The notes under the pieces are model-generated. The model did not search any database. It was not told the DNA's origin and saw nothing but the letters and a program-made list of their open reading frames with translations. Shown here in pieces: positions 1 to 37,530 of a stretch of 37,530 bases of DNA. Position numbers and translations under genes: made by a program. The first letter of the stretch is position 1; each line of letters starts with the position of its first letter. This stretch comes from a virus: IMG/VR virus record IMGVR_UViG_3300044631_001340, positions 1 through 37,530 of that record. One strand, 5' to 3'.

Positions 1-407
1 GCTGCACGCGCGTCGAGCCGAACTGCGCCTTGATCTGCTGCGCCGTCGCGGTTTCCGACGCCTTCGACGAGCCGCGCATCACGTCCGAGATGCCGAGCAC
101 CTCGTAGATCTGCATCGTCTTGTCCTGACGGTACTGGCGCAGGCGCTCGATGGCGTTGACGATCGACTCGATCGGCACCCAGTCGATCTTGCCCTTGATG
201 CCGCCCGACTCCGCGAACATCGCCCAGTTGTCGACCGGGATCAGCTGGTTCTCGCTCGCCTGCTGGAACATGCGCTGGATGCCGTCGGCAGCCTTGTCGT
301 AGACGCCGATCACCTTCGCCGCCCGCGTGAGCCAGGTGATGCGGGTGTTGATCTCGTCGAGCTCGTCGAACTGGTCCTGCGCGAAGACGTAGTCCGCGCG
401 CGGCATG
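1..407. repeat. Terminal direct repeat (left copy; contig overlap)
   Basis: This stretch is repeated at 37124-37530 with two differences (323 C versus 37446 A; 362 C versus 37485 T). Both fall in third codon positions of the portal gene and are synonymous. The portal reading frame runs without interruption from one copy into the other, so the simplest reading is that the molecule is circular or circularly permuted and the ends overlap. A true terminal repeat of packaged DNA cannot be excluded. Confidence 0.95.
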
Positions 408-1306
408 AAGTTGCTCGAGGTGACGTTCGCCGCGAGCGGCTTCGGGCAGGGGAAGAAATTCTCGAGCCCGAGCGGGTCGGGCTTGTAGTCGAGGATCACG
501 TCGCAGCCGGGCGACTGCCAGTACACGGTCTTGTTTTCCTTGCACCAGATCTCGAACACCTGCGCGCGCGACCACACGTCGTGCTTCGGCGCCTGGTCGT
601 TCTGGCCGCGCGGCTTGTTCGGCCCGAGCCGCACCACCTTGGCGATCTCCTCGCCAAAGCGCTCGATGAGCTGGTCGCGCGTCATGTACACGCGCCGCGC
701 CACCCACCGCACCTCTTCCCAAGTGCGCGCAGGTGACCAGAAGAAATCCTTCCAGTAGACGTAATCGGCCGGCGCCTCTTCCTCGACGATCGCCTCGAAC
801 GTCGTGGCAGGCGTGAGCTCGACCCCGGTGAGCGGATCCACTTGCGCCGGCTGCTCGCGCTCTTCCGTCTTGACCTCGTACCGCAGCCAAACCTGCCCGA
901 GCCCGACCACCAACCAGTCCTCGATGCCGGTGCGCACCGCGGCGTCCCAGCTCGAGATGTTGTCGTCGAACGAGCGGTTGAGCAGTCGCTGCACGATCTG
1001 CCCGGCCACGCGCGCCTGGTCGTCCTCCGCGTCCAGAAACGAACGCGCCACAGACGCGCGTGGCGGCCGGGCGTAGAGCAAGCTCAGCAGAACCTTCGTC
1101 GTCGACCAGAACAGGTTGACGCGCGCCTCGTCGCGCCCGAATTCGTCGCGCTTGTCGAGAAACCGGCGCGTGATCTTGTCGGCGTCGTCGTGGAACTTCT
1201 GCAGCTCCTGCTTCGACGCCTCGATCTCGGTGCTCCAGCGCTGCGCCATCCCTTGCGGGGTGTCGGCAAAGTCGCGCGCGCTTTCGATTCGGTCGTTTTC
1301 TTGCAT
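1..1306 (-). CDS. Portal protein, N-terminal part (gene continues at 37123)
   Basis: This is the 5' part of the portal gene, which is cut by the window end. The ATG at 1306-1304 shares one base with the terminase stop codon (TGATG), so translation is probably coupled. The frame is open to position 1 and continues in the same frame at the other end; joined, the protein is about 740 residues, a normal size for a podovirus portal. The portal forms the dodecameric ring at the capsid vertex through which DNA is packaged and ejected and to which the tail adaptor binds. The identification rests on position right after the large terminase, length and sequence character (QDQFDELDEINTRITWL region). The region between the ring core and the C-terminal coiled coil lies in the other half. 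Confidence 0.88.
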   Translation of the reverse strand, partial: MQENDRIESARDFADTPQGMAQRWSTEIEASKQELQKFHDDADKITRRFLDKRDEFGRDEARVNLFWSTTKVLLSLLYARPPRASVARSFLDAEDDQARVAGQIVQRLLNRSFDDNISSWDAAVRTGIEDWLVVGLGQVWLRYEVKTEEREQPAQVDPLTGVELTPATTFEAIVEEEAPADYVYWKDFFWSPARTWEEVRWVARRVYMTRDQLIERFGEEIAKVVRLGPNKPRGQNDQAPKHDVWSRAQVFEIWCKENKTVYWQSPGCDVILDYKPDPLGLENFFPCPKPLAANVTSSNFMPRADYVFAQDQFDELDEINTRITWLTRAAKVIGVYDKAADGIQRMFQQASENQLIPVDNWAMFAESGGIKGKIDWVPIESIVNAIERLRQYRQDKTMQIYEVLGISDVMRGSSKASETATAQQIKAQFGSTRVQ

Positions 1307-2643
1307 CAACCTACCCGCTTGGTCTGGCTCGGCCCGCAATCCCACACATCCTCGAGGCAGAACCTGTAGGTCTGCCCACCACGCGGTGCGATAGTAGCAT
1401 CACCCCTTGACAATTTACCAGAAATCGGTCTCGCGGCCAGTGCGAGGTAGCGGAACGCGTCCGCGGCGTGCGAGTGCTGGTCGTGCTTCGGGCGGTTGCG
1501 GAAGGTCTGCGTCTTCTCGTCCCACTCGCGCATGTACCCGCGCAGGTGCTCGATGCCGTCGTAGGTCGATTTCTCGTCGAACCAGCACTTCGGCAACACG
1601 ATTCGCGCCGCCTCGATGCCGTCCTGCAGCGAAAGCTCGGGCACCAGGCGCGGCGTGATGCCGGCCGCCAGAAACTGCTCGATGATCGACTTGCCGGTCT
1701 GCAGCGACTTCGCCTTCGCGTCGTGCGGCAGCCACACCGTACCCACCTTGTACGGCCGACTCTTCACCCACTCGATGTAGTGCCCGATCGCCTGGCCGTC
1801 GCTCTCGTAGAACTCGACCACCCGGTACCCGTCGGGCGTCGTCTGCCAGCCCCACCAGCTGCACGAGTCGGTAAAACCCAGATCCGCCACCAGATCGACC
1901 GCGAAATCGGCATCGCGCGGGCAATCCCCCACCCGCCCCGCCTCATACGCCTCGCCCACCTGCTTCGCGTAGTACGCGCCAGGCACCGCCGCGTCGAAGC
2001 TCACCTCGTACTCGATCGCGTAGGTCTCTTCGGTCATCTGCGCCTTCGCGTCGCGCAGCTCTTCCTCGGGCAGGATGCCCGTCTTGCTCGCCGGCAGCTC
2101 GAGCAGCAGGTGCGTGCCGGGGTTGAGCCGCGCCTCCTCGCGCAGCTGCCAGAAGAAATTCTTGCCGGCCGGAGTACCCGCCCAGATCGCACTGCCCTGG
2201 CGGTCGGAAAGCGCCGGGCGCACCACCGAGTACCAGGTGGAGGGGCGCATCTGGCCCACTTCGTCGAGCACCACCGCGTCCAGGTACAGGCCGCGGAGCG
2301 AGTCAGGGTTGTCCGCGCCGCCGCAGTAGATCGTGCTGTGGTCCCCAGGGCGGCCGTTGTGAATCACGATCTTGAGCTCGCTCTCGTTCGGCGGCTTCGC
2401 CCACAGCGGCTTCGTCAAGTCCTTCAGGTACTGCCACGCGACCTTCTTCGCCTGCTCGCGAAAGGGGGCGAGGTACGCCACCTGCGGCTTCGGGTGCTTG
2501 CACTCGAGCGCGCTGATCACGAGGTCCGAGCACATCGCCACCGTCTTGCCGCACCGGCGGTGCGCCACGACGCACGCCCAGCGCGCGGTGCGGTTGTGCA
2601 GCGGGGTGAAGACGGAGCGCGGCGCGTAGGTGTTGATGTCCAT
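1306..2643 (-). CDS. terL: Terminase large subunit (packaging ATPase/nuclease)
   Basis: This 445-residue protein is the DNA-packaging motor. The N-terminal ATPase has a deviant Walker A (AHRRCGKT, residues 27-34) and a Walker B VVLDE (124-128). The C-terminal RNase H-like nuclease shows the expected acidic residues: D254 in VADLGFTDS, D308 in LPHDAKAKS and D395 in HSHAADAFRYL. The ATG at 2643 is preceded by GAGGT at nine bases. The stop overlaps the portal start by one base. It follows the putative small terminase with a 57-base gap that contains a purine-rich inverted repeat. Length and motif order are those of an intact TerL. Confidence 0.96.
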   Translation of the reverse strand: MDINTYAPRSVFTPLHNRTARWACVVAHRRCGKTVAMCSDLVISALECKHPKPQVAYLAPFREQAKKVAWQYLKDLTKPLWAKPPNESELKIVIHNGRPGDHSTIYCGGADNPDSLRGLYLDAVVLDEVGQMRPSTWYSVVRPALSDRQGSAIWAGTPAGKNFFWQLREEARLNPGTHLLLELPASKTGILPEEELRDAKAQMTEETYAIEYEVSFDAAVPGAYYAKQVGEAYEAGRVGDCPRDADFAVDLVADLGFTDSCSWWGWQTTPDGYRVVEFYESDGQAIGHYIEWVKSRPYKVGTVWLPHDAKAKSLQTGKSIIEQFLAAGITPRLVPELSLQDGIEAARIVLPKCWFDEKSTYDGIEHLRGYMREWDEKTQTFRNRPKHDQHSHAADAFRYLALAARPISGKLSRGDATIAPRGGQTYRFCLEDVWDCGPSQTKRVG

Positions 2644-2677
2644 GTTGGTATTACCTCAACACCCGATTTTCGGTATT

Positions 2678-2722
2678 GCGGAGGAGGGGGAAGGGAACCC
2701 CTACTCGCCCCCTCCCCCCGCC
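2678..2722 (-). other. Purine-rich imperfect inverted repeat at the terS stop
   Basis: GCGGAGGAGGGGG at 2678-2690 pairs imperfectly with CCCCCTCCCCCCGC at 2709-2722, across the last codons of the putative small terminase and the gap before terL. No U-run follows on the minus strand, so it is not a standard terminator. It might tune terS versus terL expression; that is inference. Confidence 0.35.
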
Positions 2723-3255
2723 TGCCGATCGATGGGGGGATGGGGGGTCGGAGCGGCCGGCACGGGCGCCTCGAGGGCTGGCCTCGGGTCACCAACCCGA
2801 AGGTCGCCCCCCTTTTCCATCGTGATATCAATGACTTGCGCGTCGATGACGCTGGACTGGGACGTAGGTGGGACGCTACCCCCCACATTGCGCCCCTGAA
2901 GCCAGGGCAGCTGCACGACGATCGCCCCGTCGACCGAGGCCTGCACCTGGGCGGGGATCACCTTGGCGACCAGCCCGGCGTAGATCTGCCGGTCCTGCAC
3001 GCCGCCACGAGCCCGCTCGACGAGCCAGCCGGCCAGCCCTTGGGGGTGGCACTGCCCCGGCTGGCAGGACAGCTCGATGGCCTCCTTGATCGTCTTGGTG
3101 AGGAAGTTCGGCGTGCCCTTCGGCCGGCCGGGCGGCACCGGCGCCCCGGTAATGGGGCTGCGCCCACGCGGGGCGTCCGGCGTGGGGCTGGTATCGAATC
3201 TCTTTCGTTCTTTGCGTTCGGCGACAGCAGCGCGCATGCGTCGCGATTCTGCCAC
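2701..3255 (-). CDS. Putative terminase small subunit
   Basis: This 184-residue protein sits directly before terL. It has a basic N-terminus, then the motif GRPKGTPNFLTKTIKEAIEL (about residues 43-62), of a type common in phage proteins encoded next to large terminases and thought to be DNA-binding. The C-terminal 50 residues are proline- and glycine-rich and probably disordered. The start is GTG at 3255; an in-frame stop at 3285 rules out anything longer, and ATG at 3237 is the only other good choice. Neither has a clear ribosome-binding site. Its role as the genome-recognition subunit is inferred from position and the motif, not from a family match. Confidence 0.6.
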   Translation of the reverse strand: MAESRRMRAAVAERKERKRFDTSPTPDAPRGRSPITGAPVPPGRPKGTPNFLTKTIKEAIELSCQPGQCHPQGLAGWLVERARGGVQDRQIYAGLVAKVIPAQVQASVDGAIVVQLPWLQGRNVGGSVPPTSQSSVIDAQVIDITMEKGGDLRVGDPRPALEAPVPAAPTPHPPIDRQAGGGGE

Positions 3256-3282
3256 CGCGTTGGCGCGATCGCAACGGCCGCG

Positions 3283-3426
3283 TCAGATCCGCGCGGCGAG
3301 CTCCCAGCCGACCTTGAGCAGCGCGACCACCCAGTACGCCACGAACCCGATCGCCGGCAGGCCGACGAGCGCGGCGGCGATCGCGCCGAGCGTCCACCGC
3401 CAGACTGCCTTGTCCTGGTCATCCAT
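3283..3426 (-). CDS. Small single-span membrane protein, first gene of the late operon
   Basis: A 47-residue protein starting MDDQDKAVWRW. Residues about 10-40 are hydrophobic (LGAIAAALVGLPAIGFVAYW and following) and can form one or two membrane spans. A strong GGAGGT lies five bases before the ATG, so the gene is likely real despite its size. It is the first gene of the leftward late unit, 28 bases before the putative small terminase. Function is unknown. A holin-like or superinfection role is possible, but the recognisable lysis cassette lies elsewhere (15.5-16.7 kb). Confidence 0.65.
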   Translation of the reverse strand: MDDQDKAVWRWTLGAIAAALVGLPAIGFVAYWVVALLKVGWELAARI

Positions 3427-3553
3427 CGAGCACCTCCGAGCCCTGACCCTACCACGCCGGCCGGGGTGCCGCGCCGCTGCAACAAAGTTTGCTCCTGCTC
3501 CCCACACCCCTACTAGGTGCGAGCGCGCGCACCCCAAAACGCCCCCAAAGCAG

Positions 3554-3596
3554 GGCCGGTGGCCCCCCACGGGGGGTGGGGGCCACGCCACCGGCC
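3554..3596. other. GC-rich hairpin between divergent operons
   Basis: The arms GGCCGGTGG and CCACCGGCC lie at the two ends, with inner CCCCCAC / GTGGGGG pairing, giving a long imperfect stem. No T-run follows on either strand, so it is not a standard terminator. It may insulate the two divergent units or act in the late-promoter region. Confidence 0.5.
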
Positions 3597-3686
3597 GCCT
3601 GCTGCGACTGCTTGCGACCGCACTGCGCGCGCATAGCGCACGACAGCAGGCGCAGTGCCTCGCGACTGTCCGCCTGGTGGCGAACC

Positions 3687-3703
3687 GTTGCGATTGTCGC
3701 AAC
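3687..3703. promoter_or_regulatory. Operator-like dyad, site 1 (early operon)
   Basis: GTTGCGATTGTCGCAAC is a perfect inverted repeat with 7-base arms and a 3-base centre. A further half-site GTTGCGG follows at 3706-3712. The same GTTG-N9-CAAC pattern recurs at 8878, 9540 and 12940, each near a phage control point, so this is a likely repressor-binding site for the early rightward operon. Confidence 0.72.
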
Positions 3704-3734
3704 GTGTTGCGGTGTTCTGGTAAGGTTCGAGCAC

Positions 3735-3751
3735 CCCGGCGCGGTGCCGGG
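3735..3751 (+). other. Leader hairpin before the early operon
   Basis: CCCGGC and GCCGGG pair around a 5-base loop, between the operator and the first early start codon at 3779. It would lie in the 5' leader of the early transcript. No role can be assigned from sequence alone. Confidence 0.4.
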
Positions 3752-3778
3752 CAACGACGCAAACTGAGGAGACCGAAC

Positions 3779-3958
3779 ATGAACTTCATCGCACAAGCCG
3801 ACCGCCAGTACGCCGAAGGCAAGGGCAGCGACCGTCGCGACCAGCAATGGATCTTGAGCGACCGCGACGTCTGGTACCGCAACCCGTACTACAAGGGGCC
3901 GCCTCAGCCGCATCCGGAAGACGATCACGATTGGTACGACGACGAGGTGGCAGCATGA
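3779..3958 (+). CDS. Small acidic/aromatic hypothetical protein, first early gene
   Basis: A 59-residue protein beginning MNFIAQADRQYAEGKG and ending in an acidic, tryptophan/tyrosine-containing tail (DDHDWYDDEVAA). GAGGAG lies eight bases before the ATG. It opens the rightward early operon downstream of the 17-bp dyad, and its stop overlaps the next start as ATGA. No family was recognised. Its small size and first-expressed position are typical of phage host-takeover or anti-defence proteins, but nothing in the sequence shows such a role. Confidence 0.7.
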   Translation: MNFIAQADRQYAEGKGSDRRDQQWILSDRDVWYRNPYYKGPPQPHPEDDHDWYDDEVAA

Positions 3959-4416
3959 GTCGCCTTCTGGTGCTCGCCTGCTCGGCGACCAAAAGCGCGG
4001 AGCCCGGCCTGATCCCCGCGCGCGAGCGATACACCGGGCCCCTCTGGCAGACCTACCGCGCCGCTGACCCGCACGGCAGGTTTGCGATCCTCACGGCGCT
4101 GTCGGCCCGCTACGGCTGGATCGACGGCGACATGCCGATCGAGAACTACGACCAGAAGATGACCGTCGACCAAATCGCGAAGCTTGGCCTGACGGCCCGC
4201 TGGCAGCTGCGCGCGCTCGGGGATCTCAGCGGGGTCAAACAGATCTGCGTCGTTGGCGGCAGCATCTACCAGGATGCCGCGGATTTCTATCTCGACATGG
4301 TGTGGAGGCGCTACCCGACAGTGCGCGCCACGCGCATCTGCGACCAGATCGGCTACATGCGCCAGCAGCTGCGCGCGTGGCTGACCGAGCAGAATCTGCT
4401 TGAGGTGGCAGCATGA
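3955..4416 (+). CDS. DUF6884/YaaA-like protein
   Basis: A 153-residue protein with the N-terminal signature LVLACSATKS (residues 5-14), then IPARERYTGPLWQTYRAAD and LSARYGWIDGDMPIENYDQKM. This order resembles the DUF6884/YaaA-like group of small nucleic-acid-associated proteins, in which a conserved Cys-Ser/Ala-x-x-K strand opens the domain. The biochemical role in phages is not established. It is translated by overlap with the genes on both sides (ATGA at 3955 and at 4413) within the early operon. Confidence 0.7.
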   Translation: MSRLLVLACSATKSAEPGLIPARERYTGPLWQTYRAADPHGRFAILTALSARYGWIDGDMPIENYDQKMTVDQIAKLGLTARWQLRALGDLSGVKQICVVGGSIYQDAADFYLDMVWRRYPTVRATRICDQIGYMRQQLRAWLTEQNLLEVAA

Positions 4417-4574
4417 GCCCTGCCCTCGAGCTGCTGACCCGAGTCCGCGACGGCCTGCGCCGGCTCGACCCGACGTGGTGCGCGCTCAACGACAAGGAGC
4501 AGATCAGCGACGAGGAGCTCGATTACCTCATCGGCGATGTCGAAGAGTTCGTGGCCGAGTCGCGCCCCGAGTAA
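4413..4574 (+). CDS. Small acidic hypothetical protein
   Basis: A 53-residue protein (MSPALELLTRVRDGLRRLD...) with an acidic C-terminal half containing SDEELDYLIGDVEEFVAE. The start overlaps the stop of the upstream gene as ATGA. It is predicted largely helical. No family was recognised. Gene reality is supported by the tight coupling and the continuous operon. Confidence 0.65.
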   Translation: MSPALELLTRVRDGLRRLDPTWCALNDKEQISDEELDYLIGDVEEFVAESRPE

Positions 4575-4593
4575 TGCGATCCCCTTACCGCGT

Positions 4594-4779
4594 ATGGACA
4601 ACCCCCACACCCCTTCCCCCGCCCGCCTCGCTGCTCTGCGCGAGGCGGTGGAGCGTGCCGACATGCTGGCGAGCGTGCAGGCGCGACTGATCGACAACCA
4701 AGCGCGCGTGATCGAGCTGCTCGAGACGCGCGTCAAGACGCTCGAGTCGATGGTGGCCGAGCTGAAAGCCAACTACTGA
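4594..4779 (+). CDS. Small coiled-coil protein A
   Basis: A 61-residue protein starting MDNPHTPSPARLAAL. Residues about 20-58 have heptad-like spacing (ARLIDNQARVIELLETRV, then KTLESMVAELK), indicating a coiled coil. The ribosome-binding site is weak, and translation may depend on the gene 20 bases upstream. It is the first of three short coiled-coil proteins in this operon. No function is recognised. Confidence 0.6.
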   Translation: MDNPHTPSPARLAALREAVERADMLASVQARLIDNQARVIELLETRVKTLESMVAELKANY

Positions 4780-4788
4780 GGTGCTGCC

Positions 4789-5034
4789 GTGTACCAGGCA
4801 TTCCAGATCGTGATGACCTTTCTTGCCGCGGCGTCGACTGCGGCGCTCTTCGCGTGGATGTGGTGGGACGTGCTCTGGCGCCAGCGTCACCGGCCGACCG
4901 CGCGGTACGAGCCTGACCGTGCGCAGCTGCGCCGGCTCCAGGCGAAGAGGCGCCTGGCGCTGCGCCGCCTAGGCGATCGCTGGGTGCTGCACCCGTCGCG
5001 CCCGCGGGTGAACTGGGGCACGCGTCATGGATGA
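4789..5034 (+). CDS. Small membrane-anchored basic protein
   Basis: An 81-residue protein with one N-terminal membrane span (about residues 5-28, IVMTFLAAASTAALFAWMWW) followed by a strongly basic cytoplasmic-type tail rich in Arg (RRLQAKRRLALRRLGDRW). The start is GTG at 4789, preceded by GAGGTG at six bases. It overlaps the next gene by eight bases. The layout (short span plus basic tail) would place positive charge at the inner membrane face; the function is unknown. Confidence 0.65.
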   Translation: MYQAFQIVMTFLAAASTAALFAWMWWDVLWRQRHRPTARYEPDRAQLRRLQAKRRLALRRLGDRWVLHPSRPRVNWGTRHG

Positions 5035-5203
5035 GTTCATCCAGATCCGCGGCGTCAACGGTGCGGTGACGTCCGAGACCAGCGTGGACGAGTTCGCGAA
5101 CGCCAAGGAGGCGGTCGAGGCCTACGCGCAGTTTCTTCTCGCGATGGGCTACGCCCTTGAGAACGTGCGCGACGCGCTCGAGCAGGTGGCCGGTGAGCTC
5201 TGA
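5027..5203 (+). CDS. Small acidic helical hypothetical protein
   Basis: A 58-residue protein (MDEFIQIRGVNGAV...) with a helical C-terminal half (ANAKEAVEAYAQFLLAMGYA, then LENVRDALEQVAGEL). ATG at 5027 overlaps the end of the upstream gene, and its own end overlaps the following GTG start by 11 bases. No family was recognised. Its codon pattern and continuous overlaps fit the operon. Confidence 0.62.
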   Translation: MDEFIQIRGVNGAVTSETSVDEFANAKEAVEAYAQFLLAMGYALENVRDALEQVAGEL

Positions 5204-5360
5204 GCTTGAGCTGGCGCGCGAAGAGAACATCCGCCTGCGCCGGCAGCAGGGCGCGCTGATGGTGCGCCTGTCGGAGGCGATCGCCGAGGCGATGCTCCTG
5301 CGCGCAGAGATCGAGCGATTGAGAGACGAGATCGAAAGGCTCAAGGCCGTGCGGCACTGA
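5193..5360 (+). CDS. Small coiled-coil protein B
   Basis: A 55-residue protein, start GTG at 5193 inside the end of the previous gene. Almost the whole chain is a leucine-zipper-like coiled coil (ENIRLRRQQGALMVRLSEAI, later LLRAEIERLRDEIERLKAV). It may pair with itself or with the coiled-coil proteins at 4594 and 5439. No function is recognised. A gap of 78 bases follows before the next start. Confidence 0.6.
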   Translation: MSSELELAREENIRLRRQQGALMVRLSEAIAEAMLLRAEIERLRDEIERLKAVRH

Positions 5361-5438
5361 TCTCCCTGCCGCGGCCCTGCTCACGCACCGAGCACAACTA
5401 GCCCGAGAGCTGCCCCGGTGGTGCGAGGCAGCAACCTT

Positions 5439-5636
5439 ATGACCATCGACACGACAAGTCCCCCAGGCTCGTGGCAGCGCGAGCTGGACTTCAAGTTGAC
5501 CCGGCCTGACCAGCTGCGCGCTGAGATCTACGACCAACGGCGCCGCATCGCCGAGTACCTGCGCGAGATCGAGCAGCTGCGTGCGCGCGTGCGCGAGCTT
5601 GAGGCGCGTGAGTCTGCCTGGGTGAGGGAACCGTGA
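5439..5636 (+). CDS. Small coiled-coil protein C
   Basis: A 65-residue protein beginning MTIDTTSPPGSWQRELDFKL. Residues about 25-60 form a predicted coiled coil (EIYDQRRRIAEYLREIEQLR, then ARVRELEARE). The ATG at 5439 has a GAGG ten bases upstream; an in-frame ATG at 5418 is possible but has no better site. Its stop overlaps the GTG of the next gene. Confidence 0.6.
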   Translation: MTIDTTSPPGSWQRELDFKLTRPDQLRAEIYDQRRRIAEYLREIEQLRARVRELEARESAWVREP

Positions 5637-6187
5637 ACCTTCAGCTTGCGCCCCAAGGTCTGCGCCCTGTCGCCGAACTCGGCGCGGATCGCCCCCACGG
5701 GCATCGGCTGCGGTATCTCGCCGGATGCCGGTGCTTCCATTGCCGCCGCGCGAATTCCGACTACGAGCGCGAGCGGAAGGCGGCACGAGCCGCCGGAGAC
5801 TGGAACGGCATCGTCGATGCCGCCGCCGCGCGCAAGCACATTCGCGCGCTGTCCAGGCAAGGCGTCGGCCGGCGAATGGTGGCAGCGGCGTCTGACGTGG
5901 CGCTGTCCGTGATCGCCGACGTGCGCTCGGGCAAGAAGCGGCAGATCCGCGCCCGCACCGAGCGGCGGATCTTGGCGGTGACGCCGGCCTGCCGTGGCGA
6001 CGCTGCTTTGGTACCGGCGGGGAGGACTTGGACGCTTATCGCAGCACTGCTCGAGGAAGGATTCACGAAGGCGCGGATCGCCCAGGAGCTCGGCGCGAAG
6101 ATGCCGGCGCTGCAGATCCGGCGCGACAAGGTCACAGCGCGAACTGCCGCGAAGGTCGAGGCGCTTTGGCGCAAGTACCAGACATGA
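5633..6187 (+). CDS. Zinc-finger-like and HTH DNA-binding protein
   Basis: A 184-residue basic protein. The N-terminus carries a HGHRLRYLAGCRCFHC motif (H22, H24, C32, C34, C37), a pattern seen in many small phage HTH proteins and able to bind zinc. Residues about 68-112 look like a helix-turn-helix (KHIRALSRQGVGRRMVAAAS and on), and a second possible one lies at about 132-160 (WTLIAALLEEGFTKARIAQE). It is the best candidate for a regulator in the early operon, for example of the late genes, for which no standard promoter is visible. That role is inference. The start is GTG at 5633 after GAGGG, overlapping the previous stop. Confidence 0.65.
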   Translation: MNLQLAPQGLRPVAELGADRPHGHRLRYLAGCRCFHCRRANSDYERERKAARAAGDWNGIVDAAAARKHIRALSRQGVGRRMVAAASDVALSVIADVRSGKKRQIRARTERRILAVTPACRGDAALVPAGRTWTLIAALLEEGFTKARIAQELGAKMPALQIRRDKVTARTAAKVEALWRKYQT

Positions 6188-6206
6188 CGATTGGAGAGGT
6201 GACCCT

Positions 6207-6419
6207 ATGACCGACCTACGCAAAGCCTCAGAGCAAGCACTCGCCGTGATGACGGCGAAGCCGAGCAGCATCACCTCAGCCGACTGGAAAGCCGCGATCG
6301 ACGCACTCCGCGCTGCGGTGGAACACGACCGCCGAGCGGCGCTTAAGCATGACCGCCGAGTGGCATTGAACGAGGCGCATCAGGCGTTGCAGGCTGAAGC
6401 AGAGGAGCCGAAGCCGTGA
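6207..6419 (+). CDS. Small helical hypothetical protein
   Basis: A 70-residue protein (MTDLRKASEQALAVMTAKPS...). The middle region contains a short tandem motif, HDRRAALKHDRRVALNEAHQ, from a near-duplicate of HDRR(A/V)AL. AGAGG lies eight bases before the ATG at 6207. Its end overlaps the following GTG. No family was recognised. Confidence 0.62.
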   Translation: MTDLRKASEQALAVMTAKPSSITSADWKAAIDALRAAVEHDRRAALKHDRRVALNEAHQALQAEAEEPKP

Positions 6420-6586
6420 GCGACGACGAACTCAAAGCGTTGGTGCTGGAAGCAATGAAAGTGCCGCCGACCGACGACTTCCACTATCCCCTCGCCCCGA
6501 ACCAACTGCGCCACTTCGCCGCCCTCGTTGTATCAGCCGAGCGGGAGGCGATTCTCACAGCGTCGCCTCGTCACCCGACGCCGTGA
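6416..6586 (+). CDS. Small hypothetical protein, last early-operon gene
   Basis: A 56-residue protein starting VSDDELKALVLEAMKVPP (GTG at 6416, overlapping the previous stop). Residues 21-45 contain FHYPLAPNQLRHFAALVVSA, a short pattern seen in many small phage proteins of unknown role. Its last 32 bases overlap, on the opposite strand, the 3' end of the replication gene at 6555, so the two operons converge with no terminator between them. Confidence 0.6.
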   Translation: MSDDELKALVLEAMKVPPTDDFHYPLAPNQLRHFAALVVSAEREAILTASPRHPTP

Positions 6587-8579
6587 GTGCCAGCGACTTG
6601 TAGGTCTTTCGATTCGCCTGGTAGTCGACCTCAGTCAGCAGCCCATCGCGCTGCATATCGAACAGCAGGCTGAAGAACTCCGCGCGCTGCAGCCCCTTCG
6701 GGAACGCCGCGCTCCCAGACAGAACCCGGTACGCGTTGTTGTTCGCGGTCGAGCTCATCGACAGCCGCTGCCCTGAGCGCAGCGAATACGCCAGCAGTTT
6801 TAGAATCGCTACGCGCTGCGAATGTCGCAACATGCCGGGCGAAAGAGAGCCCGGTACCGTGCCCTGACGCCGGAACACTTTCGCCGCCTGGTCGAACTCG
6901 AGGCGGATCTCTTCCTGCAGCGGCCCGAGGTTGCACTTCTCGTGGCGCAGCGTGACGAGCCGGTCGCTGTCACGCGTCATGGCCCAGCGTGACCGGGCCG
7001 AGTTGTTCCAGGCGGTCGAGCCCGAGAACGTGCTGTTCGTGTCCTGCCCCGCGCCCATGCGCACAGAGGCCTTGTCGACGTGCGCAAGGAGCAGCACCGC
7101 TGCGGCCGAGTGCTGCGCGATCGAGTTGAGCGCGCGCATGAACCCGCGCACCTCGGCGCGGTCGTTCTCGTTCGCCGAGAACACGTCGCTCGCGTTGTCG
7201 ATGATGACGACCTGCGCCTGGTGCTGGTCAACGACGTCGGAGAGCCACTGCATCCGAGCTGTCGGCGCCCCGTCGCGCCAGAGCACGCAGTCGGTCTGCG
7301 TGAGGTCGTAGGCGACGAGCTTGTCCTCGAGGTCGGCGAGACTGACGCCGAGATCCGCGCAGATGTTGCCCAGGCGGAAGTGCACCGTGCGTGTCTCGTC
7401 CTCGGCCGAGAGCAGCAATACCTTGCCGGGCAGCGTCGTGTCGAGGCCGAGGAACGGGCGGCCCAGCGCGACCGCGGCCGCGAGCTGCAGCGACAGGTTC
7501 GACTTGCCGACGCCGCCGTTTGCCGACAGCAGCGTCGTCGTGCGCGCTGGCATCCACCCCGCCAAGGCGAATGTCGCCGGTTCTGGGGCGGTCTGTGCCA
7601 GCCGGGTCCAGTCGATCGGGGCGGGCTCGAGCGCCGCCGTGGCGCGCTCTGGCTTCGGCCCGAGGTTGATCGTGACGGGCGCCAGCGGCTCTGGGCGGAA
7701 GCGCTCGGCCCCCTGCACCATCCGCGGGATCTCGTTGTACCGCGCCTGCCAGCGCTCGAGCTCGGCGCCTGAGCTCGGGCGGGCAGCTTCCATCAGTCCG
7801 CGCAGGTGATTGACGACTGCGCCGCCCGACGCGCCCGAGGCGACGAGCTTCGCCGAGAGCTTGATCAGCGGGTCGTGGTAGCTTTCGCCGCTCAAAATGC
7901 TGTGAATGAGCGACGCATTCTCCGCATCGCCCGGCGTGTCGGTCGCGCGTGGCGCCGGGGCTGACACCCTCGAGCGCACCGCGTCCAGGTCGAGCCCGAA
8001 GACGCCGAGGGCGTCCTCGAGCGTGTATCGATTGCCGGGGTGCCAAGCCTTGAGCTGCACCGGCGTGTTGCGCCCGCTCTTGCCGTTCGTGCCGGCCGGC
8101 AGCCGGCAGTACCGCACCGCGTTGTTGCCTGAGCTGTCGGCGCGGATCAGACGCGCGTCCGCCATCGCCTGCATCACCGCGTCGATCAGCGCAACATCAC
8201 GCGTCGCCGGGTCGTCCGCATCGAGCAGCACGCCGATCTGGTGATTCAATGGCGAGGTCTCGATGACGAACGAGGGCGTGCCGTTGAGCTCATCGGGATC
8301 GGCGTCATCCGCCACGAGCGCCGCGAGCGAATCGAACGCGCTCTTGCTCCGGCGTGGCCGTCCATCACCGAGCGCGAGGCGCGCCACCGAGTAGTAGGTG
8401 TTGTCCTCGACGCGCCGGTCGATCATCAACTGCTGGTTGGGCGTGCCGAGGTAGGCCTGCCCCGCCCAGGCGTCCGGCGTGACCGCGTTGGGGTCGCCGC
8501 GAAACGCTGCGATCCAGCCGTGTTGGCCGGCGCCGAGTGGGCCGTAAACGGCCGACAGAAATTCGGAGTTACTCACCAT
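6555..8579 (-). CDS. Replication protein: primase-like N-terminus with RepA/AAA_25 helicase
   Basis: A 674-residue protein. The C-terminal half is a RecA-fold hexameric helicase of the RepA/AAA_25 type: Walker A SANGGVGKS (residues 352-360), Walker B VVIIDN (457-462), and LLLAHVDKAS (497-506) with the sensor histidine H500. Residues about 30-200 (YSVARLALGDG, then ETSPLNHQIGVLLDADDP and NAVRYCRLPAGTNGKSG) resemble the RepB/archaeo-eukaryotic primase type found fused to such helicases. It probably opens the phage origin and primes replication, leaving synthesis to host polymerase, since no polymerase gene is present. ATG at 8579 lies 17 bases after the Cro-like gene stop, so the two are co-transcribed leftward from the switch. 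Confidence 0.85.
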   Translation of the reverse strand: MVSNSEFLSAVYGPLGAGQHGWIAAFRGDPNAVTPDAWAGQAYLGTPNQQLMIDRRVEDNTYYSVARLALGDGRPRRSKSAFDSLAALVADDADPDELNGTPSFVIETSPLNHQIGVLLDADDPATRDVALIDAVMQAMADARLIRADSSGNNAVRYCRLPAGTNGKSGRNTPVQLKAWHPGNRYTLEDALGVFGLDLDAVRSRVSAPAPRATDTPGDAENASLIHSILSGESYHDPLIKLSAKLVASGASGGAVVNHLRGLMEAARPSSGAELERWQARYNEIPRMVQGAERFRPEPLAPVTINLGPKPERATAALEPAPIDWTRLAQTAPEPATFALAGWMPARTTTLLSANGGVGKSNLSLQLAAAVALGRPFLGLDTTLPGKVLLLSAEDETRTVHFRLGNICADLGVSLADLEDKLVAYDLTQTDCVLWRDGAPTARMQWLSDVVDQHQAQVVIIDNASDVFSANENDRAEVRGFMRALNSIAQHSAAAVLLLAHVDKASVRMGAGQDTNSTFSGSTAWNNSARSRWAMTRDSDRLVTLRHEKCNLGPLQEEIRLEFDQAAKVFRRQGTVPGSLSPGMLRHSQRVAILKLLAYSLRSGQRLSMSSTANNNAYRVLSGSAAFPKGLQRAEFFSLLFDMQRDGLLTEVDYQANRKTYKSLALTASGDEATL

Positions 8580-8595
8580 CCCCGCCCCCGCGCCG

Positions 8596-8823
8596 TTACT
8601 TGATGATCACGAAGTCGCGCAGCTGGAGCTTGATGCGTTCCTTTTTGCAGTGCGCCAAGATGGTCGCCCAATGCCGCTGCGGGACATGCCCGCCCGTGCC
8701 GCGCTTCGATGCCGGCATCATCCAGCGACAGACTGCACTCGGATTCAGTTGCACGATGCGCGCAGTCGCGCGGACTCCGCCCAGTTTTTGAACGACTTCG
8801 CGCGCCGGGGATAGCTGGCTCAT
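8596..8823 (-). CDS. Cro/YdaS-like HTH regulator
   Basis: A 75-residue protein divergent from the repressor. KLGGVRATARIVQLNPSAVC (residues 13-32) forms a helix-turn-helix, followed by RWMMPASKRGTGGHVPQRHW, the pattern seen in YdaS/Cro-like phage proteins. It most likely acts as the lytic switch protein, competing with the repressor at the sites between 8878 and 8913. The ATG at 8823 has only a weak ribosome-binding site. It is co-directional with the replication gene, which fits a lytic leftward transcript. Confidence 0.8.
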   Translation of the reverse strand: MSQLSPAREVVQKLGGVRATARIVQLNPSAVCRWMMPASKRGTGGHVPQRHWATILAHCKKERIKLQLRDFVIIK

Positions 8824-8847
8824 TTTCTGCTCTGGTGTTCTGTTAAG

Positions 8848-8877
8848 TTGCAGGGACGCGGCCGAAGGTGCTTTAAT
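8848..8877 (+). promoter_or_regulatory. Promoter for the repressor gene
   Basis: TTGCAG at 8848-8853 and TTTAAT at 8872-8877 are separated by 18 bases and face the repressor. The 17-bp operator at 8878-8894 begins directly after the -10, over the expected transcription start, which would give negative autoregulation. Confidence 0.55.
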
Positions 8878-8894
8878 GTTGCGGGATTGTCAAC
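8878..8894. promoter_or_regulatory. Operator-like dyad, site 2 (repressor/Cro switch)
   Basis: GTTGCGGGATTGTCAAC keeps the GTTG-N9-CAAC frame with a less perfect centre. On the minus strand it contains TTGACA, a possible -35 for the Cro-like transcript. Two further CAAC elements follow at 8902-8913 (CAACATTGCAAC), so this region may hold several binding sites. Confidence 0.68.
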
Positions 8895-8922
8895 ACCCCG
8901 CCAACATTGCAACGAGGCAAAC

Positions 8923-9519
8923 ATGAAACAGCAACGTGTCAACACTGCGTGGTTCAAAGATCGCCTGGCGGAGCGCGATCTTTCGATGCGGCGGCTCGCC
9001 AAGCTGCTCGAGCTTGACCCGAGCGCTGTCTCGCTGATGCTGCGAGGCAAGCGAGTAATGACCGCCGACGAGGCCAACCGGATCAGTGGCCTGCTCACGA
9101 TCCCCGTCACCGAGGTGCTCGCGCAGGCGGGCATTCAGATCGACGACGACGCACGGCATCTGCCGATCAAAGCATATGTCGACGCGCGCGGCGTGCTGAC
9201 GCCGCTGACATCAAAGAATCCTAGGCGAATTGCAGCCCCGCGTGACGTGCCCGCGAACGGACTCGCGATCCAGATCCGCGCGCCCGAGCTGCAGATGGAC
9301 GGATGGGTGATTTTCGCAGGAGCGTTCGATTTACGCGTCACGGCACTGATCGATCGGCTGTGCGTGATCGAGATCCAGAGCGACGGCCATATGGTCGGCA
9401 CGTTGAAGCGCGGCTATGACGACGAGCGATTCAACCTGGTGCCGTTTACCGGCGCGGCGGTGTCGGCCAACGTCGCGGTCAAGGCTGCCGCCCCGGTGCT
9501 GTGGATTCGGCCGGTCTGA
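8923..9519 (+). CDS. CI-type phage repressor with degenerate S24-like domain
   Basis: A 198-residue protein. Residues about 18-45 are a helix-turn-helix (LSMRRLAKLLELDPSAVSLM, then LRGKRVMTADEANRIS). The C-terminal half has the layout of an S24/LexA-like domain (LAIQIRAPELQMDGWVIFAG, later HMVGTLKRGYDD), but the catalytic Ser-Met after the first strand is replaced by APELQ, and no Ala-Gly cleavage site is evident between the domains. It should dimerise but may not self-cleave. ATG at 8923 follows GAGG at five bases. It is the likely owner of the 17-bp dyads at 3687, 8878, 9540 and 12940. Confidence 0.82.
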   Translation: MKQQRVNTAWFKDRLAERDLSMRRLAKLLELDPSAVSLMLRGKRVMTADEANRISGLLTIPVTEVLAQAGIQIDDDARHLPIKAYVDARGVLTPLTSKNPRRIAAPRDVPANGLAIQIRAPELQMDGWVIFAGAFDLRVTALIDRLCVIEIQSDGHMVGTLKRGYDDERFNLVPFTGAAVSANVAVKAAAPVLWIRPV

Positions 9520-9539
9520 TCCGGCCCTTTGTCGTAACT

Positions 9540-9556
9540 GTTGCGATCTTCTCAAC
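9540..9556. promoter_or_regulatory. Operator-like dyad, site 3 (recombination operon)
   Basis: GTTGCGATCTTCTCAAC is a GTTG-N9-CAAC dyad in the gap after the repressor. It covers the -35 box TTGCGA of the promoter described next, as expected for a repressor site. Confidence 0.72.
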
Positions 9557-9569
9557 GTGCTGCTATCTT
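9541..9569 (+). promoter_or_regulatory. Promoter for the recombination operon
   Basis: TTGCGA at 9541-9546 and TATCTT at 9564-9569 are separated by 17 bases, with a TG at 9561-9562 giving an extended -10 element. It faces the gene at 9601, and the operator overlaps its -35. Confidence 0.6.
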
Positions 9570-9600
9570 CCAACGCGCCCCCACCACGGAGCTCAAACCA

Positions 9601-9984
9601 ATGAACCTCGAAACACTCGCCGCGGATTGGCTTGCCGCGAAGCGTGCAGAAAACGAAGCCAACACCCGCCGGCTGCAGATCGAGCAGGACATGCTCAAGC
9701 TGGCGCCCGCCCTCGAAGAGGGCTCGCAGTCGACCATCCTGACGAACGGCTGGAAGTTCAAGACGACCGGCAAGCTCAGCTACAAGGCCGACGTCGACAA
9801 GCTGCTGTCGTTGACGGCCGCGTGGCCTGAGAAGCCGGTGAAGACGAAGGTCGAGGCGGACGAGTCGCTGCTCAAGGCGATCCGCACCGATCGGCCGGAT
9901 CTTTGGCGCCAGATCGCGCCCGCGATCACGGTGAAGCCCGCGAAGACGTACATCGTCGTCGAGGAGGTGTCCAGTGGCGTTTGA
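9601..9984 (+). CDS. DUF7173-like phage protein, recombination operon
   Basis: A 127-residue protein (MNLETLAADWLAAKRAENEA...) with a helical N-terminus and a beta-rich middle (STILTNGWKFKTTGKLSYKA). It resembles the small conserved protein often found before RecA-like annealing ATPases in phages (DUF7173 type); its role is unknown but linked to recombination by position. GGAG lies nine bases before the ATG. The end overlaps the next GTG by 11 bases. Confidence 0.68.
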   Translation: MNLETLAADWLAAKRAENEANTRRLQIEQDMLKLAPALEEGSQSTILTNGWKFKTTGKLSYKADVDKLLSLTAAWPEKPVKTKVEADESLLKAIRTDRPDLWRQIAPAITVKPAKTYIVVEEVSSGV

Positions 9985-10708
9985 CTTAAAGTCGATCAAG
10001 AAGAACACCGCCCTGTCGGCGCCGCGCGTCCTGGTCTATGGCGTCGAGGGTATCGGCAAGTCGACGTTCGCCGCCGGCGCGCCCGCGCCGATCTTCATCC
10101 AGACCGAGGACGGTCTCGGGTCTCTCGCGGTCGATCACTTCCCGGTCGCGCAGAAATCCGCCGACGTGCTGGATGCGATCGCGGCATTACATGAACCCGG
10201 TCACAGTTTTCAAACCGTCGTGATCGATTCGCTCGATTGGCTTGAAACCCTGATCTGGCGTGACATCGAAGCAAAGTTTGAGGCGAAGGATTTGGCGTAT
10301 GGGAAGGGATCGATGATAGCCGCCGAAGAGTGGCGCAAGGTGCTGGACGGGCTCAACTCGCTGCGCAACAACCAGGGCATGGCCGTGGTGCTGATCGCGC
10401 ACTGCGAGATCAAGCGCTTCGACAGTCCAGAAACCGAACCCTACGATCGGTACCAGCCGAAGCTGCAGGCCCGCTCGAGCGCCCTGGTGCGCGAGTGGTG
10501 CGATGCGGTGCTGTTCGCCAATTACCGCACGATCGTCAAGAAGGCCGAGGTGGGCTTCAACAAGGAAGTCAGCCGCGGCATCAGCACCGGCGAGCGCCTG
10601 CTCTACACGAGCGAGCGGCCGGCCTACATGGCGAAAAACCGTTATGCACTCCCCGAGAGCATCCCGCTCGCGTGGGAGGCGTTCGTCAACGCAATCACGT
10701 CAAACTGA
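9974..10708 (+). CDS. RecA-like ATPase, AAA_24/Sak4-type annealing protein
   Basis: A 244-residue single-domain ATPase. Walker A is GVEGIGKS (residues 23-30), Walker B TVVIDSLD (81-88), and VVLIAHCEIK carries the sensor region. This is the Sak4-like RecA-core family (AAA_24), which promotes single-strand annealing in phage recombination together with a single-strand binding protein. The following DUF669-type gene and the nuclease at 11207 complete that set. The start is GTG at 9974, seven bases after GGAGG. A general ATPase role cannot be excluded. Confidence 0.82.
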   Translation: MAFDLKSIKKNTALSAPRVLVYGVEGIGKSTFAAGAPAPIFIQTEDGLGSLAVDHFPVAQKSADVLDAIAALHEPGHSFQTVVIDSLDWLETLIWRDIEAKFEAKDLAYGKGSMIAAEEWRKVLDGLNSLRNNQGMAVVLIAHCEIKRFDSPETEPYDRYQPKLQARSSALVREWCDAVLFANYRTIVKKAEVGFNKEVSRGISTGERLLYTSERPAYMAKNRYALPESIPLAWEAFVNAITSN

Positions 10709-10718
10709 GGAACCGACA

Positions 10719-11207
10719 GTGCCTTCATTTCAATTCGACGCCCAGAACCACGTTGCGCCGCCGGCGCCGGAGCGCAGCCCGTTGCCGCGCGGCTTCTACC
10801 AGGTCATGGTGATCGGGTCCGATCTCAAGCCCACGCAGGCCGGCACCGGCCAGTACGTCGAGCTCGTGCTGCAGGTGGTCGACGGCGACCACAGCGGCCG
10901 GCGCGTCTGGGATCGGCTCAACGTCAGCAACCCGAACAAGACCGCCGAGGACATCGCCAAGCGCCAGCTGCAGCAGCTGTGCCTGGCGGCCGGCGTCACG
11001 AACCTGACCGACACTGAACAGCTGCACGACATCCCCGTGATGGCGGAAATCGACATCGACCGGAAAGACCCGACACGCAATCGCGTGATGGGCTACGCCG
11101 GCATCGCCGGTGCGTCTGGGAAACCTTCTGCCCAGGCCGCGCGGCCCGGTGCCGCCGCATCTCCCCCTGCGGCGAAGCCGGCTGCGCGGCCCTGGGAGCG
11201 CCGATAA
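10719..11207 (+). CDS. DUF669-type protein, likely ssDNA-binding partner
   Basis: A 162-residue protein with a beta-rich core (LPRGFYQVMVIGSDLKPTQA, then YVELVLQVVDGDHSGRRVWD) and a Pro/Ala-rich tail ending in WERR. The core matches the DUF669 type, which in phages accompanies Sak4-like ATPases and is thought to bind single-stranded DNA. The start is GTG at 10719, eight bases after GAGG; its last base is shared with the next start. Confidence 0.8.
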   Translation: MPSFQFDAQNHVAPPAPERSPLPRGFYQVMVIGSDLKPTQAGTGQYVELVLQVVDGDHSGRRVWDRLNVSNPNKTAEDIAKRQLQQLCLAAGVTNLTDTEQLHDIPVMAEIDIDRKDPTRNRVMGYAGIAGASGKPSAQAARPGAAASPPAAKPAARPWERR

Positions 11208-12316
11208 TGGCGCAAGTCCCTGCTTCGCAGCACACAACCGGGGAGGCCATTGTCAAATGGCGTGCGCGAGAGAAGCAGGAACACCGGGAACACCTCGGGG
11301 CGTCGTTGATCGGCCACGCGTGCGATCGGCACATCTGGCTGTCTTTCCGCTGGGCGATGACGCCCAGTTGGGACGGCCGGATGCGGCGGCTCTTCGACCG
11401 CGGCAAGCGCGAGGAGGCGGTCGTCGCCGAGGAGCTGCGAGGCATCGGCGTCGATCTGCACACGCACGACGGCGACAAGCAGATCGAGTGCCGTGACGAG
11501 TCGGGGCACTTCGGCGGCAGCGTCGACGGTATCGGCCGTGGCTTCCCCGAGGCGCCCAAGACCTGGGCGATCCTCGAGGTGAAGACGCACAGCGCGAAGA
11601 GCTATACAGACCTCAAGAAGGTCGGCGTCGCCGAGAGCAAGCCGCAGCACTACGCGCAGATGCAGTCCTACATGGGACTGCTGAAGCTCGAGCGCGCGAT
11701 GTACCTGGCGGTGAACAAAGACAACGACGAGCTCTACACCGAGTGGGTGCACTTCGACGAGGACGCGTTCAAGGCGATGCAGGAGCGTGCCCGGCGCATC
11801 ATTGACTCGAAGACCCCACCGACGAAGCTCTCCGAAGATCCGGCGCACTGGCAGTGCAAGGGGTGCCCGTTCTTCTCAGTCTGTCACGAGCAGAAGGTGG
11901 CCGAGGTGAGCTGCCGAACATGCTGCCACGCGACCCCCGTTGCGGCCGGCGCATGGCATTGCGACGTTCACGGCACCGCACGCAACAAGGGTGAGCAGCG
12001 CAGCGCCTGTGAGCAGCACCTGCTCATCCCCGACCTCGTGCCCTTCGGCGAGGCGGTGGATGGCGGTGTCGCGCACATCGAGTACCGGCACCGTGAGACT
12101 GGCAAGACGTTCATCAACGGCCCCGGCGGCTACTCGAGCAAGGAGCTCTCCGCGTCGGCGGCCGGGACTGTCACCGAGCCGATCGTCGAGGCGATGCGGG
12201 CGACGTTTACCGCCAAGGTCGTCGCGAGTAAACCGCGGCGCGGCAAGCGCGACCTGTCGAACCTGCCGCCGGCCGAGGCCTACGACCACGACTTCAACGA
12301 CCCGATCCCGTTTTGA
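11207..12316 (+). CDS. Cas4-like PD-(D/E)XK nuclease with predicted Fe-S cluster
   Basis: A 369-residue protein. The nuclease core shows D107 in GGSVDGIG, E124-x-K126 in AILEVKTHS and a Q-x-x-Y-type motif (PQHYAQMQSY, 146-155). C39 together with C217-x2-C220-x5-C226 (CKGCPFFSVC) matches the four-cysteine iron-sulfur pattern of Cas4/AddB-type nucleases. It probably makes 3' single strands for the annealing ATPase upstream. An additional cysteine/histidine-rich segment (236-268, CRTCCHATPV then HCDVH) is not part of the usual core and may bind a second metal. Confidence 0.83.
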   Translation: MAQVPASQHTTGEAIVKWRAREKQEHREHLGASLIGHACDRHIWLSFRWAMTPSWDGRMRRLFDRGKREEAVVAEELRGIGVDLHTHDGDKQIECRDESGHFGGSVDGIGRGFPEAPKTWAILEVKTHSAKSYTDLKKVGVAESKPQHYAQMQSYMGLLKLERAMYLAVNKDNDELYTEWVHFDEDAFKAMQERARRIIDSKTPPTKLSEDPAHWQCKGCPFFSVCHEQKVAEVSCRTCCHATPVAAGAWHCDVHGTARNKGEQRSACEQHLLIPDLVPFGEAVDGGVAHIEYRHRETGKTFINGPGGYSSKELSASAAGTVTEPIVEAMRATFTAKVVASKPRRGKRDLSNLPPAEAYDHDFNDPIPF

Positions 12317-12325
12317 GGTGATTGC

Positions 12326-12565
12326 ATGATCGTCAAGGAATATGACGTCGTCGAGCGGCCACAGCACTACGACCGCGGCGCCATCGAGTGCATCGATGCG
12401 ATCAAGGCGCAGCTGACGCCAGACGAGTGGCGCGGCTACCTGCGCGGCCAGATTGCCAAGTACAACTGGCGGTTGGGCATGAAAGACGACCCGAAGGTCG
12501 ACGCGGGCAAGCTGCTCTGGTACGCCTCGCTGCTTGCGGGGAGAGATCCGCGTGAGAATCGATAA
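12326..12565 (+). CDS. DUF3310 (SaV-like) protein
   Basis: A 79-residue protein carrying the DUF3310 signature: RPQHYDRGAIECIDAIKAQL, then YLRGQIAKYNWRLGMKDDPK and DAGKLLWYASLL. The family is common in phage replication regions; a domain of this type also occurs in T7-type nucleotide-metabolism proteins, but its role alone is unclear. ATG at 12326 follows TGAGGTGATTGC. It is separated from the next gene by 44 bases. Confidence 0.85.
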   Translation: MIVKEYDVVERPQHYDRGAIECIDAIKAQLTPDEWRGYLRGQIAKYNWRLGMKDDPKVDAGKLLWYASLLAGRDPRENR

Positions 12566-12609
12566 ACCCGGCCAGGCGCATCCCTGGCGCAGCAAGTGGA
12601 GCACAGAGC

Positions 12610-12936
12610 ATGGGCGGACGGATGTCACGAAACAAGGGAGCGGCGGCGGAGCGGGAGCTGGCGCAGATCCTGAGCGACGAGCTTGGGTTCGTCGTGAAAA
12701 GGAAGCTGGGTCAGGCCCGCGATTCGGGCGACGACATCCAGGTCGGTAAGTTCCGCATCGAGGCCAAGCGCCGCGAGACGCTCGCCCTGCCCGCCTGGTG
12801 CCGGCAGATCGAGGAGCACTGCCAGCCGGGAGAGGTGCCCATCGTGGCCTACCGGCAGAACGGCCAGCCCTGGCGGGTCGTGCTCAAGCTCGGGGACTTC
12901 CTGCCGCTCCTGCGAGGCGAGTTGACGGATGCCTGA
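12610..12936 (+). CDS. PD-(D/E)XK resolvase-like nuclease
   Basis: A 108-residue protein with the pattern of small archaeal/phage Holliday-junction resolvases and other PD-(D/E)XK nucleases: NKGAAAERELAQIL (E14 or E16), SGDDIQVG (D42) and FRIEAKRRE (E51-x-K53). It probably cleaves branched recombination or replication intermediates. The ATG at 12610 has GGAG eight bases before it; ATG at 12622 (MSRNKG) would also keep the catalytic core. The end overlaps the next start. Confidence 0.72.
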   Translation: MGGRMSRNKGAAAERELAQILSDELGFVVKRKLGQARDSGDDIQVGKFRIEAKRRETLALPAWCRQIEEHCQPGEVPIVAYRQNGQPWRVVLKLGDFLPLLRGELTDA

Positions 12937-13249
12937 AGTGTTGCGAGAATCTCAACAGCCAGTGTTGACAACACTGGTTGACGCGGCGGGGCAGCTCGGT
13001 GTTAGCGTGAAGACGCTCCGCCGGCTGGTCGACCGGGGCGAGGTGCCGGCCTACAGGTTCGGCACCGCGATCCGAGTCAACGTCGCGGAGATTCTCGAAG
13101 CAACCAAACAGGAGCCCCGCAAACTATGTCCATCTTCAAACGAGGCAAGACGTTCTACATCGATATCGCGCTCCCCGGCGGGCGGCGATTCAAGCAGTCT
13201 GCTCAGACTGCTGATCGCAAAGCAGCGCAGGAGCTGCACGACCAATTGA
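12929..13249 (+). CDS. Excisionase-like HTH (MerR/HTH_17 type) protein
   Basis: A 106-residue frame whose residues about 14-62 are a HTH_17/excisionase-like winged helix (VDAAGQLGVSVKTLRRLVDR, then GEVPAYRFGTAIRVNV). It lies directly before the integrase, the usual place of a recombination directionality factor. The last 41 residues overlap the integrase N-terminus in another frame and look compositionally like a shadow, so the functional domain probably ends near 13125 although no earlier stop exists. A GTG at 12962 would give a shorter product. The operator dyad (12940) and a perfect palindrome (12959) lie inside its 5' end. Confidence 0.6.
   Translation: MPEVLRESQQPVLTTLVDAAGQLGVSVKTLRRLVDRGEVPAYRFGTAIRVNVAEILEATKQEPRKLCPSSNEARRSTSISRSPAGGDSSSLLRLLIAKQRRSCTTN
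12940..12956. promoter_or_regulatory. Operator-like dyad, site 4 (xis/int entry)
   Basis: GTTGCGAGAATCTCAAC is the fourth GTTG-N9-CAAC dyad. It lies within the first codons of the excisionase-like gene, close to possible promoter elements for the integrase. Confidence 0.65.
12959..12977. promoter_or_regulatory. Perfect 19-bp palindrome beside operator site 4
   Basis: CCAGTGTTGACAACACTGG is a perfect dyad (9-base arms, one central base) two bases after operator site 4. It contains TTGACA, and a second TTGACG follows at 12978-12983 with a weak -10 at about 13001. It could be a binding site for another regulator, such as the excisionase-like or Cro-like protein, controlling integrase. Confidence 0.55.
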
Positions 13250-14124
13250 AGGCGCAGCTCTGGCGCCAGGCCAAGCTCGGCGAGAAGCAACCGCGCTCGC
13301 TCAACGAGGCGGCCGAGCGCTGGCTTGCCGAGCACAAGACCGACGGCGCCATCCGCGACTACACGCACCACCTCGCGTTCTGGTGCGCGCGCGCCGAGGG
13401 CATGGCCCTCACCGACATCACCCGCGCCTGGGCGGCCGAGCAGATCGAGGGGCTCATCACGCGCAAGGGCACGCCGGCGAGCAACGGCACCCGCAACAAC
13501 TACGTCATCACCCTGCGCAGCGTGCTCTCGACTGCGTGCAAGGAATGGGAGTGGATCGACCAGGTGCCGACCTTCCGCACCTACGGTGACAAGCGCGAGG
13601 CGAGCAAGATGCTGATCGCGACCCCCGCCCAGGCGAAGGCGCTGCTCGAGGTGCTGCCGCCCCAGCTGCGCGCGGCGGTCGGGTTTGCGTTCATGACCGG
13701 CCTGCGCAAGTCGAACGTGTTCGGGTTGACCTGGGATCGCGTAGATCTCGCCCGCGGCGTCTGCTGGGTGCAGCCGATCGACACGAAGGCCGGGAATCTC
13801 ATCGTCTGCCCGATCAACAGCGCCGCCCGAGCGCTCCTCGAGCAGCAGCCGCGGGTGGCGGGCGAGAGCCGGGTGTTCCCGGTCGAGCCGCCCTGCTTCC
13901 ACCAGTGGCGCCGGTACACGAAGCGCGCCGGGTTACCCGAGGGGTTCCGGTTCCACGATATCAGGCACACCTTCGCGAGCTGGGCGGCGATGGACGGGGT
14001 CGATCGCAAGACGCTGCAGGACATGGGCGGCTGGAAAACGCCGGCGATGATCGACAACTACGTCCACCTGCCGGTCGATCACCTGGTCAATGCGGCGGAG
14101 CGCTTGGCTACGCGCCTGCACTGA
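13126..14124 (+). CDS. int: Tyrosine-recombinase integrase
   Basis: A 332-residue intact integrase. The N-terminal beta-rich arm-binding segment (FKRGKTFYIDIALPGGRRFK) is followed by a core-binding helical domain (about 57-155) and the catalytic domain. All active-site residues are visible: R194 (TGLRKSN), K221 (DTKAG), H277-x-x-R280 (FHDIRHTF), W303 (GGW) and nucleophile Y312 (DNYVHL). It catalyses recombination between the phage attP next to it and a host tRNA-Met gene. ATG at 13126 follows AGGAG at eleven bases. Expression is likely controlled through the dyads at 12940-12977. Confidence 0.94.
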   Translation: MSIFKRGKTFYIDIALPGGRRFKQSAQTADRKAAQELHDQLKAQLWRQAKLGEKQPRSLNEAAERWLAEHKTDGAIRDYTHHLAFWCARAEGMALTDITRAWAAEQIEGLITRKGTPASNGTRNNYVITLRSVLSTACKEWEWIDQVPTFRTYGDKREASKMLIATPAQAKALLEVLPPQLRAAVGFAFMTGLRKSNVFGLTWDRVDLARGVCWVQPIDTKAGNLIVCPINSAARALLEQQPRVAGESRVFPVEPPCFHQWRRYTKRAGLPEGFRFHDIRHTFASWAAMDGVDRKTLQDMGGWKTPAMIDNYVHLPVDHLVNAAERLATRLH

Positions 14125-14129
14125 CCGAA

Positions 14130-14166
14130 CGACTCACGTCCCATTTACGTCCCAGTCGGCTTTTTT
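14130..14166 (+). terminator. Possible weak terminator after the integrase
   Basis: CGACT (14130-14134) can pair with AGTCG (14154-14158), followed by GC and a run of six T at 14161-14166. The stem is only five base pairs with a 19-base loop that contains an integrase arm-type repeat, so termination would be weak. Confidence 0.35.
14134..14154. repeat. Left 21-bp direct repeat flanking attP (arm-type site)
   Basis: This 21-bp sequence, identical to 14331-14351, carries ACGTCCCA twice, 11 bases apart. Its position either side of the tRNA core suggests integrase arm-binding sites. Confidence 0.75.
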
Positions 14167-14202
14167 GGAGCTTGCCGAACTCGCGTAAGTCGTTGATTTA
14201 GT

Positions 14203-14247
14203 TGGTAGCGGGGGCAGGATTTGAACCTGCGACCTTCGGGTTATGAG
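14203..14247 (-). other. attP core: 3' part of a tRNA-Met(CAU) gene
   Basis: Read on the minus strand this is the 3' part of a tRNA from the anticodon loop CTCATAA through CCCGA, the variable region AGGTC, a perfect T-arm (GCAGG-TTCAAAT-CCTGC), acceptor strand CCCCGCT, discriminator A and CCA. The sequence before the loop does not pair as a tRNA, so the gene is truncated at the anticodon. Such fragments are the identity segment of attP; integration would restore the host tRNA. The anticodon stem resembles that of initiator tRNA-Met, though the last acceptor base differs from the usual A. Confidence 0.87.
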
Positions 14248-14330
14248 GATGACACAGAACTGTGCGAAAACCGCAAGTTGCTGATTTTCCTTGGACTACG
14301 ATGGACCCCGTTACCCGCTTTTCCCCTGAT

Positions 14331-14351
14331 TCACGTCCCATTTACGTCCCA
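14331..14351. repeat. Right 21-bp direct repeat flanking attP (arm-type site)
   Basis: Exact copy of 14134-14154, on the other side of the attP core. It overlaps the stop codon and last codons of the metallophosphoesterase gene. Confidence 0.75.
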
Positions 14352-15349
14352 ACCTTCCTGCCGCGGAACCACGCCGCGCCATCGTGCACCACGACGAGCT
14401 CCGGTTGCAGCAGCTTGCCGCCGTGGAAGGTTAGCACGGCGAAGCCTGACGCCCAGTTGAGCGGCCCGGCCTCCGTATAGCCGAACTGAGGGCCGTTCGG
14501 CTCGGCGAGGGTGCCAGTATCCACCCCGTAGCGCCGGCCCCTGTAATCGCCCCAGGGTGTCACCTGGAGCTTGTGCAGGTGCCCGTGCACATAGTGGACG
14601 CCAGATCGCAGCGTGCTGTTGTACGCGGAGTGCACGCCGCCGCTCACCGGCCGGTGCCGGATCGTCGTCCAGGCATCGCTGCTCTGGTTGACGTGCAACG
14701 CCCAGCCGGCTCGCCACCGCGGCAGGTAGTCGATCAAAGTGGATCCGGTCATTTCCTCGAGGTCCGGCGCGTGCGCGCTGAGGTAGTTCTCGAATCTGGC
14801 GTCGTGGTTGCCGATCGTTCGGATGAGCTGCGCCATGCCGGCCGCCCGCTCGAGCTCGGCGCACCGATCCTGCACCGCGGCGATCTCGTCCTTCAGCTCG
14901 GGCAGCTTTTCCCACATGATCCGCGCGTGCCGGCTCACTCGTGCCCCGTCGAGCACGTCGCCGTTCAGCACGACCGCTTCCGGCTTGAGCTGCTTGGCGA
15001 GCTTGCACAGCGCCTGGTGCGCGACCGTGACGACGCCCGGCCAGTAGTGGCAATCGCTCGCGACCAGCACCACGCCGTCGGTGATTTCGAGCGTCATGTC
15101 CCGCTCGTACTTGCGCGCCCGATCGCGTGCGGTCTGCGTCAGTCGCCTGGCGGTCGCGTTGGTGTCACCCTCCGCGGTCGGGTTTTGCCCAACGTCAGAT
15201 TCCAGCGAGATCCCGAGTTTCATCTCGATTCGGCGCCGGCGGTCGTAGACGTTGCGCTGACTCAGCTGCAGATGCTTTGCCACCTTGATCGGCGACCGGA
15301 GCCGCCGCCACGTTTCGATGAATTCATCGTTGTCGATCATTTTCGGCAT
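14342..15349 (-). CDS. Metallophosphoesterase with N-terminal HTH
   Basis: A 335-residue protein. Residues about 18-42 resemble a helix-turn-helix (IKVAKHLQLSQRNVYDRRRR). The calcineurin-like phosphoesterase domain follows with metal-binding motifs SDCH (98-101, in place of the common GDxH), NGDVLDG (129-135), GNHD (179-183 region) and HGHLH (255-259). It is the last gene before attP, so it becomes a prophage-end gene in the lysogen. Its nucleic-acid or nucleotide substrate is unknown. The start at 15349 has a weak site; MIDNDEF at 15340 is an alternative. Confidence 0.82.
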   Translation of the reverse strand: MPKMIDNDEFIETWRRLRSPIKVAKHLQLSQRNVYDRRRRIEMKLGISLESDVGQNPTAEGDTNATARRLTQTARDRARKYERDMTLEITDGVVLVASDCHYWPGVVTVAHQALCKLAKQLKPEAVVLNGDVLDGARVSRHARIMWEKLPELKDEIAAVQDRCAELERAAGMAQLIRTIGNHDARFENYLSAHAPDLEEMTGSTLIDYLPRWRAGWALHVNQSSDAWTTIRHRPVSGGVHSAYNSTLRSGVHYVHGHLHKLQVTPWGDYRGRRYGVDTGTLAEPNGPQFGYTEAGPLNWASGFAVLTFHGGKLLQPELVVVHDGAAWFRGRKVGT

Positions 15350-15352
15350 GGG

Positions 15353-15571
15353 TCATGTCTCGCGGGTGATCTTCACGCCGAGCGCGGTTCTGCGCCGGCG
15401 TGTTTCGACGTCGTCTCGCATCGCACGCCACTCGAGGTGACCGTCAACGAGCCGGATTTCTTCCTTATGGACAAGTGCGCAGTCGCAGCACTCCGTGTGG
15501 GTGTACCCGCGGATGCGGTACCACTTGCCGTCCTCGATCTGCACGACGCTCATCTTTCGCTTTCGACTCAC
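15353..15571 (-). CDS. Small conserved phage protein with CCDC motif
   Basis: A 72-residue protein: WYRIRGYTHTECCDCALVHK, then EEIRLVDGHLEWRAMRDD. The histidine and cysteine cluster (H25, C28, C29, C31) may bind a metal. It resembles a small conserved phage protein of unknown function found in several lysis or late regions. The start is GTG at 15571, overlapping the lysozyme stop; ATG at 15553 is possible. The basic C-terminus is RRRRTALGVK. Confidence 0.65.
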   Translation of the reverse strand: MSRKRKMSVVQIEDGKWYRIRGYTHTECCDCALVHKEEIRLVDGHLEWRAMRDDVETRRRRTALGVKITRET

Positions 15572-16008
15572 AGCAGTGTTGCCTCCGCTTTTCTCCTGCG
15601 CACGAGGCCGGGCAGCACCCGCCCGCCGCCGCGCGTCCAGCGCATGAGCTGCTCACGCGCGCCATCCCAGTCGCCCTGGTTGATCCGCCGGCGCAGCGTG
15701 CTCGTCTGCAGCCGGCCTGCGCCGAGGTTGTAAGTGAAGTCCACGATCGCGTTCAGGGCCGCCGGATGCGCCACCAGCGGCGGGCAGAGACGCAGCACGG
15801 CCGGCAGGAACTCCCCCTGCAGCTGCGCCGCCAATAGAGCCTCTGCGTCGGCCTTGGTGATGGGGGCGTCGTCGAGCGTCACCCGCCGGCCGTCGGGGTA
15901 CCGCGTGCTGCCGTACCCGATCGTCGGGACGCCGGCCGGGCAGATGTATGGGCGCGAGCGAAACCCCTCGAACTCTTTGCAGAGCCGAGTGGCGATCGCC
16001 AAGTCCAT
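15568..16008 (-). CDS. Endolysin, GH24 lysozyme
   Basis: A 146-residue T4-type phage lysozyme that cuts the glycan backbone of peptidoglycan. The triad spacing E-8aa-(D/C)-5aa-T is present as E14, C23 and T29 (FEGFRSRPYICPAGVPTIGY), the cysteine variant being known in this family. NAIVDFTYNLGAG and MRWTRGGGRVLPGLVRRRKA are typical later motifs. No signal sequence is evident, so release depends on the holin. The ATG at 16008 shares one base with the holin stop (TGATG). Confidence 0.92.
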   Translation of the reverse strand: MDLAIATRLCKEFEGFRSRPYICPAGVPTIGYGSTRYPDGRRVTLDDAPITKADAEALLAAQLQGEFLPAVLRLCPPLVAHPAALNAIVDFTYNLGAGRLQTSTLRRRINQGDWDGAREQLMRWTRGGGRVLPGLVRRRKAEATLL

Positions 16009-16502
16009 CAAAGACCCCTGCGTGCCAGCGTGCGATCGAGGAACCAGTAGTTGAGCGTGCCGGCGACGAGCGCCGCGAAGTCGGTCGACATCATCGTCAC
16101 GAAGACCGTCTTCGCATCTGCACCGGACGCCCATGCGTTCCACGCGTACCAGAGGTGCACGAACGACCAGATCCCGAGTACCCAGTAGGTGACGACCGGG
16201 CGCACGCTTGCGGACAGGCTGGCGACCCATCCGCCCGCGGCCTTGGTCATCTCGGTCTGCTGCTCGATCGCCGACTTGAACGCATCGATCACGCCGACAT
16301 CGAGGTCGGCCTGGTGCTGCGCGCCGATCTCCGAGAGTTTCTGCTGGCCTCGCTGTTCCTCGAGCTTGCACTGCCGGTCGAACATCGCGAGTTCGTGCTG
16401 CCGTTCGTTCTTTCGATCGAACGCCTTCAGGAACTCGGGCACGAGGCGGAACACGCCGCCCAGCACACTGCCGACGACGCCGCCGCCCAGGATGTCGATC
16501 AT
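16008..16502 (-). CDS. Putative holin, GTA-type 3TM family
   Basis: A 164-residue protein with a glycine-rich hydrophobic N-terminus (residues 3-20), a charged Gln-rich helical middle and two C-terminal spans (about 102-124, VVTYWVLGIWSFVHLWYAW; and 138-154, FAALVAGTLNYWF). This layout matches the 3TM holins found next to endolysins in proteobacterial phages and gene-transfer agents. It sits directly before the lysozyme and overlaps it by one base. It would form the membrane lesion that releases lysozyme. Confidence 0.78.
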   Translation of the reverse strand: MIDILGGGVVGSVLGGVFRLVPEFLKAFDRKNERQHELAMFDRQCKLEEQRGQQKLSEIGAQHQADLDVGVIDAFKSAIEQQTEMTKAAGGWVASLSASVRPVVTYWVLGIWSFVHLWYAWNAWASGADAKTVFVTMMSTDFAALVAGTLNYWFLDRTLARRGL

Positions 16503-16678
16503 TTAATCAGCTCCTTGCCGCTCGCCCACATAATCGCGGCGACGACAACGACGCCGACCGCCCAGAAGATCTTGTGCGCGACCGACTTGCCGATTTCCTG
16601 GTAGACCTTCTGCAGCGCTTTCTCGGCAGCCCGCTCGGCAATGTGCTCGATCTCTGCTTCGGTGAGCTTGTCGGTCAC
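16499..16678 (-). CDS. Small membrane protein of the lysis cassette
   Basis: A 59-residue protein starting with GTG at 16678 (VTDKLTEAEIEHIAERAAEK). The N-terminal two thirds are a charged helix; residues 38-53 form one membrane span (IFWAVGVVVVAAIMWAS), with a short basic tail. It overlaps the holin start as ATGA. It may be an antiholin or second holin, judged by place and shape only. No separate Rz/spanin gene was recognised in the cassette. Confidence 0.7.
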   Translation of the reverse strand: MTDKLTEAEIEHIAERAAEKALQKVYQEIGKSVAHKIFWAVGVVVVAAIMWASGKELIK

Positions 16679-17106
16679 GGCCGTTCCTCCTCGGCCACCG
16701 GCGCCGTGAGGATCTCGTCCGCGCGCGCCTGCGTGAGTAGGCCTTTGGAGACCAGCAAAGCAACCCCGGCCTGCGTGCGCTGATCAGAAAGATCGATTTG
16801 GATCACCATGTTGAACTTTGCAAGCCACGCCTCTACCGCAACGTCGGTTTTTGCCGCCGCGATGATGCCGACATACTCAGCGTCGGTAAGCCGCGACGAA
16901 AACGCGATCCGAGTGATGACCGGCGGGCGCGAATCGACGACCGGAGGCGGCGGCGAGAACGCGCCGTCCTTGAATGTCCAGCCCGGCCCCGGCTGCGGCT
17001 CGATGCCGTCGAGGTCAACCCACGTCCCGTCGGTCGAGAGCGGTGCGTCTGCGAGCGCGATGCAGTCCACGATCTCGCCTTTCACGATTGCGAATTTCTT
17101 TGACAT
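16675..17106 (-). CDS. Tail-fibre-associated protein
   Basis: A 143-residue protein (MSKKFAIVKGEIVDCIALAD...) with GPGWTFKDGAFSPPPPVVDS at about residues 40-60, a pattern common at the start of phage tail-fibre assembly proteins. A helical C-terminal half follows (DAEYVGIIAAAKTDVAVEAW). It lies directly after the glycine-rich adhesin gene, where fibre chaperones usually sit. GAGGT is six bases before the ATG at 17106; an upstream in-frame TTG at 17118 is less likely. Confidence 0.7.
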   Translation of the reverse strand: MSKKFAIVKGEIVDCIALADAPLSTDGTWVDLDGIEPQPGPGWTFKDGAFSPPPPVVDSRPPVITRIAFSSRLTDAEYVGIIAAAKTDVAVEAWLAKFNMVIQIDLSDQRTQAGVALLVSKGLLTQARADEILTAPVAEEERP

Positions 17107-17114
17107 GTCAGACC

Positions 17115-18077
17115 TCAAAAGTAAAAGCGCAGGACCGCGAAGCCGTTGCCGCCGGCGCCGGGATTGCTTCCGGTTGCACCGCCGCCGCCGCCGCCGCCGT
17201 TGCCACCAGCGCCGCCGTTGCTACCACTTCCGGCAGCGCCAGCGGCGAGCAAGCCACCGCCACCGCCACCGCTGCTGGTGCCGCTACCGCCGCCGGAAAA
17301 GCCTGTAAACCCCCAAATCGATACGGAGGCCAGAGACCCGCCAACGTTTGGGGTTGTGCCGCTACCGCCGCCGCCGCCTAAAGATCCTGCCGCTGCGGCG
17401 CCGTTACCGGATGCGCCACCGCCGCCGCCATACCCCGGCGTAGTAGTTGTGCCTGTTGATCCGGCGCCGCCAGATCCGCCGCCGCCACCGCCGAATGATC
17501 CGTGACTGCCGCTCGATCCGTTGTTGCCCGCTCCGCCAGCGCCAGCGCCCGCAACGCCGCCGGTGCTGCCGCCGATCCGGCCTTCCTGCGGATACGCCGA
17601 CCACAGCACGCGCCCGATCGGCGGAGCGCCGCCCATGCCGCCAGAGCCATTGTTGGCAGAGGCGCCGCCACCGCCGCCACCGCCTGCGCGGCCGGTCTGG
17701 GCTTGGAAATTGGTTCCGCCGCCACCACCGCCACCACCGCCGACTTCGGCATAGCGTGTGCCGCCAGATGTAATAGAAGTTGGCGAGCCGTTGGCGCCGG
17801 GGTCACCGGCCGCGCCGCCCGCACCGATCACAACTTGCAGCGGCTGGCCTGTAACCGGAATTTCGATGACCGCAGCGCCGCCGAAGCCGCCGCCGCCGCC
17901 GTAAGCTCCACCGCCCGAGCCACCGCCGCCGCCACCGCCCACGAGCAGCGCCTCGATGCGCTTGACGCCGGCCGGCACGGGTACGGTGCGCGACGTGGAG
18001 ATGACGCCGGACTGGACGAAGCGCGAGACGGAATCGCTCACGGTGCCGGGGATTCCGGCGAAGGTACCGGGGTTCAT
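17115..18077 (-). CDS. Glycine-rich adhesin-like tail protein
   Basis: A 320-residue protein. After a short beta segment (RTVPVPAGVKRIEALLVGGG) come many glycine runs, up to nine in a row, separated by short polar loops, and a C-terminal GNGFAVLRFYF. This is the glycine-rich domain found in phage receptor-binding proteins, where glycine-rich strands can pack as polyglycine-II helices with exposed loops that contact the receptor (as in T-even-type gp38 adhesins). Fold is inference. The start overlaps the upstream stop as ATGA. The DNA consists of long CCG/GCC triplet runs, which are prone to slippage. Confidence 0.72.
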   Translation of the reverse strand: MNPGTFAGIPGTVSDSVSRFVQSGVISTSRTVPVPAGVKRIEALLVGGGGGGGSGGGAYGGGGGFGGAAVIEIPVTGQPLQVVIGAGGAAGDPGANGSPTSITSGGTRYAEVGGGGGGGGGTNFQAQTGRAGGGGGGGASANNGSGGMGGAPPIGRVLWSAYPQEGRIGGSTGGVAGAGAGGAGNNGSSGSHGSFGGGGGGSGGAGSTGTTTTPGYGGGGGASGNGAAAAGSLGGGGGSGTTPNVGGSLASVSIWGFTGFSGGGSGTSSGGGGGGLLAAGAAGSGSNGGAGGNGGGGGGGATGSNPGAGGNGFAVLRFYF

Positions 18078-18460
18078 CAGAAGTCCCCTGCGCGGGTCAC
18101 GAGCACGTTGAAGGTTTCGCTGTTGTTGGTCGACGCGCGGAGCGACCAGCCGTTCGGCAGCACGATCGCCTGGTTGAGCAGCGTCGTGCTCCACGCCTCA
18201 ACCGTCGTCGACGGCGTGACTGCGGTCACGAGGTTTTCGGCGAGCAGACGCGCGTTGGTCCCGTCGTGGACGAAAAGCCGCACGACGCCGGCAGTCGTGG
18301 TGCCGGTGGCCTGAATCTTGATGTCGTCGATCCGCGAGCCCGAGCTGCCCGCCGTGAAGATCGTGGCAAGCGTGCCGGTTCCGTCGCGGTTCGTGTTGGC
18401 GACGGAGACCTGACCGACCGCAGCGCGGGGCGTGGATGCGTACTGTGCTTGAACTGCCAT
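18077..18460 (-). CDS. Small beta-rich virion-associated protein
   Basis: A 127-residue protein (MAVQAQYASTPRAAVGQVSV...) rich in Thr, Ser and Val with alternating beta segments (RIDDIKIQATGTTTAGVVRL, FNVLVTRAGDF). It lies between the tail fibre and the glycine-rich adhesin and is probably structural. GAGGAG lies six bases before the ATG at 18460. The stop overlaps the adhesin start. Confidence 0.65.
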   Translation of the reverse strand: MAVQAQYASTPRAAVGQVSVANTNRDGTGTLATIFTAGSSGSRIDDIKIQATGTTTAGVVRLFVHDGTNARLLAENLVTAVTPSTTVEAWSTTLLNQAIVLPNGWSLRASTNNSETFNVLVTRAGDF

Positions 18461-18470
18461 GATGAACTCC

Positions 18471-19580
18471 TCAAACAATTCCGAATGCTTGGACGATGAA
18501 ATCTGGCGCGCCGCCGCTCGATTGCGTCAGCTCAGCCCAGCCGTAGGTCGCGTCGACGTATTGCAGCTGCGTGGCGCTTTGCGACAGCGTCATGTTCGCT
18601 GCAATGCCCTTGATGTTTCGGCCGTTGCGGTCGATCACGTTGTCGGTGCGGCCGTTCGCCGACGTGATCCAGACGACATCACCCACAGCAGGTGATGCAG
18701 GCAGCGTGACGGTCGTGGACGCGGCGTTCGTGAGGGCGTAGTTGAAGCCGCTCGAGGCCAGCTGCGACGTGCCCGTGACGACCAGCATGGTCGGCAGTCC
18801 CGTCGAACTTGCCGCGGCGAGAGTGATGCTGCCGGGACCGTTACTGATCGACACGCCCGCCCCGGCGGTCAGCGTCGAGAGCGCGTAGCCGCTGCCGTTG
18901 CCGATCAGCACCTGGCCGTTCGCTGGCACGGAGTTGAGCCCGGTGCCGCCGTTCGCCGGCGCGACTGTCCCGGTGACGTTCGCGGCGTTGCCGTTGATGT
19001 TGCCGGTGATCTTGCTGCCGTTCAGCGTCACCAACCAGGCGGGGTCGCTGTACGAGCCCGTGGTGTAGACGCCGTTCGTGACGGTGCCGGCGTTGCCCGT
19101 GACGTCGCCCGTGACGTTGCCGACGACGCCGGCCGTTGCCGTCAGCACGCCGGTGACGCCTAGGGTGCCCCCAACGGTCGCGTTCCCGCTCAGCGTCGCA
19201 GTGCCCACCACGCCGATCGTCCCGCCGATCGAGACGTTGCCGTCAGCGGTGAACGTCCGCGCCGAGGGGATGAACACCCCGGCCGTCGTGAATCGCATGA
19301 TGTTTGTCGCCAGCACCGCGGCCCACATTTCGCCGCTGCCGGCACGGTAGAAGCCGCTCGAGGTTTCGTTCAGCCAGGCAACGCCCGGCGCGCCCGCGTT
19401 GCCATCGGCAAGCCGGAACGGCGCGGTCATGCCGCCCTGGCCGCTGCGCGACAGCGAATCGCTCAGCGCATCGGCGACGTCCTCCATCGTGTCATTGGCC
19501 CAGTCGGCCTCGATGATGGTGCCGGCCGACACCGGGTTCCCGGTCGGCAGCGTGTAGGTACCTGCTCCGTTTCTTGGCAT
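18471..19580 (-). CDS. Tail fibre protein
   Basis: A 369-residue fibrous protein. The N-terminus (GTYTLPTGNPVSAGTIIEAD, then WANDTMEDVADALSDSLSRS) is a common tail-attachment segment. The middle contains repeated Gly/Asn/Thr/Val motifs (SIGGTIGVVGTATLSGNATV, GNVTGDVTGNAGTVT, NGGTGLNSVPANGQVLIGNG) typical of beta-helical fibre shafts. The C-terminus (NVIDRNGRNIKGIAANMTLS, then YVDATYGWAEL) is a frequent fibre end. Good ribosome-binding site (GGAGAG) before the ATG at 19580. It most likely binds the host surface together with the glycine-rich protein. Confidence 0.85.
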   Translation of the reverse strand: MPRNGAGTYTLPTGNPVSAGTIIEADWANDTMEDVADALSDSLSRSGQGGMTAPFRLADGNAGAPGVAWLNETSSGFYRAGSGEMWAAVLATNIMRFTTAGVFIPSARTFTADGNVSIGGTIGVVGTATLSGNATVGGTLGVTGVLTATAGVVGNVTGDVTGNAGTVTNGVYTTGSYSDPAWLVTLNGSKITGNINGNAANVTGTVAPANGGTGLNSVPANGQVLIGNGSGYALSTLTAGAGVSISNGPGSITLAAASSTGLPTMLVVTGTSQLASSGFNYALTNAASTTVTLPASPAVGDVVWITSANGRTDNVIDRNGRNIKGIAANMTLSQSATQLQYVDATYGWAELTQSSGGAPDFIVQAFGIV

Positions 19581-19589
19581 CTCTCTCTC

Positions 19590-21542
19590 CTACTGCGACG
19601 CGGCCGCAGACGACCCGCGCAGAATCCTCAACAACGCATCCTGTTCCGCCGTCAGCGGCTGCCCCGAGCGCTCGAGCTGCTCGAGGATTCGACGCAGCTC
19701 CTGCGGGTTCTGCAGCGCATTGGCGAGCGCCTGATCTCGCTGCGTGTTCGCAAACGCGCGCAGCGCGTCGATGCCGCCACGCGCGACGATCGAGCCCGGC
19801 GTGCCGGCGACGCCGCCGATCACGTCGGCTGCCTGCCCGGCTGCCGCTGCGGCAATCGTGTCGCTTGCAGTGTTGCTGCCGCCACCTGCCGTCGCGGTTC
19901 TCGCAACACGCTGGGTGATGTTTTGCCGGCGCAAGGCCTCGAGGACGGTGTTCAGCCGCTTTTGCGCAGCATTCGAGAGCTGCACGTTGCCGGCGCGATC
20001 GGCGCCGCGATTGATCGCACGGCCGAGCCCAGCCTCGGTGATCTTCGGAACATCGCCCGCCGCGTCCGCAGACACGCCGAGCACGCGGCCGGTGTTGCGG
20101 TCGTAGACCGAGTCGCGAACACGCCCCGCGGCCTTGCTCTGATCGACCAGGCGAGATCCGCTCGCGTAGTCGTCGACAACCTGCTGCCACTTGCCGTCCG
20201 TCGCCCTGTTCAGGATGTAGTCGAGCTGGTCCATCACCTGCAGCCGCATCGGCGAGCTGCGCGGCGCGGCCGTGAACGCGTTCGGGTTCATCGGGCTGAA
20301 CTTCGCGCTGAGGTTGGCGCGGATCTGCTGCAAGTGCGCCGGCGTGTAGGCCGAGCCCGACGCCGACACCCGGTCGATGTCGTTGGCGATCGCTTGCATC
20401 ATCGACCGCACCTGCGGGTTCGACGCCTCTGGAAGCCGCATGGCTTCGTCGAGGTCGCCGCGGAACGCCGCGATGTCCGACCCGAACTTGCTCATGTTGC
20501 TCGCCTCATCGGCGCGCGCGAAGTTGCGGTCCCAGCGATTCGATCGAGCGGTCTTCCGCGGCCCGAGCATGTCCGCCTCGCGGGTCGCGCGGCCGAACTC
20601 GCCGGCCACCGCCCTCGCCTGGTTCTGGTCGAAGTCGTACCAGTTGCCGGCGTTGAGCGTGCGACTGCCGCGCTCCAGGCGCGCGAGGTCGGCGCTGTCG
20701 AGGCGGGCGGCGGTCGTGAGCGGGATACGCCCCTGCGGCCCGAGCCCACGCAGCTGCGCAAGGGTGCGCGAGAGCACGTCCTGCCGGGTCGCCTGGTCGG
20801 CGCCCTCGCCCGCCATCTCACGCACGACTTGCTCCGCAGCGCGCTCCCCGCCGCCGCCGGCCGTCCCCATGCGTCGAACCTGGTTCACGCCGAAGCCGGC
20901 CGCCGGGAGCGCTGCGCCGAACGCGGCCCCCTCGAGGGCGTTATTGAAAGCGCTCTCGCCCTCGACAGTCGGCCGCAGGGCGCCGTACAGGCCGCCAGAG
21001 AGCGCCGCATCGCCGACTAGGCCTGCCGTCCCCAGCTTCGCCGTCGTCGTCGCAGCGGGCGCCATAGCGCGTCCTGCGCGCAGTGCCTGATAGGCACGCG
21101 GGAGAGCAGTACCAGCGCGCATCGCGGTATTGGCGAACGCGCCGGCGGGGACCGCCAGCGTCGGCACGACGTTGCCCGCTACCTGCAGGGCGCCGCCGCC
21201 CGTGGTGTTCTCGGCGAGCGTTTCGGCCACGGCGCGCTCGTCGGCGGCACGGCGCTTGAGCTCTGCGCCCCGCTTGTCGTTGCCGAACAGGTCGTTCCAG
21301 CGCTGCTGGGCGCCCGTGACGAGCTCGGCGGTGCCGGCCCCGTAATTCTCGAGTGCCCGGCGCAGCCAGGACGATTCCTTCGCCCGGCCGCCCGCCATGC
21401 TGCGCATCGTGTTGCGGCGCCACTCGTCGGTCAGCTTCGGCGCGTCGTGCTGCTGCAGCATCCTGCGCAGCTCGTCCTGGGTGATGCCGTCAGGCACCCC
21501 CTCGACGATGGTGCCGTCAGGCATGACGACGTCAACGGGCAT
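19590..21542 (-). CDS. Internal virion/ejection protein
   Basis: A 650-residue, largely helical protein. The N-terminus (VVMPDGTIVEGVPDGITQDE, LRRMLQQHD) resembles a short module found in phage internal virion proteins. Hydrophobic Ala/Gly-rich stretches at about 120-150 and 170-215 are followed by a long charged helical region. Its place after other internal-virion genes and before the fibres suggests an ejection protein that helps DNA cross the cell envelope. No lytic transglycosylase motif was recognised. The ATG at 21542 overlaps the upstream gene by 11 bases. Confidence 0.65.
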   Translation of the reverse strand: MPVDVVMPDGTIVEGVPDGITQDELRRMLQQHDAPKLTDEWRRNTMRSMAGGRAKESSWLRRALENYGAGTAELVTGAQQRWNDLFGNDKRGAELKRRAADERAVAETLAENTTGGGALQVAGNVVPTLAVPAGAFANTAMRAGTALPRAYQALRAGRAMAPAATTTAKLGTAGLVGDAALSGGLYGALRPTVEGESAFNNALEGAAFGAALPAAGFGVNQVRRMGTAGGGGERAAEQVVREMAGEGADQATRQDVLSRTLAQLRGLGPQGRIPLTTAARLDSADLARLERGSRTLNAGNWYDFDQNQARAVAGEFGRATREADMLGPRKTARSNRWDRNFARADEASNMSKFGSDIAAFRGDLDEAMRLPEASNPQVRSMMQAIANDIDRVSASGSAYTPAHLQQIRANLSAKFSPMNPNAFTAAPRSSPMRLQVMDQLDYILNRATDGKWQQVVDDYASGSRLVDQSKAAGRVRDSVYDRNTGRVLGVSADAAGDVPKITEAGLGRAINRGADRAGNVQLSNAAQKRLNTVLEALRRQNITQRVARTATAGGGSNTASDTIAAAAAGQAADVIGGVAGTPGSIVARGGIDALRAFANTQRDQALANALQNPQELRRILEQLERSGQPLTAEQDALLRILRGSSAAASQ

Positions 21543-22575
21543 TGGTGAGATCCTCGAATCGAACGCGGCGGTTGCCGCCGGCCGGCGTGCCGCCGCGATA
21601 AACCGGGTTCACGATGACGCCGGCGGGGTCGAGGCCACGGGCCCGTGCGAGCTCCGTGTACTGACCGGCGGTCGACATCAGCTTGGCTTCTGCCGCACGC
21701 TGATAGAGCTGCGCCAGCCCGTTGATCTGCTGGATCGCGGCATCGTTCAACGGCTCGCCGCGCAGGATGTTGTTGATCAGGTTCTGCGCGCGCCCCTCCA
21801 ACCCCTGCGCCTTGATCACGCGGTCGAATTCGCCCTCGCGGACCACCGAGCCGGGGTCGAGGAACTTGTTCAGCAGGATCACGAGCGACTGCTGCGTGAT
21901 CGCATCCGGCCTCGAGCCGGGCGGTGTCGCCGAGACGATCTCGGTGATCTTGCGCGTCGCGCCAAGCTCAGACTGCAGATCCTTCGTGGCGTTGTCGAAG
22001 TCGTTGCGCAGCTTGTCCTCGGCGCGCCAGGTGCGCGCGTCGTCGGCGCTGTTGCTGCCGCGCGCGCCGGCCAGTGCCATGCGCAGGACCGAGTTGTCTT
22101 CGCGCGCCTGGCGCTTGTCGTCGAGGCCCATCTCGAACTGCCCGAGCTGCATCAGTCGAGCTGCTTCGCGCTCGCGGCTCGCAGACGGGTCTTTCAGCAC
22201 CTGACCGTCGGGGGTAATCGTCGAACTGCCAACCTTCATCGGCTCACGCGCGGCCATCGCGCGCTTCAGGTACTGCCCCTGCACGCCCTCAAAGCGCGGG
22301 CCGGCGTACTGCGCGGCGAGCGCATTCAGCATTGACGCACCGCCCTCGTCCGCCCTCGAGCGAGCGTAGGCCTGAGCCTGGGAGAAATCGTCCTCCTGCC
22401 CGTACAGGTCAAGCGCTTTGCGGATGTTGTCCTCGCCAGGCTGCACCGTGTTCGTGATCGTGCCGCCAGCGCTTTTCTGTCGCGCGCGCGGCAAGAGCGA
22501 TCGCCGCTTGCGCTCGATCTCTTCCGGCGTCTCAACGATCGCGCCGGCCGCCAGCATTTCTTCGTAGAAGCCCAT
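21532..22575 (-). CDS. Internal virion protein
   Basis: A 347-residue helical protein (MGFYEEMLAAGAIVETPEEI...). The part QSLVILLNKFLDPGSVVREG (about residues 229-248), followed by EFDRVIKAQG, is a pattern seen in phage structural and ejection proteins. It belongs to the block 25261-19590 and probably takes part in DNA ejection. GGAGG lies four bases before the ATG at 22575. Confidence 0.65.
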   Translation of the reverse strand: MGFYEEMLAAGAIVETPEEIERKRRSLLPRARQKSAGGTITNTVQPGEDNIRKALDLYGQEDDFSQAQAYARSRADEGGASMLNALAAQYAGPRFEGVQGQYLKRAMAAREPMKVGSSTITPDGQVLKDPSASREREAARLMQLGQFEMGLDDKRQAREDNSVLRMALAGARGSNSADDARTWRAEDKLRNDFDNATKDLQSELGATRKITEIVSATPPGSRPDAITQQSLVILLNKFLDPGSVVREGEFDRVIKAQGLEGRAQNLINNILRGEPLNDAAIQQINGLAQLYQRAAEAKLMSTAGQYTELARARGLDPAGVIVNPVYRGGTPAGGNRRVRFEDLTNAR

Positions 22576-22586
22576 GATCCCTCCGG

Positions 22587-22943
22587 TCAGTACATGGTCT
22601 CTTCGTCGTCGTAGGGGCGCTTGCCGCCCTGCATCGGAGTCACCGGCCGCGTACGCGAAGCACGCAGCATCTCGAGAGCCGTCTTCTGCCGCGCGTTGAA
22701 GTCCTTCATGCCGGCGTCGACCTTGCCCTGCCCCTTGCGGGCCATGTAGGCCTGACCGAGCTGAGCCGCGCCCTGGGCGAGCGACGGCCCGACATAGACA
22801 CGCCCCGCCATCTGACCCTGCATCGGCTGCATCGACTGCTGCCGCAGCGCATCGATCATTGCCTGCTTGCGCGCAAGCTCCTCTTCCTCTGGGCGCATCG
22901 CGCCCATCTGCAAGAGGTAGTCGAACATTTGCGATTCATCCAT
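22587..22943 (-). CDS. Small Gln/Met-rich virion protein
   Basis: A 118-residue protein with an acidic N-terminal helix (MDESQMFDYLLQMGAMRPEE), a Met/Gln-rich middle (RQQSMQPMQGQMAGRVYVGP) and a basic C-terminus. Its place directly after the 769-residue repeat protein, with an 8-base gap and a GAGGT site, suggests a partner or adaptor in the ejection apparatus. No family was recognised. Confidence 0.6.
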   Translation of the reverse strand: MDESQMFDYLLQMGAMRPEEEELARKQAMIDALRQQSMQPMQGQMAGRVYVGPSLAQGAAQLGQAYMARKGQGKVDAGMKDFNARQKTALEMLRASRTRPVTPMQGGKRPYDDEETMY

Positions 22944-22951
22944 ACATCACC

Positions 22952-25261
22952 TCAGAGCGCAGCATAGTTGACGGTCAGGTACCCGCTGGCGTGCCGCTTG
23001 ACGAGCTCGGGGCGCACCGCCGCAAGCTCCTGCGCTATCACACCGCGCTGACGGTAGCCCGCCATGTCGAAGTCGTAGATGCCGACGCCCGTGGCGTGCG
23101 TGCCGACGCGCTTGATCCGGCGCTTGAGGCGGCGGTCGGAGAACGCGAACGGGTTGCCGAGCGCCGCGCTGCCCAGATTGAACAGCCCGCCCATCGTGTT
23201 GCCGAACGACGCGTTGCGCGCGTTCTGAGCGTCGAGCGCTGCCTGGTACTGCATGTTGGCAGCGTTGAGCAGCTGCGGCGTCTCTGCGACCCCAGCGCGC
23301 TGGAACTGCGGCATCTGCGGCATTCCGACCTGCTGACCCGTGATCAGTGCGTTCATTTCGTTCAGCGGCTGCGAGCGTGCCATCTGCTGCTCTGCGATCG
23401 CCTGCTGACGCAGCCGGTTCTGCTGGTCGGCAAACTGCTGCTGCATGTTCCACTGCTGGCTCAGGGCGGCGTTGTCGGCCTGCTGCCTGGCGATGTCGAG
23501 CGCCGACGCCTGCCCCAGCGACTGATTGCGGAACTGCTGCGCCGCCAAGTCCTGTTGGAATGCCTGCCCCGCGCTGCGGTTGAACAGATCCTGCATCGAC
23601 ATGTTCTGGTTGAACAGCTGGTTCTGAGCCTGATTACCAAACTGGCTGGCCGCGAGGTTCTGATTGAACGCCTGATTGGCCGACTGGTTGGCAAACTGGC
23701 CCTGCTGCAATCCCTGCTGGAACCGCTGGTTCGCAGCCTCGTTGGCAAATCGCCCCGCGTCGAGCGACTGATTGAAAGCCTGCCCGACGGCGCGGTTGGC
23801 AAACTCGTTGCCAGCGAGGTTCTGCTGGAAGTCTTGCCCGCGAGCGGCATTCGCTGCCTGTCGCGCCCCCATGTCCTGCTGGAATGCTTGCCCGACGGCG
23901 CGGTTGGCGAACTCGTTGCCGGCAAGGTTCTGCTGGAACTCCTGTCCGCGGGCGGCATTTGCTGCCTGTCGCGTCGTCGTGTCCTGGTCGAAAATCTGCC
24001 GCTGCGCCTGATTGCCGAACTGCCCGGCCTGCAGGTTTTGACCGAACTGCTGGCCGACAGCTTGGTTGGCAGCTTGACGAGCGCCCAAGTCTTGGCTGAA
24101 AGCCTGCTGCGTCGCCTGGTTGGCGAACTGCCCGCGAGCGAGGTTCTGCTGGAATGCCTGGTTCGCGGCCGCGTTGGCGAAGTTGCCCGAGCCGACATCC
24201 TCGTTGAATGCCTGCTGCCGCGAGCCCATCTGCATCCCGTACAGCCGCTGAGCTTCGTTGCCGGCGATGTCGAGCGCGTTGTAGCGCTCGGAGGACTGCC
24301 GGCCGGCGAGGTCGTCCAGCGCGCGCTTGTACGCCTCGCTGCCGCGCTCGAACCCCTGATTGGCGAGCTGCGTCTCGAGGTTGGCCTGCTGCATCTGATG
24401 GACGGGCATCATGCGACCGACAAGATCGGTCGCGACAGAGTCGCGGAACGACGAGTCGAACCCAGGCAACGCGGGGTTGTCGCCCGTGTTCAGCCCGCGC
24501 TGCACCGCCTCGCCCTGCATCCCGCGCACGAGGTTGTTGCCCATCGAACGGAAGTTCGCGTTGACCTGCATCGGGTCGACGCGCGTCTGGACGTTTTGCG
24601 TGTTTGCTCTGAAGCCCGCATCGACGGGGGACGCCTGCGTGTTGAATCGCAGCGCGTTGTTCATCGACTGGAAGTTCGTGTCGACCGGCGAGCCTTGAGT
24701 GTTTGTCCGCAGCGCGCTGATCATCGGGTTGACGCCGCCCTGCAGCGCGGTCTGGTCGATCCCGCCCTGGATGCCCCCGGCGCCAGAGTCGACCGACATC
24801 TGCGGGCCGCTGAAGTTGAACCCGTTCGACAGTTGCTGCTGCGCGACGTCAGTGCTCAGGCCGGCAGAGTAGTCGGCGATGCCAGACATCACGCGGCCGG
24901 GATCGCCGGCAGAAGTCAACGCCGGCAGGTTCTCCCAGTCGAACGGCTTGGAATAGGCATCGTTGACACGACCCATAAACCCCTGCGCGAGGTTGCTGCG
25001 GTCCTGCTGCATCTTGATCTGCGAGTTGAGCGCATCCTGCAGCTGCGGCGTCAGCGTCGTGTTCTGCGTCCACTTCGTCACCTGCTGACCCGTCGCCGGG
25101 TCGGTGCCGACTTCCGTCGACCAGCTTTCGCTGCCGAACGGCGTGTTGATCGTCGGGCGGTTGGCGAAGTTCTGAATGTTCAGGTTTTCTTTCGACGCCT
25201 GCGCCTGCGCCATTGCAGCGCCAGTGTAGTCCGGCGGCGGCGGTGCCTTGCCCTTGCTCAT
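22952..25261 (-). CDS. Virion protein with 18-residue repeats and C-terminal S74 chaperone
   Basis: A 769-residue protein. Residues 1-345 are mixed, with a short duplicated motif ALR-x-NTQ(G/A)SPVD at 183 and 203. Residues 351-584 hold 13 repeats of exactly 18 residues, each with Phe at the second place (352, 370, 388 and so on to 568), pattern AFxQ(N/D)LxxxxFxNxAxxQ. After a Gln/Met-rich linker the C-terminus has an S74 intramolecular-chaperone-like domain from S708-D-R-R-L-K713 to the end (RGVIAQELAAVRPELV, LTVNYAAL). In known S74 domains the Ser/Lys pair performs self-cleavage before Ser; here that would release a 62-residue tail. It is likely an internal or ejection protein. The start overlaps the GNAT gene stop (ATGA). 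Confidence 0.85.
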   Translation of the reverse strand: MSKGKAPPPPDYTGAAMAQAQASKENLNIQNFANRPTINTPFGSESWSTEVGTDPATGQQVTKWTQNTTLTPQLQDALNSQIKMQQDRSNLAQGFMGRVNDAYSKPFDWENLPALTSAGDPGRVMSGIADYSAGLSTDVAQQQLSNGFNFSGPQMSVDSGAGGIQGGIDQTALQGGVNPMISALRTNTQGSPVDTNFQSMNNALRFNTQASPVDAGFRANTQNVQTRVDPMQVNANFRSMGNNLVRGMQGEAVQRGLNTGDNPALPGFDSSFRDSVATDLVGRMMPVHQMQQANLETQLANQGFERGSEAYKRALDDLAGRQSSERYNALDIAGNEAQRLYGMQMGSRQQAFNEDVGSGNFANAAANQAFQQNLARGQFANQATQQAFSQDLGARQAANQAVGQQFGQNLQAGQFGNQAQRQIFDQDTTTRQAANAARGQEFQQNLAGNEFANRAVGQAFQQDMGARQAANAARGQDFQQNLAGNEFANRAVGQAFNQSLDAGRFANEAANQRFQQGLQQGQFANQSANQAFNQNLAASQFGNQAQNQLFNQNMSMQDLFNRSAGQAFQQDLAAQQFRNQSLGQASALDIARQQADNAALSQQWNMQQQFADQQNRLRQQAIAEQQMARSQPLNEMNALITGQQVGMPQMPQFQRAGVAETPQLLNAANMQYQAALDAQNARNASFGNTMGGLFNLGSAALGNPFAFSDRRLKRRIKRVGTHATGVGIYDFDMAGYRQRGVIAQELAAVRPELVKRHASGYLTVNYAAL
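23510..24211 (-). repeat. 54-bp tandem repeats (13 copies) in the virion gene
   Basis: This stretch encodes residues 351-584 of the 769-residue protein as 13 units of 18 codons in strict register. Two double-units (residues 441-476 and 477-494) are nearly identical, consistent with a recent duplication, while the others have diverged. Confidence 0.88.
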
Positions 25262-25668
25262 TGCAACGTCTCCTTCAGGAACCGGCAGTCTTCGCGCCGC
25301 AGTTCAAGCAGCACACAGTCGACGGTCTCCGCAATTTCCTTGAATCCGATCTTCTTGTTGAACCGAATCGCTCGATCGAGGTCGCGCGGCGTCAGTCCGT
25401 AGATGGCGCGCACGCCGACGGTGTCGAACGGGTACGACATCACCGCGCGCAGGAACTGCTTGCTCAGCGAGTGCGCAGAATCGAGCACGACGTGAATGAA
25501 GCACGCCGCAGGCGTCCAACCGTTGAACGCCACCGCGGCGGCAATGGTGCCGTCCTCGCGGAGCGCGGCAATCGTGCGCAGGTCGCTCGACCACGGGATC
25601 TGGGTCTGCTTCGACATCCACTCCCAGATCACTGGCGGCTCACCTGCGATGTCCGTCACGAGTTGCAC
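25258..25668 (-). CDS. GNAT-like acetyltransferase fold protein (gp13-like)
   Basis: A 136-residue protein resembling the GNAT-like proteins found in the internal-virion region of many podoviruses. RTIAALREDGTIAAAVAFNG, CFIHVVLDSAHSLSKQFLRA and LDRAIRFNKKIGFKEIAETV follow the GNAT strand-helix order; the usual acetyl-CoA loop (RxxGxG/A) is not clear, so activity is uncertain. The start is taken as GTG at 25668, seven bases after GAGGT, overlapping the upstream end closely; a longer frame upstream reads as a shadow. Its stop overlaps the next gene (ATGA). Confidence 0.7.
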   Translation of the reverse strand: MQLVTDIAGEPPVIWEWMSKQTQIPWSSDLRTIAALREDGTIAAAVAFNGWTPAACFIHVVLDSAHSLSKQFLRAVMSYPFDTVGVRAIYGLTPRDLDRAIRFNKKIGFKEIAETVDCVLLELRREDCRFLKETLQ

Positions 25669-25670
25669 CG

Positions 25671-26246
25671 TCAGAACCTCATCAGGTCGTAGTCGGGCAT
25701 GTACTGCAGCATCTCGAGCATCGCCGGGTCGATCATGGCCTGCGGCGGCTGCACCGGCGCGGACTCGGGTTGCGACTCCTCCTGCTGCGGCACTTGCTGC
25801 TGCATCATCTCGGACATCCACCAATCCGGCATGATCGGCTGAGAGTCAGGCTCGACCTGATTCATTTCCTGCACGCTTTGCTGCTGCACATCTGGCGTCC
25901 GAAAATCGTTCGGGTTCTGGTTCCAGTTTTGGTTCCAGTTCCAGTTCTGGTTCCAGTTGTTCCACCAGTCGTCAGGCGGCATCGGCGGCGTGTCATCCGG
26001 CGGCGTGACAGGCGGTTCCTCGGGCGGCGTCACCGGCGGAGTTACCGGCGGCGTGACGGGAGGCGGCGTCACCGGAGTTTCCTCGGGCGGCGGCGTGACG
26101 GGAATCGGCGTCGCCGACGTTGCCGTGCGCATCCACGGGAAGTTCAAAGCCTGCGGAGCGCTTGGCATCGTCACGCTCCCGCGCGTGTTTGCGCGCAGCG
26201 CAGCGATCAGCGAGTTGCCCGGCGGCTGCTGCATCATCGGTTCCAT
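25671..26246 (-). CDS. Pro/Thr- and Trp/Asn-rich low-complexity virion protein
   Basis: A 191-residue protein. Residues about 48-85 are repeated VTPP/PVTPP(E) units, followed by a Trp/Asn/Gln segment (DWWNNWNQNWNWNQNWNQN) and a Gln-rich acidic C-terminus. The N-terminus has IAALRANTRGS, similar to ALRTNTQGS in the neighbouring 769-residue protein. ATG at 26246 shares a base with the upstream stop (TGATG); a GTG at 26249 is the longer option. Probably structural and disordered. No family was recognised. Confidence 0.65.
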   Translation of the reverse strand: MEPMMQQPPGNSLIAALRANTRGSVTMPSAPQALNFPWMRTATSATPIPVTPPPEETPVTPPPVTPPVTPPVTPPEEPPVTPPDDTPPMPPDDWWNNWNQNWNWNQNWNQNPNDFRTPDVQQQSVQEMNQVEPDSQPIMPDWWMSEMMQQQVPQQEESQPESAPVQPPQAMIDPAMLEMLQYMPDYDLMRF

Positions 26247-27835
26247 CACATCACCCCGCCCATTTCACTCAAAACGTGGAACGACGCGAACGTCGTGGTG
26301 CCGCCCAAGCCACGGACGCGCATCCGCAGCGACCCGTAATAACCGAGCCCGATCACGCCGAGCCACGTCTCGAACGTGTTGCTCGAGTAGCCCCAGCGCG
26401 CAAGGTTCCAGATCCCCTCGTCCCATTCGTCGCGCGCTTCGGCCGTGAACGACGGCGCGCCGGCAACCCCGCCGAAGCTGTACTGCGTGTTGAGCCGCAC
26501 CTTCAGCGACGGCGGCTGACGCGCGATGAACACCGGCCGAACCATCGTGAACCGCTTGAGCTGGCCCGGCGTGCCGAAGGCGTTGAAGCAGGTCTGCACC
26601 TCGCCATCCACCGCGAAGCCGCCGCTGCCATCGACCGCGACGCCGTCCAGCTCGCCCAAAAACCCCTTGGCAACGCGGCGGTCATCCGTCGCGAAGTACA
26701 GCTGCCCGTTGAGCATCGCGGTCGCGACCATCGGAATGCCCGTCAGCGTGCACCAGGCGCCCGTGTTGATGTTCATCGCGAACTGCTGGTAGGTGCCATC
26801 GAGCAGCGGGAGCTTGATGACGAGCACGTCGCTGTTGGGGACGAGGTAAACGTCCCAGGCGACCGCGGTGCGCAGCTCGCTCACGATCGGCGCCAGCACC
26901 GTCTGGATCTTCTGGGCGGGGCCGGGCTGGATCTCGCTGAACTGCCCGTTGACGAGTCGAGACATCGGCACGATGCCGAGCTCGGACAGGATCATCACGT
27001 CGCCGCCGAAGTTAGTGAAGAACCGGCCGTTGAGCGGCACCGGACCGACGTACCAGACGCCGCGCAGCGCGAACGTCGAGGCGTTCGAGGGGTCGGTGCC
27101 CTGCCAGACGCTGACGTCGCCCTGACTGCCGACCGCGACCAGGTAGTCGTCGATGCCGGTGCCGGCGTCGAGCGTCCAGTTGATCACGGCGCGCATCGAG
27201 CCACCGTTGCGCATCGTCGCTCCCATCGGGAACTCGGACGCGGTGCCGGTGATTGCGTTGACCGTCGTCAGGTAGTACACGCTCGAGCTGTTCTGCACCG
27301 TGAAGAACACGCGGTTCTTCCAGACCGCCACCGAGGTCGGATTGGCGGGCAGGCCGGTGACCGTCTGCTGTGTCCAGCTCGTGCCGTTGTACGTCCAGTA
27401 ACCCGCGCCGGGGCTCACGGCCAGCAGGAAGTTTCCTGACGTCGTGGAGAACTGCGCGGTGCTCCACAGGTTCGCGGTGCTTCCCGTCGTCGACTGCGAC
27501 ACCGCCGGCGTGGCGGTCGTCACGTCGTAAATGTTGCCGGCCGCGGCGGCGAAGACCTTGCTGCTTGCCGGGTTCGGCGCGTTGTAGCTGAAGACTGAGC
27601 CGATATCGTTCGCGAGCGCGCTGCTGGTGTGGTATTGCCAGCCCTTGCGCAGCTCGGCGCCCGTCTGTTTCGGGATGAAGTTGCGCATCACCAGCGCGTC
27701 CGTCACAGCCATGTTGCTGATCGGATCTCGATAGTTGAGCCCGCCCACCGGCGCGGGCGAGACGATCAGCTGCGCGCTCTGCGCGGCTGCGGACAGTCGC
27801 GGCGACTTGAACTGCTTGATCGGGATCAGCGGCAT
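26246..27835 (-). CDS. Tail tubular/nozzle protein
   Basis: A 529-residue protein, probably the tail tube (nozzle, gp12-like or P22 gp10-like). It begins RLSAAAQSAQLIVSPAPVGG, LNYRDPISNMAVTDALVMRN, a typical start of this family, and continues with repeated beta blades (GTSWTQQTVTGLPANPTSVA, VWKNRVFF). It directly follows the adaptor gene with a TGATG overlap. A normal length for such tail proteins; role inferred from order and pattern. Confidence 0.82.
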   Translation of the reverse strand: MPLIPIKQFKSPRLSAAAQSAQLIVSPAPVGGLNYRDPISNMAVTDALVMRNFIPKQTGAELRKGWQYHTSSALANDIGSVFSYNAPNPASSKVFAAAAGNIYDVTTATPAVSQSTTGSTANLWSTAQFSTTSGNFLLAVSPGAGYWTYNGTSWTQQTVTGLPANPTSVAVWKNRVFFTVQNSSSVYYLTTVNAITGTASEFPMGATMRNGGSMRAVINWTLDAGTGIDDYLVAVGSQGDVSVWQGTDPSNASTFALRGVWYVGPVPLNGRFFTNFGGDVMILSELGIVPMSRLVNGQFSEIQPGPAQKIQTVLAPIVSELRTAVAWDVYLVPNSDVLVIKLPLLDGTYQQFAMNINTGAWCTLTGIPMVATAMLNGQLYFATDDRRVAKGFLGELDGVAVDGSGGFAVDGEVQTCFNAFGTPGQLKRFTMVRPVFIARQPPSLKVRLNTQYSFGGVAGAPSFTAEARDEWDEGIWNLARWGYSSNTFETWLGVIGLGYYGSLRMRVRGLGGTTTFASFHVLSEMGGVM

Positions 27836-28584
27836 CAGCTACCGAACCCCGTGTCTGGCGTGTTGCCGAACGGCGTGATGAACGGGAATCGGAACTCCCG
27901 CGCTGCGGTCAGCACCGGCGATCCTTTCTCGTTCCCCTTGCGGTTTTCGAGGTTGACGGTGAAGTCGCGCATCGCTGCGCTCGAATCCAGCCCCTTCATC
28001 TCGAGCCACTTGGCGCGCGCCAGCAGCGTCATCAGGTGACTGTCGAGCAGGATGACGTCGCCGTTCTTGGTCGCGCGGTTCTTGTAGGTGGTCGTGACAT
28101 CCTGGTCGCGCACCCATGCGACCGACTGGTAAAAGAACGAGAGGGTCTGGGCGGCCGTGGGTGGCGACAGGATGTAGATCTGGTTGCCGCGCACCTGCCA
28201 ATAGAAGGACAGGGTCGGCAACGTCTGGCGGATGAGCAGCTGCTGCCACATCTGCGGAGAGATGGGGCCGACAGCAGGCCACTGCATCGTCGAGTTCCAC
28301 TGCGTCTGATCAGTGAACTCGTAGAAGTCCTCGGGAAGATCGAACCCGCGCTCGGATTCGCCAGGCGTGCTTGCAGACACGCTGATGGTGTGGCGCTTCG
28401 TCAGCTCCTGCCAATCGTGGAGCGACAGCATATCGACGCCGGCCAGATTGACAGCCTGCACCATCTGCTGGATGGACGGGTCTTGCGATCCCGCCGGGTC
28501 AGACGGGGTCGGGTAGCTCACCAGCGCGGCGACGTTGCGGACGATTGCCGACAGCGAACTTTCGTCGACGAGCTGGAAAGCCAC
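27835..28584 (-). CDS. Tail adaptor (head-tail connector) protein
   Basis: A 249-residue protein of the gp11/gp4-like adaptor type: N-terminal helix with VDESSLSAIVRNVAALVSYP, then DFYEFTDQTQWNSTMQWPAV and RGNQIYILSPPTAAQTLSFF, seen in podovirus tail-tubular A or adaptor proteins. It would attach the tail to the portal ring. The start is GTG at 28584 with GAGGT four bases before it. Confidence 0.78.
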   Translation of the reverse strand: MAFQLVDESSLSAIVRNVAALVSYPTPSDPAGSQDPSIQQMVQAVNLAGVDMLSLHDWQELTKRHTISVSASTPGESERGFDLPEDFYEFTDQTQWNSTMQWPAVGPISPQMWQQLLIRQTLPTLSFYWQVRGNQIYILSPPTAAQTLSFFYQSVAWVRDQDVTTTYKNRATKNGDVILLDSHLMTLLARAKWLEMKGLDSSAAMRDFTVNLENRKGNEKGSPVLTAAREFRFPFITPFGNTPDTGFGS

Positions 28585-28591
28585 CGCTACC

Positions 28592-29188
28592 TCACTTCTT
28601 CTCGGGCTTCGAGGCCATCATCTTGGTGATCGCTTCGATCTGAGCCTGCAGCTCCTCGATCTTGCTATCACGCGCCTTGAGTTCCTCGTTCATCTTCTCG
28701 AGCGGGGCGTTGCCCTTCGCGAGCTCGATGAACGCTTTTGCGGCACGCTTGTCTTCGTTGAACGAGAAGAACTTCTGCCCGACGTTGTCAGGTGCGCCCG
28801 CGAGCTGCTCCACCGTCAGAATGCCGAAGTACTTGTATTCCTCGACCTTGGTCGGGGTCATCTTCGGCAGCGACGCGAGCGGCGTACCTTCGACGGCATT
28901 GCCCTGGCCGGCCTTCCACTTCTCGTAGCGCGCAGCGAACCGCGCAGCATCGAGGTCGTTGACCTGTCGGTCGACGATGTTCAGCTTGTCGCCAGGGACC
29001 ATGATCTTGATGAAATCGCGGTCCTCGTAAATCGCGCGGCCGGCTTCGGTGCTCTTGCGCGCGTTGATGACGGGCTTGCGATAGAACTGCACGAACAGCT
29101 TGCCGTCTTCGGCAATTCGGCTCTCGTCGAGGCCGGGTGCGTTCTGCACCGCGTTCCAATCTGTGGGCATCGTGGCGGGGATGTTCAC
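28592..29188 (-). CDS. Structural protein with C-terminal coiled coil
   Basis: A 198-residue protein. The first two thirds (FVQFYRKPVINARKSTEAGR, IYEDRDFIKIMVPGDKLNIV) are mixed alpha/beta; residues about 157-190 form a coiled coil (LEKMNEELKARDSKIEELQA, then QIEAITKMM). Start chosen as GTG at 29188 because AAGGA lies seven bases before it; ATG at 29170 (MPTDWN) is the shorter option. It is encoded between a terminator and the tail adaptor. It may be a head-completion or capsid-associated protein; no family is certain. Confidence 0.65.
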   Translation of the reverse strand: MNIPATMPTDWNAVQNAPGLDESRIAEDGKLFVQFYRKPVINARKSTEAGRAIYEDRDFIKIMVPGDKLNIVDRQVNDLDAARFAARYEKWKAGQGNAVEGTPLASLPKMTPTKVEEYKYFGILTVEQLAGAPDNVGQKFFSFNEDKRAAKAFIELAKGNAPLEKMNEELKARDSKIEELQAQIEAITKMMASKPEKK

Positions 29189-29211
29189 TGGGTTTTCCTT
29201 CTGTGATTGTG

Positions 29212-29247
29212 AAAAAGGGACGGCGCAGGGGTTGCCCGCACCGTCCC
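29212..29247 (-). terminator. Intrinsic terminator after the decoration gene
   Basis: On the minus strand GGGACGG (29247-29241) pairs with CCGTCCC (29223-29217), followed by five T (29216-29212). It lies 15 bases after the stop of the decoration-like gene and before the 28592-29188 gene. Confidence 0.72.
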
Positions 29248-29261
29248 GCTCTGCTGCTGAA

Positions 29262-29768
29262 TTACAGCGTCGCGCCGACGGACGGGTAGTTGAAGATGGC
29301 GTCCGCGTTCGTGGCGGCAGCGCCGCCGGTCGCGGTGCCGAGCACCACACCAACGATCGCCTCCGAGCTAGCGGTGCCATCGTCATCAACCGCGCCAGCC
29401 GTGGCCGTGCTGTTGAGGCGAGTGCCCTTCGCAGCGCTTGCGAGCGTGCGCAGGGAGCCCTTGCCGTAGATCTGGAACCAGCCGTACTCGTTGTCCGCGA
29501 GCACAGCCTGCGCCGCACCAACGCGAGAGCCGTGGCCCGAAGCGCCCGGAGCGGTGTTGGTCGTGGTTGCCATCGCAAAGTCGAAGCCGGTGGCCTCAAC
29601 GCAGAGATAGCCAGCGCCCGTCACGGCGCCATCAGCGCGGCCGTAGACGAATTCCTGGTAGCCGTTGACCGGGTCGTCGTAGCCGCCTACCGTGCCGAGC
29701 CGGAAGGCCGGGACGCTTGAAGCAGCTACAACCGCGGTCTTGTCGATTCCGATAATCTGACCAGACAT
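29262..29768 (-). CDS. Capsid decoration-like protein
   Basis: A 168-residue Ala/Gly/Thr-rich beta protein (MSGQIIGIDKTAVVAASSVP...). QEFVYGRADGAVTGAGYLCV and EYGWFQIYGKGSL are patterns seen in small head or decoration proteins. It sits directly after the major capsid gene between two terminators, suggesting separate control of its level. AGGAGA is eight bases before the ATG at 29768. Confidence 0.7.
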   Translation of the reverse strand: MSGQIIGIDKTAVVAASSVPAFRLGTVGGYDDPVNGYQEFVYGRADGAVTGAGYLCVEATGFDFAMATTTNTAPGASGHGSRVGAAQAVLADNEYGWFQIYGKGSLRTLASAAKGTRLNSTATAGAVDDDGTASSEAIVGVVLGTATGGAAATNADAIFNYPSVGATL

Positions 29769-29782
29769 GTTCAATTTCTCCT

Positions 29783-29826
29783 AAAAAAACCTTGATGAGT
29801 CGGGGGATCACCCAAACCCATCAAGG
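29783..29826 (-). terminator. Intrinsic terminator after the major capsid gene
   Basis: CCTTGATG and CATCAAGG (29826-29819 with 29797-29790) form an 8-base stem, followed on the minus strand by seven T (29789-29783). It lies 24 bases after the capsid stop codon and just before the ribosome site of the decoration gene. Confidence 0.82.
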
Positions 29827-29850
29827 CCAGGTGACCCCCACCACGGGGTG

Positions 29851-30834
29851 TTAGTTCTGGATACGACCCTGGAACTGCGCGCCGCTGCAGGTCAGGTTGC
29901 CGGCCCATGCGAGGATCTGGACCTCGGCGTCCTGATTGGTCGCGTAGCGCTTGTTGGGCGACAACGAGACCATGTTCCGGTCGCGGTGCGGCCGCATGAA
30001 CAGGTACTTCGTGTTGAGCATGAAGCCCGTGTTCGCCGGGCAGAACCCGCCGATACCACCGTCCAGCACCACGTCCGCGTCCATGAACTTGAGCGTCGGG
30101 AACCCGAGGCTGCCAGTCGACGGATCGGTGAAGCGCTGGTTCGCCTGGAGCGACGCCGTGTAGATGCCCCAATAGTTGGCATCGAGCACGATGAGGTCAG
30201 GCCGGTCAGAACCACGAACGAGCGACGCCCAGAGCGTGTTGAGACCCGTCTGCATCTGCGCGCCGGTCGGCGGCGGCGTCACGCCGGCAACCGAGAAGTC
30301 GTAGAGCTTCGACTGCCAGAACGTCCAAGTGGCGCGATCGATGCCACCGTAGGTGCCGGTCGTCGGCGCGGAGGGCACGGCCGCGTTGAGGCCGGTGACT
30401 TCCTTGCCACCCGAGCCAGTGCCGTCGCTGTAAATCGACCCGGCCAGCCGGTTCGCCATCGTCGCCTCGGCGACATTGATGCGCGACTCGAGCAGGTCGA
30501 TGAACGCCTCGCGGCCGCTGTTCTGCAGCATTTCGAGGCCAGACATCACGACCGGGCAGGCGAGCTGCTTGATCTGGAACTCGGCGGCGCTGATGACGTC
30601 CTGAGCCGTAACCGGCAGCAGGTCGTAGCCCGAGTAGAACCCGGCGTTGCTGTTTTCGGCGAAGGACAGCTCCTGAAGAATGGTCGAGCCGCCCGAGAAA
30701 GTCTTCACGTTCCCGCGCTGATTCAGGCGCGAGAGCAGGGCGTTGTTTTTGGTGACGTTGTCCGAGATCTGACGGGTGCGCGACTGAATCGTCGTCGCAA
30801 CAATGTCAGACACTGAAGCATTTGCGAATGCCAT
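29851..30834 (-). CDS. Major capsid protein
   Basis: A 327-residue protein (MAFANASVSDIVATTIQSRT...). NNALLSRLNQRGNVKTFSGG, ISAAEFQIKQLACPVVMSGL and NRFTDP-type segments match the HK97-fold major capsid proteins of podoviruses in which no scaffold is fused. ATG at 30834 has GGGAG eight bases before it; an upstream start at 30879 gives an implausible hydrophobic extension. It follows the scaffold gene, has its own predicted promoter and 5' hairpin, and ends at a strong terminator, consistent with very high expression. Confidence 0.88.
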   Translation of the reverse strand: MAFANASVSDIVATTIQSRTRQISDNVTKNNALLSRLNQRGNVKTFSGGSTILQELSFAENSNAGFYSGYDLLPVTAQDVISAAEFQIKQLACPVVMSGLEMLQNSGREAFIDLLESRINVAEATMANRLAGSIYSDGTGSGGKEVTGLNAAVPSAPTTGTYGGIDRATWTFWQSKLYDFSVAGVTPPPTGAQMQTGLNTLWASLVRGSDRPDLIVLDANYWGIYTASLQANQRFTDPSTGSLGFPTLKFMDADVVLDGGIGGFCPANTGFMLNTKYLFMRPHRDRNMVSLSPNKRYATNQDAEVQILAWAGNLTCSGAQFQGRIQN

Positions 30835-30977
30835 GAATGAAACTCCCACAAGAAAAAATGACCAGGGCTTTCGCCCCACCTTTTCTGTGGCCTACGCGAA
30901 CCTGTTCAGTCCGGTATGTCGTAGGTGGGCGCTTGCGCGCTCCTCGAGCTTCGGTGGCTGTCGGTGCTTTGGCACAC

Positions 30978-30997
30978 CGGGGGCAATGCTGCCCCCG
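30978..30997 (-). other. Hairpin at the predicted 5' end of the capsid mRNA
   Basis: CGGGGGCA and TGCCCCCG form a perfect 8-bp stem with a 4-base loop. The expected transcription start of the capsid promoter (about 30996) coincides with its first base on the minus strand. It lacks a T-run and so is not a typical terminator of the scaffold unit. Confidence 0.6.
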
Positions 30998-31002
30998 ATG
31001 CG

Positions 31003-31031
31003 TTTATAACATCATCGTGCGTTGGCCGCAA
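31003..31031 (-). promoter_or_regulatory. Predicted promoter of the major capsid gene
   Basis: On the minus strand TTGCGG (31031-31026) and TATAAA (31008-31003) are separated by 17 bases. It overlaps the last codons of the scaffold gene and drives the capsid gene after a leader of about 160 bases. Confidence 0.6.
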
Positions 31032-32109
31032 TAGCCGCTTCGATCGCACTCCGCACGTCGGTCGCTTCAGCGGTGGCGCCACTCAGCGCAGGGCCGCCCG
31101 ACACCGACACGGCGGCAGCTTTCGCTCGAGCGGCGGCGCCCGACAGCTGCTGGGTGCCGCGCGTCTTCGAGCGCTGCTCGAGCACCGAGCGCACGCGCGG
31201 GTTGGCGAGGCACGCCTGGCGGTAGGCGTCCTGCAACGTGAGCTCGCGACCGCGGCGCTGCGCAACCTCCATCAGGTCCGCCATGTCCTCGCGCACGTCC
31301 TCACCGAACTCGGCCTGCTGCAGGAACTGCTGCACCTCGCCCGCCGCCTGCTGCGCTGCGGCCTGCTGCTGGGCGAGCTGCGCCTGCTGGAACTGGGACA
31401 TGAACTGCTGCACGGGCGCGAGCTGCTGCTGCACGACCTGCTGCAGCTGCGCAGCCTGCGGGTCGACCCGCGGCACCTCGCCGGCCAGTGCCTGGTCGAG
31501 CTGCTCGATGAACGTCTGCCCGAACCGGCCGACGCCGAACTGCTTGACCATGCCGGCGACCATCTGCGCGAGCTCGGGCGCGGTGCCCGTGCGCAGTCGC
31601 GCGGCCGTCGACATCAGGTTGTCGATCGCCTGAAGCGGGTTGCTGTTCTCGGCGCGGATGAACATCTCATACGGCCGGATCACCTGGTTGAGCTGGTCGG
31701 CGAACCGCCGAGCGTCAGCTGTCTCCTGCAGAGTGCGCTGCACTTCCTGCTCACGACGGGCAACCTCGGCCCTGACCGGCTCGGGCAGCTGCGCCCAATG
31801 CTCGCGCACGTCGGGCCGCCAGGAGGCCGGAGCGCGCTCCCTGGGCGCCGCCTTGGGCTCGGCCTTGGGGCCGGGCTGAATGCCCTGCGCGGGCTCAGCG
31901 GCGGCTTTCTGGGGCGCCTCGGGCGCCACGGGCGCGTCCTTGGTCTTGAATCGGCCCTTCTCGTCCCGGCCGTCGCTCTTGGCTGCTTCCGGCGTAGCGG
32001 GCTCAGCGGGCGCGCTGGCCGGTTCGCTGGCCGGTTCCGGTGCGGCGGTAGGCTCTTCGGCAGGCACAGCCGCCTCGAGCGCGTCTCGAATCGTGGTGGG
32101 TTCATCCAT
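31012..32109 (-). CDS. Scaffolding protein
   Basis: A 365-residue protein with a Pro/Ala/Glu-rich disordered N-terminus (about 1-95), then PASWRPDVREHWAQLPEPVR, EVARREQEVQRTLQETADA, a pattern very common in podovirus scaffolds, and a long Gln/Ala-rich coiled-coil region (about 220-280, QLQQVVQQQLAPVQQFMSQF). It directs capsid assembly and leaves before DNA packaging. The ATG at 32109 has AGGTG five bases before it. Position right before the capsid gene supports the call. Confidence 0.85.
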   Translation of the reverse strand: MDEPTTIRDALEAAVPAEEPTAAPEPASEPASAPAEPATPEAAKSDGRDEKGRFKTKDAPVAPEAPQKAAAEPAQGIQPGPKAEPKAAPRERAPASWRPDVREHWAQLPEPVRAEVARREQEVQRTLQETADARRFADQLNQVIRPYEMFIRAENSNPLQAIDNLMSTAARLRTGTAPELAQMVAGMVKQFGVGRFGQTFIEQLDQALAGEVPRVDPQAAQLQQVVQQQLAPVQQFMSQFQQAQLAQQQAAAQQAAGEVQQFLQQAEFGEDVREDMADLMEVAQRRGRELTLQDAYRQACLANPRVRSVLEQRSKTRGTQQLSGAAARAKAAAVSVSGGPALSGATAEATDVRSAIEAAIAANAR

Positions 32110-32112
32110 AGG

Positions 32113-32451
32113 TCACCTGCGTTGTTGGAGTCGTTCGATGGCGGCGCGGATGTCCTGCTTGCGCACGGACCCGCCCTGCGTGAAATATCGGTCGCGATCG
32201 GTTCGAGCTTTCGCCCAGGTCTCCTTGAAATCGTCGGCCGTTGTGAGCCCGGTGCGCCGCATGTAGTCGCGGTGCTTCTTGCGGCTCGAGATGTCCGCGC
32301 CGTCGGTCGCGCGCAGCCCGTCGTAGTGCCGATCGCCCCAGAGTCCGCCCAAGTGATTGAGCGCGCCCCTCTTGCCGGCCGGCTGGTAGTTGGGGGTTAT
32401 TTCCACGAGCTCCTTGAGCTCGTCGTCCCAGATGTAGCGTCTGCGTGTCAT
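32113..32451 (-). CDS. Small conserved phage structural-region protein
   Basis: A 112-residue basic protein (MTRRRYIWDDELKELVEITP...) of the type found beside scaffold genes in podoviruses. Residues 18-60 include NYQPAGKRGALNHLGGLWGD and later DISSRKKHRDYMRRTGLTTA. The function is unknown. It overlaps the upstream gene (ATGA) and is followed closely by the scaffold. Confidence 0.7.
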   Translation of the reverse strand: MTRRRYIWDDELKELVEITPNYQPAGKRGALNHLGGLWGDRHYDGLRATDGADISSRKKHRDYMRRTGLTTADDFKETWAKARTDRDRYFTQGGSVRKQDIRAAIERLQQRR

Positions 32452-33356
32452 TTGCCTATCTCGTCGTCTTTTGCACGCAGCGCGGCGATGGTGGCTGTAC
32501 TGGAGTCGCCAGTTGCAACAAGCTGTTTTGGGATCGGCTGGAGCGTGCCGTCTCGGTTAAGACCAGCTTCGCGCCGCGTCTGATCAACCGGAATTCCCTC
32601 TTTGCTGAATCGTCGTTGTTCAATCTTTCGATTCTCGGCCGCGTTCTCGGTGATCCCAAGCTGGGCGCGAGTTTCAGCAATACCGACTGCGCGCGCGGTG
32701 CGACGTCGATCCACTTCAGTGATAAATTTGGCGATGGCCTCCTGCATTTGTTGCTCGTCCTGAACATGGGTTACCCCATCGGCAAGATCCTGCTCATATC
32801 GGCGAGGACCGACACCGTGATCACTGACGCGCAGCGTGATAGATTCCGGCAGCGCCGCCGTGCCGCCAATGGTGATGTACGAGCTGCGTCCCGCAGCATT
32901 TGTTGAGTGGCTGACGCTGGTCGGCAAGCCACGCGTCGATGCGAATGATTGCACCTGCGCTGCAAGGCCGCGCACGCCTTGATCAACCCCTTCTTGCACT
33001 TTTTCAGCCATGTGTAATTGCCCCCGCTGAACGTCGGGGGGAAAGCCTAACATGCGGTCTTTCCGCAGCGCCTTGACGGTCTCCTCCGCAGCGGCCTTCC
33101 CCTTCCTTGCTGTGCCTGCCGCCTTCGCAACGCCGCCGACAACAGGAATCCCGGCCGCTGCCGAGAGCACCATGCCGAGCTTGTCGTTGTCGCGCCTGGC
33201 GCGCTCGAAGTCACGCCCGGCCTGCGCGGTGCCAACCACGGGCACGAAGCCGAGCGCAAGATCTGCGCCAATGTCGACAGCGTCTTGATCTTCAGGCGTG
33301 TCGAGACTTGCCATGCTCATCGCACGCCGGCGTAGTTCTCTAATCAGCTCTTCCAT
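32448..33356 (-). CDS. Pre-toxin-like hydrophobic N-terminus with SDH-motif domain
   Basis: A 302-residue protein of unknown function. Residues 31-77 contain two hydrophobic helices with connecting charges (LGFVPVVGTAQAGRDFERAR, LGMVLSAAAGIPVVGG), a pattern like the pre-toxin segments of polymorphic toxins and of some phage virion proteins. Residues about 159-182 (SYITIGGTAALPESITLRVS, DHG) resemble polyvalent-protein-associated domains containing an (I/V)SDH motif. The C-terminus is basic and helical. Its place in the structural operon argues for a virion-associated or injected protein. The ATG at 33356 is used; ATG at 33320 is possible. Confidence 0.6.
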   Translation of the reverse strand: MEELIRELRRRAMSMASLDTPEDQDAVDIGADLALGFVPVVGTAQAGRDFERARRDNDKLGMVLSAAAGIPVVGGVAKAAGTARKGKAAAEETVKALRKDRMLGFPPDVQRGQLHMAEKVQEGVDQGVRGLAAQVQSFASTRGLPTSVSHSTNAAGRSSYITIGGTAALPESITLRVSDHGVGPRRYEQDLADGVTHVQDEQQMQEAIAKFITEVDRRRTARAVGIAETRAQLGITENAAENRKIEQRRFSKEGIPVDQTRREAGLNRDGTLQPIPKQLVATGDSSTATIAALRAKDDEIGK

Positions 33357-33363
33357 ACCCCAC

Positions 33364-33810
33364 CTAATTCATCAGAAGGAGCCATTCTTCCTCGCGGCGG
33401 CGGCGAACCCGCAACCGCTCCTGTGCGGCAACATGCGCGTCTACGATGGCGCGCGCGCGCATCTGCGCTTCAACGGCTCGAGTGCGCTCGGCCTCTAGGC
33501 CCATCGCGGTCAGCTGGTCGACCACAATGCGCGCGACTTCGGCCACGCTGAAATCCGCCGGCACCGGAATCGCCACGCCGGCGTGATCCGGCACGACGGC
33601 CACCACGTTGCCGGCCGATGCAACGACCTGCACCGGCTCGTCGATCGGCTCAACCGCGCGCGCAACCAGCTTCCGCAGCTCCGCGCGGACGCGGCGCTCT
33701 TCATCAAACTCGCGCTGCCGCGCTCGCCTGCGCCGAACGTACCCGCCGCGAGACTCCTCGTCGACGGGAGGCGGTGGAGCGCCTTGCGATTGAAGCAGCG
33801 TCAGCAGCAC
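33364..33810 (-). CDS. Arg-rich helical structural-region protein
   Basis: A 148-residue protein. An Arg-rich N-terminal part (GGYVRRRRARQREFDEERRV) leads into a beta segment (PVQVVASAGNVVAVVPDHAG) and a helical, Arg-rich C-terminus (LRVRRRREEEWLLLMN). The start is GTG at 33810, directly after the upstream stop. No family was recognised; it probably acts in head or injection functions. Confidence 0.6.
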   Translation of the reverse strand: MLLTLLQSQGAPPPPVDEESRGGYVRRRRARQREFDEERRVRAELRKLVARAVEPIDEPVQVVASAGNVVAVVPDHAGVAIPVPADFSVAEVARIVVDQLTAMGLEAERTRAVEAQMRARAIVDAHVAAQERLRVRRRREEEWLLLMN

Positions 33811-33981
33811 TTAGTCGCTCGGCAGTGTCAACAGCGTGTTTAGCGTGGCCTGCGTTTCGGCGACATCTGCGTCAATTCGCGCGATCTGGTCAGCATCACC
33901 CAATCGCGACGCGGTTTCGCGCTGTTGCGTCAGGTACGCCAGGCGCGCTCGCGCTACGGCAATGAGTTCAGGGATGGTCAT
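33811..33981 (-). CDS. Small helical protein of the structural operon
   Basis: A 56-residue protein (MTIPELIAVARARLAYLTQQ...) with two predicted helices and an acidic middle (LGDADQIARIDADVAETQAT), typical of short conserved phage proteins encoded between structural genes. ATG at 33981 overlaps the upstream stop (ATGA). Its TAA is followed at once by the next GTG, so the three genes are tightly coupled. Confidence 0.65.
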   Translation of the reverse strand: MTIPELIAVARARLAYLTQQRETASRLGDADQIARIDADVAETQATLNTLLTLPSD

Positions 33982-35588
33982 ACGAGGGCTATCAGCTCTT
34001 GCGAGACCGTGGACAAATGCGACTGGAGCAGCACAACATCGTAGGTGTCGGTGCCGTCAATCGCCGCGTATGCCGCCATGCGCTGCCCCAGCGTCGCCGT
34101 GCCGGACTGCAAAAAGTCGGTCGGCGTGAACGGGGACAAAACGCGATTCTCTACGTCAAATCGCCAAATCTGGCTGATAGCCGATGCGGTGTAGACGTTG
34201 ATGTAGAAGAATCGGCCTTCTTGCGCGAACGGCGAATAACACCCCGTCGTGCCGACCGTCAGCGTCGTGGAGCCGTCGTAAACGATTGCGCCAGTCCAAG
34301 TGCCGGTAATGCTTGCCGCGATGTCCAGTACGTCGAGAGTCGCCGCGCCACCGCGCCAGAAGTACTGAAACGAATGGCGAGCATTACGCGCTGTGTCCGG
34401 CACGATGCCGAACGACGGCATCCACATACCACCCGAGGCGTTGGCGGCAGGAGCCGCGCCGAAGTAGGTCGTAGACCACGCATCGTTGTTGATGGTGTTG
34501 GTGCCGTTGTTGACCGTCGCGCCAGAATAGTTGTATGTGTAGACCGTCGTGGTCGCCGTGGAGCGCACCAAGATCAGGTTCGGGTTTTCAATGACGTACT
34601 TGGCCGAGGCAGAAGGCTGCGTCGTCCAAGCGGTGCCGAGGGTGTAAACCGGCGACGGCCCTGCCGTGTGCGAGGCGATGATACGCCGCTGGCCAACAGA
34701 ACCCGGAGTCGTCGTGTCCTCGACAATGCGAATCTGGAAGTTTCTGTATTCGTTCGCCGCCACCACGGCATCGCCCAGCGTGGCCTGACCCGTCAAGGTA
34801 GACGCACCAGAAGCCGTGGCCGTCAACGCCTTGAGCGAGGTGCCGCTGTCGTAGGTGTACGCGCCGAGAACAAGTCCCTCACCGGGTTTGTTACTGTACG
34901 GGACGTAGAGTTCGTCCAACACGTTGATGGACGAGTCCGTGCCGATGGTCGCCGGAAGGTTGGTCGTCGAAAGGCCGGTGGAAAGCGTGTTGGTGCCGAC
35001 TTCAAACGACCGCCAAATGTTCGCCGCCGTCGTACCTGCGCCCAGCATATACACGCGGCCCGACAGAATCTCGTAAGTCGCGCCCGTAGCCGGAGTGAAC
35101 GAAAACGCGCTGTCCACTTGAATGGTCGGCGTGGTGCCGCTGCTGTTGCCGGTGATCCACCGCTGTTCGGTCTTGCCCGCCGTCGTATCAACGATGCGAA
35201 TGCGGAACCCGAGGTCACCGGAGCCGCCACGGTTGGCGAGCATATTTGTGCCGACTGCCGTCGGGAGCGCCGTGGACAGCACCACCGAAGTCGTGGTCGC
35301 ACCGGCTGCAATTGTGCCAGTTAGCGCACGGGACGGGGCAAACGCCGCTGCTGCACCCGCACCGAACGTACCCGCAAGAGCGGGCGACTGCACGAAAGCC
35401 CACGCCTTCGTGACGATGTTGTAGCGGTTCAGCACCGTGCCTGACACGAGGTTGTAGACGAAAGGATTGCGCGTGCTGTTGTTGCGCATATCGACAGCCA
35501 TGCACGATCCCGCCGCGTGCGCGTTCGGAGACGGGGCGACCTGCGCCCACATCAGACGATCAATGACCTTTTTGAACGTGTTAGCCAT
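33978..35588 (-). CDS. Beta-rich virion structural protein with duplicated module
   Basis: A 536-residue Thr/Ala/Gly-rich protein, probably a capsid- or tail-associated beta-propeller or fibre. Two related modules (about 129-178, RIRIVDTTAGKTEQRWITGN; and 285-337, QIRIVEDTTTPGSVGQRRII) show an internal duplication. The C-terminus has IWRFDVENRVLSPFTPTDFL. ATG at 35588 follows GAGGT at five bases. The role is inferred from composition and place between portal and scaffold. Confidence 0.65.
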   Translation of the reverse strand: MANTFKKVIDRLMWAQVAPSPNAHAAGSCMAVDMRNNSTRNPFVYNLVSGTVLNRYNIVTKAWAFVQSPALAGTFGAGAAAAFAPSRALTGTIAAGATTTSVVLSTALPTAVGTNMLANRGGSGDLGFRIRIVDTTAGKTEQRWITGNSSGTTPTIQVDSAFSFTPATGATYEILSGRVYMLGAGTTAANIWRSFEVGTNTLSTGLSTTNLPATIGTDSSINVLDELYVPYSNKPGEGLVLGAYTYDSGTSLKALTATASGASTLTGQATLGDAVVAANEYRNFQIRIVEDTTTPGSVGQRRIIASHTAGPSPVYTLGTAWTTQPSASAKYVIENPNLILVRSTATTTVYTYNYSGATVNNGTNTINNDAWSTTYFGAAPAANASGGMWMPSFGIVPDTARNARHSFQYFWRGGAATLDVLDIAASITGTWTGAIVYDGSTTLTVGTTGCYSPFAQEGRFFYINVYTASAISQIWRFDVENRVLSPFTPTDFLQSGTATLGQRMAAYAAIDGTDTYDVVLLQSHLSTVSQELIALV

Positions 35589-35596
35589 GTTCTACC

Positions 35597-36199
35597 TCAA
35601 GTAATTCGCGCGCGAACAGTTGACGACCACGCGGCAAGGTTCTGGCCGTACACCTGAATGCGGCCTTGCAGCGTGTCAATGGTGGAAAGGTTGGTGACCG
35701 TTGAGCAGGTCGTTACGGTCGTCACAGTCGTGACCGTGCCTACCGTCGTGACAGTCGGCAACGTGCCGGTAATACGCAACGCCTGTAGCGACTTGTCGTA
35801 GCCTTGCGGGGCGTTGAGATAATTCAGGATGCGCGTCAGCAGCAGCTCGGCATTCGCGTCGGTGACTTCCAGCGTCCCGACAGCGCCGATGTCTACCGGC
35901 AGCGGGTTTGACGAGCTGACACCGACGAGGTTGCCGCCCGAGTTGAATCCGATGTAGTCGGCCGAGGCTGGGACAGCAGCGCTTGTCGTGCCTGCAGCTG
36001 CGTTGCCGCTCGACCCGCCGACGATGTTGACGTCGAGCGGCGACGGGGCAGTGATCGGCATTGGATTGGCGGCCGACACGTCGACGGCCGTGCCGTCGCT
36101 ACCGACGCTAATCTTGACGCGCTGGTGCAGGACGCCGCCAATCTCGTCGGCCGCGACAACGGCACCCTCGCCCGGTGTGTACCCTACGTTGTCTGCCAT
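35597..36199 (-). CDS. Structural protein with TVTTV repeats
   Basis: A 200-residue protein following the portal gene. The N-terminal part (ADEIGGVLHQRVKISVGSDG, PMPITAPSPLDVN) is typical of phage virion proteins with short beta motifs. Residues about 148-172 contain repeated TVTTV units (PTVTTVGTVTTVTTVTTCST), encoded by near-repeated GTC/GAC triplets, which may form a triple-stranded beta shaft. GAGGA precedes the ATG at 36199 by four bases. Confidence 0.68.
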   Translation of the reverse strand: MADNVGYTPGEGAVVAADEIGGVLHQRVKISVGSDGTAVDVSAANPMPITAPSPLDVNIVGGSSGNAAAGTTSAAVPASADYIGFNSGGNLVGVSSSNPLPVDIGAVGTLEVTDANAELLLTRILNYLNAPQGYDKSLQALRITGTLPTVTTVGTVTTVTTVTTCSTVTNLSTIDTLQGRIQVYGQNLAAWSSTVRARIT

Positions 36200-36206
36200 G
36201 TCGTCC

Positions 36207-37530
36207 TCAGTTCATCGTTGGTGGAGAAAAGCGCCCAGGCGGCCCAATCTGAACCGGCGCAGCAGAGGACGCTTCGTCGTCGTCGATCTCGCGTACCTCG
36301 ACGATGTCGCCCGACTGCGGGTCGCGGATCGGCACGCGCTTGCGCTTTCGATTTACCGCGCCCATCACGGCCATCATCTGGGCATCCGACTCGGCCTTGT
36401 TCTGCGCGACCATCTCCTTGATCGACTCGAGCTCCATGACCTGCGAAGTGCCAGGCAGAGACATGAGCAGGTTGGAGATGTGCTTGTAGTTCTCTTCGAT
36501 CGAGTCGAACCGCTGCTGCATCTCGACCTTCTGCAGCTCGACCGAGGCCTTGAGAGCCGCGAGCTTCTCGTCGCTCTGCACCTGCAACGCGGCAACCTTC
36601 TCGTCGCTCTGCGCCTCGAGCATCGCGATCCGCTCGTTCGACTTGATCTTCTCCGCCTCGAGCATGATCTGCGGGTCGGGCTGCGGCTGCGGCGGGTTCT
36701 GCAGCTGCTGGTTCATCGCCGTGATCGCCTGGTCGAGCACGCCCTCGATCTCGGTCGACACGCGGAACTTCGCGACCGCCCACTGCATCAACCGAAGCAG
36801 GAACGGACCTGCGCCCGGCGTCTGCTGCGCCACCGGCGCAACCTGCGAGATGAACGCGCCGAGCCCCTGCATGAATTGCACCGCTGCGTCGCGCTCGGCG
36901 GCCCAGTCCATCGCCGCCATCGAATCGGCCTCGACCGAGATGCGGTACTCGCTGAGCTCTTCGTCCTTGATCAGCGAAATCGCCGACTGGGCATAGGGGG
37001 CATCCGGCGTGCGCAGGATGTTCGATCGCGTGGCGATCGTGTCGGGCTGGAAGTGCTTGGCGATGATTTCCGCCTTGATCCGCAGCGCTTGCGTGAGCCA
37101 CTCGGCGATATAGAACTGCATCAGCTGCACGCGCGTCGAGCCGAACTGCGCCTTGATCTGCTGCGCCGTCGCGGTTTCCGACGCCTTCGACGAGCCGCGC
37201 ATCACGTCCGAGATGCCGAGCACCTCGTAGATCTGCATCGTCTTGTCCTGACGGTACTGGCGCAGGCGCTCGATGGCGTTGACGATCGACTCGATCGGCA
37301 CCCAGTCGATCTTGCCCTTGATGCCGCCCGACTCCGCGAACATCGCCCAGTTGTCGACCGGGATCAGCTGGTTCTCGCTCGCCTGCTGGAACATGCGCTG
37401 GATGCCGTCGGCAGCCTTGTCGTAGACGCCGATCACCTTCGCCGCACGCGTGAGCCAGGTGATGCGGGTGTTGATCTCGTCGAGTTCGTCGAACTGGTCC
37501 TGCGCGAAGACGTAGTCCGCGCGCGGCATG
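36207..37530 (-). CDS. Portal protein, C-terminal part (gene continues from 1306)
   Basis: This is the 3' part of the portal gene, 441 codons including stop in this window and continuous in frame with positions 407-1306. The ring-core region (DYVFAQDQFDELDEINTRI, YDKAADGIQRMFQQASENQL) is followed by a long C-terminal coiled coil from about 275 to 365 of this part, with an 11-residue repeat QSDEK(V/L)AAL(Q/K), probably the helical barrel seen in some podovirus portals. The apparent ATG at 37529 is internal to the real gene. It is followed by the TVTTV-repeat structural gene with a 7-base gap. Confidence 0.88.
   Translation of the reverse strand, partial: MPRADYVFAQDQFDELDEINTRITWLTRAAKVIGVYDKAADGIQRMFQQASENQLIPVDNWAMFAESGGIKGKIDWVPIESIVNAIERLRQYRQDKTMQIYEVLGISDVMRGSSKASETATAQQIKAQFGSTRVQLMQFYIAEWLTQALRIKAEIIAKHFQPDTIATRSNILRTPDAPYAQSAISLIKDEELSEYRISVEADSMAAMDWAAERDAAVQFMQGLGAFISQVAPVAQQTPGAGPFLLRLMQWAVAKFRVSTEIEGVLDQAITAMNQQLQNPPQPQPDPQIMLEAEKIKSNERIAMLEAQSDEKVAALQVQSDEKLAALKASVELQKVEMQQRFDSIEENYKHISNLLMSLPGTSQVMELESIKEMVAQNKAESDAQMMAVMGAVNRKRKRVPIRDPQSGDIVEVREIDDDEASSAAPVQIGPPGRFSPPTMN
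37124..37530. repeat. Terminal direct repeat (right copy)
   Basis: Second copy of bases 1-407, with two synonymous differences. It supports circular closure of the map. Confidence 0.95.

Follow-up and report, generated by a model that had tools for sequence, protein, structure and literature searches.

The PHROG 6121 family and the S74 domain are both already known. The PHROG 6121 members of isolated phages, such as Myxococcus phage Mx8 p54, Sulfitobacter phiGT1_17, and Rhizobium RHph_I3_18 gene 14, are like the protein described herein in profile family, gene order, and a minimal S74 domain at the C-terminus. However, these proteins are 321-342 aa in length, and contain neither the 18-residue rod nor the long N-terminal region of 20-residue repeats. 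Other S74 proteins, including endosialidases, the GP12 neck appendage, the T5 L-shaped fibre, and MyRF, have in common with it a match to the whole profile model, and its dyad spacing of 5 is that of S911/K916 in endoNF and S587/K592 in MyRF (PMC8326128). Unlike these proteins, its S74 domain has no trimerising helix and is carried on a helical rod in an internal-virion block, not on a triple beta-helix fibre. The ejection proteins P22 gp7 and T7 gp14 occupy the same gene slot, which follows gp14/IVPA (the GNAT gene) and precedes the large internal virion proteins; however, P22 gp7 is 229 aa, lacks both rod and S74, and has no detectable homology to the protein. In the T7 tunnel, gp16 is a "molecular tape", an extended chain lying on helices that stabilises the gp15 tube (PMC8954989). 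The gp15:gp16 periplasmic tunnel is a parallel in working principle to the tape proposed here, although the T7 tape is a different protein, whereas the present tape would be supplied by the N-terminal part of the rod protein itself, with its length matched in register steps. The coiled-coil arms of SMC proteins show preferred stepwise lengths between a fixed head and hinge (PMC5344682). SMC proteins pair two helices in steps of ~100 residues, whereas the present protein would pair a helix with an extended chain at 18:10, in single 18-residue steps. Neither the rod nor the length coupling reported below is described in the literature searched.

The window, which is the whole stretch of DNA analysed, is a virus record of 37,530 bases. 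The gene of the rod protein is located at 22952..25261, as given in the earlier note, and lies on the minus strand. Its open reading frame and translation give a virion structural protein of 769 aa that matches phrog_6121 (E 1.9e-50). An 847-aa ORF antisense to it (22859-25402, plus strand) was considered and rejected as probably a shadow of GC-rich codon use, not a gene.

Phenylalanine is found at every 18th residue from 352 to 568 (352, 370, 388, 406, 424, 442, 460, 478, 496, 514, 532, 550, and 568; 13/13), as had been noticed before. When the same residues were shuffled, 0/20,000 shuffles reached this phase. The repeats had been described as 13 exact units. The period is indeed exact, but the units are not identical: their mean pairwise identity is 47%, and only one pair is the same (442-459 and 478-495). 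Among the 13 units, the conserved columns are F1 (13), Q3 (12), N/D4 (11), L5 (9), F10 (9), N12 (13), A14 (10), and Q17 (13). A 108-nt array, equal to two repeat units, was detected independently by TRF. The rod (residues 352-585, at 23507..24208 on the minus strand) is rich in Ala, Gln, and Asn and has no Gly-Asp turn motifs. Its bulky hydrophobics follow a dominant period of 4.5 (F1, L5, F10, and A14). The repeats are phase-perfect, but this period puts the hydrophobics on two opposite faces of an alpha-helix and not on a single face, as had been proposed.

Relatives were collected by protein-based scans (loci L002-L127). They share the N-terminal block A, the middle block B (around residues 274-355), and the C block. 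They vary in the rod, which separates B from C, and in the stretch that links A to B. With one set of anchors defined by regular expressions, the rod length between the fixed anchors was 2 modulo 18 in 54/54 proteins. With profile (HMM) anchors, which are independent of the first set, the rod was constant modulo 18 in 59/60 relatives, and the two sets agree. In the extended set, all 90 distinct main-group relatives were constant modulo 18 over rod gaps of 22 to 292 residues; the sole exception in that set is L087, a distant homologue on a bacterial contig. The cultured-phage homologues have no rod, and in the rodless relatives (phiGT1_17, Rhizobium, and Microcystis) the N-region is collapsed as well.

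The length of the N-region follows that of the rod. For each 18 residues of rod, the N-region gains 10 residues (r 0.9997 in 60 distinct relatives), and the set of 90 relatives gave the same r of 0.9997 with a residual sd of 0.9 residue. Rod gaps of 22, 40, 58, 76, 94, and 112 are accompanied by N gaps of 40-42, 50-53, 62-64, 71, 81-84, and 91, and rod gaps of 148, 184, 220, 256, and 292 by N gaps of 111-113, 132-133, 150-153, 171, and 191, respectively. The slope of N gap to rod gap, calculated from the 21 distinct length combinations, is 0.5545 (bootstrap 95% 0.548-0.562), an interval that contains 10/18 = 0.5556. A matching N change within 2 residues was seen in 19/19 path-disjoint sister pairs differing in rod length. 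On a quick tree built from the fixed blocks (the anchors) only, with 21 weakly supported forks, at least 29 changes in rod length are counted, an approximate figure. The pair L054 and L066 illustrates one such step: the two proteins share 97% identity, and what separates them is an 11-residue indel in one region and an 18-residue indel in the other, and their genes show heavy synonymous but little amino-acid divergence, with the synonymous differences spread along the gene. Self-identity of the N-region is strongest at lags 20 and 40, and for the rods of long members the peaks fall at 36 and 18; one 20-residue tape unit apparently corresponds to each double rod unit. This strict 10:18 covariation over 19 independent sister comparisons indicates a structural constraint that is read from sequence alone.

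AlphaFold2 (AF2) models were made of the monomers of the window protein and of one short relative. The overall confidence was low (pTM 0.22), and the rod pLDDT was about 40-76. In both models the rod is helical, the N-region has hardly any structure, a helical hairpin turns at 302-308, and the S74 core is well predicted. The conserved N-terminal block (residues 1-113; 24923..25261, minus strand), proposed as one fixed end or base, has many invariant columns and is modelled as helix, beta hairpin, and helix (H12-33, E38-70, and H72-104; pLDDT roughly 46-69). The region that changes length with the rod covers residues ~103-273 of the window protein. Within it, residues 124-263 (24473..24892, minus strand), the proposed extended tape, form seven 20-residue rows with the consensus [LIV]QRGVQxTP[VL]NTxFDPMTGG. 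The conserved block B (residues 270-351; 24209..24454, minus strand) is modelled as a helical hairpin (H270-301 and H309 onward, with pLDDT 71-80 over residues 281-330), and is the proposed tip between the arms. The conserved C block (residues 600-707; 23141..23464, minus strand) has invariant columns and the motif NEMNALLxGQQVxMPQMP ... GNPFAF, and is taken as the end of the predicted mature chain. Nearly the whole rod is helical in the model; however, the helix is broken in the monomer, though only at low confidence. A helix is predicted for the rod with low to moderate confidence, but a lone helix, as the earlier note had it, does not account for an N-region matched to it in length at 10:18 in all 90 main-group relatives. 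The monomer model leaves the N-region off the rod, with no docking placed. A Foldseek search of the full model against the PDB gave no match with E below 0.001, and the matches displayed are noise. The profile search against the PDB gave nothing significant; the best E, 0.2, was for the S74 part on a long-tail-fibre subunit.

The C-terminal 62 residues (708-769; 22955..23140, minus strand) are a minimal Peptidase_S74 domain, and the suspicion of such a domain held up. PF13884 matches residues 708-755 over model positions 1-58 of 58, with 24.4 bits against a curated cut-off of 22, and the S708-D-R-R-L-K713 motif provides the Ser-Lys dyad with the predicted cut at F707|S708. The AF2 pLDDT is 83-89 over residues 711-769. 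The domain ends at its last strand, and the C-terminal trimerising coiled-coil helix, as in MyRF, is absent. Counted from Ser to the C-terminus, it has 62-65 residues in every member other than those of Mx8 and Rhizobium. Ser and Lys(+5) are invariant in all 86 distinct closed proteins that carry the motif, and in 83/86 the residue before Ser is Phe. Since the motif search itself demanded S and K, the informative point is that motif-less members lack the whole domain: it is gone in all but the interrupted L075, and none keeps the domain with a broken dyad. L075 (4513-5796) is a homologue broken by a stop or frameshift, with the S74 part in a separate open frame at 5332-5796. Six distinct S74-less relatives (L018, L023, L027, L031, L061, and L076) stop cleanly before the next gene. 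Their ends, such as ...GNPFAFKS* compared with ...GNPFAF|SDRRLK, are close to the predicted cut. These ends fit a removable assembly domain, with the chain up to about F707 as the likely product. At least four events of S74 gain or loss are needed by the tree, and this repeated loss is comparative evidence on a removable folding domain. No S74 in trans was found for the S74-less relatives in the loci examined or in the whole 35.7 kb L031 record; in the S74-less record L078, S74 is present in another ORF of 1102 aa. In L042 (10074-12692) and L045 (10830-13448), a second S74 occurs in another ORF, which lies ~3.4 kb downstream from that of the rod protein and probably encodes a tail fibre. A helical rod with a removable folding domain in the ejection block had been called unusual. 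An S74 domain is, however, the norm in this gene slot, as in PHROG 6121, Mx8 p54, phiGT1_17, and four Rhizobium phages, and some members have lost it.

The gene order was compared with that of short-tailed phages. On the minus strand of the window, the order is portal, major head, tail (phrog_6013), the nozzle-position phrog_5107, GNAT, rod protein, small protein, two possible internal virion proteins, and fibres. Directly upstream of the rod protein is the GNAT acyltransferase-like gene (25258..25824, minus strand; phrog_4470 over residues 66-186, true start uncertain), which is the nearest upstream gene in 89/89 loci. Directly downstream is the small gene of 118 aa (22587..22943, minus strand), the nearest downstream gene in 85/86 loci. 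It is followed by two possible internal virion proteins in the Mx8 order, one syntenic with Mx8 p56 (21532..22575, minus strand; phrog_13634) and one with Mx8 p57 (19590..21542, minus strand; no family match), and by a separate tail-fibre gene (18471-19580, minus strand). The same order is found in Mx8 (p51-p57), Sulfitobacter phiGT1, Rhizobium phage RHph_I3_18, EBPR podovirus 2, and Stenotrophomonas BUCT555, and rests partly on position, since several genes in those phages are annotated only as hypothetical. The gene at the GNAT position (IVPA) has been equated with P22 gene 14, with the internal virion proteins to its right (PMC10386132). The P22 record runs gp10, gp26 needle, gp14, gp7, gp20, and gp16, so that with GNAT as the gp14 equivalent the rod protein falls in the slot of the first ejection protein, gp7. 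Homology to P22 gp7 itself was rejected: single-sequence and profile comparisons were all negative, with an hhalign probability below 1%. In MW202675 (L140:3176-6733), the PHROG 6121 segment and S74 are fused to an SLT transglycosylase in a protein of 1185 aa. Its gene bears the name internal virion protein D, and the fusion links the family to the ejection module. The S74 of that protein sits in the first third, and self-cleavage would yield two virion proteins. Weak matches to phrog_4287, "DNA ejection protein", were also obtained. The rod protein thus adjoins ejection-type genes, in agreement with the ejection-block placement made earlier, and assigning it to the internal virion/ejection module is the best reading and probably correct.

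A fixed-length, periplasm-spanning tube, as suggested in the earlier note, is not supported by the relatives. Rod gaps range from 22 to 292 in related phages of similar genome size, and when the lengths of neighbouring genes were tested against rod length, none tracked it (|r| below 0.29). The wide range disfavours a strictly periplasm-spanning tube. It also counts against our own explanation, since a range of more than 10-fold is odd for a conduit across a periplasm of fairly fixed width.

Herein, an architecture is proposed for the protein as an IVPB-slot virion protein of a P22/Mx8-like short-tailed phage, belonging to the internal/ejection module. The mature chain would be a rod of adjustable length with two fixed ends, a base made of residues 1-113 and 600-707 and a helical-hairpin tip made of residues 270-351, and two arms of equal length would connect them. 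One arm would be an alpha-helix in which every 18-residue unit spans 27 A, and the other the extended N-terminal chain, with about 10 residues per unit. With a rod helix of 1.5 A per residue, the 10:18 coupling gives the N-region a rise of 2.7 A per residue, which is compatible with an extended chain. Because both arms would join the same two fixed ends, they should have to be equally long. The extended chain may dock lengthwise on the rod, either that of the same subunit or that of a neighbour, and the two hydrophobic rod faces may serve helix-helix packing and tape docking. Length would evolve by paired steps, +18 for the rod with +10 for the tape. The minimal S74 domain would aid assembly and then cut itself off between F707 and S708. 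We infer that the arms lie side by side, that the protein oligomerises and is cleaved, that it is present in the virion, and that it has a role in the ejection conduit. A self-contained molecular ruler, in which the helical rod and the extended chain of one protein are matched 18:10 at 27 A each, is considered probable. The whole explanation, a matched two-arm adjustable rod in the ejection module with a removable S74, is somewhat favoured as the best one.

The main rival to placement in the ejection module is an external appendage, namely a tail needle or fibre that is trimeric and matured through S74, and whose rod length determines how far it extends over the cell surface. An S74 domain is typically found on trimeric spikes and fibres, and variable length is common in fibres. 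The PHROG matches include tail-fibre families, via S74, and the named BFVD matches are mostly annotated only as intramolecular chaperone proteins. However, the rod gene follows GNAT in every locus counted above, whereas the P22 needle gene (gp26) lies between the nozzle and gene 14. The window has a tail-fibre gene of its own downstream, the family is fused to an SLT transglycosylase in MW202675, and an Ala/Gln/Asn-rich helical rod is not a beta-structured fibre. An external location is therefore rather unlikely, and the internal module is retained. A different doubt concerns the S74 step only and is compatible with the proposed rod: S74 may be a fossil, a sequence match that does not cleave and has no trimerising C-terminal helix. 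The short span from Ser to the end in close relatives and the missing domain in several relatives favour this, as does MyRF, which needs a C-terminal triple coiled-coil helix for trimerisation and hence for cleavage (PMC8326128). Against it are the retained Ser, Lys(+5), and preceding Phe, with the reservation that the search pattern asks for S and K, and the S74-less ends close to the predicted cut; the rod could also supply trimerisation. A fossil domain is thus possible, though an active, removable S74 is preferred.

Two further alternatives concern the repeat itself. The 18-residue unit might be one rung of a beta-solenoid, composed of two 9-residue half-turns, and not five turns of an alpha-helix. 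RTX-type beta-rolls have two-sided rungs of 18 residues, and the dominant hydrophobic period is 4.5/9, not 3.6. This fold is nevertheless improbable, since AF2 gives helix through nearly all of the rod, the Ala/Gln-rich composition has no Gly-Asp turn motifs, and 10 extended residues alongside cannot match a rung of 4.8 A. The repeat number might also be neutral noise from tandem duplication, with no structural meaning. The recent DNA-level duplication of two units speaks for this alternative, but it is very improbable indeed. Neutral noise would not hold the rod constant modulo 18 except in one very distant relative, nor change a separate region to match in each of the independent pairs, and the length variants L054 and L066 differ heavily at synonymous sites and little in amino acids. 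The matched helix and extended chain therefore remain the preferred reading of the repeat.

If the ruler is true, the ejection conduit or needle would lengthen or shorten only by paired insertions at two distant sites in one gene. The coupling predicts an architecture, and would make it possible to approach by genetics what determines how long an internal virion or ejection component of a short-tailed phage is. It would also offer a natural design rule for rods of chosen length.

Several other features of the window were observed. At 25671-26249 on the minus strand, a protein of 192 aa with a high content of Pro, Trp, and Asn (PVTPPVTPPEEPP... NWNQNWNWNQNWNQN) is encoded. Its gene is flanked by the nozzle-position gene and GNAT, where P22 has its needle gene; full-length homologues occur in only 3 loci. 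Beside the tail-fibre gene, at 17115-18194 on the minus strand, is a Gly-rich protein with GGGG runs, possibly a fibre-tip adhesin. A Cas4-domain exonuclease is encoded at 11207-12316. The integrase (phrog_1) at 13126-14124 on the plus strand suggests a temperate phage. The portal gene (36207-37529, minus strand) is cut by the record end and a terminase large subunit-like gene lies at 1306-2643 on the minus strand, and the record could therefore represent a permuted genome that is nearly complete.

Follow-up and report, generated by a model that had tools for sequence, protein, structure and literature searches.

Across the family of P0001, a predicted virion structural protein of 769 residues, two distant repeat arrays gain and lose units together, and this coupling, as read from sequence, suggests a rod that is folded back on itself as a hairpin and grows in fixed steps. 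The arrays flank a conserved middle domain of 98 residues; their lengths are quantised, they change in lockstep and they have done so repeatedly in the phylogeny. We assign a probability of about 0.6 to the whole reading, in which P0001 would be a length-adjustable hairpin rod, ejected or exposed at infection, in the virion of a P22/Mx8-type short-tailed phage. The gene and its neighbours occupy the following positions in the window (the whole 37,530-nt stretch of viral DNA analysed).

27835–28584, minus strand: head–tail adaptor gene (Pfam SU10_adaptor, phrog_6013)
26246–27835, minus strand: tail nozzle gene, P22 gp10-like, tubeB (phrog_5107; ctMlz233 homologue; phiGT1 synteny)
25258–25824, minus strand: GNAT-like gene that probably corresponds to P22 gene 14 / T7 gene 13 (phrog_4470; literature; phiGT1_16)
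22952–25261, minus strand: P0001, coding sequence of the whole proposed rod protein, 769 aa (open frame; phrog_6121 virion structural protein, E 1.9e-50)
24923–25261, minus strand: N-terminal fixed domain, residues 1–113, predicted helix, beta hairpin, helix (family conservation; AF2 secondary structure)
24503–24922, minus strand: N-arm, 10-residue repeat array, residues ~114–253, 14 steps (length of 10 per 18-aa unit; composition)
24611–24730, minus strand: N-arm 20-aa duplication, residues 178–197 against 198–217 (68% nt, 60% aa identity)
24209–24502, minus strand: middle fixed domain, residues 254–351, helical hairpin at the proposed rod tip (conserved; AF2)
23453–24208, minus strand: C-arm, residues 352–603, made up of 14 18-aa units (sequence self-comparison; Asn12 in family units)
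23777–23992, minus strand: duplicated 36-aa (108-bp) block, residues 424–459 and 460–495 (TRF; unit identities)
23141–23452, minus strand: C-terminal fixed domain, residues 604–707 (family conservation)
22952–23140, minus strand: residues 708–769 and stop, predicted intramolecular chaperone domain of the Peptidase_S74 family, SDRRLK motif (Pfam 3.5e-5, above cut-off)
19590–22943, minus strand: three following genes (118, 347 and 650 aa), in the slot of further ejection/internal virion proteins (gene order)

Two repeat arrays that change length together

The 18-residue periodicity of the C-arm is well above chance: the self-identity of the P0001 protein is 0.42, 0.50, 0.40 and 0.41 at lags of 18, 36, 54 and 72, and at most about 0.24 at any other lag tested (9–74). 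The preliminary description had placed a recent duplication within the 54-bp repeat array at 23783–23990. A duplication is present there (residues 424–493 of the minus-strand ORF 22952–25261; TRF period 108 bp, 1.9 copies, 89% matches, 23774–23973), but the duplicated piece is a two-unit block, residues 424–459 against 460–495, rather than one 54-bp unit. Units 442–459 and 478–495 are 100% identical in protein and 90% in DNA, units 424 and 460 are 72% (aa) and 79% (nt) identical, and most other unit pairs have diverged to ~40–70% nt, as described. Two strings were said to occur twice each; FQQNLAGNEFANRAVGQ does so, at 442–458 and 478–494, but the exact GARQAANAARGQ is found once only, at 465–476, the corresponding second copy being TTRQAANAARGQ. 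Changes had also been thought to be confined to third positions. This holds for the best 84 nt (28 codons; 431–458 against 467–494), where all nine differences are at third positions (eight synonymous codons, one nonsynonymous), but the full 108-nt copies have 16 differences and five nonsynonymous codons. The duplication is recent only relatively, as 9 of the 28 codons already differ at the third position.

A second array of 10-residue repeats in the same protein (residues ~114–253), with its own weaker 20-aa duplication, had been overlooked. It is rich in Gly, Thr and Val, contains some Pro and is predicted to be coil. In P0001 the N-arm duplication looks older than that of the C-arm (68% versus 85% nt); in the relative L003, copies in both arms are ~75–83% nt identical, so the duplications in its two arms appear similar in age.

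Relatives were collected as the best 80 of 156 and the best 80 of 335 matches, two overlapping sets, and the 99 distinct proteins with all three anchor matches were measured; incomplete contigs such as L052, L063, L080 and L089 and array-free Mx8 (L011, L013) fall outside the 99. Among the matches listed, array length fits the form 18n + constant for 96 of the 99 proteins, as did the array gap for 58 of the 60 distinct proteins of the first, smaller set. Unit number is thus not constant among relatives but spans n 0–15, and it changes in whole 18-aa steps, as had been anticipated. Long rods (n ≥ 5) have odd n in all 19 distinct proteins among the matches listed, so that the practical length step there is two units.

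The N-arm grows by 10 residues for each 18-aa unit of the C-arm: the length of its gap lies within 3 residues of 10(n+1) in 95 of the 96 in-phase proteins among the matches listed, the exception being L156 (n 0, N-gap 20), which is uncoupled. Regression over the first set gives N-gap = 10.03n + 10.4 (r 0.9998, matches listed). Independent phylogenetic contrasts, computed on a tree of 58 proteins from the best-80-of-156 set only, give a slope of 9.996 and r 0.9996 (57 contrasts, matches listed), and the fewest changes of n on the fixed-part tree number 22 among the same matches. Near-identical pairs carry paired indels, of 20 + 36 residues in L021/L029 and 31 + 54 residues in L028/L036. Since each unit is matched by 10 N-arm residues, the 18-aa array is half of a composite repeat and does not vary on its own, as the preliminary description had assumed.

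In the 181 distinct 18-aa units from family proteins with n ≥ 3 (matches listed), Asn12 is present without exception and proline is absent from all 3258 residues. AF2 predicts this array as mostly helix, at low confidence; together with the lack of proline, this makes a step of ~27 Å sound. The earlier idea that rod length changes by one helix segment at a time therefore stands for the 18-aa quanta and the ~27 Å, but not for the co-changing N-arm or the two-unit step of long rods. Both AF2 models score poorly (pLDDT 54 and 65, pTM 0.23 and 0.28). The middle-domain block of the model of relative L043 has pLDDT 79–93 over residues 171–240. With low confidence and the N-arm left as coil, arm packing is invisible in them. 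Sequence matches to the PDB included none of significance (best E 0.35, to an S74 fibre end, and another at E 0.82). With the low-confidence models as queries, Foldseek against the PDB gave a best E of 1.3 and VIA-align a best Z of 7.9, for a designed helical bundle; flagellar rod proteins (Z 5.8, all Z < 8) were not taken as homology.

Possible place of the proposed rod in the virion

The order adaptor, nozzle, GNAT-like gene (P22 gp14 / T7 gp13), P0001 gene, internal proteins is that found around P22 gp7 / T7 gp14 (IVPB), and because its gene occupies the slot of these ejection proteins we would expect P0001 to be ejected or exposed at infection; the length of the rod would then set the reach of the delivery device. 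For the gene that corresponds to the GNAT-like one in phiGT1/Mx8-type phages, PMC10386132 gives P22 gene 14 as a homologue and T7 IVPA as a more remote one, and phiGT1_16 is annotated likewise. The nozzle homologue in ctMlz233 is annotated as phage stabilization protein and the syntenic phiGT1 gene as tubular tail B. Between the nozzle and GNAT-like genes lies a Pro/Trp/Asn-rich frame of 192 aa (25671–26249). Downstream of P0001 the 347-aa protein matches phrog_13634; roles for the three following genes are putative.

Proteins of Mx8, Rhizobium, Microcystis and ctMlz233 also match phrog_6121. Relatives in this family are encoded after the nozzle gene and, where annotated, the GNAT gene, as in the P0001 phage; Mwe-JY13 has no GNAT gene annotated between the nozzle gene and the P0001 homologue. 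The S74 proteins of Mx8 (p54), phiGT1 (gp17) and Rhizobium phage share the fixed N-terminal, middle and C-terminal parts of P0001, and by inspection of alignments the homologues of Mx8, phiGT1, RHph_I3_18, Mwe-JY13 and ctMlz233 (303–342 aa) contain neither array. An S74 domain is found in Mx8, RHph_I3_18 and phiGT1, falls below the Pfam cut-off in Mwe-JY13 and is absent from ctMlz233. A Stenotrophomonas BUCT555 protein (451 aa) is a distant relative with no array seen. Searched for near-identical DNA, 50,697 phage records gave no match.

P0001 differs from P22 gp7 / T7 gp14 in being far longer, in its S74 domain and in a family length that varies more than twofold; for gp14-like proteins, an excerpt of PMC8954989 gives a size variation below 30%. 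Its match to the 'DNA ejection protein' phrog_4287 is weak (E 9e-4; E 4.7e-5 for relative L066), no Pfam match to PF25688 or PF24072 was seen to E 0.1, and homology to P22 gp7 / T7 gp14 was not adopted, with hhalign probabilities below 1% from shallow profiles (Neff 1.1–2.5).

The S74 domain of P0001 scores 24.4 bits against a Pfam cut-off of 22 (E 3.5e-5), and the Ser-Asp-x-x-x-Lys motif at its predicted cleavage site, which we take to be catalytic, is formed by residues 708–713. Among the matches listed, 88 of the 96 in-phase proteins have this motif; of the eight without it, two still match S74 and six do not. S74 domains are usually located in fibres, which speaks against the main reading. 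Top matches in BFVD were mostly S74 proteins from uncultured phages. Identification as a tail fibre was set aside: the PHROG fibre matches and the best PDB profile match (E 0.35, not significant) are confined to the S74 end and say little about the rod.

A tentative but substantial alternative is that the hairpin rod forms trimers by means of S74 and serves as a tail needle or central spike, mounted on the nozzle outside the virion in the manner of P22 gp26 or SU10 gp18. The chaperone domain itself would suit such a part. Asn forms polar layers in trimeric coiled coils, and its place beside the F/L face of the P0001 helix fits such a layer by analogy. Profile scans of ten window proteins gave no match to a needle family, so that no other candidate for a needle is seen. 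The SU10 needle is likewise a nozzle-bound coiled-coil rod, described in an excerpt of PMC9509320 as a 260-Å three-chain coiled coil held by the nozzle. P0001 resembles P22 gp26 and SU10 gp18, which also belong to short-tailed phages, in that it is probably an oligomeric helical rod and in its comparable range of lengths, but it departs from them in gene slot, in the lack of an HMM match, in the proposed hairpin with its extended arm and in S74. The P22 needle gene lies between the nozzle gene and gene 14, whereas the P0001 gene follows the GNAT/gene-14 counterpart, in the gp7 position; P0001 matches no needle PHROG, whereas P22 gp26 matches phrog_1219; and 6 of the 96 in-phase proteins among the matches listed keep the rod without S74.

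A further likeness is to tail tape measure proteins built of 11- and 18-residue units: these too have Phe-marked helical units, which are duplicated and lost in frame according to an excerpt of PMC3271669. In P0001 the units are of 18 residues only, a second array is coupled to them, the module is that of a short-tailed phage, and no tail tube gene was seen among the scanned window proteins. The 11-residue or mixed 11-11-18 units of such tape measures do not agree with the 18n + constant rule, which 96 of the 99 proteins listed follow.

Register of the two arms

In the hairpin model the chain would leave the fixed N-terminal domain and extend outward at 10 residues per step, reverse at the tip in the helical-hairpin middle domain and return as a long alpha-helix that makes exactly five turns (18 residues) per step, ending at the fixed C-terminal part, which bears the predicted auto-processing S74 chaperone. 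The axial rises would match (18 x 1.5 Å = 27 Å = 10 x 2.7 Å), and with the arms side by side lengthening would need equal axial growth of both. The helix face F1/L5/Asn12 is probably an oligomer core, and the opposite face (180 degrees), F10/A14/Q17/Q3, may pack on the extended arm or a neighbouring helix. Viral fusion proteins, for example, form trimers of hairpins with a leash in the groove, and the likeness lies in an extended chain running antiparallel on helices; P0001, however, is no fusion protein, and both its arms evolve repeat number in lockstep.

An antiparallel hairpin predicts that duplications lie at equal distances from the tip in both arms. The C-arm duplication of P0001 comprises units 4–7 from the tip, for which the antiparallel arrangement predicts N-arm residues 174–213 and the parallel one 154–193; the N-arm duplication is at 178–217. 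For L003 the predictions are 184–243 and 144–203, respectively, and a triplication is observed at ~190–253. We also compared 45 non-independent indel pairs (shorter protein n ≥ 3; identity of fixed parts ≥ 0.75, C-arm ≥ 0.6, N-arm ≥ 0.5). In the 13 with a well-resolved N split (N identity ≥ 0.70), which represent a few related clusters and not 13 independent cases, the N and C splits lie within 1.2 units of equal tip distance, and the parallel reading is 2.0–4.2 units off. From these positions we infer, with support, that the hairpin is antiparallel and grows by matched duplications.

The arms could instead be adjacent but in different subunits, or parallel, as in a domain-swapped or stacked rod, because lockstep requires no more than arms of the same axial length. 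Across the 45 non-independent pairs there is a correlation for the parallel reading too (r 0.47, against 0.69 for the antiparallel one), and L017 compared with L018/L019 conflicts with the antiparallel reading, its N split lying 10 units from the tip and its C split 4.0–4.7, at an N identity of only 0.55–0.57. The equidistance of duplications and well-resolved indels from the middle domain makes this arrangement unlikely.

Probable growth of the proposed rod and its possible meaning

Rods probably lengthen when blocks, mostly of two units (36 aa of helix, 20 aa of strand), are duplicated in tandem and in frame, and unmatched changes are presumably purged by selection. It had been suggested that the array may expand or shrink, and a fast copy-number switch (contingency locus) would let rod length vary within a population. 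Tandem 108-bp repeats could recombine and n does vary between related phages, but where the fixed parts of two contigs agree at 98% or more, n is the same in all 39 pairs (76 contigs of the best-80-of-156 set with all three anchors found, matches listed), the first differences appear at 97.1% fixed-part identity among the matches listed, the gene is identical over its 2310 nt in the window and in a separate contig, L002, and about one third of third positions differ between repeat copies. We see no sign of rapid change and regard such a switch as very improbable.

Neighbouring genes served as a control, not an entirely clean one, through rank correlations of gene length with n that ignore kinship. 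The 650-aa gene gave 0.64 (14 contigs, 609–650 aa), the 118-aa gene −0.40 (68 contigs, 114–145 aa), the 347-aa gene −0.24 (50 contigs), the nozzle gene −0.06 (52 contigs) and the adaptor gene 0.0 (10 contigs); the Pro-rich frame 25671–26249, compared in 5 contigs only (192–399 aa), gave −1.0. Nothing among the genes with enough rows resembles the lockstep of P0001. An accidental lockstep, in which unrelated flexible arrays drift and are inherited jointly or co-transferred as one segment, could draw on recombination carrying both arrays, on the n common to related phages and on these weak neighbour correlations, but it is scarcely credible against contrasts of slope 10.0 (r 0.9996), a unit number that has changed at least 22 times, nearly identical proteins whose paired indels flank the conserved middle domain and the lack of a comparable link for any such neighbour.

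The broader reading is that P0001 contains a ruler: a non-contiguous composite repeat (10 extended and 18 helical residues) that grows by matched duplications into a digitally adjustable delivery rod, previously undescribed. We rate it a little above an even chance. No published account of the array or the coupling was found among the open-licence papers listed; subscription journals lie largely outside that scope, so this is weak evidence of novelty.

Over at least 22 changes in length among the matches listed, two distant arrays in one protein have kept a ratio of 10:18, and sequence alone gives a structural prediction at the level of register that one cryo-EM map could check. Rod length forms a natural series in the family, running from no rod at all (Mx8 and phiGT1, which have cultured hosts) to ~16 units (~43 nm), so that what sets the reach of the delivery device in a short-tailed phage becomes a testable question; that rod length tunes reach across different envelopes, as first proposed, is a reasonable guess. 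If the ruler reading is true, rod length would evolve solely via matched duplications at two sites of one gene.

The rod gene, its relatives and its repeats

Features of the window discussed here
22952-25261, minus strand: coding sequence (ORF) of P0001, the 769-aa rod protein
P0001 residues 1-113, 254-351 and 604-769: fixed parts (family conservation)
23777-23992, minus strand: duplicated two-unit block of 36 aa (108 bp), residues 424-459 and 460-495 (TRF 23774-23973, 89% matches)
25671-26249, minus strand: 192-aa frame in the slot of the P22 needle gene, flanked by the nozzle and GNAT-like genes (PVTPP repeats, WNQNWNWNQ stretch)
17115-18194, minus strand: tail-fibre-like protein, glycine-rich and repeat-rich (Pfam Gly_rich_2)

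Relatives of P0001, collected by pattern and tblastn searches (best 80 of 156 and best 80 of 335, overlapping sets), have conserved ends and variable middles. The C-arm (residues 352-603) consists of 14 units of 18 aa. The earlier suggestion that this array may expand or shrink is partly supported by counting units (n) in related phages: among the matches listed, 58 of 60 distinct proteins have an array that measures 18n plus a constant between fixed anchors, as do 96 of 99 in an enlarged set where n runs from 0 to 15. Those out of phase come from a MAG contig (L092) and from two distant phage proteins (L010 and L012). Where n is at least 5 it is odd in 19 of 19 distinct proteins, again among the matches listed. 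All array-bearing proteins found among these matches are from uncultured records; the short homologues in the named phages Mx8, phiGT1, RHph_I3_18, Mwe-JY13 and ctMlz233 have, by inspection, neither array. Two contigs, IMGVR_UViG_3300047554_000338 (L101, L112) and 3300043444_000155 (L102, L111), each carry two family copies, of n 2 and n 1, spaced by roughly the length of a phage genome; a concatemer, a chimera or two joined phages are candidate readings.

Rod length is variable on an evolutionary scale, because n is equal in all 39 pairs whose fixed parts are at least 98% identical (76 contigs, from the best 80 of 156 relatives) and a separate contig, L002, is identical to the window across all 2310 nt of the rod gene. 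First differences in n appear at 97.1% fixed-part identity in the same 76 contigs. The preliminary description proposed a recent duplication. The duplication is present, as the 108-bp two-unit block, and its copies are the closest match within the C-arm array, yet they are not young, since the best 84 nt hold nine differences, every one at third positions. The second unit has the same protein sequence in both blocks, with 90% DNA identity; one of the two motifs described as repeated has a single exact occurrence. An 847-aa antisense frame opposite the rod gene (22859-25402, plus strand) is most likely a by-product of high-GC repetitive code.

The last fixed part terminates in a Peptidase_S74 domain. 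Its SDxR[LM]K motif is present in 88 of the 96 in-phase family proteins among the matches listed; of the remaining eight, two retain a Pfam S74 match and six do not. Because six relatives (L022, L027, L031, L035, L065 and L081) keep the rod with the S74 match absent, five ending in GLFGFG-like tails, the chaperone appears to be gained or lost independently of rod length.

Lockstep of the two arms

The N-arm, lying between residues 113 and 254, alters with n, measuring ~10, 20, 31, 40, 50 and 60 residues at n 0, 1, 2, 3, 4 and 5, and ~80, 101, 121, 140 and 160 residues at n 7, 9, 11, 13 and 15. The fit gives 10.03 residues per unit (r 0.9998; 60-protein set, among the matches listed). In the enlarged set the N-arm lies at most 3 residues off 10(n+1) in 95 of 96 proteins among the matches listed; the only clear break in the coupling is L156, with a one-unit-type N-arm and zero array units. 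A tree built on the fixed parts of 58 proteins (from the best 80 of 156 relatives) requires a minimum of 22 changes of n, and independent contrasts give a slope of 9.996 (r 0.9996, 57 contrasts). Between relatives closely similar elsewhere, the N-arm and array differ by 20 and 36 residues (L021 and L029) or by 31 and 54 (L028 and L036).

As a control, neighbouring gene lengths were compared with n, and no step-wise link was found in those having enough rows. Rank correlations, uncorrected for relatedness, were 0.64 for the 650-aa gene (14 contigs), -0.40 for the 118-aa gene (68 contigs), -0.24 for the 347-aa gene (50 contigs), -0.06 for the nozzle (52 contigs) and 0.0 for the adaptor (10 contigs). 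The 25671-26249 frame, with homologues in few relatives among the matches listed, gave -1.0, shrinking as the rod lengthens (about 395 aa at n 7, 239 aa at n 11 and 192 aa at n 13), in only 5 contigs, too few to judge. No second, coupled array is described in the available portions of papers on tape-measure proteins, which have 11- and 18-residue units with Phe/Trp markers (PMC3271669), the SU10 needle (PMC9509320) and ejection proteins (PMC8954989).

Geometry and direction of the arms

The 181 distinct units from proteins with n of at least 3 contain no proline in 3258 residues and have Asn at position 12 in every case. On the same helix face, position 1 is aromatic in 157 and position 5 aliphatic in 179; the opposite face is formed by position 10 (Phe, Ala or Leu), position 14 (Ala) and position 17 (Gln). 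The N-arm is rich in Gly, Thr and Val, with 5% Pro. An alpha-helix rises 1.5 Å per residue, so that 18 helical residues span 27 Å; 10 N-arm residues over this distance would cover 2.7 Å each, as in an extended but tilted or kinked chain. In AF2 models, which are of low confidence, the array is mostly helical and the N-arm is coil, and arm packing was not seen.

Were the chain folded back as a hairpin, with the middle domain at its turn, duplications would lie equidistant from that domain in both arms. By our arithmetic, the C-arm duplication in the window predicts N-arm residues 174-213 (154-193 if parallel), and an N-arm duplication is found at 178-217. In the relative L003, matched blocks of 20 aa and 36 aa have been triplicated independently (residues ~190-253 and 426-533), for which the same arithmetic predicts N-arm residues 184-243 (144-203 if parallel). 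Its copies are ~75-83% identical at the nucleotide level in both arms; those of the window are 68% identical in the N-arm versus 85% in the C-arm, the N-arm copies thus being more diverged. Across 45 indel pairs, split points differ by a mean of -0.06 units when read as antiparallel and 1.83 units as parallel (SD 1.4-1.5). The antiparallel reading is correct within 1.2 units in the 13 pairs with a well-resolved N-arm split, and is contradicted by L017 versus L018 and L019, at low N-arm identity.

Genomic position and role

The structural module is of P22/Mx8 type, with adaptor, nozzle, GNAT-like gene, rod gene, three more genes and tail-fibre-like genes. PMC10386132 describes the phiGT1/Mx8-type counterpart of the GNAT-like gene as homologous to P22 gene 14 and, more remotely, to T7 IVPA. 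Gene order is 4-10-26-14-7-20-16 in P22 and 11-12-13-14-15-16 in T7, and phiGT1 gp17, a P0001 homologue by profile matches, sits between an IVPA-like gene and annotated internal virion proteins; the rod gene therefore occupies the gp7/gp14 ejection-protein place. A search for sequence homology of P0001 to gp7 or gp14 found none. The S74 domain and the Asn face could instead indicate a needle or spike, but the P22 needle slot lies one gene earlier, and we regard this role as the less probable. Some other role is unlikely. We favor P0001 as a rod of the ejection apparatus, with a probability of about 0.5.
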